Notes under the pieces: model-generated
Database searches by the model: none
What the model was told of the DNA's origin: nothing
Seen by the model: only the letters and a program-made list of their open reading frames with translations
Translations under genes and position numbers: made by a program
Shown here: piece by piece, positions 1 through 64,000 of the stretch
How the letters are laid out: each line of letters starts with the position of its first letter
How positions within the stretch are numbered: position 1 is the stretch's first letter
Assembly (NCBI RefSeq): GCF_002252665.1
Contig: NZ_NQKZ01000006.1
Coordinates: 1 to 64,000, forward strand
DNA: 64,000 nucleotides
DNA from: Synechococcus sp. 8F6
Lineage (GTDB): Bacteria > Cyanobacteriota > Cyanobacteriia > PCC-6307 > Cyanobiaceae
Direction of reading: 5' to 3'

Positions 1-1
1 G

Positions 2-196
2 CCCCATCAGCGCCACAACGGTGAGGCTGTGGAGATCTGCCGCCACCGTGCTGTCGTCTACGAACAAGCACGCCAACGGCATCCCCGCCGGTGGTCACGA
101 TCGACGCGTTGCTGGCGTCAGCCGGAAGAGGTCTGGATCAACCCACCGCCACCAGAAATCGAGCCAGATCCAGCTACGTTGATGTTGGTTGCCTGA
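2..196 (+). pseudogene. C-terminal fragment of an IS3-type transposase (runs off the left edge)
   Basis: The frame starting at base 2 reads without a stop to TGA at 194-196. Its translation has the look of the tail of an integrase-core (IS3 OrfB-like) transposase: HNGEAVEICRHRAVVYEQAR, then HPRRW and finally EVWINPPPPEIEP. The pattern 'His-Pro-Arg-(x)n-WINPP' is typical of the last 50 residues of these proteins. Only about 64 residues are visible, so it cannot be told from this window whether the upstream part is intact. No terminal inverted repeat was recognised after the stop codon. It sits 330 bases before cpcB and marks the left side of the phycobilisome rod genes. Confidence 0.65.
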
Positions 197-527
197 ATGG
201 CAGCAGAGGCGTCATCTTTTCTGGCAGCTACCGGCTGTGGATAGCCAAGCTTTTTGAGAACCACACCACCAACAGCATTGTCGAGCTAAAAATGAGGCAC
301 CTGCCATGGCCACCTGCAACGAGAAGAGCCCTCCAGGCCTTGGGGCAGTGACCGTTTGTTAAGGGAGCAGTAGGCAGGCAGGCATCTTGATGAGAATGGG
401 CGCACCAAGTTGAAACAGCCAGGCTGCTGCTCTCTGCCCACAAGAGGCACTGCGCTCGCCTGGGCCCTGACCAGCCTGGAACCCCTATCCACCCTTCCGA
501 CTATTCGTCGCGACTAGGAGCCTCCCA
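197..527. promoter_or_regulatory. Gene-free region upstream of cpcBA
   Basis: Some 330 bases lie between the transposase fragment and cpcB. The small open frames on both strands resemble no protein family and have no good ribosome-binding sites. The region should hold the cpcBA promoter and leader (inference). The only clear signal is the cpcB Shine-Dalgarno-like AGGAG near 515-519. No convincing -35/-10 pair was found by eye. Confidence 0.4.
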
Positions 528-1046
528 ATGTTCGACGCCTTCACCAAGGTTGTAGCCCAGGCTGATGCCCGTGGCGAATTCATCAACGCCGGTCAAATCG
601 ACGCGCTTGCAGCGATGGTTTCCGAGAGCAACAAGCGGATGGATGCTGTGAACCGCATCACCTCCAATGCATCCAAGATCGTCACCAATGCGGCCCGCGA
701 TCTTTTTGAAGCTCAGCCGGCGCTAACAGCTCCTGGGGGGAACGCCTACACCAGCCGCCGCATGGCTGCGTGCCTACGCGATATGGACATCATCCTCCGT
801 TACATCACCTACGCCATTTTCAACGGCGATGCATCCGTGCTGGAAGACCGCTGCCTCAACGGCCTGCGGGAGACCTACCTGGCCCTCGGCGTTCCTGGCG
901 CTTCGGTTGCTGAAGGTGTTCGCAAGATGAAAGACGCCGCCATTGCAATTGCCAACGACCGTAACGGCATCACCCAGGGAGATTGCTCAGCTCTAATCAG
1001 CGAAATCGGGACCTACTTCGACCGCGCTGCAGCAGCCGTCGGCTGA
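528..1046 (+). CDS. cpcB: Phycocyanin beta subunit
   Basis: This is the 172-residue beta chain of C- or R-phycocyanin, the rod phycobiliprotein next to the phycobilisome core in the thylakoid-bound antenna. The length equals the family norm. Bilin-binding Cys82 (in [10 protein letters not shown]) and Cys153 (in GDCSAL) are both present, and Asn72, the residue methylated in this family, is conserved. An AGGAG sits upstream of the ATG. It is followed after 42 bases by cpcA, forming the cpcBA operon. Sequence alone does not say whether Cys153 or the alpha Cys84 carries phycocyanobilin or phycoerythrobilin, so C-PC versus R-PC (rpcB) is left open. Confidence 0.97.
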
Positions 1047-1088
1047 TCAGCTCACTAAAAAGCCAAACCAACTTATTTCCCCTTTCCA

Positions 1089-1577
1089 ATGAAGACTCCC
1101 CTTACCGAAGCCGTCGCAACCGCTGATTCCCAGGGACGGTTCCTCTCAAACACTGAGCTCAACTCAGCTTTTGGTCGCTTTGACCGCGCCAAAAATGCTC
1201 TCGCAGCTGCTAAGGGCCTAACAGCCAACGCAGACAACTTGGTCAACGGCGCTGCCCAGGCCGTTTACAACAAGTTCCCCTACACCACCCAGATGCAGGG
1301 TGCAAACTATGCCGCTGATGCCCGTGGTAAGGCTAAGTGCTCCCGCGACATCGGCTACTACCTCCGCATGGTCACCTACTGCCTCGTGGCTGGTGGCACC
1401 GGACCCATGGATGAGTACCTGATTGCCGGTATTGATGAAATCAATCGCGCTTTTGAGCTCTCCCCCTCCTGGTATGTTGAAGCTCTTAGCTACATCAAAG
1501 CCAACCATGGCCTTACAGGCGAAGCAGCAACAGAAGCAAACAATTACCTCGATTACGCAATCAACGCGCTTGTTTGA
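1089..1577 (+). CDS. cpcA: Phycocyanin alpha subunit
   Basis: This is the 162-residue alpha chain that pairs with the preceding beta chain to form the PC monomer, later (alpha-beta)6 hexamers in the rod. It starts MKTPLTEAV as in nearly all phycocyanins. The bilin-binding Cys84 is in the stretch [19 protein letters not shown], and the C-terminus YLDYAINAL is typical. The matching lyase pair CpcE/CpcF is encoded about 20 kb away at 21707-23175. The operon ends at a hairpin terminator just downstream. Whether Cys84 carries PCB, PEB or PUB cannot be read from this sequence alone. Confidence 0.97.
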
Positions 1578-1599
1578 TCAGGCTTCCTGCTAAAAGTGA

Positions 1600-1636
1600 T
1601 TAATAGCCTCCCCTAAGCAGGGGGGGCTATTTTTAT
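1600..1636 (+). terminator. Rho-independent terminator after cpcBA
   Basis: An inverted repeat (AATAGCCTCCCCT, loop AAGC, AGGGGGGCTATT, one bulged base) is followed by a T-rich tract. It lies 23 bases after the cpcA stop and separates the highly expressed cpcBA unit from the weaker-looking cassette downstream. Confidence 0.85.
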
Positions 1637-1774
1637 TTAAAAAATAAAAGAAATAAAGAGTTGCGCACAGAATCAGCATCAAGGCAATAGGCGTGTTGCA
1701 TTAAGCGCGCGCTAAGATTGGAGAAAGACTCTAGACAGCCCGCTAAAACAATCCTACTGCCAAAACAAAACACC

Positions 1775-2191
1775 ATGTCACCCAATGAAACTTTTAGCAT
1801 TAAAGACCTAATAAACCAAGCTGGAGGAGAACAGGAGATTCAGTACGGTACCGACGAGGCTCGCTTGCGCATAGACCTAAGAATTGACGACATTGGGATT
1901 TGGAAGGCCTATCACAAGAAACATGCTGGCAACCAAAATCTTTTACTTGCCTGCGAAAGGAACAGCGGAAAACTGTCAGACACTAATCTGACCTGGGTTG
2001 TCGGAGCAGCAATCCGTTCAGCCGTGGCTGAAGGAACGTCCGGAGCAAGGGATCTACTTAAAAACCTCGGTGTGTCAGAAGAGCTAGTGGATCTGGCATC
2101 TGAACACTGTCCAGAACTTGGCGGGACAGCAGTCTGGGCATTCCATTTGGAACGACATGGCTGGCTAACCGCTACTCCTGTAGAATGGTGA
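1775..2191 (+). CDS. Unknown protein between cpcBA and the phycobiliprotein-like gene
   Basis: A 138-residue soluble protein that I do not recognise. The chosen start is ATG at 1775 (MSPNETFSIK); an in-frame TTG at 1718 would add 19 residues. No membrane segment, signal peptide or cofactor motif is visible. The second half looks helical (SAVAEGTSGARDLLKNLGV, then SEELVDLASEHCPELGG) and ends with aromatic residues. Its stop overlaps the ATG of the next gene by 7 bases, so the two are probably cotranslated. Base composition is poorer in G+C than cpcBA. The position inside the phycobilisome cluster suggests a link with antenna assembly, but that is inference. Confidence 0.6.
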   Translation: MSPNETFSIKDLINQAGGEQEIQYGTDEARLRIDLRIDDIGIWKAYHKKHAGNQNLLLACERNSGKLSDTNLTWVVGAAIRSAVAEGTSGARDLLKNLGVSEELVDLASEHCPELGGTAVWAFHLERHGWLTATPVEW

Positions 2192-2784
2192 AACTGACTA
2201 GGGAAGCTCAACAGAAAATGGAGATCAGCCAACTTGCCAAGGATGCAAAAGTATGCGGCATAAGCAATCGCAACAGCATCCCCGAAGCGGCAAGGGTGTT
2301 GATAGCTAAAGCCGATACTTCAAAACGGTTCCTCAGCGCAGAGGAATCAAAAGCAATATGTAACTATTGCAATACTTCAGAGGATGCCATTGGGCTACTA
2401 GTAGCGGGGTCAAACCAGGTAATTGATGAAGCAAGGCGAGATTTACTAACCCAACAACCACAGCTCACAATGCCTGGCGGAGGACTATTCCCGGAGCCAC
2501 GAGCAGAAGCCTGCTGGCACGATTGCCAACAGTTTTTGCGGGTGATAATTTATGGGGTTGCATGCGATTGCACAGATATAGCAGACATAGAGGGCATGAT
2601 TGCATTGCGTCATTTATACAAGAAAATGGAAATACCTATCACTGCGATGATGTATGTCCTAGCTCGGATGCGTGCACTAACCACACGAGTCCTAGAAACT
2701 TCAGGGCATGCTCATGAGGCAACCTGCCTCAACAAAGCTTTTGATAACCTGACCAACGCTCTGCTACCAACCGAGCAAAGCTAG
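2185..2784 (+). CDS. Divergent phycobiliprotein-like protein (allophycocyanin-like, AplA-type candidate)
   Basis: This 199-residue protein has a phycobiliprotein globin fold signature but is not a standard subunit. Residues about 32-195 align by eye with beta-type chains: AKADTSKRFLSAEES resembles the N-terminal helices, QPQLTMPGGGLFPEPRAEAC the segment before the chromophore cysteine, and Cys110 falls where Cys82 sits. The C-terminal second cysteine (153-type) is not evident. Five further cysteines cluster at 59-62 and 114-129 (for example YCN and ACDC). An N-terminal extension of about 30 residues is unusual; a second ATG at 2218 would remove 11 of them. It overlaps the preceding gene and precedes a pentapeptide-repeat gene. 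It could bind a bilin and act as a sensor or minor antenna protein (inference). Confidence 0.65.
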   Translation: MVKLTREAQQKMEISQLAKDAKVCGISNRNSIPEAARVLIAKADTSKRFLSAEESKAICNYCNTSEDAIGLLVAGSNQVIDEARRDLLTQQPQLTMPGGGLFPEPRAEACWHDCQQFLRVIIYGVACDCTDIADIEGMIALRHLYKKMEIPITAMMYVLARMRALTTRVLETSGHAHEATCLNKAFDNLTNALLPTEQS

Positions 2785-2840
2785 CGCTAGCACGGAACGT
2801 AAATGTGTCTAATTACTAGAAAATCAAATCCTGCCTGAAA

Positions 2841-3572
2841 ATGTACCAAAAGCATCAAGCATTTTTGTTACCGGAAGATCCAAGCCAATGGAGTGCTCCT
2901 GAGAAATGCGAACCAACTGCGACGCAGCATCAACACGTAGACGCGCGCGGTGCAAGCTGGAACAAACGTGTTCTACAACCACTTGACCTGCGTCAGGCAA
3001 ACCTTTGTCGAATGGATATAAGGGGAACAGACCTCAGCGCCTGCCTACTAGAAGGATGCAATTTAACACTTGCTCGATATGACAAAAAGACTCGTGTACC
3101 CGCTGGCTTTGATCTTGAAAAGTCAGGAGCGGTAGGCCCTGGTGCAGCTCTTAATGGGGCTTTTTTGAATGGTGCAGATCTCAGGGGTATGGACCTACGT
3201 AGCACCAACTTCATGGGTGCGTACCTAAGCGGATGTGACCTCAGTGGTGCAGTATTAGACGGAGCACGCTTTGTAGGAGCAGACTTAAGATTTGCAAAAA
3301 TGCAAGGTAGTCGTTGCATAGGCGCACGCTTTAACGGTAGTCAGTTGCAACAGGCAGACTTTAGAGCCGCTAATTTGGCAGATGCAATCCTAGATGAGGC
3401 TGAAAGTATCAAGGGCGCTGACTTCAGTCAAGCCACGGGTTTGAACAAGATGCAGCTAGCCAACCTCCTAACTCGCTCTCATATCGAACTTGATTGCTGG
3501 AACCCACTCACTAGGCAAGCGACTCGGACGACACTGGAGTCGCTGCTGGAATCGACAACAAAACCCGCATAG
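2841..3572 (+). CDS. Pentapeptide-repeat protein in the phycobilisome cluster
   Basis: This 243-residue protein has a central array of A(D/N)LxG-type pentapeptides. Residues about 50-75 hold a first block (LRQANLCRMDIRGTDLSACL), a non-repeat insertion follows at about 80-105, then a longer block at about 106-200 (NGADLRGMDLRSTNF, SGCDLSGAVLDGARFVGADL). Such repeats fold into a right-handed quadrilateral beta helix used for protein binding. No membrane or signal segment is seen. The last 45 residues are helical and may cap the helix. It lies 56 bases after the phycobiliprotein-like gene and 116 bases before the cpe linkers. The fold is clear; the role is unknown. Confidence 0.8.
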   Translation: MYQKHQAFLLPEDPSQWSAPEKCEPTATQHQHVDARGASWNKRVLQPLDLRQANLCRMDIRGTDLSACLLEGCNLTLARYDKKTRVPAGFDLEKSGAVGPGAALNGAFLNGADLRGMDLRSTNFMGAYLSGCDLSGAVLDGARFVGADLRFAKMQGSRCIGARFNGSQLQQADFRAANLADAILDEAESIKGADFSQATGLNKMQLANLLTRSHIELDCWNPLTRQATRTTLESLLESTTKPA

Positions 3573-3688
3573 GGTACTCGCAGTGGCAGACAAAGCGAAG
3601 CGGTTAAAGCAACATCTTGAGATTCGTGAAGTCGAAGTAGAGGGTTGTGAGGGATCAGAGATAATGGCCAGGTATCGCCAAGAAAGTC

Positions 3689-4573
3689 ATGCCGTTTGGT
3701 CCAGCCTCGATCCTGGGTGTGGAGAGCTTCTCCCAAGAGTGCGAAGCACCACGTGAGCTAGTGCCAAGAGACGACGACCAAGCGAAGGAGTCAGTAATCC
3801 GGGCTGTCTACAGACAGGTTCTTGGAAATGCCTACGTGATGGAGAGCGAACGACAAATTGTTGCAGAATCGCAGTTCAAGCTAGGGGAAATCAGCGTTAG
3901 AGAACTGGTAAGACGTATCGCAAAAAGCGATCTTTATAGCACGCGCTTTTTTGACTCATGCGCGCGCTACCGCTATATCGAACTAGCTTTTCGCCACCTA
4001 CTCGGACGTGCTCCAGCAGATTTTGAAGAAATGCGGGGGCATGCCGAAAGACTAGATACAAGTGGTTACGAAGCAGACATCGACAGCTTCTTAGATTCTG
4101 ACGAATATCAGAACAACTTTGGTGAGTGGACAGTGCCATATCAACGTGGGTGGAAAACAGAATCCTGTGCAACGCTTCAAGAGTTCACCTGGTCATTCCA
4201 GTTGCTACGTGGCAACAGCAGCAGCAGCCTAAAAGGCAACTTGGCTGGAATCAGGAGCCGTCTTGGCGGTGCTGCCTATCAGAACCGCCCCCTTCCTGTG
4301 GTGGCTCCCTCATCACAAGATACCCAAGGCTGGAGCTACCGCCCAGCTGCCAACCTGACAGATCCCGTTACACGGATTGGTGTACTCGCAGGCGAAACAG
4401 GCAAAGTCTATCGGGTAGAAGTCACCGGCTATCGGGCCAATAACGTGCGACCCACATCACGCTATAGGAAAGCAAACAGGGTATTCTTCGTTCCCTTCAA
4501 TAAGCTTTCAGAGCAATATCAACTTATCCACCGCGAGGGGGGCAAGATCGCAAGCATCACACCATTAGACTGA
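3689..4573 (+). CDS. cpeC: Phycoerythrin-associated rod linker CpeC
   Basis: This 294-residue rod linker stacks PE hexamers in the rod. The N-terminus MPFGPASILGV is the hallmark start of CpeC linkers. A phycobilisome linker domain covers about residues 32-150 (VIRAVYRQVLGNAYVMESER, FRHLLGRAP, EADIDSFLDSDEYQ, TVPYQRGW), followed by a spacer and a C-terminal CpcD-like domain at about 235-294 (YRVEVTGYRANN ... NRVFFVPFNKLSEQYQLIHR, EGGKIASIT). It opens a linker-lyase-activator series in the order of the cpeCDESTR operon known from filamentous cyanobacteria. The stop codon is followed after 4 bases by the TTG of the next linker. Confidence 0.85.
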   Translation: MPFGPASILGVESFSQECEAPRELVPRDDDQAKESVIRAVYRQVLGNAYVMESERQIVAESQFKLGEISVRELVRRIAKSDLYSTRFFDSCARYRYIELAFRHLLGRAPADFEEMRGHAERLDTSGYEADIDSFLDSDEYQNNFGEWTVPYQRGWKTESCATLQEFTWSFQLLRGNSSSSLKGNLAGIRSRLGGAAYQNRPLPVVAPSSQDTQGWSYRPAANLTDPVTRIGVLAGETGKVYRVEVTGYRANNVRPTSRYRKANRVFFVPFNKLSEQYQLIHREGGKIASITPLD

Positions 4574-4577
4574 TCCA

Positions 4578-6338
4578 TTGCTCCAACTAGCTCTGTTTGA
4601 CAATAGAGCTTCCGATTCAGCAGTCAAAATTAGTTGGATGCCGAAAGACATCCAAGCAATTATATTCCAAAAAGCAAAGCAAGTCTTTTACCTGCCACCC
4701 CCACTTCTCCCCCACCCGCCCGTGACAGCAAATCAAAGCAATTCACTTGATTTCGGAGCCACTCAGCTACTTGAGGCACCAGCAAGGTTTTCTCGACAAA
4801 GGACTGATGCCGTAGAAACTGCCACAAGCGATGATCAATTTCGCAACCAGCAGCTACTAAATACACCATCAGCATTCACCGCAAACGACAATGCTGCTTT
4901 TCACAACGCAGTAAGAGCTGCATACCGGCAGGTATTCGGCAATGTTCAGCCGATGGAAAGCGAGCGCCTGCTGAGCGCCGAATCAAAATTACGCAATGGG
5001 GACATAAACGTACGCGAGTTCGTACGCAGATTGGCCCAATCCGATTTTTATCGCTCGCGCTTCTTTGATGCTGTGTCTCCGCATCGAGCAGTTGAGCTTA
5101 ATTTCAAGCATCTGCTGGGCCGCCCCCCCCAGAATCAAACAGAGGTGGCTAGCCATGTGGCATTAATCGCCACAAGTGGCTTCACAGAAGAAATCAATAG
5201 CTATCTTGATTCCGATGAGTATCTAAAGTCCTTTGGCGAGGAAACAGTTCCATACCAAACAAGTTGGAACTCACCAGTAGGCCAGCCTCAAGCAGCGTTC
5301 AACAGGATCGCAGCACTTGAGCAGAATTTCGCTGGCAGCGACACAGCCGTAGGAACCAAAAGTCAACTGCTAGGCAATCTAGTTAGCGGCTACAGGCTCT
5401 CAATAAGAGTGCCTGCACAGGTTTACCGATCTGCTTCCCTTAGTCAAACGGGAGGAACAGCGGCTGGTTCGGGCGGTATGTTAGTGCCTGTCAAGCGGAA
5501 CAGTGCCGATGGAGGCGACTCGACACCTATGCGTGGTGATCTATACGTTGGCTTTGGGCTTGGCCAGCGCCAGCAGGAAGTATTCGAGCGCTGCAACGGT
5601 GATTCAGCAGATCAGATTACTGCGCTGATCCGCTCGGTATACCGCCAAGTGCTGGGCAATCCCCATGTAATGGACAGCGAACGCAACTTAACAGCAGAAA
5701 GCCAGTTTGCTGAGGGAAGGCTCAGCACTCGCGAATTCATAAGAGCTATTGGACTTTCTTCAGACTATCGCCGGCGCTTCTTCGAAACAAATGCTCCCTA
5801 CCGTTTTGTTGAGCTGAATTTCAAACATATTTTGGGGCGTGCACCCGCATCTCAGGCCGAGATGAGTGAGCATCTACAAAGGCTAGCCATTCACGGCTAT
5901 GAAGCAGAAATCAACAGCTACGTTGATAGCGAAGAGTATCAGAACACCTTCGGCGAAAATACTGTTCCATATCTGCGTGTAGCCACGGAAAACGGTCGCG
6001 AACAGGTTTCCTTTAATCGGCACATAGCCCTAGTGCAAGGCTATGCAGCCAGTGACACCATTCAATGTGCCTCAAGCCTGCAGAATTCAGTAGCAACAAG
6101 ATCTACCCCTACAAACTGGACAAATACAACCGTACGGATTAACAGGCTTGGTGCAGCCTCTGGATCAGCTGATCCCACATCCAAGCGCTTCCGTATTGTC
6201 GTCAATGCCCAGCCAGCAGGCGGCCGCCAACGCAACCCGAACGCCAGTTACGTAGTAAGCGGCAATGACATTACCAGCCAACTAGGCTACATCCATAGAC
6301 GCGGTGGTCGGATCATTTCTGTGACCGAAATCACCTAG
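4578..6338 (+). CDS. Two-domain phycobilisome rod linker (CpeD-like duplication)
   Basis: At 586 residues this is about twice a normal rod linker. It carries two phycobilisome linker domains, at about 108-228 (FHNAVRAAYRQVFGN, VELNFKHLLGRPP) and 345-468 (ITALIRSVYRQVLGNPHVMD, VELNFKHILGRAP), each ending in a TVPY motif. A spacer of about 115 residues joins them and a CpcD-like domain at about 520-586 ends the protein. It should bridge three stacked PE hexamers rather than two (inference). The second domain resembles CpeD. The start is uncertain: TTG at 4578 lies 4 bases after the cpeC stop, ATG at 4638 would drop 20 residues, and the first 100 residues match nothing I know. Confidence 0.8.
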   Translation: MLQLALFDNRASDSAVKISWMPKDIQAIIFQKAKQVFYLPPPLLPHPPVTANQSNSLDFGATQLLEAPARFSRQRTDAVETATSDDQFRNQQLLNTPSAFTANDNAAFHNAVRAAYRQVFGNVQPMESERLLSAESKLRNGDINVREFVRRLAQSDFYRSRFFDAVSPHRAVELNFKHLLGRPPQNQTEVASHVALIATSGFTEEINSYLDSDEYLKSFGEETVPYQTSWNSPVGQPQAAFNRIAALEQNFAGSDTAVGTKSQLLGNLVSGYRLSIRVPAQVYRSASLSQTGGTAAGSGGMLVPVKRNSADGGDSTPMRGDLYVGFGLGQRQQEVFERCNGDSADQITALIRSVYRQVLGNPHVMDSERNLTAESQFAEGRLSTREFIRAIGLSSDYRRRFFETNAPYRFVELNFKHILGRAPASQAEMSEHLQRLAIHGYEAEINSYVDSEEYQNTFGENTVPYLRVATENGREQVSFNRHIALVQGYAASDTIQCASSLQNSVATRSTPTNWTNTTVRINRLGAASGSADPTSKRFRIVVNAQPAGGRQRNPNASYVVSGNDITSQLGYIHRRGGRIISVTEIT

Positions 6339-6404
6339 AAAACACTGGATCATTTATTCGGGACAACTGCTGTTTCTAAACTACCCCCTACCATCCTAAA
6401 AACC

Positions 6405-7145
6405 ATGCAAATGGAAACTCTTGACAGGCCCAATTCGGGTTTACGCCAATCAGAAGCCCAAGCCCAGCTGAAAGCCGCCTACCGCCAGGTATTTGGCAAT
6501 GCACACCTCTTTGACGAAGAGCTCTCAGTCTCTGCAGAGAGTTTGTTCATCAACGGCGACCTCACTGTGCAGGGGCTGATCAATGCTCTAGCCCTGTCCG
6601 ACAGCTATCGGCGTCTCTTTTTTGATGCAAATGGTCCCTATCGGTTTGTTGAACTCAACTTCAAGCATCTCTTAGGCCGCGCCCCACGAAATCAGGCTGA
6701 ACTGAGCAAGCATGTTCAGCTCCTGGCCGCAGAAGGCTACGAAGCAGAAATCAACAGCTATATATACGGAGCCGAGTATCTAGAGGTCTTTGGCTTTGAT
6801 ACAGTTCCTTATGACAGGGGAGTGGAAAGCCAGAAAGGTGAATCCAATCTTACGTACAACAGAACACGTGCATTAACATCGGGCTTTGCAACTTTTGACG
6901 GTGACGAACAATCACAATTATTAGTGAGCCTGGCGACCACTTCGCCCCCCGGAGGCAGTCAAAAAACACCCGGGCCAGGTGGTCGCAACAACCAGCGCTA
7001 CGCTATTCGCTGGACAAGTGCTAATCCTGTTGGCCTAAATCGAAGCGTAACGCAAACGACAACAGTTCCCTTCAGCTCGCTATCATCAGCGATCCAATCA
7101 ATTCATCGACGTAGGGGTCGTATCGTGTCAGTACGAGAGTCCTAA
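6405..7145 (+). CDS. Phycoerythrin-type rod linker (CpeE-like)
   Basis: This 246-residue linker has one phycobilisome linker domain at about residues 18-140 (AQLKAAYRQVFGNAHLFDEE, VELNFKHLLGRAP, YEAEINSYIYGAEY, DTVPYDRG) and a CpcD-like C-terminal domain at about 190-246 (QRYAIRWTS ... VPFSSLSSAIQSIHRRRGRI). By position it is the third linker of the cpeCDESTR-like series, hence CpeE-like. It lacks the features of the rod-core linker CpcG. A short gene-free stretch of 114 bases follows. The exact linker name in marine Synechococcus nomenclature cannot be fixed without comparison, so the symbol is left empty. Confidence 0.8.
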   Translation: MQMETLDRPNSGLRQSEAQAQLKAAYRQVFGNAHLFDEELSVSAESLFINGDLTVQGLINALALSDSYRRLFFDANGPYRFVELNFKHLLGRAPRNQAELSKHVQLLAAEGYEAEINSYIYGAEYLEVFGFDTVPYDRGVESQKGESNLTYNRTRALTSGFATFDGDEQSQLLVSLATTSPPGGSQKTPGPGGRNNQRYAIRWTSANPVGLNRSVTQTTTVPFSSLSSAIQSIHRRRGRIVSVRES

Positions 7146-7259
7146 TTTAAATGAAATTGGAAGCGGCTCAAGGCTGCATTTAGTATATAATGCTGCAACA
7201 ATTGAGCCGCCTCCCAAAAGCATCAGCAACAAGCACCCTGGCTACAAACCATTGATTTA

Positions 7260-7415
7260 ATGGACAATCACCATCTCAAAGCAGAGTGCTCCCGGAATGA
7301 TCAGAGCACTACAAAGACACGGCCTGCGATCAACATGATGATCGATACATGGGTACACATGGTTCAGGCAGGTCGTCTGCCATCTGCACGGACAACTCAC
7401 AGAAACAAGGCCTGA
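7260..7415 (+). CDS. Small ORF (51 residues) just upstream of the S/U-type lyase
   Basis: An ATG at 7260 opens a 51-residue frame that ends at 7413-7415, ten bases before the lyase ATG at 7425. The product begins MDNHHLKAECSRNDQ and ends with MVQAGRLPSARTTHRNKA; it is basic at the C-terminus, with a Trp in the middle, and has no membrane segment. The tight spacing and same strand argue for an operon member. No good Shine-Dalgarno is visible, so it could also be leader sequence without a product. I do not recognise the family. Confidence 0.35.
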   Translation: MDNHHLKAECSRNDQSTTKTRPAINMMIDTWVHMVQAGRLPSARTTHRNKA

Positions 7416-7424
7416 GCAGCGTTG

Positions 7425-7967
7425 ATGCAGCTGGAATCTTTTGTAGCTCGTAGCCTAGGCCGCTGGCGATCAATGAGAAGCGGTCATTCTCTTGCTTTTC
7501 AGCAATTTGAGGATCTTCGCAGTTCAGTATTGATTGAACCAGTTGGACTCCAAGATCCGTTGGTTCTTCAGTTAATTAGAGAGTGCAAAATACACGACGC
7601 CGACCCCCTTCTGCCATTCCGAATGGAATGGAAAGCAGAAAGTGACTGGGAGCCAGAGGGGCCCAGTGAAGTATCAGCAGGATCATGCATCCTCGTTCCA
7701 ATCCCACTTGATAATCAAAAAGGAATCTTACTGCGAAGTGCTGGATATGCAGAGGCGGAGCAAGCAGTATCAAACTATGCCTTTTTAGAAGATGATACTT
7801 TTATACTCACTACGCAATATGGTCAATCGATTGCAGAGGAAAGAATCTGGTTCGTATCTGAGAATGTTCGCTGCCGCTCATCAGTGCTGCGAACCTCGGC
7901 CGGCTCAGGAATACTGCAAACATCCTTCGCATCTGAAATCAGACGGTTAGATTCCTTCAGCCAATAG
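7425..7967 (+). CDS. S/U-type bilin lyase (CpeS/CpeU/CpcS family)
   Basis: This 180-residue protein is of the lipocalin-like CpeS/CpcS fold that carries a bilin and attaches it to phycobiliprotein cysteines, mostly the Cys82-type sites. Family marks are the start FVARSLGRWRSMRSGHSLAF, the middle GILLRSAGYAEAE and the late ERIWFVSENVRCRSSVLRTS. ATG at 7425 is preferred over the adjacent TTG at 7422. It occupies the CpeS place in a cpeC-D-E-S-T-R-like order, but a second family member lies at 15103. Which of the two is CpeS and which CpeU cannot be settled from sequence alone; the SLGRWRSMRSG motif makes me lean to CpeU. Confidence 0.85.
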   Translation: MQLESFVARSLGRWRSMRSGHSLAFQQFEDLRSSVLIEPVGLQDPLVLQLIRECKIHDADPLLPFRMEWKAESDWEPEGPSEVSAGSCILVPIPLDNQKGILLRSAGYAEAEQAVSNYAFLEDDTFILTTQYGQSIAEERIWFVSENVRCRSSVLRTSAGSGILQTSFASEIRRLDSFSQ

Positions 7968-7975
7968 AGTTCACG

Positions 7976-8605
7976 ATGATAGGTATTACCCTAAAATTCG
8001 CTAAAATTCTAGCTGGGCACTACAGTAATTTCTCCCAGGCACAGCAAGACCCCGTAAATTTCGCCCATATCAATATCTATTTTCGCCCGCTGCCTTGGGA
8101 AGTATTTCAGGGCCCTGGCTTTTACTCCGAGCAAAGCTATGGGCATGATCCTTGGCGACCTTATAGGCAAGGCGTACATCGACTGATTTCAACCGAGAAG
8201 GTGCAGATTGTTGAGAATTTTGGATTCGACCAACCAATTCGCTTAGCTGGAGCAGGCTTCACGCCTAAACTGCTTAAGCTTATTCATATTGATCGCCTTA
8301 AACAGCGCTGCGGTTGCGCGATGCATTTCCAAGAGACGACACCGGGTTGCTTCAGCGGAAAGGTAGAGCCTGGGAATAAATGCCTAGTGCCACGCGACGG
8401 GCAGCCTACCTATCTAGTGAGTGAGGTGTTGGTTGATCATGAAAACTGGATTAGTAGAGATCAGGGTTTTGATCCAGCTACTAATACCTTGCAATGGGGC
8501 TCAGAACATGGGCCACTACGTTTTGAACGCGTGGCTAGCTTTGAGAATGAGGTGACAGCTGAGTGGGCACGTCTAATTAAACATAAGGGAGAAGAACCTA
8601 AATAA
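7976..8605 (+). CDS. cpeT: T-type bilin lyase family protein CpeT
   Basis: A 209-residue member of the CpeT/CpcT family, lyases or bilin chaperones acting on the C-terminal beta-subunit cysteine. Motifs: AGHYSNFSQAQQDP, then NIYFRPLPWEVFQGPGFYSE with QSYGHDPWRPYRQGVHRLI, and later HFQETTPGCFSGKVEP with LVSEVLVD, all typical of the family. It starts 8 bases after the lyase stop and its own stop is followed after a single base by the cpeR start. The neighbourhood (PE linkers, cpeR) supports CpeT rather than CpcT. Confidence 0.88.
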   Translation: MIGITLKFAKILAGHYSNFSQAQQDPVNFAHINIYFRPLPWEVFQGPGFYSEQSYGHDPWRPYRQGVHRLISTEKVQIVENFGFDQPIRLAGAGFTPKLLKLIHIDRLKQRCGCAMHFQETTPGCFSGKVEPGNKCLVPRDGQPTYLVSEVLVDHENWISRDQGFDPATNTLQWGSEHGPLRFERVASFENEVTAEWARLIKHKGEEPK

Positions 8606-8606
8606 G

Positions 8607-8939
8607 TTGGATAAAACTGAAACACTGCAAACTGACGGAGAAGCTATCCGCCAATTCCGTAGCTGGATTCGCTCGCAGCACCTGGTTTGCCAAGGCCAAG
8701 ACTTTATTTTTGAAACAATCGATCATAGTCAGCTTGAGCGTTTTGAAGCCTGCCTAAATATGATTGGTGGGCAAGTGCGGTCTGTAAGAGCAATTGGAAA
8801 CTGGCCCATGGGGCCCCGTCGAACATTCAAGATCCTGAGAGCTGACGCAGCTGTGCCGAGGCCCAAAGGCCTGGAAATCCAACGCTACTGGGCTGAGCGT
8901 GGCTCCTTTCAGACCCGGTTTTCTGAAATAAGCAGTTGA
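8607..8939 (+). CDS. cpeR: CpeR, activator of phycoerythrin genes
   Basis: This 110-residue protein matches my memory of CpeR, the small activator needed for cpeBA expression in chromatically adapting cyanobacteria. Diagnostic stretches are RSWIRSQHLVCQGQDFIFET near residues 18-37, QLERFEACLNMIGGQV and GNWPMGPRRTFKILRA. The start is TTG at 8607, one base after the cpeT stop, so translation is probably coupled to cpeT. The last 31 bases overlap the end of cpeY on the other strand. CpeR closes the operon, consistent with its place in cpeCDESTR. Confidence 0.8.
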   Translation: MDKTETLQTDGEAIRQFRSWIRSQHLVCQGQDFIFETIDHSQLERFEACLNMIGGQVRSVRAIGNWPMGPRRTFKILRADAAVPRPKGLEIQRYWAERGSFQTRFSEISS

Positions 8940-10297
8940 CGCCTACGATCTACTAAAACATCAGGATCCTGCACGGCAAAAGCATTCTGTAAAAGCTGAA
9001 TTATTTCATGGTTATTCCCAACATCAATTGAATCAAGACCTATCAATGCCGCATAACGTAGCTCCCAGCTTGGCGTGAAATCGGAGGACAAGAGCTGCCG
9101 CACACTTTTGCACCATATATCAGGGAAATGCTTATTCAAAGCCAAGCAAGCAGCCGGTCTTGATTTGCCGAATTGTGGGCGCTTGCTATTCATAGCTTCC
9201 AGCAGCAATGCCTCAATCTCAGAAGTAGCAGCGCAAGGCCAGATTTCCACACTACCAAGAAGCTGAATGAAGAAGTAATGAGCGCCGTAGTCATTAAAAG
9301 CATCCTCCTGCCATCGCTTCCAGAAAACAGGCCAGAGCTCCTCTGCTGGCCTATGCTTCAATGTGGACAATGCTAGGTAGCAACGGCTAAAGTCAGTACC
9401 AAAAAACTCATCAAATAAAAATAATATGGTGGGTTCAGCGTCGTAGCAGTGCGCCAAGACCAAATCCTCTGGCTGATCCAACATCAGCGAATCTAAACAA
9501 GTAAGCAGGTCAAGGCCTGCATATGCTTTTTCTTGGCCCGGCCAGAGTGTCCGCAGAGCGCGCAACCTGAACACAGGGGACACGGGCGCCTTGAGGATCG
9601 AAGGCAGTAGATATGTAGCTCGACAGTCAATTAAATCCTGAATCGCCGACTGCCGGTCCATTTGATTAGGCAGGGTCAGGTGGTCTTCCAACTCTTGAAG
9701 GCGACCGCTATCACCACTGAGCTGTGCAACCCCGGACAAAGCAGCGCCGCGAACCCCTGGATTCGCATCATCTTGCAGCGATTGAAGTACGGGCAAGGCC
9801 CCATGCACTTCTAACCCAACAAGAGCCTGGATAAGAACCCTGCGGCTCTGGCCTGGATCATTAAGTAACAGCAGCATCGCCTGATGGAGTTCAACATCCT
9901 GGCAATTGAGCTGAAGAAGGGCCCAGGCGGCATTTTCAATGAGATAGTGATCGTTACTCCTTAGGCAACGCCCAATACTGGGTATGGCCCGTTGAACCCC
10001 AAGCCTGCCCAAAACTTCGACCGCTTTTCGGCGCGCAAGATTAACCGCCTGTTCGCCCGAAGAATTATCAATGAGCCGCAATAATGCCTCCTCCGTTTTA
10101 TCGCCGGGGAAATTCACGAGATGGGCGGCCGCCATGTAGTAGTCGCTGGCAGAATCAAGCGAGTCAAGAGATTGTTCAAGAATCGCTAGCGCATCATGAT
10201 GGCTGAGCCCGGGATGAATATTGTCATAACTGTTGCTGGAGCTTGCCAAAATACTGTCCTCAAAAGTCAAAGGGGGCGAAGCTGTGTAGCTCAACAT
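8909..10297 (-). CDS. cpeY: E/F-type phycoerythrobilin lyase CpeY
   Basis: A 462-residue protein built of HEAT-like helical repeats, as in the E/F lyase clan. CpeY, usually with CpeZ, attaches phycoerythrobilin to alpha-PE Cys82. Seen here: a helical repeat region from about residue 30 to 240 (AVEVLGRLGVQRAIPSIGRC, ENAAWALLQLN, VRGAALSGVAQL) followed by a less repetitive C-terminal half (DEFFGTDFSRCYLALSTLKHR, FNDYGAHYFFIQLLGSVEIW) characteristic of CpeY/MpeY rather than CpcE. Without PE-II genes in the window CpeY is more likely than MpeY. It converges on cpeR with a 31-base 3' overlap. The CpeZ candidate is at 12096-12740. Confidence 0.85.
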   Translation of the reverse strand: MLSYTASPPLTFEDSILASSSNSYDNIHPGLSHHDALAILEQSLDSLDSASDYYMAAAHLVNFPGDKTEEALLRLIDNSSGEQAVNLARRKAVEVLGRLGVQRAIPSIGRCLRSNDHYLIENAAWALLQLNCQDVELHQAMLLLLNDPGQSRRVLIQALVGLEVHGALPVLQSLQDDANPGVRGAALSGVAQLSGDSGRLQELEDHLTLPNQMDRQSAIQDLIDCRATYLLPSILKAPVSPVFRLRALRTLWPGQEKAYAGLDLLTCLDSLMLDQPEDLVLAHCYDAEPTILFLFDEFFGTDFSRCYLALSTLKHRPAEELWPVFWKRWQEDAFNDYGAHYFFIQLLGSVEIWPCAATSEIEALLLEAMNSKRPQFGKSRPAACLALNKHFPDIWCKSVRQLLSSDFTPSWELRYAALIGLDSIDVGNNHEIIQLLQNAFAVQDPDVLVDRRRQLLISENRV

Positions 10298-10417
10298 TGG
10301 CCTGATCCCAACTCTGATGGCCGGCAGGGCAAGCGCGCTGAAAGTTTAAGAATTATGTGTCTTGACGCAACCCGGCCCGGTCACGTTCAATATGAAACCA
10401 TCTAAAATAGACGCTCG

Positions 10418-10678
10418 ATGGGACCCCATCAATGTGGTGCACTTCTGGTTGTTACAAGCATCAATTCTGAAACTCCCCAGAGAGTTGCTCAGAAGCTGCT
10501 AGTTCCGCGCCATATGCTGAGCCATGCCATGCAGCAACTACACCAGAACGGAATCCCTGTTACGAAGGTGGAACCGCTTGAGGCTTCCAACTCGGCTTCC
10601 GCAGTGGTGACCAAATTGGCTGCCGACCCAGGCGAATCACCCAAAGCTGGACGGCAATCCCCTCGCCGCCGCAAATAG
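10418..10678 (+). CDS. Small protein with a CpcD-like linker motif
   Basis: An 86-residue basic protein. Residues about 8-55 can be laid over the CpcD/rod-capping linker fold: a first strand (GALLVVTSIN), then KLLVPRHMLSHAMQQLHQNG followed by IPVTKVEPL, matching the pattern 'VPxxxLxxxxQxLHRxGxxIxSI'. The C-terminal 30 residues are low-complexity and end in SPRRRK. It stands alone between divergent cpeY and the convergent gene at 10685. If real it may cap or join rods (inference). No strong ribosome-binding site is visible and the start codon is uncertain. Confidence 0.5.
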   Translation: MGPHQCGALLVVTSINSETPQRVAQKLLVPRHMLSHAMQQLHQNGIPVTKVEPLEASNSASAVVTKLAADPGESPKAGRQSPRRRK

Positions 10679-10684
10679 CCCAGC

Positions 10685-11113
10685 TCAGCCCTGAAGCTCG
10701 AACACGCCATCAGGAGCACGCCCCTGTTTGAGCAATTCCCAGTTAATCGACTGAAGAAAAGCGGCGGTGTTCAGAGTCTCCACCACATCGACCCCCCAGT
10801 CGCCCCTCTGCAGCAACGCTCCAGAGGCTCCTTGATCGTCCTTACGACCACCCAAGGCCAAAAGCTGGCACGCATCATCTGTAGCGCCTGTAGAGCAGCG
10901 CAGCTGACGCCAGGCTTGGAGCATGGCCTTGGCCAGATCAATGGGCAGCAGATCCGCTTCCACCTGAACCAACCAGTGGGGGTGGCTCAGTGCCTGAACA
11001 TGGAAATCGGTGGATAGGTGCGCGACAAGCCCCGCCGCCAGATCGGCGGAATTGAGGGCTTTCAGGCTTTCGGAAGCCACCTGAAGGTTGTGGGAGAGCA
11101 AAAAGCGTGTCAT
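10685..11113 (-). CDS. Unknown protein in the phycoerythrin cluster
   Basis: A 142-residue soluble protein of unknown function, starting MTRFLLSHNLQVASESLK. It contains ALSHPHWLVQVEADLLPIDL in the middle and a C-terminal segment GDWGVDVVETLNTAAFLQSI. It has no signal peptide, membrane segment or recognised motif. It is divergently oriented from cpeF with 72 bases between the starts, and it converges on the small CpcD-like gene with a gap of 6 bases. The position suggests a phycobilisome-related job, but nothing in the sequence proves it. Confidence 0.6.
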   Translation of the reverse strand: MTRFLLSHNLQVASESLKALNSADLAAGLVAHLSTDFHVQALSHPHWLVQVEADLLPIDLAKAMLQAWRQLRCSTGATDDACQLLALGGRKDDQGASGALLQRGDWGVDVVETLNTAAFLQSINWELLKQGRAPDGVFELQG

Positions 11114-11174
11114 GTCCTGATCTTGTTAAGCCCACCATAGGATCGCAGCGGCTATCCCTGATAATTTGTCCAAT

Positions 11175-11188
11175 AGGAGGGAACCTTG
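11175..11188 (+). promoter_or_regulatory. Strong Shine-Dalgarno fixing a TTG start for cpeF
   Basis: AGGAGG at 11175-11180 stands 5 bases before a TTG codon at 11186. No ATG or GTG in this frame offers a comparable site, so TTG is taken as the start of the 296-residue lyase. Confidence 0.75.
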
Positions 11189-12076
11189 TCTGCCGAGCTG
11201 TCCGCTACCCCCGCATCTGGGATCCAGCAACTGAGCGTCGAAGAAGCCAACATTCTGGCTACAGAGCTGCGTTCCCAACTTCGTCAGGGGTTAGTTCCTT
11301 CATCCGACACCCCAGCAATTGAGCGCATGGTGGCTGGTCTCGGCGATACCAGGGGCTTGATGCGGCTCACCTTTGCCGAAAGCCTTGGAGCAGTGGGTGC
11401 TGCAGCGGTGCCAACACTCTGCAGTGCATTGCAGTCTCACGACAACGTCACCGTTCGACGTGCTGCAGCTAAGACTCTGACCCTGATTGCAGATCCAGCT
11501 GCCTTGCCCGTCTTACTCGAAACTCTGCTCTCAGATTCGGATCCCGTTGTGCAGGGATCAGCGGTCGGAGCGATGGCTGCAGTCGGCGAGCAGGCTCTCG
11601 ATCCACTCCTCTCAGTGCTGGTTCATCCAAAAGCTTCGGCCATGCAGCAGGGGCTGGCCAGCTGGGGGATTGCTTTTATCGGCGCCAAGGCGCCCGAAGC
11701 GCTTCGCCAAGCAGCCAGCTCTCCTGATGCCAGGATAAGAGCGGCAGCAATAGCAGCTCTCGGCGAACAGATCCAGGCTCTGGGGGATGACGAGGCGAGG
11801 CAGCTGCTGCTAACCGCGCTGGGTGACCTGGACTCCGAAGTGCGGGCAGAAGCTGCAACGCTGATGGGGAAGTTGCAGGAGCCAGAATGGGCCTGTCCGC
11901 GCCTGCTCCCCCTGCTCACCGACTCGGAAGAACAGGTTCGCAAAAACGCTGCTCTATCGCTGATGAAGCTAGGAGCCAGGGATGCATTACCTACATTACA
12001 AGCAAGTGTGGAACAGGAAGTACAACCTGGAGTCAGATTAGTGCTCGAACTAGCAATCAGTCAGCTGAGCAAGTGA
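11186..12076 (+). CDS. cpeF: E/F-type bilin lyase CpeF (MpeU/MpeV-like)
   Basis: A 296-residue protein made almost wholly of HEAT/PBS-lyase repeats (RLTFAESLGAVGAAAVPTLC, VRRAAAKTLTLIADPAALPV, VQGSAVGAMAAVGEQ, IRAAAIAALGE, VRAEAATLMGKL, VRKNAALSLMKLG). Length and repeat order fit CpeF/MpeU-type lyases, which attach a bilin to the doubly linked Cys50/Cys61 site of beta-PE. The matching substrate CpeB, with both cysteines, is encoded nearby at 13369-13929. The TTG start is supported by AGGAGG 5 bases upstream. It is convergent with cpeZ, 19 bases away. A different E/F-clan role cannot be excluded. Confidence 0.72.
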   Translation: MSAELSATPASGIQQLSVEEANILATELRSQLRQGLVPSSDTPAIERMVAGLGDTRGLMRLTFAESLGAVGAAAVPTLCSALQSHDNVTVRRAAAKTLTLIADPAALPVLLETLLSDSDPVVQGSAVGAMAAVGEQALDPLLSVLVHPKASAMQQGLASWGIAFIGAKAPEALRQAASSPDARIRAAAIAALGEQIQALGDDEARQLLLTALGDLDSEVRAEAATLMGKLQEPEWACPRLLPLLTDSEEQVRKNAALSLMKLGARDALPTLQASVEQEVQPGVRLVLELAISQLSK

Positions 12077-12095
12077 GGATGCTTATCGTCTCGCG

Positions 12096-12740
12096 TCAGC
12101 CCGGCTGAGGTTGACGCGCTTGCAGGTCACTTATTCGAGCTAGGGCTGATTCAAGGGTCTCTCGCACATAACTATCTACCTGTGGTTGATGCTGCAGATC
12201 CTTAAGAATCGGTTCGATTGCAGGATCATCAATTTGGGCGAGTGCATTGACAGCAGCTACCGCCTGGGCTGGATTATCTCCACCCACCACTCTTAGCAAC
12301 AGCGGCACCGCCTGCCCACCAACCTGCCCAAGGGCCATCACCGAAGCAACAGCCACAACGGGTGAGTCGTCGCTGAGTGCCTCCTCGAGAGCCCGCATCG
12401 CTGTCTCGGGGAAATGGATCCCAGGCTGGTTTGAAGCCACCTGGGCATAGGCCTTCACGCAGCTGGCGCGGATAGTGCTGTCCGTGCTAGCCATAAGAAG
12501 ATCCGCTAAGGGCAGCAAGGCTGCCGCACCAAAGGCGCCAATACCACGAACAGAAGCCCTGCGTAAAGCTATATCCGGTTGGGCCAACAGACCAAGCAGG
12601 CGAGGAAGAGCTTGCTGAGGCCAATCCCTGACCATAGCCATAAAAGCCTGGCTTTGAATATAAGGATTAGGGTGGGCGAGATCATCAAATAAGATATCTA
12701 ATGCTTCCATTTCCATCGAGAAGAGGGGGAGGGTAGGCAA
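12096..12740 (-). CDS. cpeZ: E/F-type lyase partner CpeZ
   Basis: A 214-residue HEAT-repeat protein of the F-like half of the E/F lyase clan: DLAHPNPYIQSQAFMAMVRD, LRRASVRGIGAFGAAALLPL, ALGQVGGQAVPLLLRV and AVAAVNALAQIDDPAIEPIL. CpeZ works with CpeY on alpha-PE and is also described as a chaperone of PE subunits. It lies 73 bases downstream of cpeA on the same strand, beyond a terminator, so it may need read-through or its own promoter. ATGs encoding residues 1, 9 and 11 are all possible starts; the family usually begins near the MEALDILFDDL stretch. Confidence 0.78.
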   Translation of the reverse strand: MPTLPLFSMEMEALDILFDDLAHPNPYIQSQAFMAMVRDWPQQALPRLLGLLAQPDIALRRASVRGIGAFGAAALLPLADLLMASTDSTIRASCVKAYAQVASNQPGIHFPETAMRALEEALSDDSPVVAVASVMALGQVGGQAVPLLLRVVGGDNPAQAVAAVNALAQIDDPAIEPILKDLQHQPQVDSYVRETLESALARISDLQARQPQPG

Positions 12741-12756
12741 CGCCTGATTTTCACAT

Positions 12757-12780
12757 AAAAAAGGAGGCCCGAAGGCCTCC
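12757..12780 (-). terminator. Rho-independent terminator after cpeBA
   Basis: Read on the minus strand: GGAGGCC, a TTCG tetraloop, GGCCTCC and a run of seven T. The seven-pair GC-rich stem with a UUCG loop is an exceptionally stable form. It lies 33 bases after the cpeA stop and separates abundant cpeBA mRNA from cpeZ. Confidence 0.9.
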
Positions 12781-12813
12781 CTGGGTTGTCCTCAACAATT
12801 AATCAGAAACTGA

Positions 12814-13323
<510 letters not shown>

Positions 13324-13368
13324 TTAATTGAGTTGTAGTGGTTTAAAAAAGCAATCTCTTCGGATGAA

Positions 13369-14253
<885 letters not shown>

Positions 14254-14745
14254 ATGGATGGCCTGGTGGACCTCAGCGGGTATCAGCGCAAATCGGGGCT
14301 GCGGCTGCGGCTGCTGCCGGCCGGAGACGCTGTGGCCCCGAGTGATGCGACTCCTGGAGACCCTGTGGGAGGCCAGCGACCATCGCTGCGGCAAACGCCT
14401 GGCGGCGGTGTTGAACACGCTTGTGGTGGCAATTGAAACCATGGTCACCTGGAGGTTCGACCGGTTCTCAAGGCATTGCTGCTGCAGTGGAGCCCGGGTG
14501 CAGCGCATGTTGGGGCGCCGCCGGCTACAAAGAGCCCAGCCGCTGAAGCGGCTTTGCCAGCTTGATGCCGCTCTGCGCCTGTTCACCAACATCGTCCAAA
14601 CATCGGCCAAGCGAATCCCATTTGAGGAGGCTGACCTTTGGAATGCCGGTGCCCACGACGCCGCCATGACGAACCACTCACCCCGGCCGCCCTGCTGAGG
14701 ACGATCCGCCACAACCAAGCAGCCCTGGTGAACGGCGCAGCCGGT
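14254..14745 (+). pseudogene. Decayed DDE transposase (frameshifted, internally deleted)
   Basis: Pieces of one transposase family appear in order but in different frames: SGYQRKSGLRL (from 14275, HTH region), WEASDHRCGKRL (14366-14401), HGHLEVRPVLKALLLQ (14440-14487, shifted frame), QLDAALRLFTNIVQ (from 14558), and PLTPAALLRTIRHNQAALV (14674-14730, another frame). In intact integrase-core transposases of this kind the corresponding motifs are GYHRKxAxRLL, WEAADRxCGKRL, RHGHL, LRLYxNFFQP and LLRxI, with a DDE core of about 200 residues before the fourth. That core is missing here. The element is clearly dead. It bounds the cpeBA side of the pigment cluster. Confidence 0.75.
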
Positions 14746-14798
14746 TTGGTGAATCGCAGCGGTCGACTGCGTATGCTGACCTTCGCGCTACGCAACCC

Positions 14799-15053
14799 AT
14801 GTCCGACGGCACCACCGCTCGCGCCGACACGTCTGCACTCAACGCATCCGATCCGAGTCGGCAGGAGTTGCAGGAGTCGATTGATCAGCTGGCGGCCTAC
14901 CGCGATCGACTGATCAAAGATGTGATCGGCATGGGGCAAAGACTGAAGCTCCCTCAGAAGCAAGTGGAATTCACCCTGGCTCAGCATCCCGAGCTGCAGA
15001 AGCTAGAAGCAATTCTGGCTCAACTTGAGTCCCAGAAGTCCGAGCAGGACTAA
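14799..15053 (+). CDS. Small conserved-type hypothetical with a helical C-terminal half
   Basis: An 84-residue soluble protein (MSDGTTARADTSALN at the start). Residues about 23-84 are predicted helical from their heptad-like spacing (ELQESIDQLAAYRDRLIKDV, then LKLPQKQVEFTLAQHPELQK and LEAILAQLESQ), so a short coiled coil is likely. It lies immediately upstream of the cpeS-type lyase on the same strand, with 49 bases between its stop and the lyase ATG. The role is unknown; the position suggests it belongs to the cpeS-pebA-pebB unit. Confidence 0.65.
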   Translation: MSDGTTARADTSALNASDPSRQELQESIDQLAAYRDRLIKDVIGMGQRLKLPQKQVEFTLAQHPELQKLEAILAQLESQKSEQD

Positions 15054-15102
15054 CCCCCATCCCCCTCACACCCCCGTGGCACCCGTGGACCCAGCCCGAA
15101 CG

Positions 15103-17191
<2,089 letters not shown>

Positions 17192-17202
17192 CAAAAAGGA
17201 GA

Positions 17203-18378
17203 TCAAAGCAGACCTATGGCATGAAGAGGCCCACTTCCACTGATCAGCTCCACTAGAAAAGCGGAGAATCCGACCATAGCTAAGCGGCCATTCCACACTT
17301 CTGAGCTGTTGTTCCAGCCCCAAGCCCACTTGTCTTGGGGGTAGAGCTTCACAGTGCTGGGCAAAGCCGCCGCCTGGTCAAGATTCACTTCGGGTCCATC
17401 CAGGGCCTGCTGGACGAGTCGCGCAAGCCCCTGGATGAACGCAGGGTTGGTGTCAAGCGCCGGCACACGCCGAAAGTTGGTGATGCCCGATTCGAAAGCC
17501 AGCTTGCGATACTCGATGTCGATCTCTTCGAGGGTCTCGATGTGCTCGCTCACAAAACTGATCGGCACAACTACCAGATCCTTCACACCCTGCCGTCCTA
17601 GCTCCTCCAATGCCTCGTCGGTGTAGGGCTGGAGCCACTCCACAGGGCCCACCCGGCTCTGGTAAGCGAGGGTGAAAGAGTTGCTGTGGCCCAATGTGGC
17701 CTCCAACTTCTCAATGATCAACCGGGCGCAGGTTTCGATCTCCCCTTGGTAGGGATCGCCCGCTTCCTCCACGTAGCTTTTAGGAACACCGTGGGCACTG
17801 AAGAACACGTGGGCGGTATCTGGATCTGGGCAGGCCTGGATCTCGCGGGCGATCAGCCCGGCCATGGCGTCGATATAGCCCAGGTCATCGTGGTAGCTGC
17901 GGATGCATCGAATCGGCAACGCTGCGAAGACAGGATCAGCCTGACGAAGACGCTGAAGCTCCCTGAAACTGGAACCGCTGGTGCTAATCGAGAAATGGGG
18001 ATAAAGAGGCAGCACCACCACCTCATCCACAGCGTCGGCTTTAATATCTGCCACCGCCGATTCGGTGAAGGGGTGCCAGTAGCGCATCGCCACGTAGCTG
18101 GTGGCCTCGATCCCAAGCAGACGCAGGGCACTCTGCAGCTCCCGCGCCTGCTGCTCAGTGATTCGCCGCAGTGGCGAGCCCCCGCCGATAGAGCGATAAG
18201 CCTCCTGCGACTTTCTCGCCCGCAGACTGCTGATCAGCCAAGCCAGAGGTTTCTGCAGAGCTGGGTTGGGTAGCCGGATGATCTCGGGGTCCGAGAACAG
18301 GTTGTAGAGAAAAGGGCCGACATCCTGGATGCGCTCCGGACCCCCGAGGTTCAGCAGGAGAACACCTACCTTGGACAT
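17203..18378 (-). CDS. hemH: Ferrochelatase with C-terminal chlorophyll-binding helix
   Basis: A 391-residue protein that inserts Fe2+ into protoporphyrin IX to make heme, the source of biliverdin here. It starts [19 protein letters not shown] (ATG at 18378; an upstream in-frame ATG adds only 14 unrelated residues). The catalytic region has [18 protein letters not shown] and [16 protein letters not shown]. Residues about 355-391 form the extra HLIP-like helix ([20 protein letters not shown]) found in photosynthetic ferrochelatases; ExxNGRxAMxGF is the chlorophyll-binding motif. Fusion and length are normal for cyanobacteria. Confidence 0.95.
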
Positions 18379-18671
18379 GGCTTGGCGATCATGAGGCAGC
18401 ACATCACCATAGGCCAACAAACGCTTGCAGCTGCACTCGCTCGATTGATTAAGAAATATTTAGGGTCGGCCTTGGCAGCGAAGTGGATTAAGGCACACCC
18501 CAGCCCCAAGGATCTTTCGCCAGCGGATAATGGCCTGAGAGCCCCATAAACTTTTCGCCTCGGACCTCTGATCACGAAACAACGATTCTGGAAAACCCGA
18601 CTACCGAACTAAAGACAAAGGAAGATTTAGACATCCACGCCAAAGCCGCAGCTGATCGCCAATGGAACCTC

Positions 18672-19448
18672 ATGCGCGCCAGCTTTGATGGCGACTGGCA
18701 AGGAACAACCACCTGGTACGGCCGCAACAGCGACGGCATGAATATGAAGCAGGGCACCGTCAACCCGGAGGCCTCGCATTACGCCATCCGCTTCTCGGAT
18801 GCGCATACGGGTGAATGGCATGGAACAGGCCTTCGATTCGCACCGGGTGGAGAACGCCGCTTCCCCCTATATCGGCACAACTACAACCTCAGCCACAACT
18901 GCTGGCATTTTCCGCAGACTGCAGGTCAGTCGAGCCTGCAAATGGCAGGCAGTTGCACGCGTGCTGGGCATGAAGTGAACTTCTTCAGCGGCCGCAGTCG
19001 TTCGATGCTGGTTGCGCTTTACCAGCAACAACCGGATGGAGAGATGCTGCTGGACTCAATCGCCGCCACACCCTTCCGCTGCCAACGCACTAGTCCTGAC
19101 CCGGAACGCGCTCAGTTTCAATCGTTGGAGGCGGTATTCGAGACCGTCTTTGGCTGGCAAGGAGTGGAATCAGTGATCAGACCCGGATTCAGTTCTAGAA
19201 TTGCGATTTCAAAACAGCGGTTGGCGCCATTCTGTAGCGAATGGTTTATTAAGAATGAAGCAAATGGGCTATTTGAAGATAATTTAATCTGCAGCCTTCC
19301 TGAGAGTTTGCCAAAGCAATCATTTGACCTCCACTTCGGCTGCGTACTAGATCGTCAAAACTTTGTGCATCTGACAATGGAGTTCGATGCCAATTACAAT
19401 CTACTGGCCTGGATAGAACGTCGCTATCAGCCCACCATGCATGGATGA
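18672..19448 (+). CDS. Lipocalin-like hypothetical (DUF3598-like)
   Basis: A protein of at least 258 residues with repeated short beta-rich segments (FDGDWQGTTTWYGRNSDGMN, EWHGTGLRFAPGG, FSGRSRSMLVALYQQQPDGE), resembling DUF3598 and thus the barrel fold shared with CpeS lyases. The frame continues upstream to 18531 with family-like sequence (DIHAKAAADRQWNLMRASF) but without ATG, GTG or TTG. Either ATG 18672 is the start or a rare start (CTG 18588 or ATT 18585) is used. The last 22 bases overlap the convergent epimerase gene. A bilin-related role is only inferred from fold and location. Confidence 0.65.
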   Translation: MRASFDGDWQGTTTWYGRNSDGMNMKQGTVNPEASHYAIRFSDAHTGEWHGTGLRFAPGGERRFPLYRHNYNLSHNCWHFPQTAGQSSLQMAGSCTRAGHEVNFFSGRSRSMLVALYQQQPDGEMLLDSIAATPFRCQRTSPDPERAQFQSLEAVFETVFGWQGVESVIRPGFSSRIAISKQRLAPFCSEWFIKNEANGLFEDNLICSLPESLPKQSFDLHFGCVLDRQNFVHLTMEFDANYNLLAWIERRYQPTMHG

Positions 19449-20344
19449 GAAAGGCTGAAGCCAAGCTGCTTAAGCTTCTCATTACTCACCCGCGCATTAA
19501 GGATTCGATCGCTGGTGTCTCTGGTCAACCACTTTGCCAGTGGCAGGCCAGCGCGCTCACACAACCGATCTGTGAGCTCCTGACCGTTGTACTGGGTGTC
19601 ATTGACCAGGTTATATGTGTCATTCAGGCCTTGGTCAAAGGCGAATTTGATACCTCGAACGATGTCATCGCGGTGAATCCAGCACGGCACATTCAAGCCA
19701 TTACGCTGCACTAAGCTGCCAGCTGCACTAAGCAACATGCCCGGAATATCGCGTCCAGGCCCATATATGCCACCGAGGCGCAACACGCAGACCTTGATCG
19801 ATTCGGTGCGGACCGACGCAATCATCTGCTCTGCCCTCACGAGCACGGAGTTCACTGGATGATTTGAATCAGTTGGATCGCTCTCACGTGTGAGCGCTCC
19901 CTGCCGGTTGCCATACACGCCACAGCTGCTCAGGTGAACAAGTTGCAGTGGCGAGCTGACAGGCCGACGGCTAAGCGTTTCGATCAGCCGTTGCAGGCCG
20001 CCAAGAAAGGTCTGCTCGTATTGGTTCAGCTCAACACTGGAACTCTTTGACGGAGCGAAGGACACCAAGATGCCGTCGAGATCTGCCGCGAAGTCCAGGC
20101 TGCTGGAGGGATCCGTTGAATCAAAAACCAACGGATTCTCGACTAGGTCAGCCAGCTCTGCCAAGCGTTCACGCCGGGTTGTGGTGCCCCAGAGTGCATG
20201 CCCTTCCTGCTTCCAGGATTTGGCAACCGCTTCGCCTACGTAGCCACAACCCAGGATTGCGCGACGCTCGCCCGAGGGCAGGATCGGGCGCTCTTGGAGA
20301 GACAGCAACTGATAAAGCGAGGCCAGATCAGGGGTAGAAGTCAT
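19427..20344 (-). CDS. NAD-dependent epimerase/dehydratase-like protein
   Basis: A 305-residue short-chain dehydrogenase of the extended class. The Rossmann start is AILGCGYVGEAVAKSW near residue 30; HLSSCGVYGNRQG holds the expected Ser and Tyr region, and VLRLGGIYGPGRDIPG is the typical substrate-side motif. ATG at 20344 (MTSTPDLASLYQLL) is preferred; an upstream ATG adds 10 residues. The substrate is unknown. It converges on the lipocalin-like gene with a 22-base overlap. Confidence 0.8.
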   Translation of the reverse strand: MTSTPDLASLYQLLSLQERPILPSGERRAILGCGYVGEAVAKSWKQEGHALWGTTTRRERLAELADLVENPLVFDSTDPSSSLDFAADLDGILVSFAPSKSSSVELNQYEQTFLGGLQRLIETLSRRPVSSPLQLVHLSSCGVYGNRQGALTRESDPTDSNHPVNSVLVRAEQMIASVRTESIKVCVLRLGGIYGPGRDIPGMLLSAAGSLVQRNGLNVPCWIHRDDIVRGIKFAFDQGLNDTYNLVNDTQYNGQELTDRLCERAGLPLAKWLTRDTSDRILNARVSNEKLKQLGFSLSHPCMVG

Positions 20345-20476
20345 CCCGCGAAGCCAAATCGTGAAGTTTTGCAACCCTAGGCCTGCCGGATGGGGGGTTG
20401 CGTTGTCATCGCTACGGATGACGCTCCCTGAGCCCTACTCGGTTCCTATGGCAACCTGAGCTGTCGCCGTAAGCCC

Positions 20477-20719
20477 ATGCCCGTCTATTGCGTTGAAGTG
20501 CCTGGGCTACCGCCACTTTCCGTCACTTGCGCCGGCTGCAGCGGAGATGCTTTGCAACTGGCACTGCGGGAGCAGGGACTGGACAACTTCCGTGTGGAGC
20601 GGCGCAGCAAGGATGGTCGCCAGTGGTGGTTTCAGGCCAACTTCAAGCCAGGCACCATCGACCCGGCCACCACTGGAGGCCTCACCCGGCTGGTGAGCGT
20701 TGATTTAATCGAGGACTGA
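20477..20719 (+). CDS. Small hypothetical protein
   Basis: An 80-residue soluble protein (MPVYCVEVPGLPPLSVTCAG) with three cysteines (C5, C18, C21). The remaining sequence alternates charged and aromatic residues (RVERRSKDGRQWWFQANFKP). No known motif. It converges on ho1 with 27 bases between the stops. The compact, well-bounded frame and codon use like its neighbours support a real gene; the function is unknown. Confidence 0.6.
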   Translation: MPVYCVEVPGLPPLSVTCAGCSGDALQLALREQGLDNFRVERRSKDGRQWWFQANFKPGTIDPATTGGLTRLVSVDLIED

Positions 20720-20746
20720 TGGGTCCGGTCCAACCGCCGCCAAGCC

Positions 20747-21460
20747 TCAGGCCGCCGCCACTTCCGTGCTGCCAGCGCGCTGACGGCGGGTGAGGAAGCC
20801 GAACAACACCTTGCCGATGGCGGCGATCAGGTTGCCCTCCAGCTCCTGGAACATCGTCATGTTGAGGTGGAAGGCGTGGTTCGCCTCCTCAACAATGCGA
20901 TCGGCCATGGCCTGATCGATCGGCAGGGCATCCAGGGTGGCGCGGTAGTTGGTCTTGAAGGCCTTCTCGTCGGGGATCGCGTCGAATTCGTAGAAGCGCA
21001 GGCCGTCGTGTTCACCCAGGTTCATCGCCTTCTGGGCGATGTTCTTGAGGATCTGGCCGCCGGAGAGATCGCCGATGTAGCGGGTGTAGTGGTGGCCCAC
21101 CAGCAGCTCCGGACACTCCCGCGCCACCTGGTGCAGGCGCTCGACGTACTGCTGGGCTCCAGGGGTGGGCTTGACTGCGCTGCGCCAATCCGGGCCGAAA
21201 TAGAAGGCCAGGTCCTGCTCGAGGCTCTCGCGACGGTTGAGCTCGACAAAAGCCACCGGACCCACCACCGGGTGGTCCTTGAGCTTGCCGAACTCCTCCT
21301 CCATCGCTGAATACACGAAATAGAGGTCGGCCACCAAGGTGCGGTAGCTGGCTTTGTCCACCACCCCCTTGAGGAAGCAGCTCACGAAGCCGGTGTTCTC
21401 CGCCATCGTGTGGGCTTTTTTGGTGCCTTCACGCAGTTGGGAGGCGAGCGCAACAGCCAT
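20747..21460 (-). CDS. ho1: Heme oxygenase
   Basis: A 237-residue heme oxygenase that opens heme to biliverdin IXa, feeding PebA. It starts MAVALASQLREGTKKAHTMA with proximal His17, and has the distal-helix motif YTRYIGDLSGGQILKNIAQ. The frame extends upstream without family similarity; ATG at 21460 fits the family. It is divergent from cpcE, with a 246-base shared upstream region. Confidence 0.95.
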   Translation of the reverse strand: MAVALASQLREGTKKAHTMAENTGFVSCFLKGVVDKASYRTLVADLYFVYSAMEEEFGKLKDHPVVGPVAFVELNRRESLEQDLAFYFGPDWRSAVKPTPGAQQYVERLHQVARECPELLVGHHYTRYIGDLSGGQILKNIAQKAMNLGEHDGLRFYEFDAIPDEKAFKTNYRATLDALPIDQAMADRIVEEANHAFHLNMTMFQELEGNLIAAIGKVLFGFLTRRQRAGSTEVAAA

Positions 21461-21706
21461 AGGTGCCAGTCTGAGGAACAGGTCTATGGGCAGCAACTTA
21501 GAGGGGGCGCCCTGGATTGGTTTGCCCCTTTGCGAAGAGTTCACGACCTTAGTAATTGGCCCGCCATGAGCATTAGTACTGCGGCTAGCTCTCACTCATT
21601 CAGAGCCAGCCCTCAGCGGACCTGCCGGAATCATGCCCAAGCTGAATTTTGGAACCAGCCCTGGGCTGGCAACATCACTAGGTGTCCGCGTCACGCAACA
21701 GCACCC

Positions 21707-22534
21707 ATGGCCGAAGCCGACGCCAGGCCCCCCCAAGCAGGCGAACCCATCAGTGAGCAGGAAGCCCTGCGCCGGCTCCGCCAGAGCGAAGACTCCTCCC
21801 AGCAGTACTACGGAGCCTGGTGGCTAGGCCGGATGCGCAGCCAGCACCCGGAGGCGGTGCCCCTGTTGCAACAAGCCCTACGCCAGCGCCGGCCCAGGGA
21901 TAGCGGGGCCGGCGTTGAGGAGAACGCAGTAGCCCGCAATGCCGCCCGCGCCCTCGGCAAACTGGCTCCAGCAGCGCAAGCGGCCATCCCAGACCTACTC
22001 GACACCCTGCAGGATGCCGACGACAAATTGCGAGAAGCAGCAGCCCGGGCCCTAGGCGAACTCGCTGCGAGCGAGGCCATTGAGGCTCTCTGCCAGAGGC
22101 TAGCCAGCGGCCCCACCGTGGCCGGCGCCCAGCAGGCCAACAGCACCCGTCTAGTGGAACCCTGTGAAGCCCTCCTGAAAGCCCTGGGCGACATCGGTGT
22201 CAACGAGCCGCGGGTGCTGGCCGTGGTGAAACCCTTTCTTGCCCACGAGCGCCCCGTGATCCGCAGCGCTGCGGCGCGCACCCTGCTGCAATTGAGCGGT
22301 GAGGCGTGCTGGGGGGAACTGCTTGTGGACCTACTTGACCATCCCCAGCTGCCGGTGCGTCGTGCAGCCCTGATGGATCTAGGCACCGCCGGCTGGCGGC
22401 CCGGATTCAAAGCCATTGCCGCCACCCGGGCAGAGAACAGTCTGAAATTGATGGCCCTGCGGGGGCTGGTGGAACAGGGCAATGGCGACCCCGGCGACGA
22501 AGCCCTGCTGGCCTGCATGGACCTTTTGCTATGA
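21707..22534 (+). CDS. cpcE: Phycocyanin alpha lyase subunit CpcE
   Basis: A 275-residue HEAT-repeat protein, the E half of the heterodimeric lyase acting on alpha-PC Cys84. Seen: DSSQQYYGAWWLGRMRSQHP at residues 28-47, ARNAARALGKLAPAAQAAIP, LREAAARALGELAASEAIEA, VIRSAAARTLLQLSG and VRRAALMDLGTAGWRPGFKA, all typical of CpcE. ATG at 21707 (MAEADARPPQ) is chosen; upstream sequence in frame is unrelated. The stop overlaps cpcF by 4 bases. RpcE, its R-PC counterpart, is the alternative. Confidence 0.85.
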   Translation: MAEADARPPQAGEPISEQEALRRLRQSEDSSQQYYGAWWLGRMRSQHPEAVPLLQQALRQRRPRDSGAGVEENAVARNAARALGKLAPAAQAAIPDLLDTLQDADDKLREAAARALGELAASEAIEALCQRLASGPTVAGAQQANSTRLVEPCEALLKALGDIGVNEPRVLAVVKPFLAHERPVIRSAAARTLLQLSGEACWGELLVDLLDHPQLPVRRAALMDLGTAGWRPGFKAIAATRAENSLKLMALRGLVEQGNGDPGDEALLACMDLLL

Positions 22535-23175
22535 GCCAGGTTTCACCGGTGGCAGCCCGAATTGCAGCCCTGCAACAGGCCGGCAGCGCCCTGGCCCTAC
22601 TGCAAGCCACCCAGGAACTGGCCAGCTGCGCCGATGCCAGCGCAGCCCCAGTCCTGGTGGAGGTGTTGGGCTTCAACAACCCCGGCGCGGCAGTAGCCGC
22701 CGTGAACGGGCTGATCAGCCTGGGGACAGCAGCCGTGGAGGCCCTGTTGCAGCTCGACCCTGACAACTACGGAGCCCGGGCCTGGGCAGTGCGCGCCCTC
22801 GCCGGCATCGGCGATGTGCGCGGGCTAGAGCTGCTGCTAGATGCCCTCGGCAGCGATGTGGCCGCCAGTGTGCGCCGAGCCGCGGCCAAAGGTCTGGGCC
22901 AGCTGCAGCTGGGCGCCCTGGCTGAGGCAGAGCAGCACCAGGTGCGCCAGCGCTGCCTGGCGGCCCTGCTGGCCGCCACGGCCGATGGTGAATGGGTCGT
23001 GCGCTACGCGGTGGCCGTAGGACTGGAGTCCCTCGCCGAGGGGCTTTCCCCAGACGCCACAGAGTTGCAGCAGGCCCGCAATGGGTTGGTCACACTCAGC
23101 GAAGCAACCGAAGACACCCCCCCGGTGGTTCAGCGGCGCGCGAAGTTGGCACTGTCGCGCCTGGAGCCCCAATGA
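22531..23175 (+). CDS. cpcF: Phycocyanin alpha lyase subunit CpcF
   Basis: A 214-residue HEAT-repeat partner of CpcE: AAVAAVNGLISLGTAAVEAL, ARAWAVRALAGIGDVRGLEL, VRRAAAKGLGQLQL and WVVRYAVAVGLESLAEGL. The ATGA overlap with cpcE and another ATGA overlap with the phosphatase gene downstream point to one operon. With cpcE it provides the lyase for the cpcA product at the other end of the cluster. Confidence 0.85.
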   Translation: MSQVSPVAARIAALQQAGSALALLQATQELASCADASAAPVLVEVLGFNNPGAAVAAVNGLISLGTAAVEALLQLDPDNYGARAWAVRALAGIGDVRGLELLLDALGSDVAASVRRAAAKGLGQLQLGALAEAEQHQVRQRCLAALLAATADGEWVVRYAVAVGLESLAEGLSPDATELQQARNGLVTLSEATEDTPPVVQRRAKLALSRLEPQ

Positions 23176-23663
23176 AGCGAGTGCTGTTCGTCTGCCTGGG
23201 GAACATCTGCCGCTCCCCCGCCGCTGAGGGGGTGTTCCTACACCAACTAACCCAGGCGGGAGCAGCAGACCGCTTCCTAGTGGATTCAGCCGGAACGGGG
23301 GGCTGGCATGTGGGCAAGGCCGCTGATCCACGCATGCGCGCAGCCGCCAGCCAGCGCGGAATAGCCCTCACCAGCCGGGCCCGCCAGCTGGAGCTCAGCG
23401 ACCTGGACCGCTTTGATCACATCCTCACCATGGATGCCGCCAACCTTGCCCACGTGCAGGCCCTGGCACGGGAGGGCCGCTCCTGCGCTGCAGCGGGCGC
23501 TCACGGGCAGCAGGCCCGCATCGAGCCCCTGGTGGGCTACTGCAGCCGCTTTGACGCCCACGAGGTGCCCGACCCCTATTACGGCGGCGAAGAGGGGTTT
23601 GAGCAGGTGCTCGATCTGCTGGAGGATGCCTGCACTGGATTGCTGCAGGCCCTAGACCGCTAA
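23172..23663 (+). CDS. Low-molecular-weight protein tyrosine phosphatase
   Basis: A 163-residue enzyme with the P-loop signature CLGNICRSP at residues 8-16 (C(x)5RS) and the general-acid motif VPDPYYGG near residue 133. ATG at 23172 overlaps the cpcF stop. The family removes phosphate from tyrosine (in bacteria often exopolysaccharide kinases). Its tight link to cpcEF is of interest but no connection with phycobilisomes can be read from sequence. It converges on panC-cmk with a 4-base overlap. Confidence 0.92.
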   Translation: MKRVLFVCLGNICRSPAAEGVFLHQLTQAGAADRFLVDSAGTGGWHVGKAADPRMRAAASQRGIALTSRARQLELSDLDRFDHILTMDAANLAHVQALAREGRSCAAAGAHGQQARIEPLVGYCSRFDAHEVPDPYYGGEEGFEQVLDLLEDACTGLLQALDR

Positions 23664-25246
23664 GCCGCCGGCGTTGGCCAGGCCTCTTCCGGCACCCGCT
23701 CCCGGAAACGATCCACCAGGGCCTGGATCACCGCCTCGATGGCCAGGCTGTCGGTCACCAGCTCCACCGCATCGTCGGCCTGCCGCAGCGGGGCCACCTC
23801 CCGGCTGGAATCGAGCTGGTCGCGCTCGGCGATCTGGGCTTCGAGCTCGGCCAGGGGAGGCACCGCAAAGCCCCGCTGCTCCAGATCCAGGGCACGACGA
23901 CGGGCTCGCTCGGCCACCGTGGCCGTCAGAAAGACCTTGAGTTCCGCATCGGGGAACACGGCCGTACCGATGTCCCGGCCCTCGGCCACCAGCCCCCCCT
24001 GGCGCCCCATCGCCTGCTGCTGGGCGGTGAGCGCCTGGCGCACGCAACCATGGGCTGCCACCACCGATACCTGAGCGGTGACCTCAGGGCTGCGAATGGC
24101 CGCGGTGACGTCGTGACCGTTGATGCTCACCTGCTGCTCGCCACCGGAACCGGAGCGCAGCTGCAGATTGAGATCCACCAGCAGCGGCTCCACCGCTGCC
24201 GCATCAGCCGGGTCGGCGCCCTGGTGCTGCACCCACCAGGTGAGGGCCCGGTACATCGCGCCGGTATCGAGGTAGATCAACCCCAGCCGCTTGGCGAAGG
24301 CCCGGGTGACGGTGCTCTTGCCCGCCCCCGCCGGACCATCAATGGCAACGATCGGCTGGCGAGACATCAGAAACACGTGATCGATCAGGCGGCTCGGGCC
24401 GCAGTGCACCGCCGCGGCCAGCAGAGCCATGCCCTGTACCTGCGGCAACGGCTCCAGGCTATGGGGAGCCACCAACTCCACATAATCCACCAGCAGCCCC
24501 GCCGCCTCCAACTGGCGAGACAAGCGGGCAGTCACCTCCCCGGCCTGACACTGCCCGGCCGCCACCTCGTCGGCGATAGCGGACAAGCTGGCGGGCAGGG
24601 CCGCAGCCTGCTGACGCTGGGGGGGGGAGAGGCGACGGTTGCGGGAGCTGCAGGCCAGCCCGTCGGCCTCCCGCACGGTGGCGCAGCCCTGAATCCGCAG
24701 CGGTAGGCCCAGATCCGCCACCACCCGGCGCAGGATCACCAGCTGCTGCCAGTCCTTCTCGCCAAGCCACAACCGGTCCGGTCGCACCAGGGTCAGCAGC
24801 CGCACCACCACGGTGGCCACCCCCTCGAAATGCTCCGGACGGCTGCGGCCACACAACACCTGGCGCAGGGCCAGGGGCGGGCTGATCCGGGTCAAGCCAG
24901 CCTCTCCCTGGGGATAAACCTCAGCCACGCTCGGCGCAAATAGGGCTGTGGCGCCGGCTGCAGCGGCCAACGCGATATCGGAGCTGAGGTCGCGCGGATA
25001 GGCGTCGAGATCTTCGCCAAGGCCGAACTGGAGCGGATTGACAAACACGCTCACCAGCACGGGGGAGATGGCACCACCGCAAGGCTCCGCCGCCCGCCGG
25101 ATCAGCTGCTGGTGCCCCGCGTGCAGGGCCCCCATCGTGGGAACGAACTGCACCGATCCGGGCTGCTCATGCCGCCAGGCGCGCAAATCGTCTCGGGTGT
25201 GGAGCAACTGCACGGGCAGACAGCGGGCCGGCAACACAAAGCCCAT
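23660..25246 (-). CDS. panC/cmk: Bifunctional pantothenate synthetase / cytidylate kinase
   Basis: A 528-residue fusion known from cyanobacteria. Residues about 12-285 are PanC (VPTMGALHAGHQQLIRRA, NPLQFGLGEDLDAYPRDL, GEKDWQQLVIL, ADGLACSSRNRRLS), condensing pantoate with beta-alanine. From about 294 (SRQPIVAIDGPAGAGKST) it is cytidylate kinase, with Walker A in GPAGAGKS and YLDTGAMYRALTWWV. The ATG at 25246 lies inside a hairpin; GTG at 25213 (residue 12, VQLLHTRDDLRAW) matches the usual PanC length better. Confidence 0.92.
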   Translation of the reverse strand: MGFVLPARCLPVQLLHTRDDLRAWRHEQPGSVQFVPTMGALHAGHQQLIRRAAEPCGGAISPVLVSVFVNPLQFGLGEDLDAYPRDLSSDIALAAAAGATALFAPSVAEVYPQGEAGLTRISPPLALRQVLCGRSRPEHFEGVATVVVRLLTLVRPDRLWLGEKDWQQLVILRRVVADLGLPLRIQGCATVREADGLACSSRNRRLSPPQRQQAAALPASLSAIADEVAAGQCQAGEVTARLSRQLEAAGLLVDYVELVAPHSLEPLPQVQGMALLAAAVHCGPSRLIDHVFLMSRQPIVAIDGPAGAGKSTVTRAFAKRLGLIYLDTGAMYRALTWWVQHQGADPADAAAVEPLLVDLNLQLRSGSGGEQQVSINGHDVTAAIRSPEVTAQVSVVAAHGCVRQALTAQQQAMGRQGGLVAEGRDIGTAVFPDAELKVFLTATVAERARRRALDLEQRGFAVPPLAELEAQIAERDQLDSSREVAPLRQADDAVELVTDSLAIEAVIQALVDRFRERVPEEAWPTPAA

Positions 25247-25267
25247 CCGCCAGGTTGGCGGATGGGC
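25241..25267 (-). terminator. Perfect 11-bp hairpin between rlpA and panC-cmk
   Basis: GCCCATCCGCC, loop AGGTT, GGCGGATGGGC. It lies 28 bases after the rlpA stop in the direction of transcription and spans the first ATG of panC-cmk. The following TTTGTGTT is only a weak T-tract. It could end rlpA transcription or mask the panC start. Confidence 0.6.
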
Positions 25268-25294
25268 TGGAGGAGAGCTGCCGAGCAGCTCAGA

Positions 25295-25846
25295 TCACTG
25301 GAGCACTTCCAGTCGCACTGGAGCAAGTCCACTGGAGACCAGACCCACTTCCTGGGCAGCGCCATGGCCCAGGTCGATCACCCGATTGCCCACAAAAGGC
25401 CCTCGATCGTTGATGCGCACCACCGTGTTGCGCCCGTTGTTGAGGTTGGTGACCCGAACCCGGGTGCCGAAGGGCAAGGTGCGATGGGCCGCGGTGAGGG
25501 TGCCAGGGCGATAGGTTTCGCCGTTGGCGGTGCGGTTGCCAAAGAAGCCAGGGCCATACCAGCTGGCGGTGCCCTGGCTCACCTGCACAACCCGGGGTGC
25601 TGGCTTCGGGGCCGGAGCAATAGGGGTGGAGGGAGCCTGCTTGATCAGGGTCTCCGGAGGGACGGATTCGCTGTCGGCCTCACGAATGGCGACGTCATTG
25701 CTGGGTCCTTGGACCTCTGAGCTCGGCGTAGCCACGGCAACGGCATCGTTGGTGGTGGCTGCGCGGCTGGATTCGGCGATGGCGGGAACCAAGGCACTAC
25801 CAGAGAGAAGCAGGGCAAGGGCCCCAAGGGAGAAAGTGCGACGCAT
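25295..25846 (-). CDS. rlpA: RlpA-like septal/cell-wall protein
   Basis: A 183-residue secreted protein. Residues 1-25 form a signal peptide (MRRTFSLGALALLLSGSALV, cleavage near AIAES). A Thr/Ser/Pro-rich linker to about residue 90 leads to a double-psi beta-barrel (GTASWYGPGFFGNRTANGET, AAHRTLPFGTRVRVTNLNNG, VVRINDRGPFVGNRVIDLG), the RlpA catalytic fold of lytic transglycosylases. No SPOR domain is present, as in many cyanobacterial members. ATG at 25846 is chosen over an upstream in-frame start. Confidence 0.9.
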   Translation of the reverse strand: MRRTFSLGALALLLSGSALVPAIAESSRAATTNDAVAVATPSSEVQGPSNDVAIREADSESVPPETLIKQAPSTPIAPAPKPAPRVVQVSQGTASWYGPGFFGNRTANGETYRPGTLTAAHRTLPFGTRVRVTNLNNGRNTVVRINDRGPFVGNRVIDLGHGAAQEVGLVSSGLAPVRLEVLQ

Positions 25847-26267
25847 AACAAACGAAACCCGCTGCAGGAGCAGCAATCACCAGCCGAAAGCGAAAGCTTC
25901 ACGGCCAATCGATGATTCGTCAGCGTTGGATTCGAACTCAAACTGAATGGAGTTGAGATGCGAATTCGCGTTCGGAGTTCCTATCGGGAATTGACAACGA
26001 CGCAAAGTTAACGGCCGTCGCGGGCGGTTTCGGTCAAAAACGACACCCCAAGAACCGATCAGAATTTGTCATCAAATCCCCGAGCGCCGGCCCTAACAGG
26101 GCTGAGCCACCGTCAGCAAGCCACCCCGGCATCAGCGACCCAAATGACGGTCATCAGCGCAGCTAATAGCCGTATGTGCCAATCTGCCAATCGTCCATCG
26201 ACTGGGCGTGACCGGTCGCCCGCTGAGGGCGGACGGCTGGCGTTGGAGGATCAGGAGACAGCACCTG
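25847..26267. promoter_or_regulatory. Divergent region between rlpA and purM
   Basis: 421 bases without a supported gene. A TTGACA hexamer lies at 25991-25996 but no good -10 follows at the usual distance. A GATTCGAACTC at 25932 resembles a tRNA T-arm but no tRNA can be folded around it. AGGAG at 26252-26256 may serve purM. Confidence 0.35.
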
Positions 26268-27323
26268 ATGGACTTCGACGGGATGGACTACCGCACTGCC
26301 GGCGTGGACGTGGTCGCAGGCCGGGCGTTTGTGGATCGGATCCGCGCCAGCGTGGAAGCCACCCATCGCCCAGAGGTCGTGGGTGGTCTTGGCGGGTTCG
26401 GTGGCTTCTGCCGACTGCCGGCAGGCCTGCGGGAGCCGCTGCTGGTGGCGGGCACCGACGGGGTCGGCACCAAGCTCGAGCTGGCCCAAGCCCACGGCCG
26501 TCACCACGACGTGGGCATCGACCTGGTGGCGATGTGCGTCAACGACGTGATCACCAGTGGGGCAGAACCCCTGTTCTTCCTCGACTACATCGCCACCGGC
26601 AAACTCAGCCCTGAGGCCATGGCCGAGGTGGTGCAAGGCATCGCTGAGGGCTGCCGGCAGAGCGGCTGCGCCCTCCTGGGCGGGGAAACCGCAGAGATGC
26701 CCGGCTTCTATGGTCCAGGCCGCTACGACCTGGCGGGCTTCTGCGTGGCCGTGGTGGAGGCCAGCGCAGTGATCGATGGCCGCGCCGTGGTTGCCGGCGA
26801 CCGCATCGTGGCGGTGGCGAGCAGTGGTGTGCACAGCAATGGATTCAGCCTGGTGCGTCGGATCCTCGACACCCAGGCGGTGGACGAACGCACCCCGTTG
26901 CCAGGTAGCGATCAGCCCCTGATTCAAGCCCTGCTCACCCCCACCCGCCTCTACGGAGCCCTTGTGAAAGCCCTCCTGACCAACGGCGTGCCGATCCACG
27001 GCATGGCCCACATCACCGGGGGCGGCCTGCCGGAAAACCTGCCCCGCTGCCTCCCTGCTGGCGTGCATGGCGTGATCGACCCCAACAGCTGGCAGCGCCC
27101 CCCCCTGTTCAGCTGGCTGCAGGAGGCCGGCGAGGTGCCGGAGGCGGATCTCTGGAACACCTTCAATCTGGGGGTGGGCTTCTGCCTGGTGCTGCCTGCC
27201 TCCGCCGTATCCGAGGCCCTCGCCGTCTGCCAGCAAGCCGGCTACACCGCCTGGGAACTGGGTGAGGTGGCCAGCGGCAGTGCTGGCGCCCAACCCCTGG
27301 CGGGCTTGCCTTACGGAGATTGA
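26268..27323 (+). CDS. purM: Phosphoribosylformylglycinamidine cyclo-ligase (AIR synthetase)
   Basis: A 351-residue enzyme of purine synthesis that closes the imidazole ring of FGAM to give AIR using ATP. Family motifs: [94 protein letters not shown] and [19 protein letters not shown] at 26268 ([10 protein letters not shown]) is chosen with AGGAG 11 bases upstream; the frame extends 20 codons further without similarity. Confidence 0.96.
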
Positions 27324-27479
27324 GCGGCGCCCAAGCCGCTGCTGGCAAATTGCTTCACGTTGGAGGCCAAGGGCCGGCCAGGTCAACGCTGCTGCCTAGG
27401 GTACTGACCTCGAACCGTCACCATCCCTGATATGCAGGTTGGTGGCCGAGCAGAACGAAGACAAATCAGGAGAGGCGTC

Positions 27480-28235
27480 ATGACGCAATCAGTAGGTTCA
27501 CCATTTGGTTCACCGCTTGGTTCACCAGGTTCACCACAACGCCTAACCGGACAACGTTTAACCGGATCTGGCCCTGCCGGCCCGGGAGTTTCAAGCGGGC
27601 TAGGCCAGGGATCCCTGGGCTCCGGCCAGCGCCTCACCCGCCGCCGCAGTTCCGCTGGCCCCGTTCCGCCCAGCCGCCCCCTGCGACCGCGCGATCCAGT
27701 GCCTGCCCCCCAGCGCGGAGGCATACGGCCCACCTTCCTCACCCTGAGGGATCACGGCAAGGTGTACGTGGCCGACCTGCCCCGGCTCTCCGACGGCCAA
27801 CTGGCCCACGTGGCCAAAGAGGCGCGTGAGGTGCTCGAAAGCCTCGGTCGCCGGCTGGAGGAGCTCGATGCCCAGCCCTTCCTCTCCCAGGCCGAGCAGG
27901 ACACCCGCATCCGGGCCTCCACCAAGCGGGAAGTGACCGAGCGCTTCATTCGCTCGATCGAGGACGAGCTGCAGCTCCGGCGCAACAACCCGGCCCTGCG
28001 GGCCGCCGCCGGCGAGTCCCTGGCCCGGGCATTTCTGGAGCTGGCCCGCCATCAGCTGCCCGGCGCCACCTTCGACTCCCTGCTGCAGGAGGCGCTCGCC
28101 GCCTGTGGACCGGAAGCGGCTGCGGCCGAAGCCGAATCCCAAGGCGACCCAGGCGCCAATCCTGTGGTGCCGCTGGTGCGCCGCCAGGCGATGCCCGTGG
28201 TGCTCACCCTCGATCCAACCGCCCAAGCCTGCTAA
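27480..28235 (+). CDS. Hypothetical protein with a repetitive GS/P-rich N-terminus
   Basis: A 251-residue protein. The first 85 residues are disordered, starting with a small repeat (SPFGSPLGSPGSP, coded by tandem GGTTCACC units at about 27495-27536) and continuing Arg/Pro-rich. Residues about 95-215 are mostly helical (LSDGQLAHVAKEAREVLESL, TRIRASTKREVTERFIRSIE, SLARAFLELARHQLPGATF). ATG at 27480 has AGGAGAGG just upstream. No known domain is recognised. The stop overlaps the convergent aldo/keto reductase gene by 4 bases. Confidence 0.7.
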   Translation: MTQSVGSPFGSPLGSPGSPQRLTGQRLTGSGPAGPGVSSGLGQGSLGSGQRLTRRRSSAGPVPPSRPLRPRDPVPAPQRGGIRPTFLTLRDHGKVYVADLPRLSDGQLAHVAKEAREVLESLGRRLEELDAQPFLSQAEQDTRIRASTKREVTERFIRSIEDELQLRRNNPALRAAAGESLARAFLELARHQLPGATFDSLLQEALAACGPEAAAAEAESQGDPGANPVVPLVRRQAMPVVLTLDPTAQAC

Positions 28236-29227
28236 GCGCTCTGGAAGGGGTTGGCTGGCATGCCGACCTCCAGCCCCAGGGCCAGGTCGTCGAGGCGTTC
28301 ACGCTCCTCGGCAGACAGCGACCAGGTGAGCGCAGCTGCCGCATCGTCCACCTGGTCGGGGCGGCGCAGGCCGGGGATCGGCATGGCGCCGTGGGCCCGA
28401 CACCAGTTGAGGGCCACGGCAGACAAGCTGGCAGCATGGCTGGCGGCGATTCGGCCCATTTCTGCCTGGAGCTCCACCAGGGCCGGGCCGAGACGGCGAA
28501 ACAGGGCGCCCCGGGGGCCCATCGGCCAGCTCTGGGCCTGCAGCGGCCGGGCCAACAACCCCAAGGCCAGGGGGCTATAGGCGATCAGGCGGATGCCCAG
28601 CTCGCGGCACAGCTCGGCCACGCCGCCGGGCCGGATCGGATCAGGGGCCAGCAACGACAGCTGCACCTGCAGGCTGCTCAGCGCCACGCCCCGCTCGGCG
28701 AGCCGGCGGTGCACAGCCCGCAGCCGCAGCGGACCCATGTTGGACACCCCCAGGGCTCCCGCCTCACCCTGCTCCACCAGATCGGCCAAGCCCTCGAGCA
28801 GGGGGGCCTCCTGCCAGGGCGCATAGCGGGCGGTGCTCCAGTGGAGCTGCACCAGGTCGATGCGACCGCCAAGGCGCTGCTTCGAGGCGGCGAAACCCCG
28901 CTGGTAGCCGCGCCGCCCGAGCCGCCAGGGGAAGGGGGCCAACTTGGTGGCCAGGCACAGCCTGTCCCGCTGCTGGGGAGGCAGGGCGGCGCTGAAGCGG
29001 CCCAACAAAGCCTCGCTGCGACCGTTGAAACGGCCAGTGCCGTAGGAGTCGGCGGTGTCGAACACCTGCAGACCGCAGGCCACGGCCCGCTGGAATGTGG
29101 CCTCCAGAACGGGATCCTGGCTGGGGTCGTATCCCCAGAGCAACTGGTTCCCCCAGGCCCAGGTGCCCACACCAATCCCGGGCGCCGAGCCCTCCGCTCC
29201 GCCAACATCAGCCCACGGATGCGCCAT
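28232..29227 (-). CDS. Aldo/keto reductase
   Basis: A 331-residue NADPH-dependent oxidoreductase with the TIM-barrel family marks: GIGVGTWAWGNQ at the start, QVFDTADSYGTGRF (catalytic Asp and Tyr), ATKLAPFPWR (Lys), VQLHWSTARY (His) and the late nucleotide-site region IPGLRRPDQVDDAAAAL. ATG at 29227 (MAHPWADVGG) is used; the frame continues upstream without similarity. The substrate is unknown; the Kv-beta-like class is common in plants and cyanobacteria. Confidence 0.9.
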   Translation of the reverse strand: MAHPWADVGGAEGSAPGIGVGTWAWGNQLLWGYDPSQDPVLEATFQRAVACGLQVFDTADSYGTGRFNGRSEALLGRFSAALPPQQRDRLCLATKLAPFPWRLGRRGYQRGFAASKQRLGGRIDLVQLHWSTARYAPWQEAPLLEGLADLVEQGEAGALGVSNMGPLRLRAVHRRLAERGVALSSLQVQLSLLAPDPIRPGGVAELCRELGIRLIAYSPLALGLLARPLQAQSWPMGPRGALFRRLGPALVELQAEMGRIAASHAASLSAVALNWCRAHGAMPIPGLRRPDQVDDAAAALTWSLSAEERERLDDLALGLEVGMPANPFQSA

Positions 29228-29260
29228 GGTGGACTGCAGTGCCTGCGGTGCTGCCCCACG

Positions 29261-29428
29261 ATGCCTGATGTTCCCAACCCTGGCACCACCAACCCAGGCG
29301 CCACCGACAACCGGGCCCCGGCCACAAGCGATCCAGCACCCGAGCCCATTCTTTGCCAACACTGCGGGCGCACCGCCAGCAACGGCATCAGCTGCCAGGG
29401 CAGCTGCGTGGCTGACTCGGGCTACTGA
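29261..29428 (+). CDS. Small cysteine-rich protein (55 residues)
   Basis: A 55-residue protein, MPDVPNPGTTNPGATDN at the start and a compact cysteine-rich end: ILCQHCGRTASNGISCQGSC plus VADSGY. Four cysteines (C32, C35, C45, C49) in CxxC and CxxxC spacing suggest metal binding. The N-terminal 30 residues are Pro/Ala/Thr-rich. It is divergent from the reductase. The pattern looks like a conserved picocyanobacterial small protein, from memory rather than a search. Confidence 0.6.
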   Translation: MPDVPNPGTTNPGATDNRAPATSDPAPEPILCQHCGRTASNGISCQGSCVADSGY

Positions 29429-29444
29429 GCCACCCCCTGGGCTG

Positions 29445-29966
29445 ATGCCTCTCCTGCTGCCGATTCACCGCCTGCCGGCCCGCCTGGCCGTGGTGCTGGT
29501 CCTGAGCCTGGACGGCGCCGTGCAGGCGGAAGGGTTCGGGCGCTGGGACACCAAACTGCGCGATTGCTCCCTGCTCCAAGGGCGGATGGAGTTGCCCCTG
29601 CAGGCCCAACAGCAAACCTGCCAACGGCTGCGGCTCGAGCAAAACATGGAGGGTCTGCTGAGCGTGCGGCTGATCCAACCGTCGGCCCACCAGCGCTTCG
29701 GCAGCCAGACCCTGGTCTTCGGTGGTGTGCTGGCCGAAGGGCAGCAGACGATGCGCTGCAACACCAATGGCGAATGCCAACCCCGCTGGCCGATCCGCCT
29801 GGAGGTGGCCACCGTGGCCAGCAGCCTGGCCGATGACCAAGGGGTGGCACCGACCCTGCCGACGGCCCAACTGGCCCGGGGGAGCTGCCTGCTGGAGCGC
29901 CGCGCCCTGCAGTGTCAGGCCCGCGACCAGAACGGCCACTTCTGGGAGGCCAAGGCCCGGCACTGA
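29445..29966 (+). CDS. Secreted hypothetical protein
   Basis: A 173-residue protein with a signal peptide at residues 1-26 (PARLAVVLVLSLDGAVQA). The mature part starts EGFGRWDTKLRDCSLLQGRM and contains six cysteines (for example QQTCQRLRLEQ, MRCNTNGECQPRW, GSCLLERRALQC), which could form disulfides in the periplasm. No known domain is recognised. The ATG at 29445 fits the signal peptide; it lies 16 bases after the small Cys-rich gene, so the two may be cotranscribed. Confidence 0.7.
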   Translation: MPLLLPIHRLPARLAVVLVLSLDGAVQAEGFGRWDTKLRDCSLLQGRMELPLQAQQQTCQRLRLEQNMEGLLSVRLIQPSAHQRFGSQTLVFGGVLAEGQQTMRCNTNGECQPRWPIRLEVATVASSLADDQGVAPTLPTAQLARGSCLLERRALQCQARDQNGHFWEAKARH

Positions 29967-29969
29967 TCC

Positions 29970-30007
29970 GTCGTGCTGGGTGTGCGCGCATGAACACCCA
30001 GCACGAC
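29970..30007 (+). terminator. 14-bp perfect hairpin after the secreted hypothetical
   Basis: GTCGTGCTGGGTGT, a 10-base loop, ACACCCAGCACGAC. It starts 3 bases after the gene stop. The T-tract behind it is poor, so it may be a terminator or an mRNA-stabilising structure. Confidence 0.6.
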
Positions 30008-30073
30008 AACGACCGTTTCTAGGCAGAAATACTCAGTATCTTTATCTTGTCGTGATGAGCGACGGGAGACCTG

Positions 30074-30108
30074 TCCCTGGCGGAGTCGAACACGCTAGGG
30101 ATTTTTTT
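30074..30108 (+). terminator. Second terminator hairpin with T7 tract; possible end of a small RNA
   Basis: TCCCTGGCG, a 10-base loop, CGCTAGGGA (one G-U pair), followed by seven T. No gene ends nearby except the one already followed by the hairpin at 29970. A short transcript starting between 30010 and 30050 is possible; a palindrome ATACT-C-AGTAT lies at 30029-30039. Confidence 0.7.
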
Positions 30109-30296
30109 GTGACTAATTCTTGCGCCTGCTCACGTCAGACCCGCTGTCCTGACTTGGATTCACACGGTGGAGGAGTTCGACCCTTCATCGCTTGAGGAAG
30201 CGGGCGGAAGGTTGGTTCCCGTCGCCGCCGCCCTGTTCCTCCCTCTTGCCTAGAACCTCATTCCAATCGGCACTGGGGCGGTGTTCGCCGGATCTC
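30109..30296. other. Gene-free stretch
   Basis: About 190 bases with no supported gene and no hairpin or repeat worth noting. It separates the possible small RNA from the small secreted protein gene on the minus strand. Confidence 0.4.
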
Positions 30297-30428
30297 CTAC
30301 TTCCTGCTGCCTTCCAGATCCGTGTCGGATCCGTTCTGGTGGCCGTTCAGGTGCTTCTCGCAAGCGTTGACGGTTGTGCCGATCAGCAGGGTCGCAGCGG
30401 TGAGAGCAAGGAGCAGCAGGCGCTTCAT
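30297..30428 (-). CDS. Very small secreted protein (43 residues)
   Basis: The frame encodes a clear signal sequence, MKRLLLLALTAATLLIGTTV, with NACEKHLNGHQNGSDTDLEG following. After cleavage near residue 22 only about 20 polar residues with one cysteine would remain. ATG at 30428. No strong ribosome-binding site is visible. The typical K-R-L6 signal pattern supports a real small protein, but the evidence is thin. Confidence 0.45.
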   Translation of the reverse strand: MKRLLLLALTAATLLIGTTVNACEKHLNGHQNGSDTDLEGSRK

Positions 30429-30543
30429 CGGTTCTGGGGGAGTGCCCTCAGGATATGGGCGGTTGTGCTGGGGTGCCTGGAGTGTTGCAGGGCGCTCACC
30501 GATCAAGCCAGCAAAAAATGACCAGCTCTCGCGGTCAATAAAG

Positions 30544-30614
30544 AGGCGGCACCCAGATTCGAACTGGGGGTAAAGGATTTGCAATCCTCTGCCTTACCAC
30601 TTGGCCATGCCGCC
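30544..30614 (-). tRNA. tRNA-Cys (GCA)
   Basis: On the minus strand the sequence begins GGCGGCATGGCCAAGTGGTA and folds into a full cloverleaf. The anticodon loop TTGCAAA gives GCA, the T-arm has GTTCGAATC, the acceptor stem pairs GGCGGCA with TGCCGCC, and the discriminator base is U, as expected for tRNA-Cys. CCA is not encoded. Confidence 0.95.
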
Positions 30615-30658
30615 GCACAGGGAGCAAACTCCCTGCAGCGGATCGTATCAGCCATGGC

Positions 30659-31909
30659 ATGTCCTCCCGTCTGCTGGTTCTGAGCAACGGCCACGGGGAG
30701 GATCTGATCGCCCAGCGCGTGCTGCAGGCCCTGCGGCAGCGGCGGCCCGATCTGATCGTGCGGGTGCTGCCCCTGGTCGGGCTGGGGGAGGCCTTCGCCG
30801 CCGACGAAGCCGCTGGCCATCTGCAGCGGCTCGGCCCCCAGCTGCAGCTCCCCAGCGGCGGCTTCAGCAACCAGAGCCTGCGGGGCCTGGCTCGCGACCT
30901 GGCCGCCGGCCTGCCCCTGCTGAGCTGGCGGCAGCTACGCCTGGTGCGCGCCTGGGCCCGCCAGGGCGATCCGGTGCTGGCCGTCGGCGACCTGCTGCCC
31001 CTGCTGCTGGCCTGGAGCAGCGGCGGCCGTTTCGGCTTCATCGGCACCCCCAAGAGCGACTGCACCTGGGCCTCGCCAGGGCCACCCGGCTGGCGCCCCT
31101 CGCCCCTGGCGGATGCCTACCACCGCTGCAAAGGCAGCGAATGGGATCCGTGGGAATGGGCCGTGATGGGCAGCCGGCGCTGCCGGCTCGTGGCCGTGCG
31201 CGACCGGCTCACCGCCCGGGGGCTGCGCCGCCATGGGGTGGCAGCCCTGGCTCCAGGAAACCCAATGATGGATGGCTTCCCCCACGCCCCTCTGCCGGCC
31301 TGGCTGCAGAGCCAACGGCGCCTGATCCTGCTGGCCGGCAGCCGCCTGCCCGAAGCCCTCGGCAATGCCCGCCGGCTGCTGGGCTGCCTGGCGCTGTGGC
31401 AGCCGTTGCAGCACACCGTGGTGCTGGTGGCCTCAGGCTCGATCCCCAGCGCGGAAGCCTGGGCCCAGCTCCTAGAGAGTGGGGGCTTCACCGCGATGCC
31501 CCTGAGCGCGGAAGCGGCCGCCATCGGCGCCAGCGCCAGCTGGGGAAGGGGCCGCTGGCAGCTGCTGCTGGGCCAGCACAGCTTCAGCCGCTGGGCGAGC
31601 TGGGCCGAACTGGGCCTGGCTACCGCCGGCACCGCCACCGAACAACTGGCGGGGCTGGGGGTGCCGTCGCTGTCGCTGCCGGGCCCAGGTCCGCAGTTCA
31701 AGGCGGGCTTTGCCCGCCGCCAGAGCCGGCTGCTCGGCGGTGCCGTGCAGCCCTGCCAGAGCCCGGAGCAACTGGTCCGGCGGCTGCAGGAGTTGCTCGA
31801 GGATCCCCACGAACGGGCGCGGCGCGCAGCCTGGGGCCGCCGCCGCATGGGGCCAGCCGGCGGCAGCGCTCGGCTGGCTGCGTTGGTGGAGCAGCGCCTG
31901 CTGGGATGA
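30659..31909 (+). CDS. Lipid-A-disaccharide synthase-related protein (LpxB-like, TIGR03492 type)
   Basis: A 416-residue glycosyltransferase-like protein found in cyanobacteria. It starts SSRLLVLSNGHGEDLIAQRV, has FSNQSLRGLARDLAAGLPLL, GDLLPLLLAWSSG and FIGTPKSDCTW, and a C-terminal half with LGLATAGTATEQLAGLGVPS followed by LSLPGPGPQFKAGFARRQ, the nucleotide-sugar side. It resembles LpxB in outline but is a separate family; the substrate is unknown. The ATG is 45 bases from the tRNA-Cys 5' end on the opposite strand. Confidence 0.85.
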   Translation: MSSRLLVLSNGHGEDLIAQRVLQALRQRRPDLIVRVLPLVGLGEAFAADEAAGHLQRLGPQLQLPSGGFSNQSLRGLARDLAAGLPLLSWRQLRLVRAWARQGDPVLAVGDLLPLLLAWSSGGRFGFIGTPKSDCTWASPGPPGWRPSPLADAYHRCKGSEWDPWEWAVMGSRRCRLVAVRDRLTARGLRRHGVAALAPGNPMMDGFPHAPLPAWLQSQRRLILLAGSRLPEALGNARRLLGCLALWQPLQHTVVLVASGSIPSAEAWAQLLESGGFTAMPLSAEAAAIGASASWGRGRWQLLLGQHSFSRWASWAELGLATAGTATEQLAGLGVPSLSLPGPGPQFKAGFARRQSRLLGGAVQPCQSPEQLVRRLQELLEDPHERARRAAWGRRRMGPAGGSARLAALVEQRLLG

Positions 31910-31937
31910 TGCGGCCATCCTCTGCCTTTGCGCTGCC

Positions 31938-32195
31938 ATGGCCGGCATTCCTGATCGGGCCTACAACGCCTCCTGCGGCAAGCTCGCCAGCCAGTTGGGC
32001 ATCAGCCTGGCGGCCGCCCGCCGCAAGGTGGATGTGAAGGCCTCCCAGCAGGGGCTGCGGGAGACAGCCGCCAAGCTGACCCTGGCCGAGCAGATGCTGG
32101 CAGAAGCCCAATCCAGCGGCACCAACAACCACGACCTGCTCACCTCCCTGCTCGAAGCGGTGGGCAACGACGAGAACTTCATGGTTGAAGACTGA
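31938..32195 (+). CDS. Small hypothetical protein with helical repeats
   Basis: An 85-residue soluble protein (MAGIPDRAYNASCGKLASQL). Residues about 12-60 look like two or three helices (SQLGISLAAARRKVDVKASQ, GLRETAAKLTLAEQMLAEAQ), followed by an acidic tail. It lies 28 bases after the LpxB-like gene on the same strand. No family is recognised. Confidence 0.6.
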   Translation: MAGIPDRAYNASCGKLASQLGISLAAARRKVDVKASQQGLRETAAKLTLAEQMLAEAQSSGTNNHDLLTSLLEAVGNDENFMVED

Positions 32196-32229
32196 ATCGT
32201 CGAAGACTGACGCGCCGCCCAGGCGTGGC

Positions 32230-32907
32230 TCAGCGGTTGCCGCCGGTGGAGTGCTCGAACAGCAGGTGGAAGCGCTGGCGATCGAGATCGGCGAACACCG
32301 GAAGACAGCCGAAGCAGCGCTGAGCCAACTCCCAGCGCTCCTCGCGCTTGAGCATGGTTTCCAGCCGGTCCCGGGCCGGCAGCAGGTAGCGCACATCCCC
32401 GGCGGCATAGGCCAACTGGGCATCGGAGAGATCTTCAACCCGGCCCCAGTCGGAGCTCTGGGCCTGCTTGTCGAGCTCAACGCCCACCAACTCCTGCACC
32501 ACCTCCTTGAGACCGTGGCGAGGGCTGTAGGTGCGGCCCAGGCGGCTGGCCACCTTGGTGCAGAAGATCGGGTTCACCGTGATGCCGAGGTTTTCGGCCA
32601 GGGCGGCCACATCGAAGCGGGCGAAGTGGAACACCTTCTCGATCGCCGGGTTTTCCATCAGCGCCTGGAGCCGGGGCGCCTCGCTCTGGCCCCGGGCCAG
32701 ACGGATGCAGCACACGTTGTCGTGGTCGTCGCAGATCTGCACCAGGCAGAGGCGATCGCGGCCGTGGATCAGGCCCATGGCTTCGGTGTCCACCGCGAGG
32801 GCCCGCGCACCGGCAAACAGGGCGGCCCACTCCGCGTCGAGGTCAGCATCGAACACGGCGAAGCGTGCAAGGGCCGGCAGGTTGCTGGGGGCGGACGGGG
32901 CGGCCAT
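32230..32907 (-). CDS. rnd: Ribonuclease D-like 3'-5' exonuclease
   Basis: A 225-residue DEDDy exonuclease: ALAVDTEAMGLIHGRDRLCL (DE pair), EKVFHFARFDVAALAENLG (second Asp), RHGLKEVVQELVG and LAYAAGDVRYLLPARDRL (Tyr/Asp). It lacks the HRDC domain of E. coli RNase D, as is usual for this short cyanobacterial form. ATG at 32907 is chosen; the 20 codons upstream have no similarity. Confidence 0.92.
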   Translation of the reverse strand: MAAPSAPSNLPALARFAVFDADLDAEWAALFAGARALAVDTEAMGLIHGRDRLCLVQICDDHDNVCCIRLARGQSEAPRLQALMENPAIEKVFHFARFDVAALAENLGITVNPIFCTKVASRLGRTYSPRHGLKEVVQELVGVELDKQAQSSDWGRVEDLSDAQLAYAAGDVRYLLPARDRLETMLKREERWELAQRCFGCLPVFADLDRQRFHLLFEHSTGGNR

Positions 32908-32975
32908 GCGGAGGGAACAAGTGCGCCCCCATGCTGGCAAGCCACGGCCCCCCGGCTGGCGGCACAATGGGGGGG

Positions 32976-33527
32976 ATGGCCAACCTCGGCTCCACCCTGC
33001 TGCTCACCCTGCTCCTGGCCATTGGCCTGGTGTTCTTTTTGCGGGCTGCCAGCAAAGACCGCACCACCGTGGTGGACGTGCGCTCGTCGCGGCCGCCTCT
33101 GGAGGTGCTGACCCGGCTCACCGAGTGGCTGCAGCAGCGCGGCTGGCAGACCGAATCGAGTGATCCAGAGCGGCGTCACCTGCGCTTCCGCGCCGAAGTC
33201 GCCGCCAGCCCCTGGCTGGCTGTTCTGCTGTCGGTGCTCGGGGCCGTGGGGGCCGCCTGCCTCGGGCTGGTTCTGCGGCAATTGCTGCCCCAACTGGGCT
33301 GGTGGCCGCTGCTGCTGGCGCTGCTGGGCCCGGCGGCGGGCCTGATCTACCGCAACCGGGCGATGCGGGCCGAAACCCTGGAGCTGCGCCTGATCAGCCA
33401 CGACAGCGCCACCGGCAGTGCCCTGCGGCTGCGGGCCCACCGCGACGAGCTGATCGCCCTTGAGCTGGAACTGGGCCCCCAGCTGGGTCTGTTCAGCGAC
33501 GGCAAGCTGCTCAGCTCCCCCATCTAG
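32976..33527 (+). CDS. CCB-like membrane protein (cofactor assembly of complex C candidate)
   Basis: A 183-residue protein with one N-terminal membrane helix (STLLLTLLLAIGLVFFLRAA) and two central ones (PWLAVLLSVLGAVGAACLGL and WWPLLLALLGPAAGLIY). Between them is a soluble part, RTTVVDVRSSRPPLEVLTRL. This arrangement fits the CCB2/CCB4-like proteins that attach heme c' to cytochrome b6 in thylakoids; the assignment rests on memory of the family and is moderate. ATG at 32976. Divergent from rnd. Confidence 0.65.
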   Translation: MANLGSTLLLTLLLAIGLVFFLRAASKDRTTVVDVRSSRPPLEVLTRLTEWLQQRGWQTESSDPERRHLRFRAEVAASPWLAVLLSVLGAVGAACLGLVLRQLLPQLGWWPLLLALLGPAAGLIYRNRAMRAETLELRLISHDSATGSALRLRAHRDELIALELELGPQLGLFSDGKLLSSPI

Positions 33528-33546
33528 CCCTTCCACCAGCCCAGCC

Positions 33547-34371
33547 ATGGATCGACGTCGGTGGGTTGGTGCCGTGTTGCTTGGGGCCCTCACCCTGGGC
33601 TCCGCCGCCGCCGCCCAGGCCCCGCTGCTGGCCAACCTGGATCCCCTGACGGGCCCCCGCAGCCGGCTGAGCAAAGACTGGGTGGGCCAGGTTCCCGTGC
33701 CCAGCCGCACCGAAATCCTCGTGCTGGCCGGCCATGCCGACTCCCAGGGGATCGGCGGAGCCGGCACGGCGGGCGCCGCGGTCGATCTTGCCGGGGCCGC
33801 CCCGATGCAGCCCGGCATCCGCGATGAGCTCTACTGGAACCTGCTCACCGCCAAGGCGGTGGTGGCCCTGGGGCAGCAGCGCGGCCTGGCGATCCGCTTC
33901 TACGAACCACCCCTGCGCACGATCGCCAACGCCGACGATCCCCGCACCAACTGGAGCGTGGGCAAGGCCCATGCGGAGGCCGGTGGCTATGCCCTCGAGA
34001 TCCACTACGACGCCTACGGCCCCGACGGGGTGGGGTCGGGCCTGATCCCACCGCTGCATCGCGCGCCCAGCCGCCTCGACGAAAGCCTTGCGCTCGCCTT
34101 TGGCCCCTACCCCCTGCTTTACCGCAACGGCCTCGGGGCCCCCAGACGTGGAATTGCCATCCTGGAGATCGGCAAGCTGGAGGGCAGCCTGGAGGCGGCC
34201 CTACGCAATCCCCGCAGCCGCGATGCAGCGATCGCCGCGATTGCCGAGCGGGTGGTGAGTGCGCTGCAGCAGGGCCTTGAGCCAGCAGGTGTGGCGATCA
34301 GTCCACCGCCTGATGGGGGGCGCAGCGCCCCACAAGCGAGCCGTCCTTCAACCAATCCTGGGGGCGAGTGA
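33547..34371 (+). CDS. N-acetylmuramoyl-L-alanine amidase-like protein
   Basis: A 274-residue protein with an N-terminal signal-like segment ([19 protein letters not shown]). The later sequence has an Amidase_3-like pattern: [16 protein letters not shown] (first zinc His), [20 protein letters not shown] (second His site) and [14 protein letters not shown] (Glu region). It probably acts on peptidoglycan in the periplasm. The last 74 bases overlap the end of hemF on the other strand. Confidence 0.65.
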
Positions 34372-35404
34372 ACAGGTCGGTGAGCAGGGCCTCGCGGCTG
34401 CCAGGTTCTGGCTGGTAGCCGTATTCCCAGCGCACCAGCGGGGGTAGCGACATCAAAATCGACTCAGTGCGGCCATTGGTCTGCAAGCCGAAGATCGTGC
34501 CCCGATCGAACACCAGGTTGAACTCCACATAGCGGCCGCGCCGGTAGAGCTGGAAGTCGCGCTCGCGGGTGCTGAAGGGGGTGAACTGGCGCTTCTCGGC
34601 GATGGGCACATAGCTCGGCAGGAAGGCATTGCCGCAGGCGGAGGCCAGCTGGAACAACTGCTCCCAGCTCTGGTTCACCGCACCAACGGCCTGGCTGGCG
34701 GCCGCGGCCGGGCCACTCGGGTTCTGGCCCTTGTAGAGGACGCCGCGTGGATCCTGGTAGTCGTAAAAGATGCCGCCCACACCACGGGTTTCGCCGCGGT
34801 GCTTGAGGAAGAAGTATTCATCGCACCAGGGCTTGAACACCTCGTAATAGGCGGGGTTCACGCTGTCGCAGGCCCCCTTGAGGGTGCGGTGGAAATGCTT
34901 GGCGTCTTCCAGGAAGGGGTAGTAGGGGGTGAGGTCGGCGCCGCCACCAAACCACCACACCGGGCCCGCCTCGAAGTAGCGGTAGTTGAGGTGAACGGTG
35001 GGGATGTAGGGGTTGCGGGGGTGCAGCACCATCGAGGTGCCGGTGGCAAACCAGCGGTGGCCCTTGGCCTCGGGCCGCTGGCTCAGGATCGAGGGGGGCA
35101 GCTCGGAGCCTTCCACCTCGGAGAAATTGACGCCGCCCTGCTCAAACACGCGGCCCTGCTTGATCACCCGCGAGCGGCCGCCGCCGCCCTCGGGGCGCAC
35201 CCAGCTCTCCTCTTCAAAACGGCCGACGCCATCGAATTGCTCCAGGCCGGCGCAGATGGAGTCCTGCAGGCCCATCAGCAGAGCCTTGGCCCGCTGGCGC
35301 GAATCGGCCGGCGGGGCCTCCAGGGCCAGCTTGTTTTTGCCACGCGCCAGCAGGGCCTTGAGCATCGACAGTGCGCCGAAAGAGCGCCGGAAAGGTCTCA
35401 CCAT
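34298..35404 (-). CDS. hemF: Oxygen-dependent coproporphyrinogen III oxidase
   Basis: A 368-residue enzyme decarboxylating coproporphyrinogen III to protoporphyrinogen IX. Signature region: [38 protein letters not shown] with [28 protein letters not shown] and [23 protein letters not shown] at 35404 ([10 protein letters not shown]) is preferred; the next possible start is at 35365. It supplies the heme/chlorophyll pathway upstream of hemH. Confidence 0.96.
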
Positions 35405-35525
35405 TTCAGGCCACCCTCCATCCACACAAGTGTTCGAGAGGGTCTGTCACGGCGAGGCCACAGCGCGGTCACGGTCATGGCTTCGGCCGTGGCCCCTAGG
35501 ATCGCGGGCCTTGTTCACCTCCCCG

Positions 35526-36617
35526 ATGGCTTCTGTGGAGCAGGCCCTTGCCGCCCTCAACGCCGTCCAGGATGCAGGCAGCGGGCGCAGCCTGATGGAG
35601 CTGGGCTGGATTCATGAGCCCCGGCTGGACGGCGATCGAGCCGTGTTCCGGCTGGCCCTACCCGGCTTTGCCCAGAGCCAGCGCGACCGCATTGCCACCG
35701 AGGCCCGAGCCGCCCTGCTCTCCCTCGACGGCGTGAACGACGTACAGATCGAACTGGCCCAACCCGCCGGCTCCGCCCCGATCGGGGCCGCCGGCCATGG
35801 CGCGGGCGGCCAGGGACAACTACCAGAACGCCAGGCCATCCCGGGGGTCCGTCAGGTGATCGCCGTCAGCAGCGGCAAGGGGGGCGTGGGCAAGAGCACG
35901 GTGGCCGTCAACCTGGCCTGCGCCTTGGCCGCCTCCGGGCTGAAGGTCGGCCTGCTGGATGCCGACATCTACGGCCCCAACGCTCCCACCATGCTGGGGG
36001 TGGCTGACCGCACCCCCGAAGTGCGCGGCGAAGGCGCCCACCAGGTGCTCACCCCAATCGAGACCTGTGGCATCGCCATGGTGTCGATGGGGCTGCTGAT
36101 CCAGGAGAACCAACCGGTGATCTGGCGGGGGCCGATGCTCAACGGCATCATCCGCCAGTTTCTCTATCAAGTGGATTGGGGCGAGCGGGATGTGCTGATC
36201 GTGGATCTGCCGCCCGGCACCGGTGACGCCCAGCTCACCATCGCCCAGGCCGTGCCGATGGCCGGGGCGATCATCGTCACCACCCCGCAACAGGTGTCCC
36301 TTGCCGATGCCCGCCGCGGCCTGGCGATGTTCCTGCAGATGGGGGTGACCGTGCTGGGCGTGGTCGAAAACATGAGCGTCTTCATTCCGCCGGATGCTCC
36401 CGACAAGCGCTATGCCCTGTTTGGCAGCGGCGGCGGCGCCCGCCTGGCAGATGAAGCCGGCGTCCCCCTGCTGGCCGAATTACCCCTGGAGATGCCGGTT
36501 CGGGAAGGCGGCGATAGCGGCCGTCCCGTGGTGCTGAGCCATCCCGATTCGGCCAGCGCCCAAACCTTCCTGGCCCTGGCTCAGCGCATCGGGACCGCCC
36601 ACCTGGTGCCAGCCTGA
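35526..36617 (+). CDS. mrp: Mrp/ApbC-family Fe-S cluster carrier ATPase
   Basis: A 363-residue P-loop ATPase. The N-terminal 100 residues are an MIP18/DUF59-like domain; the deviant Walker A GKGGVGKS is at 117-124, followed by VGLLDADIYGPNAPTMLGV, IVDLPPGTGDAQLTIAQ and VENMSVFIPPD. The usual CxxC motif after VENMS is absent, as in some cyanobacterial members. It probably carries Fe-S clusters to target proteins. It is followed by rodA after 5 bases. Confidence 0.93.
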   Translation: MASVEQALAALNAVQDAGSGRSLMELGWIHEPRLDGDRAVFRLALPGFAQSQRDRIATEARAALLSLDGVNDVQIELAQPAGSAPIGAAGHGAGGQGQLPERQAIPGVRQVIAVSSGKGGVGKSTVAVNLACALAASGLKVGLLDADIYGPNAPTMLGVADRTPEVRGEGAHQVLTPIETCGIAMVSMGLLIQENQPVIWRGPMLNGIIRQFLYQVDWGERDVLIVDLPPGTGDAQLTIAQAVPMAGAIIVTTPQQVSLADARRGLAMFLQMGVTVLGVVENMSVFIPPDAPDKRYALFGSGGGARLADEAGVPLLAELPLEMPVREGGDSGRPVVLSHPDSASAQTFLALAQRIGTAHLVPA

Positions 36618-36622
36618 ATCCG

Positions 36623-37900
36623 ATGCTGGGCCAGTGGGGACGGCGAAAAAATCGATTCTTCGCCGGCCGCGGCCGGAAGAAGAGCCCTCTGACCGACGTC
36701 GACCTCATCCTCTGGGGGATCCCCTGGGCCATGGTGGCGCTGGCAGGGATCCTGATCGCCAGCACCCAGCGCCAGGCGGATTACGCCGATTGGTACCAGC
36801 ACTGGGTGACGGCTGCGGTGGGCATGGTGGTGGCCCTGCTGCTAGCGCGGATGCCGCTGGAGCGGCTGATCCCCTGGAAGTGGCCGATCTACGGCGCCAT
36901 GGTGGCCAGCCTGATCGCCGTGCGGATCGTGGGCACCAGCGCTCTGGGCGCCCAGAGCTGGATCAACATCGGTGGCTTCTACGTGCAGCCTTCGGAATTC
37001 GCCAAGGTGGGCGCAATCCTCCTGCTGGCCGGCGTGCTGGCCCGGCATCCGGTGGATCGCCCGGTCGACCTGGTGCGTCCTGTGGGCCTGATCGCCCTCC
37101 CCTGGCTGCTGGTGTTCGTGCAGCCCGACCTGGGCAGCTCCCTGGTGTTTGGAGCCGTGCTGCTGGTGATGCTGTTCTGGGCGGGGATGCCTGGGGCATG
37201 GGTGCTGCTGCTGCTCTCTCCCCTAGTAGCGGCCATCGTGGCAGGCACCCTGCCCTGGCTGCTGCTGGGCTGGATTCCGCTGATGGGCTGGCTGGCCTGG
37301 ACGAGCCTGCCCTGGAAACGGGTGGCCCTGGCCATCAGCCTGGCGGTGCAGGGGGTGTTCGCAGTGGCGGCCCCGTGGCTGTGGGAACACGGCCTACGGC
37401 CGCACCAGCGGGCTCGCCTCACCCTCCTTCTTGATCCTGCCCAGGATCCCCTCGGTGGCGGCTACCACCTGCTGCAGAGCACCGTGGGCATTGGCTCGGG
37501 CCAAATCTGGGGCACTGGGCTGATGCATGGCTCCCTCACCAAACTGCGCTTCATCCCTGAGCAGCACACGGATTTCATCTTCAGCGCCCTCGGCGAGGAA
37601 ACGGGCTTTCTCGGCTCAGTGCTGGTGGTAGCCGGGTTTGTGCTGCTGATGTGGCGGCTGCTGCAGATCGCCGGACGGGCCCGCAGCGACTACGAAGCAC
37701 TGGTGGTGGTAGGAATCGGCGCGATGCTGATGTTCCAGGTGGTGGTCAACATCAACATGACGATCGGACTGGGACCGATCACCGGCATCCCGTTGCCCTG
37801 GCTCAGCTACGGACGCTCCGCCATGCTCGTCAACTTCATCTCCCTTGGCCTGTGTGCCTCCGTGGCACGCCGGGGCCGCATCTCCCAGGGGCGCTGGTGA
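36623..37900 (+). CDS. rodA: RodA, SEDS peptidoglycan glycosyltransferase
   Basis: A 425-residue multi-span membrane protein with about ten helices. Family motifs are SALGAQSWINIGGFYVQPSE near residue 110, the central FVQPDLGSSLVFGAVL, IGSGQIWGTGLMHGSLTKLR, FIPEQHTDFIFSALGEETGF and PLPWLSYGRSAMLVNF. It builds the lateral cell wall in rod-shaped cells. The stop overlaps the GTG of the kinase-like gene (GTGA). Confidence 0.94.
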   Translation: MLGQWGRRKNRFFAGRGRKKSPLTDVDLILWGIPWAMVALAGILIASTQRQADYADWYQHWVTAAVGMVVALLLARMPLERLIPWKWPIYGAMVASLIAVRIVGTSALGAQSWINIGGFYVQPSEFAKVGAILLLAGVLARHPVDRPVDLVRPVGLIALPWLLVFVQPDLGSSLVFGAVLLVMLFWAGMPGAWVLLLLSPLVAAIVAGTLPWLLLGWIPLMGWLAWTSLPWKRVALAISLAVQGVFAVAAPWLWEHGLRPHQRARLTLLLDPAQDPLGGGYHLLQSTVGIGSGQIWGTGLMHGSLTKLRFIPEQHTDFIFSALGEETGFLGSVLVVAGFVLLMWRLLQIAGRARSDYEALVVVGIGAMLMFQVVVNINMTIGLGPITGIPLPWLSYGRSAMLVNFISLGLCASVARRGRISQGRW

Positions 37901-39264
37901 GCCTGGCCGACCTGCGACGCTGCCTGGCCGAGGGCGTGCCGGCCGGTGTCGGCAGCGAAGACACCGTGCGGCGCCAGTGGTGGGCAGCCCTGGCCACCCT
38001 GCAGGAGGACTTCCTGCTGCAGGGCCAGCCCCTCGACGGACTGTGGCTGGCCGCCCCCCTGCCCGCGCTCTACGAACCGGCCCTCTTGCAGCAGCTCCAG
38101 GGCTGGGTGTGGGCCCCGCGCGAGCTCGACGACTTGCTCCCCGGCTCCGCACCCCTGCTACCCGGAGCGGGTAGGGCCGCCAGCACCGGTGGGTTCCAAC
38201 GGCTGGTGCTGGAGGACGACGACGGCACCGATCCGCTGCTGCTGGTGATCACCCCCCAGCTGCAGGTGGCGCTCTGCCTGGATGGCCCGCCTGAAGGCCG
38301 GCGCCTGATCGTTCGCTTCGACCCGGCAGCTCTTTCAGAAGCTCTGCGGCTGATCCACGAACGGCTGCTGGCCCGCGACCCGCAAGCCTCGTCAGCCCTT
38401 CGCAGCGCCCTACAACGGCTGGGCCCCCTGCGCAGCGACGACCAGCTGGGCCTGCGCTTCTGGCCGCGGATGGGCGAACGGCTGGCCGCGATGGCCCCCA
38501 GCCTCACCCTGCAACCCCTGGTGCACGGCGGCACAGCGCGGGATCGCCCCGGCGGCGACACCCCCCGGGCCATCAGCAGCGAACTGGCCCTGCTGGAGGC
38601 CCTCACCCATGAGGTGCGCACGCCGCTGGCCACGATTCGCACCCTGATCCGCTCTTTGCTGCGGCGCGATGATCTCTCGCCTGTGGTGCGCCAGCGCCTG
38701 GAGCAGATCGACGGCGAATGCAGCGAGCAGATTGACCGGTTTGGGTTGATCTTTCTGGCGGCTGAACTGCAGCGGCAACCAGGCGGCGAGGCCACCCTCG
38801 AGAATCACGCCCTCGCCCGCACCGACCTCAGCCAGGTGCTGCGCCAGCACCAGGAGCTGTGGCAACGGCAGCTAGCCCGCCGGGGCCTGGAGCTGGAGCT
38901 GGAGATCGCCGCAGGCCTATCGCCGGTGCTGAGTGATCCGGCCCGCCTGGAAACCACGCTGGGCGGCCTGATCGACCGGTTCAGCCGCGGCCTGCCCAGC
39001 GGCAGCCGCGTGACCGTGAGCCTGCTGCCAGCGGGGTCACGGCTGAAGCTGCAACTCAGCAGCGAGGGCCACCGCCTCGAGGACACCGCCTCCGCAGAGG
39101 ACAGTGAACAGCGGGAGTTGGTGGGGCCGGTGCTGAGCTGGAATCCAGCCACCGGCAGCCTGCAGCTCAGCCGCCAAGCCACCCAGCGGCTGTTCCATCG
39201 CCTCGGCGGCCGCCTGACGGAACGCAGCGGCAGCGGCCTCACCGTGTTCTTTCCCGTGTGCTGA
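37897..39264 (+). CDS. Histidine-kinase-like protein with a degenerate ATP-binding domain
   Basis: A 455-residue protein with no membrane segment. Residues about 225-300 are a clear dimerisation/H-box region: ALLEALTHEVRTPLATIRTL with phospho-acceptor-like His238. The C-terminal 150 residues lie where the HATPase domain belongs, but the N-box (NxxxN), DxGxG and GxGxG motifs are not seen; LETTLGGLIDRFSRGLP stands in the N-box place. The N-terminal 200 residues are an unknown domain. The start is GTG at 37897, overlapping rodA. It may be a pseudokinase or use altered motifs. Confidence 0.75.
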   Translation: MSLADLRRCLAEGVPAGVGSEDTVRRQWWAALATLQEDFLLQGQPLDGLWLAAPLPALYEPALLQQLQGWVWAPRELDDLLPGSAPLLPGAGRAASTGGFQRLVLEDDDGTDPLLLVITPQLQVALCLDGPPEGRRLIVRFDPAALSEALRLIHERLLARDPQASSALRSALQRLGPLRSDDQLGLRFWPRMGERLAAMAPSLTLQPLVHGGTARDRPGGDTPRAISSELALLEALTHEVRTPLATIRTLIRSLLRRDDLSPVVRQRLEQIDGECSEQIDRFGLIFLAAELQRQPGGEATLENHALARTDLSQVLRQHQELWQRQLARRGLELELEIAAGLSPVLSDPARLETTLGGLIDRFSRGLPSGSRVTVSLLPAGSRLKLQLSSEGHRLEDTASAEDSEQRELVGPVLSWNPATGSLQLSRQATQRLFHRLGGRLTERSGSGLTVFFPVC

Positions 39265-39370
39265 AGATCCGACGGGAGGAGCCGTTTGTTGACGGGTGTG
39301 AAGAGTGGAGCAGAAGCCCCGATCCGGTCAAAAACACGGTGCTAGTTTCCGGCTGAAACGTTCGAAAGCC

Positions 39371-39802
39371 ATGGCAGCGACGGTGCTCAGCGGTCAACTC
39401 CCGAAGTACATCGGCAGCACCGGCGGCCTGCTGAACTCTGCTGAAACTGAGGAGAAATACGCCATCACCTGGAGCAGCCCGAAGGAGCAAGTCTTCGAGC
39501 TGCCCACCGGTGGCGCGGCCCACATGAATGAGGGCGAAAACCTGATGTATTTCGCCCGCAAGGAGCAGTGCCTGGCGCTCGGCACCCAACTGCGCACCAA
39601 GTTCAAGCCCCGGATCGAGGACTACAAGATTTACCGGATTTTCCCCGGCGGCGACACCGAGTTCCTGCACCCCAAAGACGGCGTCTTCCCTGAGAAGGTC
39701 AACGAAGGCCGCGCCATGGTGGGTCATAACCCCCGCCGGATCGGTGCCAACCCCAATCCCGCCAACCTCAAGTTCACGGGCAAGAACACCTTCGACGCCT
39801 GA
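39371..39802 (+). CDS. psaD: Photosystem I subunit II
   Basis: The 143-residue stromal PSI subunit that helps dock ferredoxin. It starts [20 protein letters not shown], has [58 protein letters not shown] and ends GKNTFDA, all highly conserved. Its upstream region of 106 bases is separate from the kinase gene. It ends at a strong terminator. Confidence 0.97.
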
Positions 39803-39828
39803 GCAGCGTCGATCAACCCCCATAAAGG

Positions 39829-39853
39829 CGGGGCCAGGCGCCCCGTTTTTTTT
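39829..39853 (+). terminator. Rho-independent terminator after psaD
   Basis: CGGGGC, loop CAGGC, GCCCCG and eight T. It is 27 bases after the psaD stop and 14 bases before the trpE start. Confidence 0.9.
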
Positions 39854-39866
39854 GCCTGCCCGCCCG

Positions 39867-41420
39867 ATGCCCAGCCCCGATCGCGATGGCCTTGCCCAGC
39901 AGGCGTTCCTCGAGGCGGTGGCGGCTGGCAACAGCTTCATTCCCCTCTGGAAGTGCTGGCCCGCCGACCTGGAAACACCGCTCACCACCTGGCTGAAGGT
40001 GGGCGCCCGCCACGACCACGGCGCACTGCTGGAGTCGGTGGAGGGCGGTGAGCGGATCGGCCGCTGGAGCTTCGTCGTCAGCGACCCCCTCTGGACCCTC
40101 ACCAGCCGCGGGGAGCGCTCGGAGCGCCGCTGGCGCGACGGCCGCTGCGAGCCGTTGCAGGGCAACCCCTTTTCCTTGCTGCGCCAGTGCCTGGAGCCCC
40201 TGACCAGCGCCCCGATCCCCGGCCTGCCGCCGGTGGGGCAATTGTTTGGCTTCTGGGGCTATGAGCTGATCCGCTGGATCGAGCCGAGCGTGCCGGTGCA
40301 CCAGGCCCCGGAGGGTGCTCCACCGGATGGCTGCTGGATGCTGGCCGACAGCTTGCTGGTGTTCGACCAGGTCAAGCGCCAGATCACCGCCGTGGCCTAT
40401 GCCGACCTGAGCAGCGGCCAGGATCCCCAGGCCGCCTACGCCGCCGCCGCCGCCCGCATCGCCGCCCTGGAGGAGCGCATGCATGGGCCCCTGCCGGACT
40501 CCGTCACCCCCCTGCGCTGGCACGATGCCAGCGCCCGTGAAATCGCCAGCGCTCTCACCACCGGCAGCAACGTGGGCCAGGCAGCCTTCGAAGCCGCCGT
40601 GCGCCGTGGGGCAGAGCACATCGATGCGGGCGATGTGTTCCAGCTGGTGCTGAGCCAGCGGCTGGAAACCCGGATCGAGCGCGATCCCTTCGAGCTCTAC
40701 CGCAGCCTGCGGATGGTGAATCCATCGCCCTACATGGCGTTCTTCAACTTCGGCGGCTGGTATCTGATCGGCTCGAGCCCGGAGGTGATGGTGAAGGCCG
40801 AACCCACCGCGAATGGGTCTGTGAAAGCCTCCCTGCGGCCAATCGCCGGCACCCGCCCCCGTGGCGCCGATGAGGCCGAAGATCTAGCCCTGGAGGCCGA
40901 CCTGCTGGCCGATCCCAAGGAACGGGCCGAGCACGTGATGCTGGTGGATCTGGGCCGCAACGACCTGGGCCGGGTCTGCCAGCCCGGCACCGTCCAGGTG
41001 AGCGATCTGATGGTGATCGAGCGCTATTCCCACGTGATGCACATCGTCAGCCAGGTGGAGGGGCTCCTGGCGCAGGGGCAAACGGTGTGGGATCTGCTGA
41101 TGGCCTCCTTCCCGGCCGGAACCGTCAGCGGCGCCCCCAAGATCCGCGCCATGCAGCTGATCCATGCTCTGGAGCCGGATGCCCGCGGCCCCTATTCAGG
41201 GGTGTATGGCGGCGTCGACCTGGCCGGCGCCCTCAACACCGCCATCACCATCCGCACCATGGTGGTTCTGCCCCATCCCGAGGGGGGCTGGCGCGTGCAA
41301 GTGCAAGCCGGCGCCGGCGTGGTGGCCGATTCCAAGCCCGAAGCCGAATACCAGGAAACCCTCAACAAGGCCCGGGGCATGCTGAAGGCCCTGGCCTGTC
41401 TGCTGCCGGCCCAGCCATGA
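39867..41420 (+). CDS. trpE: Anthranilate synthase component I-family protein
   Basis: A 517-residue chorismate-utilising enzyme: GRWSFVVSDPLWTLTSRG near the start, the active region QLVLSQRLETRIERDPFELY, YLIGSSPEVMVKAE, RPIAGTRPRGADEAEDLALE, ERAEHVMLVDLGRNDLGRVC, SFPAGTVSGAPKIRAMQLI and GAGVVADSKPEAEYQET. It makes anthranilate for tryptophan with a TrpG partner not in this window. The start lies just after the psaD terminator; gshA overlaps its stop (ATGA). Confidence 0.93.
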   Translation: MPSPDRDGLAQQAFLEAVAAGNSFIPLWKCWPADLETPLTTWLKVGARHDHGALLESVEGGERIGRWSFVVSDPLWTLTSRGERSERRWRDGRCEPLQGNPFSLLRQCLEPLTSAPIPGLPPVGQLFGFWGYELIRWIEPSVPVHQAPEGAPPDGCWMLADSLLVFDQVKRQITAVAYADLSSGQDPQAAYAAAAARIAALEERMHGPLPDSVTPLRWHDASAREIASALTTGSNVGQAAFEAAVRRGAEHIDAGDVFQLVLSQRLETRIERDPFELYRSLRMVNPSPYMAFFNFGGWYLIGSSPEVMVKAEPTANGSVKASLRPIAGTRPRGADEAEDLALEADLLADPKERAEHVMLVDLGRNDLGRVCQPGTVQVSDLMVIERYSHVMHIVSQVEGLLAQGQTVWDLLMASFPAGTVSGAPKIRAMQLIHALEPDARGPYSGVYGGVDLAGALNTAITIRTMVVLPHPEGGWRVQVQAGAGVVADSKPEAEYQETLNKARGMLKALACLLPAQP

Positions 41421-42607
41421 GCTCGCCTCTTTTGCTGAAGGGTTTTGAAGTGGAGCTGTACACCGGCCGGGCCGACGGCACGGTGGTGGGCTGCTCGGCC
41501 GAGGCGGCGGCGGCCCTGGAGGGCTTCGTGACCGAGCCGGACCACCGCAACCTCGAATACATCACCCCCCCGGATGCCAGCTACACCCGCCAGCTGCAGC
41601 TGCTGCTCGAGCCGCGCCAACGGCTGCGCCACTGGCTGGCCAGCCGCCAGCTCACCCTGCTGCCCGGCAGCACCCTGAGCCTGGGCGACAGCCACCGCTT
41701 CGAGCGCTCCGACCCCTACAACCCTTACCACGGCTACATCGAAACCACCTACGGCACCAAGGTGGTGACCGCCAGCGTGCACATCAACCTGGGGCTGAGC
41801 AGCGCCCCCGAACAGATGGACAGCCTGTTTGCCGGGCTGCGGCTGATGCGCTGCGAGGCGGCCCTGCTGCTGGCCCTCAGTGCCAGCTCACCGTTTCTCG
41901 ATGGGGCCGCCACCGGCGCTCACTCCCAGCGCTGGCTGCAGTTTCCGCTGACGCCCGCGGATGTGCCGCTGTTTGTGGACCACCAGCACTACATCCGCTG
42001 GATGGGGCAGCAACTGGAGCTGGGCACGATGCAGAACGTGCGCCACCTCTGGACGTCGGTGCGGCCCAATGGCGACAACCGGCCCCACGACCTCAACCGG
42101 CTGGAGATCCGCATCTGCGATCTGGTGACCGATCCGCTGGTGCTGCTGGCGATCACGGCCTACGCCGAACTGCGCTTGCAGCAGTTATTGCGCGACCCGA
42201 AGCGCAACGACCCACTGCAAACAAGCCGGCTGAGCCCCGCCCAACTGGCCAAGCTGGCGGATGCCAACGACCGCGCCGCAGCCCGTTCCAGCCTGGAGGC
42301 CACGCTGCATCACTGGCGCGACGGGGCGCCGGTGACCGCCCGCCACTGGCTGCGCGAACACCTGGCGGAGCTGACGCCCCTGGCCGATGAGCTTGGCCTG
42401 AGCGCCGTGCTGGCCCCCCTGCAGAACGTGCTCGACAACGGCAATCAAGCCATGCGCTGGCTGGCGGGTCTGGAGGCCGGCCTCTCCATCGAGGAGCTCC
42501 TCAGCCGGGAGATCCAGGCAATGGCCGACCAGGAAACAGCCCTGCAGGAGGCGACTGGACTGCTGGACGCAACTGGCACAGTCGGAGGGCCGAGTCCTTT
42601 GGGATGA
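41417..42607 (+). CDS. gshA: Glutamate-cysteine ligase, cyanobacterial type
   Basis: A 396-residue enzyme making gamma-glutamylcysteine, the first step of glutathione. It belongs to the cyanobacterial GshA class: [88 protein letters not shown] and [20 protein letters not shown]. It overlaps trpE and ppc by 4 bases each, so the three genes form one tightly packed operon. Confidence 0.92.
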
Positions 42608-45600
42608 TCATGGATCTTCTTGCTGCCGATCCGGCTCCCATGCGGCAGTCCACGCCCACCCCGCCCGCCTCGCAACGGGTCACCCGCCTGCTGGGCGAGC
42701 GACTGGAGCTGGTCGAAGACCTGTGGGAAACCGTGCTGCGCAGCGAATGCCCCCCCGGGCAGGCGGAGCGGCTGCTGCGCCTGAAACACCTCAGCGACCC
42801 CAGTGAAGGGGAAGACAGCACCGGCGGCGATGCCAGCAGCGCGATCGTGCAGCTGATCCGGGAGATGGATCTGGCCGAAGCGATCGCTGCGGCCCGGGCG
42901 TTCTCCCTCTATTTCCAACTGGTCAACATTCTCGAGCAGCACATCGAGGAGGACAGCTACCTCGACAGCCTCAAAAACCAGGACAGCTGCCCCAGCGACC
43001 CCTTCCTGCCGGCCCTGGCGAACCAGACCGACCCCGCCACCTTCCGCCAGCTGTTCGAGCGGCTGCGCAGCCTGAATGTGCCTCCAGCCCAGCTGGAAAA
43101 CCTGCTGCGCACCCTTGATCTGCGGCTGGTGTTCACGGCCCACCCCACCGAGATCGTGCGCCACACGGTGCGGCACAAACAGCGGCGGGTGGCCACCCTC
43201 ATCCAGAAGCTGGAGCAGGGCAGCGGCCTCAACAGCCTGGAGCGCCAGAGCCTGCGGCTGCAGCTGGAGGAGGAGATCCGGCTGTGGTGGCGCACCGACG
43301 AACTGCACCAGTTCAAACCCACGGTGCTCGATGAGGTCGACTACGCCCTGCACTACTTCCAGCAGGTGCTCTTCGATGCCATGCCGCAGCTGCGCGACCG
43401 GATTCGCGCCGCCCTGAAGGTCAGCTACCCGGACGTGGAGCCGCCGCGGGATGCGTTCTGCACCTTCGGTTCCTGGGTCGGTTCCGACCGGGACGGCAAC
43501 CCCTCGGTCACCCCCGACATCACCTGGCGGACCGCCTGCTATCAGCGACAGCTGATGCTGGAGCGCTACATCAAGGCGGTGACGGAGCTGCGCGACCAGC
43601 TCAGCATCTCGATGCAGTGGAGCCAGGTGAGCCCGGCCCTGCTCGAATCGCTGGAGATGGACCGGCTGCGCTTCCCCGAGATCTACGAGGAACGGGCGGC
43701 CCGCTACCGACTCGAGCCCTACCGGCTCAAGCTCAGTTACACCCTGGAGCGGCTGCGGCTGACCCACCAGCGCAACCAGCAGCTGGCCGATGCGGGCTGG
43801 GAATCACCCTGTGACGGCAGTGCCCCGCCGCCGCCGATGGGGGGCAGCTTGACGCCCCCAGCCTCCCAGGAGCTTCACTACAGCACAGTCGATGAGTTTC
43901 GCAACGACCTAGAGCTGATCCAGGACAGCCTCGAAGGCACCGGCCTCAGCTGCGAGTTGCTGCAGCACCTGATCAGCCAGGCCCAGATCTTCGCCTTCTG
44001 CCTGGCCAGCCTCGACATCCGCCAGGAGAGCACCCGCCACAGCGACGCCCTCGACGAACTCAGCCACTACCTGCAGCTGCCCGTGCCCTACGGGGAGATG
44101 GACGAGCAGCAGCGGGTGGAGTGGCTGCTGACGGAGCTGCAGACCCGCCGGCCCCTGCTGCCGCCCGCAGCCCAGTGGAGCGCTGCCGCGGCGGAAACCT
44201 TTGCCGTGTTCCGCATGCTGCAGCGGCTGCAGCAGGAATTCGGCTCCCGCATCTGCCGCACCTATGTGATCTCGATGAGTCACACGGTGTCCGACCTGCT
44301 GGAGGTGCTGCTGCTGGCCAAGGAGGCCGGCCTGGTCGACCCGATGGCCCAGAAAGCCGGCTTGCTGGTGGTGCCGCTGTTTGAAACGGTCGAAGATCTC
44401 CAGGGGGCCCCGGCGGTGATGGGCACCCTGTTCCGCCATCCCTTCTACCGGGCTTTGCTGGCCAGCGATGGCGGCCAGCCCCTGCAGGAAGTGATGCTGG
44501 GCTACTCCGACAGCAACAAGGATTCCGGCTTCCTCTCCAGCAACTGGGAGATCCACAAAGCCCAGATCGCCCTGCAGCGGCTGGCGATCGAGCACGGGAT
44601 CGCCCTGCGCATCTTCCACGGCCGCGGCGGCTCGGTGGGCCGGGGCGGCGGTCCTGCCTACCAGGCGATCCTGGCCCAGCCCAGTGGCACCCTCAGCGGC
44701 CGGATCAAGATCACCGAGCAGGGAGAGGTGCTCGCCTCGAAATACTCCCTACCGGAGCTGGCGCTCTACAACCTGGAGACGGTTACCACCGCCGTGCTGC
44801 AGAACAGCCTGGTGAGCACCCCCGTCGACGACACCCCCAGCTGGAATGACCTGATGGGCCGGCTGGCGGCCCGTTCCCGCGACCACTACCGGGCCCTGGT
44901 GCATGACAATCCCGACCTGGTGGCCTTCTTCCAGCAGGTGACGCCGATCGAAGAGATCAGCAAACTGCAGATCTCCAGCCGCCCGGCCCGCCGCAAAGGT
45001 GGCGCCAAAGACCTCTCAAGCCTGCGGGCCATTCCCTGGGTGTTCGGCTGGACCCAGAGCCGCTTCCTGCTGCCCAGTTGGTTTGGGGTGGGGGCCGCCC
45101 TGCAGGAGGAGCTGCACCAGGACCCCGGCCAGATGGAGCTGCTGCGGTTGCTGTATCAGCGCTGGCCGTTCTTCCGCATGCTGGTCTCCAAGGTCGAGAT
45201 GACCCTCTCCAAGGTTGATCTGGATCTAGCCCACCACTACGTCCAGGTGCTGGGCCGCAGCGAACACCGCGAAGCCTTTGAGCACATCTTCCAGGTGATT
45301 GCAGCCGAATTCGTGCTCACCAGGGATCTGGTGCTGGCGATCACCGGCCACAGCCGGCTCCTGGATGGCGATCCGGCGCTGCAGCTGTCGGTGGATCTGC
45401 GCAACCGCACGATCATTCCCCTGGGCTTCCTGCAGGTGGCCCTGCTGCGGCGGCTACGCGACCAAAACCGCCAACCACCGATGAGCGAAGCGGCCGCCGC
45501 CGCAAGCGACGATGGCCGCACCTACAGCCGCAGCGAACTGCTGAGGGGGGCCCTGCTCACCATCAACGGCATCGCGGCGGGCATGCGCAACACCGGCTAA
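42604..45600 (+). CDS. ppc: Phosphoenolpyruvate carboxylase
   Basis: A 998-residue carboxylase converting PEP and bicarbonate to oxaloacetate. Catalytic His180 is in [37 protein letters not shown] follows near residue 290, [19 protein letters not shown] in the second half, and the glycine-rich loop [19 protein letters not shown] at about 671-689. The C-terminus RNTG-type ending is NTG, as in the family. It begins within the gshA stop; ATGs at 42604 and 42610 are both possible. Confidence 0.97.
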
Positions 45601-45620
45601 ACCCAGCTCTGGACTCCCTC

Positions 45621-46079
45621 TTGATCCCCTTCCGCAGCCAGCCCCCAGCCCCACGTCTGCGGGAGGGCTATCGCCTGCTGGCCGAAGGGGCGCCCAGCCC
45701 TGAATCCCTCAACCGACTCCTGGTGGCTAGTGGCGATCAGCCGCGCCCGGCCGAGCGCTGGCAGCGGGTGCTGGAGTGCAGCCTCTGGCACCTGGCCGTA
45801 GCCGCCCCCGATGGGCAGCTGGTGGGCTTCGTGCGGGCCACCAGTGATCTGGCCCTCAACGCCAACCTCTGGGACCTCTGTGCCGATCCAGCCGATCCTG
45901 GCCAGAGCGAGATCCTGGCGGTGCTGGTGCATGGCGCCCTAGGACGGCTGCGCCGGGAGCTGGCGGGGTGCAGCATTTCCCTCTCGGCACCACCGGAAGC
46001 CCTCACGGCACTGGAGCGCTATGGCTTTGCCGTGGATCCCGGAGGGATCCGGGCGATGGGCCTCATCTTGAAGGCCTGA
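45621..46079 (+). CDS. GNAT-family acetyltransferase-like protein
   Basis: A 152-residue protein with a GNAT outline: LREGYRLLAEGAPSPESLNR, WHLAVAAPDGQLVGFVRATS (strands 2-4), LWDLCADPADPGQSEILAVL (strand 4 and helix) and ALTALERYGFAVDPGGI near the end. The start is uncertain: TTG at 45621 is the first option, 20 bases after ppc. Substrate unknown. Ends 7 bases before the 3' end of tRNA-Arg on the other strand. Confidence 0.65.
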   Translation: MIPFRSQPPAPRLREGYRLLAEGAPSPESLNRLLVASGDQPRPAERWQRVLECSLWHLAVAAPDGQLVGFVRATSDLALNANLWDLCADPADPGQSEILAVLVHGALGRLRRELAGCSISLSAPPEALTALERYGFAVDPGGIRAMGLILKA

Positions 46080-46086
46080 TTGCAAA

Positions 46087-46160
46087 CGAGCATGGAGGGA
46101 CTTGAACCCCCGACCCTCAGAACCGGAATCTGATGCTCTATCCAACTGAGCTACATGCCC
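46087..46160 (-). tRNA. tRNA-Arg (CCG)
   Basis: On the minus strand the gene begins GGGCATGTAGCTCAGTTGGA. The anticodon loop TTCCGGT gives CCG (reads CGG). The T-arm has GGTTCAAGTCC and the acceptor pairs GGGCATG with CATGCTC (one G-U). Discriminator G. CCA is not encoded. Confidence 0.93.
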
Positions 46161-46209
46161 AAGGCCGAACCTCGGTGGGCTTACCTTAACCGCTCACCGC
46201 GTCTGACCC

Positions 46210-47337
46210 ATCCGGCTGCACCGCCTGGAGCTGCTGCGTTTTCGCAATATCAGTCGACTGGAGCTGGCCCTGGAAGCTCCCCGGCTGCTGGTGATTGGTG
46301 CCAACGGCGAGGGCAAATCCAATCTGCTCGAGGCTGTGGAGTTGCTGGGTTGCCTGCGCTCCCACCGCACCGGCAGCGACCGCGACCTGATCCAGCACGG
46401 GGAGTCGAGCAGCCAGGTGCGAGCCGCCACCGGCAACGGTGATCTGCTGCAGCTCCACCTGCGCCGCAGCGGCGGGCGCACCGCCCAGCGCAATGGCAAG
46501 GTGCTGGAGCGTCAGCTCGACCTGCTGGGCTCCCTGCGCTGCGTGGGCTTCAGTGCCCTCGACCTGGAGCTGGTGCGCGGTGAACCGGCCGGTCGCCGCC
46601 AGTGGCTGGACCGGGTGGTGCTGCAACTGGAGCCTGTCTATGGCGATCTGCTGAGCCGCTATGGCCGGCTGCTGCGCCAACGCAGCCAGCTGCTGCGGCG
46701 CAGCCTGGGCGGCGGCACGCTGCAGGCCCTGCTCGACACCTTCGATCTGCAGATGGCCGTGATCGGCACCCGCCTGCACCGGCGCCGCTTCAGGGCCATT
46801 CAGCGCCTGGAGCCCCTGGCCGCCGCCTGGCAGCAACGGCTGAGCGGCGGTCGCGAACAGCTGCAGCTGCACTACCAGAGCGGCACCGCGCTCAGCGGCG
46901 AGGACGCGGAAGAGCCCTGGCGCCAGGCCCTGCTCGAGCAATTGCAGCAGCAGCGCAGCGAGGAGCTGCGTCTGGGCCAGTGCACGGTGGGCCCCCACCG
47001 CGACGAACTGGGGCTGAGCCTGGCGGACCAGCCGGCGCGCCGCTACGGCTCGGCAGGCCAGCAGCGCACCCTGGTGCTGGCCCTCAAGCTGGCCGAACTA
47101 GAACTGGTGGGCACGGTGCTGGGGGAGCCCCCCCTGCTGCTGCTCGACGATGTGCTGGCCGAACTCGATCCGGTGCGGCAACAACTGCTGCTGGAGGCCG
47201 TGGGCGAGGGCCACCAGTGTCTGGTGAGCGCCACCCACCTGGGGGCCTTTAGCGGCGGCTGGCAGGCCCAGAGTCAGGTGGTGCAGATGCGCGCCGGGTT
47301 GCTCGAAGGGGGCGGAGAGATTGCAGCAGAGCCCTAG
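46210..47337 (+). CDS. recF: DNA repair/recombination protein RecF, with unusual start
   Basis: A protein of about 375 residues of the RecF/SMC-like ATPase family: [18 protein letters not shown] at the N-terminus, Walker [62 protein letters not shown] (signature) and [12 protein letters not shown] (Walker B). The frame opens after TGA at 46204-46206 and has no ATG, GTG or TTG before GTG at 46291, which would leave only two residues before Walker A. Family alignment wants a start near ATC 46210 or CTG 46216. Either a rare start codon, or a sequence error, explains this. Confidence 0.88.
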
Positions 47338-47390
47338 GCACTTTCACCGGTCCCACCACGTATGGTGGTCGACTTGTCCGGTCGGATTCG

Positions 47391-47897
47391 ATGACCCAGA
47401 CCCTGCCCTGCCTCCACCCGAACCCGGGATGGACCGAGGCCTCCGCAGCGACCAACCCAGCTGCCCCCCTCCCCCACCAGGTTTCCGATACGGTCGGGAA
47501 GCACTGCATTCTCGAGCTCTACGGCTGCGATAGCGCCCGGCTCGACGACGAAGCTTTCCTCAGGGACACCATCACCGCAGCAGCGAAGCGTGCCGGTGCC
47601 ACCCTGCTCAACCTGATCACCCACCGTTTCGAACCCCAGGGCGTGACGGGGCTGGCCCTGCTGGCCGAGTCGCACATCTCGATCCACACCTGGCCCGAAT
47701 CGGGCTATGCCGCGGTTGATGTGTTCACCTGCGGCGACCACACCATGCCCGAGAAGGCCTGCGCTGTGCTCGCCGAAGAGCTCGCCGCCAACGACCACAA
47801 GCTCACCAGCTTCCTTCGCGAAACGCCTACGGCCATCGCCGGCAGCCTGCGTGATCCGCTGCGGGATCAGGCCTTCACCGCTGCGGTGACGCTCTGA
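47391..47897 (+). CDS. speD: S-adenosylmethionine decarboxylase proenzyme
   Basis: A 168-residue pyruvoyl enzyme for spermidine synthesis, of the short bacterial (SpeH-like) class. Self-cleavage is expected between Glu93 and Ser94 in [20 protein letters not shown]; the downstream [15 protein letters not shown] holds the conserved Cys. The N-terminal 30 residues are longer than usual and proline-rich. A small hairpin CCACCA-CGTA-TGGTGG lies 22 bases before the ATG. The end overlaps larE by 23 bases. Confidence 0.92.
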
Positions 47898-48762
47898 ACC
47901 TGGACTGAGCCCCCGGGCTGAGGTCGCGGTTCAGCTTGCCGCTCACCAGCCCTTCGAGGTCGAGGCCCACGGCGCTGAAGCCCAAGGCCCGAAAGGCCGC
48001 CACCAGCGCCTGCCGCGGGGTGGCCTCGACCCAGAAACTCAGGGCTTCTGCCAGCTGATCGGCAGGCAGCTCAATACGGGCGGTCTGCCCCTGGGAGCGC
48101 ACCCGCACCTGGGGCCAGCCGGCGGCTAGCAGCCAGGCTTCGGCTGCCGCCACCCGCTGCAACCGCTCCGCCGTGATCGGCTCGCCGTAGGGAAACCGCG
48201 ACGCCAGACAGGGCTGAGCCGGCTTGTCCCACCAGGGCAGCCCCAGAGCCCGGGAGAGCTGGCGCACCCCTGCCTTATCGAGGCCCACTTCGGCCAGGGG
48301 GGAGCGCACGCCGAACTCCCGGGCGGCCTGGATGCCGGGCCGGTGGTCACCGAGGTCGTCGGCATTGACGCCATCGACCACGGTCGCGCCATCGGCCGCC
48401 GCCGCAATCGGCGCCAACAGGCGGTGCAACTCCCGCTTGCAGGCGTAGCAGCGCTGCTCGGGATTGCTGGCATAGGCGGGATCCTCCAGCTCCGCCGTGG
48501 CGATCTCGCGGTGGCGGATCCGCAACCAGCGGGCCTGCTCCTGAGCCTCGGCCCGCAGATGGGGGGCCAGGGCGGGCGACACCCCGGTGATGGCCAGAGC
48601 CGCCTCGCCCCGCTGCTCCACGGCTAGGGCCGCCACCAAGGCACTGTCGACGCCACCGGAATAGGCCACCACCACCTGATCGAGGGCCGCCAGCTGCTGA
48701 CGCAGGGCGGTCAGAGCTGCGTCCAGCGGCGGCGCCAGCGGTTCAAGCAGGGAGAAGTGCAT
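47875..48762 (-). CDS. larE: LarE-type sulfur transferase (PP-loop ATPase)
   Basis: A 295-residue PP-loop enzyme: [20 protein letters not shown] with the SGGVDS loop, then [17 protein letters not shown] (sacrificial-sulfur Cys region), [40 protein letters not shown]. LarE makes the nickel-pincer cofactor of lactate racemase together with LarB/LarC, which are not seen here, so the real substrate may differ. ATG at 48762 (MHFSLLEPL) fits the family; the upstream frame does not. Confidence 0.88.
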
Positions 48763-48825
48763 CAAGCCCGGAATCCAGCCCCGATCCTGGCAACCCCAAC
48801 CCAACGGCGCCGGTAACATCGCCCC

Positions 48826-49974
48826 ATGAGCAGCACCCAGACGCCGCAGCGGGGTACGGGCCGGGGCATCGGCATCCGCACGGCGGCCGGCAGCGATGAG
48901 CGGGCCCATGGCCAGCTGCACGTGTACGACGGCGACGGCAAAGGCAAGAGCCAGGCCGCCCTGGGGGTGGTGCTGCGCACGATTGGCCTAGGCATCTGCG
49001 AGCAGAAACGCACCCGGGTGTTGCTGCTGCGCTTCCTCAAAGGGCCCGGCCGGGCCTACGACGAAGATGCCGCCATCGAGGCCCTGCAGCAGGGTTTCCC
49101 CCATCTGATCGACCAGGTGCGCACCGGCCGCGGGGACTTCTTCAGCGCCGAGGAGGTGACCAAATTCGACCGGCAGGAGGCCCAGCGCGGCTGGGACATC
49201 GCCAAGGGCGCCATCGCCAGCGACCTCTACTCCGTGGTGGTGCTCGATGAGCTCAACCCGGTGCTGGACCTGGGGCTGCTGGACATCGACGATGTGGCCC
49301 GCACCCTGGCGGCCAAACCCGGGGGTATGGAAGTGATCTGCACCGGCCGTGGCGCCCCCCGCCCGCTGGTGCAGCTGGCCGACTTGCACTCCGAGATGCG
49401 GGCCCACCAGGGGCCCGGTGGCCTCGATGGCGTGGAGATCTACACCGGTGAGGGCAAGGGCAAATCCACCAGTGCCCTGGGCAAGGGGCTACAGGCCATC
49501 GGCCGGGGCATCTCCCAGGACAAAAGCCACCGGGTGCTGATCCTGCAGTGGCTCAAAGGCGGCGCCGGTTACACCGAAGATGCCGCCATCGCCGCCCTGC
49601 GCGAGAGCTATCCCCACCTGGTAGATCACCTGCGCTCGGGGCGCGACGCGATTGTGTGGCGCGGCCAGCAGCAGCCGATCGACTACATCGAAGCGGAGCG
49701 CGCCTGGGAGATCGCCCGGGCCGCGATCTCAAGCGGCCTCTACAAAACCGTGATCCTCGATGAGATCAACCCCACGGTGGATCTGGAGCTGCTGCCGGTG
49801 GAGCCGATCGTGCAGACCCTGCTGCGCAAGCCCGCCGAAACCGAAGTGATTCTCACCGGGCGCTGCAAAAACCGACCCGCCTACTTCGACCTGGCCTCTG
49901 TGCACTCCGAGATGGTGTGCCACAAGCACTACGCCGAGCGCGGCGTCGACCTCAAGCGCGGGGTGGATTACTGA
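48826..49974 (+). CDS. Tandem CobO/BtuR-like P-loop protein
   Basis: A 382-residue protein with two copies of a cob(I)alamin adenosyltransferase-like (CobO/BtuR) domain. Copy 1 spans about 30-195 with P-loop DGDGKGKSQAALG at 35-47 and VVVLDELNPVLDLGLLD; copy 2 spans about 203-375 with GEGKGKSTSALG at 208-219 and VILDEINPTVDLELL. Both copies keep the P-loop and the DE(L/I)NP element. Single-domain CobO is about 200 residues. Whether it adenosylates corrinoids is inferred from the family only. Confidence 0.85.
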   Translation: MSSTQTPQRGTGRGIGIRTAAGSDERAHGQLHVYDGDGKGKSQAALGVVLRTIGLGICEQKRTRVLLLRFLKGPGRAYDEDAAIEALQQGFPHLIDQVRTGRGDFFSAEEVTKFDRQEAQRGWDIAKGAIASDLYSVVVLDELNPVLDLGLLDIDDVARTLAAKPGGMEVICTGRGAPRPLVQLADLHSEMRAHQGPGGLDGVEIYTGEGKGKSTSALGKGLQAIGRGISQDKSHRVLILQWLKGGAGYTEDAAIAALRESYPHLVDHLRSGRDAIVWRGQQQPIDYIEAERAWEIARAAISSGLYKTVILDEINPTVDLELLPVEPIVQTLLRKPAETEVILTGRCKNRPAYFDLASVHSEMVCHKHYAERGVDLKRGVDY

Positions 49975-49983
49975 AGGCGAGGC

Positions 49984-51186
49984 TTAATAGCGCGGCAGGC
50001 TCGGGTCCACCTCCTGGCTCCAGGCGTCGATGCCGCCGGACACATTGACGCCCTCAATGCCGTGGCGCCCCAGGGCGATGAGCGCTTTGGCGCTACGGCC
50101 GCCCAGCTTGCAGTGCACGTAAATCTTCTTGCCGGCCGCCAGGTTGCGGATCTGATCGATCGCCACGCCGCTTTCGATCTGGTCCAGCGGCACCAGCACT
50201 GATCCAGGAATCACGGCGATGTCGGCCTCGGGCGGATTGCGCACATCCACCAACAGGATGTCCTCCACCTGGCCATCGATGATGGTTTTGAGCTCGGCCA
50301 CGGTAATGCTGGGAACCGAGCCCGCTTCTTCCTGGCCGGGGGCGCTGCCGCCCACGCCGCAGAACTCCTGATAATCAATGAGCTTGTCGATCACCGGCCG
50401 CTCGGGGTTGGGCCGCAGCTTCAGCTCCCGAAACTTCATGCCCAGAGCATCGAACAACAGCAGGCGGCCGCTGAGGGTGGTGCCGATGCCGGTGATGATC
50501 TTCACCGCTTCGGTGGCCTGGATCACGCCGATGATCCCGGGCAGCACGCCCACCACGCCGCCCTCGGCGCAGGAGGGCACCATGCCAGGCGGCGGCGGCT
50601 CCGGGAACAGGTCGCGGTAGTTGGGGCTTTCGGCATCCAGGTTGAACACCGTGGCCTGGCCCTCGAAGCGGAAGATCGAGCCGTACACATTGGGCTTGCC
50701 CAGCAGCACGCAGGCATCGTTCACCAGGTAGCGGGTGGGGAAGTTGTCCGTGCCATCGCAGACGATGTCGTACGGGCGGATGATCTCCAGGGCGTTGTCG
50801 CTGGTGAGGGCCGTTTCGTAGAGATCCACCTGGCAATGGGGGTTGATCTCGAGGATGCGGGCCTTGGCCGATTCGATCTTGGGCTTGCCCACCCAGCTGG
50901 TGCCGTGAATCACCTGGCGCTGCAGGTTGGAGTGATCCACCACGTCGAAATCGACGATGCCGATCCGGCCCACACCGGCCGCAGCTAGATACAGCAAAAG
51001 CGGCGAGCCGAGGCCACCCGTGCCCACGCACAGCACCGAAGAGGCCTTGAGCCGCTTCTGCCCTTCCATGCCCACCTCGGGCAGGATCAGGTGCCTGGCA
51101 AAACGGGCCACCTCATCGGGGCTGAGCTGAACGCCGCTGGTGTCGGGAGGAAGCATGGCCTCTTGGATCAGCTCTCCATTCTCCAT
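49984..51186 (-). CDS. moeB: MoeB/ThiF-like E1 enzyme with C-terminal rhodanese domain
   Basis: A 400-residue protein. Residues about 20-280 are an E1-like adenylyltransferase (CVGTGGLGSPLLLYLAAAGV as nucleotide loop, DFDVVDHSNLQRQ, DGTDNFPTRYLVNDACV, VPSCAEGGVVGVLPGIIG with the catalytic Cys). Residues about 300-400 are a rhodanese domain (LLVDVRNPPEADIAVIPGS, YVHCKLGGRSAKALIALG with catalytic Cys). It adenylates and sulfurates ubiquitin-like sulfur carriers such as MoaD/ThiS. The ATG at 51186 overlaps the JAB protease gene by 19 bases. Confidence 0.92.
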   Translation of the reverse strand: MENGELIQEAMLPPDTSGVQLSPDEVARFARHLILPEVGMEGQKRLKASSVLCVGTGGLGSPLLLYLAAAGVGRIGIVDFDVVDHSNLQRQVIHGTSWVGKPKIESAKARILEINPHCQVDLYETALTSDNALEIIRPYDIVCDGTDNFPTRYLVNDACVLLGKPNVYGSIFRFEGQATVFNLDAESPNYRDLFPEPPPPGMVPSCAEGGVVGVLPGIIGVIQATEAVKIITGIGTTLSGRLLLFDALGMKFRELKLRPNPERPVIDKLIDYQEFCGVGGSAPGQEEAGSVPSITVAELKTIIDGQVEDILLVDVRNPPEADIAVIPGSVLVPLDQIESGVAIDQIRNLAAGKKIYVHCKLGGRSAKALIALGRHGIEGVNVSGGIDAWSQEVDPSLPRY

Positions 51187-51635
51187 GGCAAGCGCTGGGG
51201 CTGGGCGGGAGGCTCCGGCAACCACCAGGCCACCAGCTCCTGGTCCTGGTCCTGGTCCTGGTCCTGGTCCTGGTCGCGCCCCAGGATCAGCATGAGCGCC
51301 GGCTGCAGCGTGAGGTAGCGGTCGGTGCTGGAAGGCACCGCAGGACTGCAGGGATGGCTGTGGGCCGCCCCCAGCACCTCCAGCCCCCGCGGTCGCCCCC
51401 ACTTCTGCGCCAACAGCTGCTCGCGGGGATCGATCGCGAAGCGACGGCAGCGCTCGCCAGGCACCGGCCAGACGTTGCAGCAGGGCCAGATCCAGTCCAG
51501 CTCCCAGCCATCATCCAGCCGCTTGCCGAGCAGCAGGGCACATCCCTCCTGGGGTGCAGCGGACACCAGGATCTGGCGCAGAACGGTGAGCAGGCCCAGA
51601 CCCGAGCTGAGCTGCGCTGGCGCTTGGGAGGTCAC
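51168..51635 (-). CDS. JAB/MPN-family metalloprotease-like protein
   Basis: A 155-residue protein of the JAMM fold: Glu30 (in PQEGCALLLGKR), the HxH(x)nD zinc site with His92, His94 and Asp105 (HSHPCSPAVPSSTDRY). Bacterial JAB proteins cut the tail of ubiquitin-like sulfur carriers. An (Asp-Gln) repeat follows at residues about 121-132, coded by a CCAGGA hexanucleotide array. It directly precedes and overlaps the E1-like moeB gene, a pairing that fits carrier-protein processing. Confidence 0.85.
   Translation of the reverse strand: MTSQAPAQLSSGLGLLTVLRQILVSAAPQEGCALLLGKRLDDGWELDWIWPCCNVWPVPGERCRRFAIDPREQLLAQKWGRPRGLEVLGAAHSHPCSPAVPSSTDRYLTLQPALMLILGRDQDQDQDQDQDQELVAWWLPEPPAQPQRLPWRMES
51238..51275. 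repeat. Hexanucleotide microsatellite (TCCTGG)n, about six copies
   Basis: 38 bases of perfect TCCTGG repeats within the JAB-family gene, coding for alternating Asp-Gln on the minus strand. Gain or loss of units would not shift the frame but would change the acidic linker length. Confidence 0.95.
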
Positions 51636-51683
51636 ACCGATACCTTATGGAGCATTCCACACATCAGCCCCTCCACCTGGTCC

Positions 51684-52082
51684 ATGAGCGATATGACCCC
51701 CGATGCGACTGAGCAGGGCACGGCCACTGGGACTGCCACTGACGTGGAGACAGGAGCACCCTCCAGCTCCACCGAGGTGAGCTTCAGCGAGCGCTATAGC
51801 GAAATCCTGACGAAGGTGAACAGCACCCTCGACCAGGTGGACTGGAATCAGATGGGCCGGATCGGCAAGGCCACCGGCGTGATCCTGGCTGTGATCGTGG
51901 CCCAGATCCTGATCAAAGGCGTGCTCGACACCATCAACCTGCTGCCCGTGGTGCCCGGCCTGCTCGAACTGCTCGGCTTGGTGGTGGTGGGCCAATGGAG
52001 CTGGCACAACCTCACCACCAGCGAAAAGCGCAATGCTGTGGTGGCCAAGGTTCAGAACCTCCGCAAGGAGTATCTGGGCTAA
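51684..52082 (+). CDS. CAAD-domain thylakoid membrane protein (CURT1-like)
   Basis: A 132-residue protein: a disordered N-terminal 35 residues, an amphipathic helix (RYSEILTKVNSTLDQVDWNQ), two membrane helices (ATGVILAVIVAQILIKGVLD and LLPVVPGLLELLGLVVVGQW) and an ending NLTTSEKRNAVVAKVQ. This is the CAAD/CURT1-like arrangement that bends thylakoid membranes. ATG at 51684. Its stop overlaps the end of the convergent kinase gene by 4 bases. Confidence 0.85.
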   Translation: MSDMTPDATEQGTATGTATDVETGAPSSSTEVSFSERYSEILTKVNSTLDQVDWNQMGRIGKATGVILAVIVAQILIKGVLDTINLLPVVPGLLELLGLVVVGQWSWHNLTTSEKRNAVVAKVQNLRKEYLG

Positions 52083-53023
52083 TCCAGCAGAGCATCGATG
52101 CAAGCCTGGGCGCGGTGGCCGTAGCCGCCGCCAAACAGGTTGGCGTGGTTCAGCAGGTGGTACAGGTTGTAGAGGGAGATTCGCCCCCCGGCACAGGGCT
52201 CCAGCGGCCAGCCATCGGCATAGCCGTTGAAAAAGGCGGGCGGGAAGCCCCCGAACAGCTGCGCCATCGCCAGGTCCACCTCCCGATCCCCCCAGTAGCA
52301 GGCCGGATCAAAGATCGCCCCGCGCCCATCGGCCAGCAGGGCCGCATTGCCGCCCCACAGATCACCGTGCACCAGCACCGGCCTACAGCCATGGCTGTTC
52401 AACCCATGCGGCACCCGTTCCAGCAGCGCCTGGGCTCCGCGTAGGGGCTGCCCGCGGCGAGCCGCCCAGGCCAGCTGGGGCGCCAGACGGCATTCGGCAA
52501 AAAACAGCCCCCAATCGCTCCGCCAACCATTGGGCTGGGGGGCTGAACCCAGGAAGTTGTCGGCCGGCCAGCCATAGCCCAGGGCAGGGGCGCAGCTGGC
52601 GCTGGAGCGATGCAATCCGGCCAACCCCTGGCCGAGCGCGAACCAGGCCTTCTCTTGAGCCGCGGCGCCAACCGGTCCGCCGAGCTCCAGCCAGCCCAAC
52701 ACCAATACGGCCTGCTCACCCTCCACGCCCCAGGCCAGGGGCTCGGGGATCACCAGGCCCGTTGAGGCATGCCGAGCCAGCTGCTGCAGCCCCTCGGCTT
52801 CCGCCTCCAGCAGGGGCAGACAGGCGGCCGTGTTGGTTTTGGCAAACACAGTGCCACCGCCCGCGAGCTCGAGGCGCCAGGCGCTGTGGATGCAGCCACC
52901 GCCCACCGGCGTGCGGCCCACCACAACCTGCCCCAGCTGGCGGTGCAGCCACAGGTTGAGGGGATCTGGGGGCTCAGCCGCCACAACTCGCTGCGGATCA
53001 GGCACCTGCCAGCATGCCGCCAT
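52079..53023 (-). CDS. Fructosamine kinase-family protein
   Basis: A 314-residue kinase fold: VGGGCIHSAWRLELAGGGTV, FAKTNTAACLPLLEAEAEGL, RPVLVHGDLWGGNAALLADG (catalytic HGDLWxxN), GAIFDPACYWGDREVDLAMA and a final YNLYHLLNHANLFGGGYGHR. The family phosphorylates glycated amines (deglycation). ATG at 53023 fits family length and overlaps the ATG of the divergent crtD gene. Confidence 0.9.
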   Translation of the reverse strand: MAACWQVPDPQRVVAAEPPDPLNLWLHRQLGQVVVGRTPVGGGCIHSAWRLELAGGGTVFAKTNTAACLPLLEAEAEGLQQLARHASTGLVIPEPLAWGVEGEQAVLVLGWLELGGPVGAAAQEKAWFALGQGLAGLHRSSASCAPALGYGWPADNFLGSAPQPNGWRSDWGLFFAECRLAPQLAWAARRGQPLRGAQALLERVPHGLNSHGCRPVLVHGDLWGGNAALLADGRGAIFDPACYWGDREVDLAMAQLFGGFPPAFFNGYADGWPLEPCAGGRISLYNLYHLLNHANLFGGGYGHRAQACIDALLD

Positions 53024-54536
53024 GGAGGAACACAGCGATGTGGTGGTGGTGGGGGCCGGCATCGCCGGCCTCACCGCCGCGGCCCTGCTGGCCAAGGCCG
53101 GAATGCGGGTGCAGCTGCTGGAGGCCCACCACCAGAGCGGCGGCTGCGCCGGCACCTTCCGCCGCGGGCCCTACACCTTTGATGTGGGTGCCACCCAGGT
53201 GGCGGGGCTCGAGCCCGGGGGCATCCACGCACGGATCTTCCAGCACCTCGGCGTTCCCCTGCCCCAGGCCAGCCCGCTCGATCCCGGCTGTGTGGTGGAT
53301 CTGGGCGATGGCCATCCGCCGGTGCAGCTCTGGCGCGACCCCGCGCGCTGGCAGGCCGAACGGCAGGCGCAGTTTCCCGGCAGCGAGCGGTTCTGGCAGC
53401 TGACTGCGGCCCTGCACCGCGCCAACTGGGGCTTCGCCACCCAGGATCCGGTGCTGCCCCCCCGCAACGCCTGGGATCTGGGCCAGCTGCTGGGGGCCCT
53501 GCGCCCGGCCAACCTGGCCAGTGGGCTGCTGGTGGGCTCCACCATCGCCGACCTGTTGCACCTCTGCGGCGCAGCGGGCGATACCCGCCTGCGACGCTTC
53601 CTCGACCTGCAACTCAAGCTCTATTCCCAGGAACCCGCCAACCGCACCGCCGCCCTCTATGGCGCCACCGTGCTGGCCATGGCCCAGGAGCCCCTGGGGC
53701 TGTTTCACCTGGAGGGGTCGATGCAAACCCTCAGTGCCGGTTTGGAGCAGGGCCTGCATCAGGCCGGCGGCCAGCTGCGCACCCGCCACCGCGTCACAGG
53801 CCTGGAGCGCGATGCCGCTGTCCCGCCGGAGCGGCGCTGGCAGGTGAAAGGCCTTGGACCGGCAGATCGCCCCTTCCAGTTGCATTGCAGCGACGTGGTG
53901 CTGGCCCTGCCACCCCAAACCCTGCCTGCCCTGCTCGGTCCGCAGCTGCCCGCGGGCTACCGCCAGCGGCTGAGCCAGCTGGGCGAACCCTCGGGGGCCC
54001 TGGTGCTCTATGGGGCCGTGGCCCGCCGCGACCTGCCCCCCCAATGCCCTGCCCACCTGCAGGGTGCCTGGGACGAGCCGGGATCACTGTTCGTGTCGGT
54101 GAGCCGCGAGGGCGATGGCCGAGCCCCTGCCGGCAAAGCCACGGTGATTGCCAGTGTGTTCACGGAGGCCCTGCCCTGGTTTGGGCTCAGCCCAGAGGCC
54201 TATGCCGCGCGCAAGGCCAGTGCTCAAGCGGGCATGGAGCGGGGCCTGCGGGCGTTGCTGCAGCTGCCCGAGCAGCCCTGGCTGCACTGCGAAACCGCCA
54301 CGCCCCGTGGCTTTGAGCGCTGGACCGGCCGCCCCTTCGGCTACGTGGGCGGGCTCGGGCAACACCCCAGCCGCTTCGGGCCCTTTGGCCTAGCCAGCCG
54401 CACGCCCCTGCCGGGCCTCTGGCTCTGCGGCGACGCGATCTATCCCGGCGAAGGCACCGCCGGTGTGAGTCACTCAGCCCTGATGGCCTGCCGCCAGTTG
54501 CTGGCCGCCCGCCAGCAGCCGCTCGTGCTGGCCTAG
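53022..54536 (+). CDS. crtD: Carotenoid desaturase of the CrtI/CrtD family
   Basis: A 504-residue FAD enzyme: dinucleotide motif DVVVVGAGIAGLTAAALLAK near the N-terminus, GGCAGTFRRGPYTFDVGATQ, FHLEGSMQTLSAGLEQGL in the middle and the C-terminal GDAIYPGEGTAGVSHSALM. The pattern FDVGATQVAGLEPGGIH is typical of the cyanobacterial CrtD-like C-3',4' desaturase group; CrtISO is the alternative. It starts at 53022, overlapping the divergent kinase start. Confidence 0.8.
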   Translation: MEEHSDVVVVGAGIAGLTAAALLAKAGMRVQLLEAHHQSGGCAGTFRRGPYTFDVGATQVAGLEPGGIHARIFQHLGVPLPQASPLDPGCVVDLGDGHPPVQLWRDPARWQAERQAQFPGSERFWQLTAALHRANWGFATQDPVLPPRNAWDLGQLLGALRPANLASGLLVGSTIADLLHLCGAAGDTRLRRFLDLQLKLYSQEPANRTAALYGATVLAMAQEPLGLFHLEGSMQTLSAGLEQGLHQAGGQLRTRHRVTGLERDAAVPPERRWQVKGLGPADRPFQLHCSDVVLALPPQTLPALLGPQLPAGYRQRLSQLGEPSGALVLYGAVARRDLPPQCPAHLQGAWDEPGSLFVSVSREGDGRAPAGKATVIASVFTEALPWFGLSPEAYAARKASAQAGMERGLRALLQLPEQPWLHCETATPRGFERWTGRPFGYVGGLGQHPSRFGPFGLASRTPLPGLWLCGDAIYPGEGTAGVSHSALMACRQLLAARQQPLVLA

Positions 54537-54554
54537 GGCAAGCGGGCACCAGGC

Positions 54555-55472
54555 CTAAAGAAACTCCGGCCGCAGGCTCTGGCAGCGCTGCAGGGTCTGC
54601 TGCAACCCCTGCCAATCCGACTCCCGCACGCAGGCCTCCAGCTGATCCAGGGCGCTGCGGTAGTGGCCGAGCGCCGCCAGCAGGGCCACCTGGTTGCAGC
54701 GGGCAATCAGGGTGCCGAGCTCCGGATTCCCTCCACCCACCCGGGTGGTGTCGGCAAAGCCACTGGAGGCCAGCTGCCGCACCAGGCCAGCCAGCTCGCC
54801 GTCTCCCGAAGGATCGGCGCCCGAGCGATCCGCGGTCTGCAGCAGAGCTGCACTCACCAGCACGGGTAGGTGGGAAATCAGCGCCACCGCCCGGTCGTGC
54901 TCAACGGCAGCGCAGCTGAGCCACTGGGCGCCCACGGCCCGGGCCAGACCCTGCACCAGCTGCAGGGCCTCCGGGTCGGTGGCGGCATCCGGCGTGGCCA
55001 CCCAGGGGCGATCCCGAAACAGCCCCAACTGCCCAGCCTCCACCCCCGCCTGGGCGGTGCCAGCCATGGGATGGCTGGCCACAAAGCGCGGCACCAACCG
55101 CGACCAACAGGCCAGCACGGGCGCCTTCACCGAGCCCACATCGGTGATCACGGCCTGCGCTGGCAGGGCCGCCAGCAGCTCGGCAGGTGGCTCCAGAAGC
55201 CGGTCGAGGGGCAGGGCGAGCACCACCAGCCCGCAGTCAGCCAGCACAGCGGGATCGGTGCTGACCTGCGTGGCCAACCCGCGCTGCCGGGCCCGATCGG
55301 CCGTGGCCTCGCGATGCACCAGGGCGCGCACATCGACCCCCAGCTGCTGCAGATCCAAGCCCAGGGAGCCACCGATCAACCCCAGGCCCACCACGCCCAC
55401 CGGGCGTTGGCGCCACAGGGCAGGTGCGGCGGTTGTGGTTGCCGCCGGGTGCGGCAGGGAAACAGAGGTCAT
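54555..55472 (-). CDS. tyrA: Prephenate/arogenate dehydrogenase
   Basis: A 305-residue enzyme of tyrosine synthesis. Rossmann motif VGVVGLGLIGGSLGLDLQQL near residue 25, AVITDVGSVKAPVLACW, ASHPMAGTAQAGVEAG, and EHDRAVALISHLPVLVSAAL with the substrate-binding His. No chorismate mutase or ACT domain is fused. Cyanobacterial members mostly use arogenate with NADP. Divergent from the DinG-like gene. Confidence 0.92.
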   Translation of the reverse strand: MTSVSLPHPAATTTAAPALWRQRPVGVVGLGLIGGSLGLDLQQLGVDVRALVHREATADRARQRGLATQVSTDPAVLADCGLVVLALPLDRLLEPPAELLAALPAQAVITDVGSVKAPVLACWSRLVPRFVASHPMAGTAQAGVEAGQLGLFRDRPWVATPDAATDPEALQLVQGLARAVGAQWLSCAAVEHDRAVALISHLPVLVSAALLQTADRSGADPSGDGELAGLVRQLASSGFADTTRVGGGNPELGTLIARCNQVALLAALGHYRSALDQLEACVRESDWQGLQQTLQRCQSLRPEFL

Positions 55473-55528
55473 TGCGGCAGAGCCATCCAGCCAGCTTCCT
55501 ACGCTTTGCGTCTGTTGGCCGCCTGGGA

Positions 55529-56995
55529 ATGCTCGAAGCCCGCGCCCACCAGCAACTCAAAGCCCTGCTGCAGCACGAGGGCGGCGAACCCTGGCCCCAC
55601 CATCTGAGCCTCAGCCGCCTGGTGGCCCGCAGCCTGCGCCGCAGCGACCACACCCTGGTGCGGCTGGCTCCGGGCAGCGATCCCAGCTGGTGGATCAGCC
55701 TGCTGGTGCCGCTGGCGCTGAGCGAGGAACCGCTGGCCTTGGTGGTGAGTGAAGCCCAGCGGCAGCGACTGCTCCAGGTTGAGTTGCCCCGCCTGGGACG
55801 GGCCGACCCAAGCCTGGCCCTGCCGTGCTTCGAAGGTGACCGGCCGCCGGCCGGAGCCCGCGTGTGGCTGCTCAACCACCACCAACTGGTGGCGGCCTGG
55901 CAGCAGGGACTGCTGGGGACGCGGCAACTGGTGATTCCCGAGGCTGAACAGCTCGACACCCTGCTGCGCCAGGCCCTGGAGGTGGTGGTAACGCCGCAGC
56001 ACTGGGACCAGTTGCGGCGGGCCCAGCCGGCGGCGGAAGCCAGCCTCCTGACCCTGCACGAGCGACTCAACCGCCAGGTGCTCAGCCATCCTCGCCGCCC
56101 CAACCAGCTGGTGGCCCTCGCGCCGGAAGACGAGGCACCCCTGCGCCACCTGCTGCAGCTGCTAAGCCCCCTGCCCGAACCATGGCCCGCCTGGCTGAAC
56201 GCCCAGGGCAACGGCTGGACCAGCTGGGCCCAGGTGAATCCCGAGCTGCTGCAGTGGCAGCTGCACCGCCAACCACTCGAGCCGCTGCGGGTGCTGCAGG
56301 GCCTGCTGGAGCAGCGCGGCGCCGTGTTGCTGGGCCAGCTGGCCAGCGCCCGGGCCGCCGCCGGGCAGCCAGAGCCGGGCGTTGCCCTCGGACTGCAGCC
56401 AGTGGTGAGCGTGAGCCTGGGGGATCCGCCGCTGGCCGATCCCCTGCCCCTCTATGCCCCGCTGCGGCAACCCCTGCCCAACAGCCCCCACTACGGCCTA
56501 CATCTGCTGGACCAGAGCCGCCGGCTGGTGCTGGGGCAGGCCGGCCTCACCGTGGTGCTGATCGATGACGACGCCCTACGCCGGGGGCTCACCAGTGGTT
56601 TAGCGGCGGAATTCGGCTCGCGCGTGGTGCACGAAAGCACTGCGCCCGACGGCAACGGCGTGATCTGCGCCCGCTGGAGCTGGTGGCTGGAGCAGCAGCA
56701 GCGACTGCCCCTACCCAGCCAGATTGTGGTGGGCCTGCTGCCCCTGGCCAGCCTCGAGGATCCCCTCACCGCCGCCCGGGTGCTGGCCCTGCGCCAGGAC
56801 GGTCGCGACTGGTTCCGGGAGTGCCTGCTGCCCGATGGCCTCAACCGACTGCAACTGGGCCTAGCCGGCCTGCGGCGCCATGGGGGAGGGCGACTGGCCG
56901 TGCTGGATGGACGCCTACGGGGGCGCAGCTGGGGGCGGCAGGTGCTGATCGCCCTCGAACCTTGGGTCAGCCTCAGCCGCCTTCTGCCTCATTAG
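55529..56995 (+). CDS. DinG-like helicase C-terminal domain protein without visible P-loop
   Basis: A 488-residue protein that looks like a degenerate DinG/XPD-type helicase. The C-terminus (GRLAVLDGRLRGRSWGRQVL) resembles the DinG ending with its DxR pattern, and DRFxxLxxG-like spacing precedes it. Where the Walker A motif is expected the sequence is LVRLAPGSDPSWWISLLVPL, without GKT/S; the DEAH box and Fe-S cysteines are also missing. ATG at 55529 (MLEARAHQQLK). Function unknown; perhaps a non-catalytic relative. Confidence 0.65.
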   Translation: MLEARAHQQLKALLQHEGGEPWPHHLSLSRLVARSLRRSDHTLVRLAPGSDPSWWISLLVPLALSEEPLALVVSEAQRQRLLQVELPRLGRADPSLALPCFEGDRPPAGARVWLLNHHQLVAAWQQGLLGTRQLVIPEAEQLDTLLRQALEVVVTPQHWDQLRRAQPAAEASLLTLHERLNRQVLSHPRRPNQLVALAPEDEAPLRHLLQLLSPLPEPWPAWLNAQGNGWTSWAQVNPELLQWQLHRQPLEPLRVLQGLLEQRGAVLLGQLASARAAAGQPEPGVALGLQPVVSVSLGDPPLADPLPLYAPLRQPLPNSPHYGLHLLDQSRRLVLGQAGLTVVLIDDDALRRGLTSGLAAEFGSRVVHESTAPDGNGVICARWSWWLEQQQRLPLPSQIVVGLLPLASLEDPLTAARVLALRQDGRDWFRECLLPDGLNRLQLGLAGLRRHGGGRLAVLDGRLRGRSWGRQVLIALEPWVSLSRLLPH

Positions 56996-57030
56996 CCTGA
57001 GCTCAGCGCAGCACACAAGCAGCCAGGGGA

Positions 57031-57279
57031 ATGGGGGAAGCCAAGCGCCGCAGCATCCAGGGCTTGCCGCCCAAAGCGATCAAGCCCGACCGCACCAAGC
57101 AGGTTGACACCTCGCCACGCATCGCCAGCTGGCTGCCGCTGACCCGCAACCAGGCCGATCGCTTCGTGACTCTCACCACCAAGGGCGCCTGGGTGGGCAT
57201 CGCCGCGCTGGTGCTCTTTTGGGTGACGGTGCGCTTCATCGGCCCCGCCGCGGGCTGGTGGACCCTTGCGGATGGCTGA
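57031..57279 (+). CDS. DUF2839-family small membrane protein
   Basis: An 82-residue protein starting MGEAKRRSIQGLPPKA and having one C-terminal membrane helix (AWVGIAALVLFWVTVRFIGP). The MGEAKRR start and KQVDTSPRIASWLPLT are DUF2839 marks. It is confined to cyanobacteria and plastids as far as I know; function unknown. Confidence 0.85.
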   Translation: MGEAKRRSIQGLPPKAIKPDRTKQVDTSPRIASWLPLTRNQADRFVTLTTKGAWVGIAALVLFWVTVRFIGPAAGWWTLADG

Positions 57280-57347
57280 ACGGCCGGCTGGCCCACCTCG
57301 AAATCTTAAAGAAAACATTAGAATTTGAAGCAGTTTGGGATTCCGCC

Positions 57348-57722
57348 GTGTTCCCGCGTCTCGCCGAGCAATACCGATCCGTGGTGCACGACCTGGTGAT
57401 GAGCCTGCAGGCTCTGGCCAAAAGCCTTCAGAACCGGGGCATCGCCGCCACCTGTTACATCTGCGGCGATGGCCGTGATGGCCACGGCGCCTCCTTCGTG
57501 GCCAACTTGGACGCCAACCACATGGTGCGTTTTCTGGTGTCCGACTTCGGCATCAGCTGGGTGGAATCCCTCGACGGCCACGAACTGGTGAAGCTGGAGG
57601 GCGCCGAAGCCATCCAGGAACTGCAGCGGGTCGCCCAAGTGCTCCAGAACCCCGAAGCTGCCGGCGGATCCCGTGCCGCCAACCTGACCTCCAAGCCCAG
57701 GGGCGCCTTCTCGCGCCCCTGA
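57348..57722 (+). CDS. DUF1815-family protein
   Basis: A 124-residue cyanobacterial protein. The start is taken as GTG at 57348 (VFPRLAEQYRSVVHDLVMSL), which matches the family N-terminus; the open frame extends further upstream into the preceding gene without similarity. Other marks: RGIAATCYICGDGRDGHGAS, NHMVRFLVSDFGISWVESLD and HELVKLEGAEAIQELQR. Function unknown. It converges on recA. Confidence 0.85.
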   Translation: MFPRLAEQYRSVVHDLVMSLQALAKSLQNRGIAATCYICGDGRDGHGASFVANLDANHMVRFLVSDFGISWVESLDGHELVKLEGAEAIQELQRVAQVLQNPEAAGGSRAANLTSKPRGAFSRP

Positions 57723-57734
57723 GCCGAGAGACTG

Positions 57735-58922
57735 TCAGCTCGCCACCGGCAACTCAGCCAGGGCCGCTGCCGACTCCCCCAGAGCAGAAGACTCCGCCAG
57801 AGCAGCCGGAGTGGCAGCAGCCTTGGCAGCTGCAGCCAGGGGCTTCATCGAATTGGCCGTCACTTCCGAGCCCTCCTTGAGCTTCTGGCGGGTGAGCTGT
57901 TCGATCAACTCAGCCTGCTCGGGGTTCTGCTCCAGCCAGGTGATCGTGTTGTCACGCCCCTGACCAATGTTGTCGCCCTCGTAGCTGTACCAAGCACCCT
58001 TGCGGGCCACCACACCGGTTTCCTCGGCGAGATCGAGCAAGCAACCGAGGGTGCTGATGCCCCGGCCAAACAGAATGTCGAACTCGGCGATCCGGAAGGG
58101 AGGCGCCACCTTGTTTTTGGCCACCTTGACCTTGGCGCGGATGCCGTATTCCTCGGTGCCGCGCTTGAGGGTCTGGATGCGGCGGATATCGAGCCGCACC
58201 GAGGCGTAGAACTTCAGGGCGTTGCCGCCCGTGGTGGTTTCCGGGTTGCCGTAGGTGACGCCGATCTTCTGGCGCAGCTGGTTGAGGAAGATCACGGTGC
58301 AGCCGGATTTGCCGATGTTGCCGGTGATCTTGCGCATCGCCTGGCTCATCAAGCGGGCCTGGCTGCCCACCGCCAGATCCCCCATTTCCCCCTCGATCTC
58401 AGCGCGGGGCGTCAGGGCCGCCACCGAGTCGACCACCACGATGTCGACCGCGGCCGAGCGCACCAGCTGATCGACGATCTCCAGGGCCATCTCCCCCGTG
58501 TCGGGCTGGGAAACCAGCAGGTTTTCGATGTCGACCCCCAGGGCGGCGGCGTACACCGGATCCAGGGCATGCTCCGCATCGACAAAGGCCGCCACGCCAC
58601 CGCGCTTCTGCACCTCGGCGATGGCATGCAGGGTGAGGGTGGTTTTACCGGAGCTCTCCGGGCCATAGACCTCCACCACCCGGCCCTTGGGATAGCCGCC
58701 ACCGAGGGCGAGGTCGAGGGTGAGGGCACCGGTACCGATGGTTTCCACCCGCATGCGGGAGGCGTCACCAAGGCGCATGATCGAGCCCTTGCCGAAATTG
58801 CGCTCGATCTGGTTCAGCACCAACCCCAGGGCCTTGTCCCGCTCGGCGGCGGCGCTGGCGGACGTGCGGGAGGAGGAAGGGGAAGGGGACACGGAAGAGC
58901 TGGTGGTGGAATCGGCGGGCAT
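57735..58922 (-). CDS. recA: Recombinase RecA
   Basis: A 395-residue recombinase. The Walker A GPESSGKT is at 87-94, followed by [60 protein letters not shown] (loop L2) and [19 protein letters not shown]. The N-terminal 25 residues are Ser/Thr-rich and the C-terminal 40 Ala-rich, both longer than in E. coli. ATG at 58922. A LexA-like palindrome lies about 185 bases upstream. Confidence 0.97.
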
Positions 58923-59105
58923 GGCAGCAATCAGAAGCGATGGGACAGGCCGCAAGGGCGGGAACCGGAACGGGGAGCGGGCCGGAGAGCGGGTCGAAAC
59001 CCGGCAGGCCCCGCAGGAACAGCCCCGGGAAACCCCGAAGGCAGCCATCCTGCGACCTCTAAGCAGCAAGTGCCACCAAAGAGGACCGGCGTACCAATTG
59101 CTTGT

Positions 59106-59119
59106 AGTACGCGCGTACT
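59106..59119. promoter_or_regulatory. LexA-like palindrome upstream of recA
   Basis: AGTACGCGCGTACT is a perfect 14-bp palindrome. The known cyanobacterial SOS box is RGTACNNNDGTWCB; this site matches both half-sites but has C instead of A/G/T at the D position. It lies between recA and the HAD gene, both on the minus strand, about 185 bases from the recA start. Confidence 0.6.
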
Positions 59120-59127
59120 CTAGCCCA

Positions 59128-59916
59128 CTAGGGCCATTGCGCCAGGGGCGCCGCAAACCGCTCGGGGGTGAGCCAGGCGATATCCGCCGGCAGGTTTTGG
59201 GCGTCCTGGGGTCCCAGGTAGCCCCAGCTCACCAGGCAACAGCGCACCGCGGCCAGTCGTGGATCGGCCCGCACCGTCTCCAGGGTGGGGCGACGATCTT
59301 CCACGAACCACAGGGGGCGCTGCTCGGCCAGCAGCCCCCGCAACACCGCGGGCTTGCTGCCCTGCTCATGGCCGTAGAGCGCCCAGGGTTGCAGACCCGC
59401 GGCGGCCAGCAGCCGTGAGGCAAACGCCGCACCCTTGGTGGTGAGCACAGCCCAGTCCGCCCCTTCCCCAGCCAGCTGGGCCAGGCGCTCCTTCACCCCC
59501 GGATACAACCGGTGGCGGGCCAACCAGGTCTCTGGTTCAGCGGCGATGGCCGCAGCACGAACCTGCTCGAGCTGCTGCTGCAGCTGCGCGGCGTCCCAAC
59601 CCCAACGCGCCAGGGCAACGGGCAAGGCCGCGTCGTAGTGGGCCAGCAGGCCCTCCAGGTCAAGGTCCGCCCGGCCCAGCTCAGCGGCCATCAACACCAT
59701 TTCCCAACCCTGATGGATCAGGGGTCGCAAGCGAACGAAGGCCGCGGGAGCCTGCTCCGGCAACACCAACTGAGGGGCAAGCTGCAGAGCCGTCGTCCGA
59801 GCCGCCCACCAGTACTCCGGCATGCCATCCATCAGCACGCCATCGAAGTCGAACACCACGAGAGGATCTGCCGCAGCCGGGGAAGCCGTTTTGGCGCGAC
59901 TGGGCTGTGTCGGCAT
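59128..59916 (-). CDS. HAD-family phosphatase-like hydrolase
   Basis: A 262-residue HAD hydrolase: nucleophile motif [18 protein letters not shown] (DxD), motif [17 protein letters not shown] (Thr) and [12 protein letters not shown] (motif IV Asp). ATG at 59916 ([11 protein letters not shown]). The helical cap lies between residues about 35 and 150. The substrate is unknown. The start is 12 bases from the 3' end of tRNA-Gln on the same strand. Confidence 0.85.
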
Positions 59917-59927
59917 GGGGCGAAAAA

Positions 59928-59999
59928 CTGGGTCGCTAGGATTCGAACCTAGGAATGGCGGGACCAAAACCCGCTGCCTTACCACTTGGCGACGACCCA
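59928..59999 (-). tRNA. tRNA-Gln (TTG)
   Basis: On the minus strand the gene begins TGGGTCGTCGCCAAGTGGTA. The anticodon loop TTTTGGT gives TTG (UUG), reading CAA/CAG. The T-arm has GGTTCGAATCC and the acceptor pairs TGGGTCG with CGACCCA. Discriminator G. CCA is not encoded. Confidence 0.95.
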
Positions 60000-60083
60000 A
60001 TGCAGCCGGTCGCAACCGGTGCCTAGATAGTTACCCATAGCGCCCGGTCCTTCGTCAACCGCGACCGATCCACCGGCACCCGT

Positions 60084-61750
<1,667 letters not shown>

Positions 61751-61751
<1 letters not shown>

Positions 61752-62779
61752 TAGGTCTGTTCTAGCCAGGGAGCCACCAGGGCCTGAGCCAGCTCCAGGG
61801 CCTCGGGCCAGAGGGTCCCATCGGCTAGCAGGGGACGTCCCCGGCCCTGGGCTTCCAACAGCAGCGGTTGCAACAGACGGCGGGCCACCCCACCGAAGGC
61901 CACCCCCGCAATGTGGCGCCGAAGAGGAGCCTGTAACTGAGACAAGGTGTGCGCATTGGTGCCCCCCGCCAGCTGCACGGGGCCAGGGGGGGCGCAGGCC
62001 AGCACCGCTGCAGCCAATTTGACGGCGGCATGGGCCGTACCGGCCCCCACATCGCCACTCATCGGCCGGCCATCCAGCTGCCAGAGGGGGCGGAGGCCCT
62101 GGGCGCGCAGCAGGGCAAAGCGCTGCCACAGCTCGGCACCCAAGCCGGCTGGCAGCTGGGCCGTTCCCTCCAGACCAGCGCTCACCGCCAACCGCTGCAG
62201 CGGCACACCACTGGCCACCACCTGGGCCAGCCGCTCGGCAAAAGCTGCCCCCCGGCCTGGCTGGGTGTGGAGTTCCACCGCGTCGGGCCGCAATTGGGTC
62301 AGCAGGGGTGGCACGTCGACAGCCTCCAGCACCTGGCCCCGCTCCTCAATCAGGCCCTCGGGACAAGCCGGCAGGCAGCGACCGCAGCCGTAGCAGCGTT
62401 CAACCAGCACCCCGGGCCCACCGGTGGCCGCCACGCCGATCGCCAGGGCCGGACAGACCCGCTCACACGGGCGAGCACAGGCCGGCGGACAACGCTGGGG
62501 ATCAAACCAGGCTTTGCGGAAATGGGGATCGGCCCCATCGCTGAGGCTCACCATCAACCAGGGCCGGGCCGCTCCCCGCGCCTGGGCCCAGGCGATGCCG
62601 CGACGGGCAGCGGCAGCCACGGCCACATCGGCCGCCACATCGATGCAGTGGACGCCTGCCAAGGCGAACACCCCGCAGACATCTTCAATGGCCGCCAGAT
62701 CCTGATTGCTGGCACCGCAGATCAACTTGACCCAGCTGCCGCGGGTCAGGGCCGCCTCAGGCGTCAAGCAGCTGCTCAA
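61751..62779 (-). CDS. ldpA: LdpA, Fe-S protein modulating the circadian clock
   Basis: A 342-residue protein with two ferredoxin-like cluster motifs: Cys97, 101, 105 and 109 ([15 protein letters not shown]) and Cys129, 132, 135 and 139 ([16 protein letters not shown]). In Synechococcus elongatus LdpA senses redox state and adjusts circadian period. The flanking sequence [20 protein letters not shown] and [13 protein letters not shown] match the family. It overlaps ndhN upstream by 23 bases and abuts the R3H ATPase gene downstream, a frequent picocyanobacterial order. Confidence 0.9.
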
Positions 62780-63218
62780 GGGGCTGCCAGCGCAGGGCCC
62801 GGGCCCCTCCCATCTCCACCACCAACTTCAACCGCGGCTCACGCCGGCAGAGGGACACCAACGACCCCAGCTCGGCCCGCGACAGCACCTGGCCTTCGAG
62901 CAACCAAAGCAGGATCGGCTGGGTCCCCTCCAGCAGGCTCCCCAACTGAGGCATCACCCGCTGCACCTCCCCAACGGCCGCCCCTCGACCCACGCTTTGA
63001 TGGCCGAGGTGCGGTGGACGCACGCCATGCAGCTGCAACAAAAAGGCTTCCGGATCCCCCAGCCCCCGGGCCGAGGTGAGCTGGGCTCGGTACCCCGCCG
63101 CCCGCATCCGACGCATCAGACGGGTTTCTGCGCCACCTTCGAGCGGGGCGAAGAGAGCCAAGGCCCCAGCCCGCTCCAGGTCCTGCCGGAAACCGCGCCC
63201 GGAGAGCAGCAGAGGCAT
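62757..63218 (-). CDS. ndhN: NAD(P)H-quinone oxidoreductase subunit N
   Basis: The 153-residue stromal NDH-1 subunit of cyanobacteria. It starts [20 protein letters not shown], with [40 protein letters not shown] and [20 protein letters not shown], typical of the family. It is first in the unit ndhN-ldpA-ATPase on the minus strand. Confidence 0.93.
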
Positions 63219-63725
63219 CGCAAAGGATCACAAAGCTCAACAGCAGTCTGACAGCTCACGCCGGCCCGCGAACACGCATGGACTCGATCACTGCAGCGCC
63301 ACGCAATGGAAGGCTGTCAACCCGTGAGGTAAGATCGTCGACTGTGCTGATGAACTGTGCCCGTCCGCTAGCCGGGCCTCCAGTTCGCAGCACACGGTCA
63401 CCAGTGGTGGTGGCCGTCCTCGGCCAGCACGGCACAAGCAGCTGTCACAGGTTGCATGGTCCGTCGGGAAACTGCCTGAACGCGCCACATCTCCTTCGGA
63501 GATTCTGGTCCGGTTCAGACAAGTCCCAGCCGCGCTGATCCAATCCAGATCAGCCTTGCTAGCCCTTGGAAATCGCAACCGCGTCCGCCGGAGCTTCGTC
63601 TCGGGCCACGCCATGCGGCCACCTTGGCCGAGCCAGGCAGCTCCTCGATTTGTTCAGCTTCACCGTTACGCATGAGCCCTGGGCTCCTGTTGTGCGGTGG
63701 TCCAGCTGGCGTTGTTTCCCCTCCT
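63219..63725. promoter_or_regulatory. Divergent 507-base region between ndhN and rplC
   Basis: No supported gene on either strand. This should hold the ndhN promoter and the promoter plus leader of the ribosomal protein operon that begins with rplC. Seen: TAAGAT at about 63329, a possible -10, and a small hairpin ATCTCC-TTC-GGAGAT at 63489-63503. A long leader is common where a ribosomal protein regulates its own operon; the structure here is not worked out. Confidence 0.4.
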
Positions 63726-64000
63726 ATGTCCATCGGCATTCTTGGGAAGAAATTGGGCATGTCCCAATTCTTCGATGAAGAGGGCAGATCCATCCCGGTC
63801 ACCGTGATCGAGGCTGGTCCCTGCCGTATCACCCAACTCAAAAGCACCAGCACCGACGGCTACAACGCTGTGCAGCTTGGTTTTGGCGACATTCGCGACA
63901 AGCTCGTGAACAAGCCGGCCAAGGGGCACCTGGCGAAGTCGGGCGATGAGGCCCTGCGTCACCTGAAGGAATATCGGGTCGACAGTGTCGATGGCCTTGA
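63726..64000 (+). CDS. rplC: 50S ribosomal protein L3 (partial, runs off the right edge)
   Basis: The first 91 codons of L3: [20 protein letters not shown], then [16 protein letters not shown] and NAVQLGFG with [12 protein letters not shown]. This binds 23S rRNA near the peptidyl-transferase centre and normally opens the large ribosomal protein operon (rplC-rplD-rplW-rplB and on). The ATG is at 63726; CCCTCCT just before is not a Shine-Dalgarno. Confidence 0.95.

Follow-up and report, generated by a model that had tools for sequence, protein, structure and literature searches.

The stretch from position 1,775 to position 3,572 of the window (the whole 64,000 nucleotides of Synechococcus sp. 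8F6 analysed here) is, on orthology and gene order, almost certainly the segment of a type IIB phycobilisome rod cluster that carries unk4, aplA and unk5, the host being a Cyanobium-like picocyanobacterium. The novelty is the distribution of AplA and Unk4 and not the locus itself; that aplA tracks phycoerythrin (PE) beyond the picocyanobacteria is new here. Neither distribution was found in a literature search that did not cover the 2004 AplA paper, and hence we claim no priority for the link between AplA and PE. The explanation that we consider best as a whole, a type IIB unk4-aplA-unk5 segment whose products serve as accessory proteins of PE, has a probability of roughly 0.55.

The names unk4, aplA and unk5 are those of Six et al. 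2007 (PMC2246261). In that survey, every marine Synechococcus with PE has unk4 upstream of aplA, except for WH7805, which is without aplA; aplA encodes an allophycocyanin-like product and lies upstream of cpcGII, and unk5, with its pentapeptide repeats, is generally found downstream of cpcGII. The cpcA-unk4 junction has also been reported, as part of the type IIB arrangement (Larsson 2014). With names given in 2007 and the junction in print since 2014, the three genes cannot be the undescribed system for which a sequence-only reading of this DNA had proposed them. Its account of the layout was accurate: all three open reading frames lie on one strand between the cpcBA terminator and cpeC (Table 1), and unk4 and aplA overlap by seven bases if aplA starts at ATG 2185. 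A start at GTG 2188 would leave an overlap of four bases (GTGA). Among relatives no arrangement is more frequent than this one, which 18 of 41 unk4-aplA pairs have, and the actual start of aplA may therefore be GTG 2188. Translational coupling of the two genes is likely, judging from these four-base overlaps. Our literature search found no published function for unk4 or unk5, and no biochemistry of the products of unk4, aplA or unk5.

Table 1. Coordinates of unk4, aplA, unk5 and surrounding features in the window
Feature	Position	Strand	Remarks
cpcB-cpcA, phycocyanin subunits	528-1577	+	directly upstream; type IIB cpcA-unk4 junction
strong terminator-like hairpin, end of cpcBA unit, upstream of unk4	1602-1631	+	13-pair stem, 4-base loop, T-rich tail
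unk4	1775-2191	+	138 aa; intact ORF
aplA	2185-2784	+	199 aa; intact ORF; start possibly GTG 2188
unk5	2841-3572	+	243 aa; intact ORF; pentapeptide-repeat (right-handed beta-helix) protein
cpeC, PE rod linker	3689-4573	+	directly downstream of unk5
cpeS	7425-7967
cpeB-cpeA	12814-13929	-	sole PE of the genome
pebA-pebB, phycoerythrobilin (PEB) synthesis	15687-17191	+
hemH	17203-18420	-	behind pebAB

In the type IIB arrangement, cpcBA is found upstream of aplA and the ferrochelatase gene lies on the opposite strand behind pebBA (Sánchez-Baracaldo 2019, PMC6363710). The 8F6 cluster fits it as described in 2014 and 2019: cpcBA stands directly ahead of unk4-aplA, hemH occupies the opposite strand behind pebAB, and there is a single PE, with no mpeBA and no second CpeB/MpeB match in the genome. 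Unlike the type IIB cluster, 8F6 has no transposases between unk5 and cpeC. It also has cpeS, whereas the 2019 text gives type IIB "only cpeT" and not cpeSTR (PMC6363710), a descriptor that is absent from the 2014 definition (Larsson). Two of the type IIB strains of the 2019 paper, Vulcanococcus limneticus LL (L087) and 1G10 (L120), carry cpeS as well. Since the paper's own members have the gene, we do not take "only cpeT" as defining the type.

The genome of WH7803 has the order unk4-aplA-linker-unk5-cpeC, and its proteins are 43% (unk4), 38% (aplA) and 58% (unk5) identical to those of 8F6. Unk4 is thus the orthologue of the protein encoded immediately before aplA in WH7803 and in other strains with PE, and Unk5 that of the pentapeptide protein of the cpcGII-cpeC interval, which in WH7803 lies directly ahead of cpeC. 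The closest named genome found was that of Cyanobium usitatum str. Tous, with an unk4 product 88% identical. As in the marine Synechococcus described in 2007, 8F6 has unk4 directly upstream of aplA, a pentapeptide unk5 ahead of cpeC, and intact frames. Unlike most marine strains, which have a (rod-core) linker gene (cpcG) between aplA and unk5, it lacks that gene at this place. The order cpcBA-unk4-aplA-unk5 recurs in C. usitatum, CS-1331, ATX 6A2, V. limneticus LL and others. In 1G10, BSA11S and their relatives the unk4-aplA-unk5 run is kept although the rest of the cluster is rearranged: a linker gene precedes unk4, and hemH lies between unk5 and cpeC.

Orthologues of the three genes were found in dozens of genomes. 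The sequence-only reading would have been abandoned if the genes were not conserved together elsewhere, or decayed in close relatives; what we found instead was wide co-occurrence and purifying selection. Its idea of one cassette does not hold, as each gene has its own distribution. For example, aplA is missing from Synechococcus lacustris and CV12-2-Slac-r, where the order is unk4-linker-unk5, and from another genome (G081), which has unk4-unk5; Prochlorococcus lacks both aplA and unk5, and its unk4 precedes a linker gene, cpeS and cpeT. We took a census of 300 genomes of the family, comprising 90 with a strong CpeB match, 78 with Prochlorococcus-like CpeB only and 132 without CpeB. Of the strong-CpeB genomes, 78 have unk4 and 81 have aplA. 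The Prochlorococcus-like group had unk4 in 18 of the 78 and aplA in a single one, which is incomplete (G278), while genomes without CpeB rarely had either gene (unk4 in 5 and aplA in 3 of the 132). The census and the gene orders show that the three genes are not inseparable. Two side observations arose here. A contig labelled Flavobacteriales (L104) carries unk4 and a cpeY-like gene, and is almost certainly a mis-binned Synechococcus contig. A group of genomes of ~1.4-2.5 Mb (G008, contig L059, and related g9 genomes), possibly sponge symbionts, mostly match CpeB twice and have, next to cpeB, an aplA of divergent sequence; unk4 was not detectable in them.

The AplA protein has a Pfam phycobiliprotein domain (PF00502, 98.6 bits) and an intact bilin cysteine, in agreement with the earlier description of a divergent, chromophore-capable phycobiliprotein-like protein. 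Its best NCBIfam match is ApcA, at 65.8 bits against a cut-off of 270, and ApcB scores 54.4 against 228, so that neither equivalog cut-off for a light-harvesting subunit is reached. All AplA sequences fall in one clade of the tree, apart from every antenna subunit of the 8F6 genome (support 0.75). The structural model (pLDDT 96.5) has the phycobiliprotein fold from about residue 27, with VIA Z of 15-16 against solved phycobiliproteins; the rmsd is about 2.0-2.2 Å for the core, and 2.1-4.1 Å when the N-terminal helices are included. Because residue 1 of the solved phycobiliproteins falls on residue 27 of the model, the first ~26 residues are an N-terminal extension, which is also present in all aligned AplA orthologues from outside the family. 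For the Apl class, Montgomery and colleagues reportedly described, in 2004, some 28 additional N-terminal residues in comparison with allophycocyanin. An altered alpha-beta contact region is also a trait of the class, as are, according to Six et al. 2007 (PMC2246261), a covalently bound bilin and absence from the phycobilisome. The 8F6 protein is thus similar to the Apl class in having a phycobiliprotein domain nearest to the allophycocyanin models, an extension of ~26-28 residues, a retained bilin cysteine, and a gene in the PE/phycobilisome region.

By alignment with CpcA and CpcB the bilin cysteine is Cys110, and both Cys110 and Asp113 are invariant. The motif at residues 110-114 (2512-2526) reads ACWHDC in 8F6 and ACWRDC in nearly all relatives. 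Unlike the Apl class, 8F6 has a histidine for the arginine of CxRD; among the aligned sequences, histidine at this position is found in 8F6 only and serine in two others (L092 and L096), all the rest having arginine. A second cysteine, Cys114, sets picocyanobacterial AplA apart from other Apl members: CWRDC is invariant in its cysteine throughout the picocyanobacterial sequences (L069-L125), and most others (L156-L175) read CWRDF or CWRDL. We had considered the second cysteine as a general feature of AplA, but it is limited to the picocyanobacteria plus one further genome (G335). Lying one helical turn from Cys110, Cys114 could touch the same bilin.

With a profile of picocyanobacterial AplA (A4), orthologues, mostly full length, could be found in many other families. 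Among 164 genomes of the class, with the picocyanobacterial family excluded, AplA was present in 42 of the 44 with CpeB and in 10 of the 120 without it (16 families with AplA; Fisher p 5e-27, not corrected for phylogeny). Three of the ten exceptions, all from one family (f25), are weak matches without the N-terminal part, and in-frame stops occur within the matches of the exceptions G596, G610 and G667. In a sample of the phylum that partly overlaps the class sample, five genomes have AplA without CpeB (G335, G513, G515, G528 and, as a weak match, G466), and PebB was not found in any of the five. AplA is therefore not strictly dependent on PEB or PE, and the genomes that keep it without PE genes may use phycocyanobilin. 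Conversely, type II strains make PE without AplA.

The neighbours of aplA outside the picocyanobacteria are also of the PE type, often pebAB, cpeC or cpeBA, and in some loci cpeS/T or cpeYZ. In three genomes aplA is directly downstream of pebAB (L156, L157 and L175), in four it either neighbours cpeC or is flanked by unk5 on one side and cpe linker-lyase genes on the other (L159, L167, L168 and L171), and in two it adjoins a cpeY-like gene (L160 and L173). Relatives of Unk5, 43-47% identical, are encoded near aplA in 6 of the 20 non-picocyanobacterial loci, and share, partly or fully, the C-terminal signature ELD-x-WN--TR--TR-SLE. Half of the loci (L158, L159, L162, L163, L165-L168, L171 and L173; 10 of 20) have a gene for a HEAT-repeat protein of ~220 aa near aplA. 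These proteins are 50-68% identical to the copy in L162, with weak similarity to NblB, and may be a dedicated bilin lyase of AplA; no counterpart was found at picocyanobacterial loci.

Unk5 matches the pentapeptide repeats of PF00805 at 86 bits and conserves the C-terminal signature given above. Unk4 has no significant Pfam or NCBIfam family and no sequence relative among solved structures. Its model (pLDDT 89.9) is of the alpha/beta type; a known fold was sought, but no PDB or viral model had a Foldseek E below 0.4 and the best VIA match in the PDB reached Z 2.9, which does not by itself prove a new fold. A search of 60 genomes from outside the picocyanobacteria, 25 of them with AplA, gave no Unk4; it had no positive control in that set, and divergent forms could have escaped it.

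The mechanism that we propose makes all three proteins accessory factors of PE; its particular assignments are tentative, at rather less than even odds. AplA would be a soluble protein of phycobiliprotein fold holding a bilin at Cys110, probably PEB in view of the linkage to pebAB. It would act outside the antenna, as a carrier of bilin or as a sensor of bilin or light status, so that the supply of bilin keeps pace with PE assembly. Unk5 would be a beta-helix scaffold in phycobilisome-bearing cells, docking AplA or the PE linkers. Unk4 would be a small, PE-specific maturation or assembly factor, active even without a phycobilisome. Prochlorococcus has no phycobilisomes, and the retention of unk4 in some of its lineages suggests that Unk4 works on PE itself. 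The earlier suggestion of a link to the rods is plausible. The weak points of this mechanism are the few genomes that have AplA without PE genes and the type II strains that have PE without AplA. Also against it stand the histidine of 8F6 at the arginine position and the lack of unk4 in 60 of the 78 Prochlorococcus-like and 12 of the 90 strong-CpeB genomes. In a more far-reaching version, AplA would accompany PE almost universally among phycobilisome-bearing cyanobacteria, as a dedicated PEB-holding protein through which synthesis by pebAB is coupled to the assembly of PE. Unk5 would then be the docking scaffold, and Unk4 a PE factor of the picocyanobacteria, with a fold not yet described, on which the phycobilisome-free PE of Prochlorococcus draws as well. 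In this full form we regard the idea as unlikely.

The names of these genes date from 2007 (that of aplA from earlier), and their distribution now gives each a sharp prediction. Unk4, being kept in some Prochlorococcus without rods, should act on PE itself; AplA and Unk5 should need a PE-carrying phycobilisome; and the aplA-pebAB link points to phycoerythrobilin. The tie between AplA and PE makes the 20-year-old question of the role of AplA testable by simple knock-outs and bilin binding.

The main rival to the accessory mechanism is that AplA senses the colour or intensity of light and is not a biogenesis factor, with Unk4 and Unk5 as PE proteins unrelated to it that merely happen to be adjacent. 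Six et al. 2007 (PMC2246261, after Montgomery 2004) place Apl in a photosensor class of unknown function that is not linked to the phycobilisome, and the separate distributions of the three genes fit this reading. By analogy with two-Cys photosensors, the invariant second cysteine, one helical turn past Cys110, could allow a similar thiol chemistry, but nearly all AplA from outside the picocyanobacteria have Phe or Leu in its place. There is also no conserved output domain and no adjacent signalling gene; what recurs beside aplA is pebAB and genes for lyases and linkers. We consider a photosensor possible, if on the unlikely side.

An antenna role for AplA seems improbable. AplA could be a minor antenna or terminal-emitter-like subunit, or a rod-docked quencher, as the earlier reading suggested, with Unk5 as its docking protein. 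It has the phycobiliprotein fold with the bilin Cys and Asp, and apart from the one incomplete genome it is absent from the PE-bearing Prochlorococcus-like genomes, which have no phycobilisomes. Against this, earlier work found no link between AplA and the phycobilisome (Six 2007, PMC2246261, after Montgomery 2004), its score with the ApcA model is 66 bits against 270, and the extension of ~26 residues lies outside the matches to solved subunits, the matches that include the N-terminal helices being mostly of higher rmsd than those of the core only.

The lower GC of the three genes relative to cpcBA, which the sequence-only reading had remarked on, is real but not peculiar to them. They have a GC of 0.48-0.50, compared to 0.56 for cpcBA and 0.68 for the flank; the whole PE region is low, with 0.47 for cpeS and cpeT and 0.52 for cpeC. 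On these similar values we rejected a foreign, horizontally acquired cassette marked by its GC. The phycobilisome rod genes measured between 1 and 14000 range from 0.47 to 0.58, against 0.68 for the flank at 24000-40000, and this low rod-gene GC fits the proposal that PE genes were transferred horizontally into brackish picocyanobacteria (Larsson 2014). The low GC, the proposed transfer and the Arg-to-His change near the bilin of AplA could also be read as signs that the genes are decaying remnants of a transferred PE cluster, with no current role in 8F6. This is highly improbable: the three frames are intact, the order is conserved in C. usitatum, CS-1331 and others, and the dN/dS of 0.07-0.37 against three relatives reflects purifying selection on all three genes, which largely refutes decay. 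Pseudogenes were likewise rejected. An in-frame TAG was flagged in two relatives, G045 and G183; that of G045 (L042) sits at the C-terminus, just past the last aligned residues, and does not break the gene. We also rejected a phage origin, as patterns from Unk4 and AplA gave no relative in viral contigs.

Two further genes of the region deserve mention. A 142-aa DUF2656 protein is encoded at 10685-11113 (- strand), between the cpeY-like and cpeZ-like genes, and is conserved in related clusters; by size and place only, it is probably the unk12/orf140 of earlier papers. Between hemH and ho1, at 18672-19448 (+ strand), lies the gene for a 258-aa protein that matches neither Pfam nor NCBIfam; a piece of it is also found beside hemH in the V. 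limneticus contig (L046).

What the first reader, a model, noticed from the sequence alone, without database searches (positions are those of the whole stretch)
10418..10678. Possible new small CpcD-like linker inside the phycoerythrin cluster
An 86-residue frame keeps the strand and 'VPxxxLxxxxQxLHxxGxxI' pattern of the CpcD fold, then ends in a basic tail. It has no partner domain. It could cap PE rods as CpcD caps PC rods.
Basis: inference. Interest (0 to 1): 0.55.

Follow-up and report, generated by a model that had tools for sequence, protein, structure and literature searches.

The report
Unk11: divergent CpcD-like phycoerythrin linker
A small gene in the red light-antenna cluster of ocean and lake picocyanobacteria, listed since 2007 only as 'unknown 11', appears to encode a divergent version of the plug-like linker domain found in these antennae, with a positively charged tail, and may cap the antenna rods.

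Summary
The 86-codon frame at 10418-10678 (+) is a real, conserved gene. Its own Pfam CpcD hit is below threshold (16.5 bits, cut-off 27), but family-level evidence agrees on a CpcD-type fold. A profile of 30 relatives picks CpcD domains of phycobilisome proteins as next-best hits in the own genome and first hits in the PDB. Profile-profile alignment to CpcD domains gives 94.8% (20 column shuffles: at most 0.46%). The AlphaFold model is beta-beta-alpha-beta, and Foldseek's first 21 PDB matches are phycobilisome entries, none below E 0.001. The gene lies between cpeY and a DUF2656 gene. It is very probably unk11 of Six et al. 2007, left there as unknown. It was found in 31 of 43 phycoerythrin-plus-phycobilisome Cyanobiaceae genomes and 0 of 108 others, 55 of which keep phycoerythrin alpha with few phycobiliprotein genes. 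All 55 distinct homologues collected end basic. Published environmental RNA data rank its promoter among the cluster's strongest. Best reading: a phycoerythrin-rod linker that plugs the distal hexamer, as CpcD does on phycocyanin rods. The fold is supported; capping and the tail's role are inferred. Gene known; I saw no printed fold assignment.

The parts
10418..10678 (+). Unk11 gene, 86 aa plus stop
   Evidence: found in 31 of 151 Cyanobiaceae genomes sampled
10418..10579 (+). CpcD-like domain, residues 1-54 (strand 8-14, strand 24-30, helix 31-44, strand 48-53)
10586..10675 (+). disordered stretch and basic C-terminal tail, residues 57-86; net charge of the last 15 residues is +3 to +9 in 55 of 55 distinct proteins of A1 and A3
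10298..10417 (.). 120-bp stretch between divergent cpeY and unk11, presumably holding both promoters; the consensus scan found no sigma-70-like site on the + strand
8909..10297 (-). CpeY-like bilin lyase (context)
   Evidence: NF058505 318.8 bits, below its cut-off of 600
10685..11113 (-). DUF2656 protein, PF10847 (Unk12 by position), tail-to-tail with unk11 (context)
   Evidence: 107.9 bits, cut-off 28
11186..12076 (+). HEAT-repeat, bilin-lyase-like protein (context; 'CpeZ_HEAT' in my scripts, exact identity not resolved)
   Evidence: no model over its cut-off
3689..7145 (+). three phycoerythrin rod linkers (294, 586 and 246 aa), each with PF00427 and a C-terminal CpcD match (context); the 586-aa one scores 23.1 bits for CpcD in hmmscan, below the cut-off, and 28.2 in the genome search
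12814..13929 (-). cpeA and cpeB, phycoerythrin alpha and beta (context)
   Evidence: NF058506 298.3 bits and NF058508 340.4 bits, both over cut-off

Best explanation
The gene is unk11 of the picocyanobacterial phycoerythrin region. It encodes a small stand-alone linker: residues 1-54 form a divergent CpcD-type beta-beta-alpha-beta domain, followed by a variable disordered stretch and a conserved basic end. Supported here: the gene is real, the fold is CpcD-like, and in the family sample it was found only in phycoerythrin-plus-phycobilisome genomes. Inferred: the domain plugs the central hole of the core-distal phycoerythrin hexamer and ends or stabilises the rod, as CpcD does on phycocyanin rods, while the basic tail holds it by charge to the acidic biliproteins (acidity recalled, not tested) or to a neighbouring rod.
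For: Fold: the A1 profile's first 8 of 16 PDB hits are rod linkers and ferredoxin-NADP reductase, matched at their CpcD domains. In the own genome the profile's 3 non-self hits all overlap PF01383 hits. Among 9114 frames of 88 loci (L067-L154), 44 are unk11 (E below 1e-9) and the 32 other frames listed at E up to 0.5, read by eye, all carry a CpcD-type motif. hhalign gives 94.8% against CpcD domains; 20 column shuffles 0.04-0.46%, reversed CpcD 0.09%, DUF2656 against CpcD 0.08%. Foldseek's ranks 1-21 in the PDB are all phycobilisome entries. Distribution: 31 of 43 genomes with CpeA and at least 8 phycobiliprotein matches; 0 of 55 with CpeA over cut-off but only 1-2 matches; 0 of the other 53 (grouping mine). 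Rods: PE-containing strains studied in 2007 lack cpcC and cpcD (PMC2246261); in the window's genome a PF01383 search found one other short stand-alone frame, 93 aa, which I read as ApcC. Expression: the unk11 start site in CC9605 is among the most active of the cluster, beside cpeBA, mpeBA and rpcBA (PMC5069720, passages), as expected of a structural part. Precedent: stand-alone CpcD genes lie beside rod-linker and cpeS-like genes in other cyanobacteria.
Against: Nothing I read reports the protein in a phycobilisome; the gels of PMC2246261 could not show ApcC or CpcD, so also not this size. 12 of 43 phycoerythrin-plus-phycobilisome genomes have no detected unk11. By my reading of a truncated list, four unk11 genomes (G076, G102, G140, G143) also have a short CpcD-like frame (G076's is over the Pfam cut-off), so it is not a simple stand-in for CpcD. 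Its neighbours are lyase-like genes and DUF2656, not linkers. The sequence is very variable (mean column identity 25-26%). No Foldseek match reaches E 0.001 and no VIA Z reaches 8; procarboxypeptidase prodomains score 5.6 against 6.2 for the best phycobilisome chain. 5 of 38 aligned members have aspartate, and 2 another residue, in place of the VP proline. PF01383 at E up to 10 also rings in 7 of 14 control genomes, so the single-sequence hit alone is weak.
Confidence: 0.6

Rival explanations
1. Unk11 is a rod linker, but at an internal seam (phycocyanin-phycoerythrin or PE-I/PE-II junction) or a lateral tether between rods, with the tail as the working part, and does not cap the rod.
For: The basic end is kept in 55 of 55 proteins although the stretch before it varies from 15 to 74 residues. 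Stand-alone CpcD relatives outside the family range from 69 to 532 aa, much more than a plain plug needs.
Against: Internal seams already have the C-terminal CpcD domains of the three PF00427 linkers. Unk11 occurs both with and without a second, PE-II-like alpha gene (at least 15 of 31 have one over cut-off; the window's genome shows none), so no PE-II seam is needed.
Confidence: 0.2
2. Unk11 is an assembly or maturation factor for phycoerythrin that binds the hexamer cavity transiently, working with CpeY, the HEAT-repeat lyases and DUF2656 beside which it is encoded.
For: Its neighbours are lyase-like genes and DUF2656, not linkers.
Against: Genomes that keep phycoerythrin alpha but show few phycobiliprotein genes lack it (0 of 55), so it follows rods rather than phycoerythrin itself. 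Its promoter is as active as those of antenna subunits in CC9605. DUF2656 is also in filamentous loci (L125-L154) where no unk11 frame was found within the DNA held.
Confidence: 0.15
3. The CpcD resemblance is convergent or wrong and Unk11 is an unrelated small basic protein.
For: Below the Pfam cut-off; only 14 of 30 members match PF01383 at E up to 1; middling structural Z scores.
Against: Profile, profile-profile and fold comparisons all point to the same domain in the same register, with clean controls.
Confidence: 0.05

Closest known systems
Unk11 of marine Synechococcus (Six et al. 2007)
   Same: Same place in the PE-I region, next to conserved unk12, variable in length and 3' end; homologues from WH7803 and RCC307, two strains of that paper, were recovered here (L101, L103)
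   Different: Described there only as a conserved hypothetical gene; no fold or role in the passages read
CpcD, rod-capping linker of phycocyanin rods (NF058509, PF01383)
   Same: Small, no partner domain, CpcD-type domain, encoded in the rod gene region
   Different: No match to NF058509, below the PF01383 cut-off, adds a disordered basic tail, tied to phycoerythrin rather than phycocyanin rods
ApcC core linker and the N-terminal CpcD domain of ferredoxin-NADP reductase
   Same: CpcD-type fold; frames of about 380-430 aa, which I read as the reductase, are the next-best profile hits in many genomes
   Different: ApcC caps the core (recalled); in the reductase the domain is fused to an enzyme (PMC10696076, passages)
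Stand-alone CpcD-domain genes near rod-linker and cpeS-like genes in other cyanobacteria (L166, L169, L173, L183 and others)
   Same: CpcD domain in a phycoerythrin gene cluster, often with a charged tail
   Different: The two of L166 are over the PF01383 cut-off; different position, tails up to several hundred residues, orthology to Unk11 not shown

Membership tests
PF01383 CpcD/allophycocyanin linker domain | score above Pfam gathering cut-off (27 bits) | tested here: not met
   16.5 bits, E 0.011; 14 of 30 relatives match at E up to 1, best 0.0003
PF01383 CpcD/allophycocyanin linker domain | detectable homology by family profile | tested here: met
   hhalign 94.8% with controls at most 0.46%; profile searches
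PF01383 CpcD/allophycocyanin linker domain | beta-beta-alpha-beta fold like ApcC and CpcD | tested here: met
   AlphaFold domain with block pLDDT 75-90 over residues 11-50; Foldseek ranks 1-21 all phycobilisome entries, best E 0.032; VIA Z 6.2. A predicted, not a solved, structure
CpcD rod cap (NF058509) | equivalog model match | tested here: not met
   no hit listed with max E 10, though HMMER's filters drop most weak hits
CpcD rod cap (NF058509) | located at the core-distal end of a rod | not testable with these tools
   needs structure or biochemistry
Unk11 (Six et al. 2007) | PE-I region, next to unk12, variable length and 3' end, in PE-containing strains only | tested here: met
   the paper's own sequences or locus tags were not compared letter by letter

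The most novel reading that the evidence does not exclude
Phycoerythrin rods have their own family of caps: stand-alone CpcD-type plugs with a disordered, basic-ended tail, represented by Unk11 in picocyanobacteria and by longer-tailed genes near rod-linker and cpeS-like genes in other cyanobacteria. The tail would do something no known cap does, such as tethering neighbouring rods or phycobilisomes.
Probability: 0.3. Interest if true: 0.7.

Novelty: new variant of a known kind. Interest (0 to 1): 0.5.

Why it matters
Picocyanobacteria owe their colour niches to phycoerythrin rods, and what ends those rods was not named in the passages I read: PE-containing strains were reported to lack CpcD. 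A gene of unknown function since 2007, strongly transcribed at sea, gets a testable role. It also shows that a single-sequence Pfam scan at the curated cut-off misses it, so annotation of phycoerythrin linkers is incomplete.

Tried and rejected
Single-sequence Pfam and NCBIfam scans are inconclusive on their own. I considered unk10 as a relative because of a second unk11-like copy in genome G147 (L067:8413-8733). Unk10 has a Nif11 domain (PMC3877281, passages), so it is unrelated; the copy lies beside frames that I read as ruvC and chlI, not in the rod cluster.

Strict mutual exclusion with cpcD was tested and fails: short CpcD-like frames (open frame at most 145 aa) also occur in 5 of the 43 phycoerythrin genomes (G049, G076, G102, G140, G143) by my reading of a truncated list; the G076 one was checked and is over the Pfam cut-off (L167).

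The promoter scan found nothing on the + strand. Of the 12 phycoerythrin-plus-phycobilisome genomes without detected unk11, eight were looked into and no copy was found in the stretches read: G025, G049, G083, G084, G091, G149 and G002, G128 (L054, L063). G008, G063, G114 and G133 were not opened.

Paper searches: 'unk11' with Synechococcus (2 papers, passages seen in both), phycobilisome with DUF2656 (0 papers), and searches on cpeY/cpeZ/unk8, cryo-EM of marine phycobilisomes, unk10, rod-capping with CpcD and phycoerythrin, CpcD-like, cpcD with cpeE and cpeS, and small linker/rod cap/Pfam01383/cpe operon (0 papers). No title, listed abstract start or passage that I saw says that Unk11 is CpcD-like; most of the listed papers were not opened, and the library lacks most subscription papers and preprints. 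Opened, passages only: PMC2246261 (plus its section 16 whole), PMC5069720, PMC12525769, PMC3877281, PMC10696076.

Rows dropped: from A1, one sequence with unknown residues (L058) and identical repeats; from A3, six frames (L086, L091, L108, L113, L114, L116: unknown residues or no MGP/MGI start). The small-CpcD alignment kept only 7 of 21 sequences because of my pattern. One stretch of L069 was never scanned against Pfam.

Full report
Observation. The frame at 10418-10678 (+) is present as described. An 86-aa frame is nothing special in this window (138 ORFs of at least 60 aa overlap the first 30 kb), so I tested conservation. Three of five other same-genus genomes encode it over its whole length at 69-78% identity, under moderate purifying selection (whole-gene dN/dS 0.25-0.74). 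In 17 of 30 loci brought in by it, the same small frame sits between cpeY and a DUF2656 gene, in the order cpeY(-), unk11(+), DUF2656(-), HEAT-repeat lyase-like gene(+). The scripts label the last gene CpeZ_HEAT; which E/F-type lyase it is was not resolved.

Identity. Six et al. 2007 (PMC2246261, passages) list 13 unknown genes of the rod region. Unk11 lies in the PE-I region beside the conserved unk12, is variable in length and 3' end, and occurs in the PE-containing strains. The window gene fits these points, and homologues were recovered from WH7803 and RCC307 (L101, L103), two strains in that table. I did not compare the paper's own sequences.

Fold. The window protein alone scores 16.5 bits against PF01383, cut-off 27; in alignment A1, 14 of 30 members match at E up to 1. 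As a family the signal is clear. Against the PDB the A1 profile's first 8 of 16 hits are rod linkers and ferredoxin-NADP reductase, matched at their CpcD domains (E 0.018 to 0.6). In 151 Cyanobiaceae genomes there are 32 full-length places in 31 genomes with E at most 1.7e-10; the weakest (G080) has unknown bases, and the next hit (E 8.5e-10) is in a 411-aa frame. The further hits fall mostly in frames of about 380-430 aa and 250-330 aa, which I read as the reductase and rod linkers; in the own genome all three non-self hits overlap PF01383 hits. In 9114 frames from 88 loci, 44 are unk11 and the other 32 listed all carry the CpcD motif by eye. Profile-profile alignment with CpcD domains gives 94.8% with controls at most 0.46% (E-values there are for one pair). 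The AlphaFold model has mean pLDDT 65.6 and pTM 0.45, with blocks of 75-90 over residues 11-50, pLDDT below 50 at 57-80, and a strand-strand-helix-strand order. Foldseek's first 21 PDB matches are all phycobilisome entries, though none reaches E 0.001; VIA-align Z is at most 6.2, with procarboxypeptidase prodomains close behind at 5.6.

Start and tail. In 55 distinct proteins of A1 and A3 the last 15 residues carry a net charge of +3 to +9, while the stretch before varies from 15 to 74 residues. This suggests a kept function of the end; what it binds is unknown. The shared MGP or MGI start is partly a matter of how I trimmed the rows: among the frames left out, two read VGPF where the others read MGPF and two read otherwise.

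Distribution. I grouped the 151 genomes by the CpeA search: 43 have CpeA over cut-off and at least 8 phycobiliprotein matches; 55 have it over cut-off with 1-2 matches (Prochlorococcus-like, recalled); 53 have none over cut-off. Unk11 was found in 31, 0 and 0 of these; DUF2656 in 38, 0 and 0. Some genomes are incomplete, so absences are not all firm. Unk11 thus follows phycobilisomes with phycoerythrin, not phycoerythrin alone. In a sample of 291 genomes of the class, matches from profile position 1 were seen only in the same family; the three genomes outside it with E at most 1e-6 match over part of the profile.

Expression. In Red Sea metatranscriptomes the unk11 start site of CC9605 is named with cpeBA, mpeBA and rpcBA as the most active of the cluster (PMC5069720, passages). 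That fits a structural part better than a trace enzyme.

Wider relatives. One hit outside the family led to stand-alone CpcD genes in phycoerythrin clusters of other cyanobacteria. In L166 two such genes follow three rod linkers and precede a CpeS-like gene, and both are over the PF01383 cut-off. Of the 30 best loci from a search with one of them, one (L197) is a rod linker; by my count 18 of 30 have a gene similar to a cpe gene of the window within about 1.5 kb. Several have long tails that end basic, others are short or end acidic. They are a precedent for phycoerythrin-associated caps; orthology to Unk11 is not shown (hhalign 90.0% against 7 of them, less than 94.8% against linker, reductase and ApcC domains).

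Mechanism. Shown or supported here: gene, fold, distribution, tail conservation. From passages of papers: CpcD ends phycocyanin rods and the reductase's CpcD domain binds rod ends (PMC10696076), and PE-containing strains studied in 2007 lacked cpcC and cpcD (PMC2246261). Inferred: Unk11 plugs the distal phycoerythrin hexamer, and the tail adds a charge-based hold. The main rivals are an internal or lateral linker and a transient assembly factor. I file it as a divergent CpcD-fold linker and not as CpcD, since both curated score tests were not met.

Noticed in passing
L166:3818-4728; also L169, L173, L182-L185, L187, L194: Stand-alone CpcD-domain genes beside rod-linker or cpeS-like genes in other cyanobacteria; some carry tails of several hundred residues with repeated basic 'SGFNKPKS'-type motifs.
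   Followed up: partly
window 10685-11113: DUF2656 (PF10847, Unk12 by position): found in 38 of 43 phycoerythrin-plus-phycobilisome Cyanobiaceae genomes and 0 of 108 others, and also in filamentous cyanobacteria; a search for phycobilisome with DUF2656 found no paper.
   Followed up: partly
L067:8413-8733: A second unk11-like gene (106 aa) in genome G147, outside the rod cluster, of the subgroup with 'LDTRFM' in place of the VP motif.
   Followed up: partly
L069:10035-10307: Short CpcD-type frame directly after a rod linker in what is probably Aphanocapsa feldmannii (contig length equals that of L123), a genome without detected unk11.
   Followed up: no
   Followed up: partly
window 4578-6338: Fused rod linker with two PF00427 stretches and a C-terminal CpcD match, resembling the long MpeD-like linker described for WH7805.
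   Followed up: no
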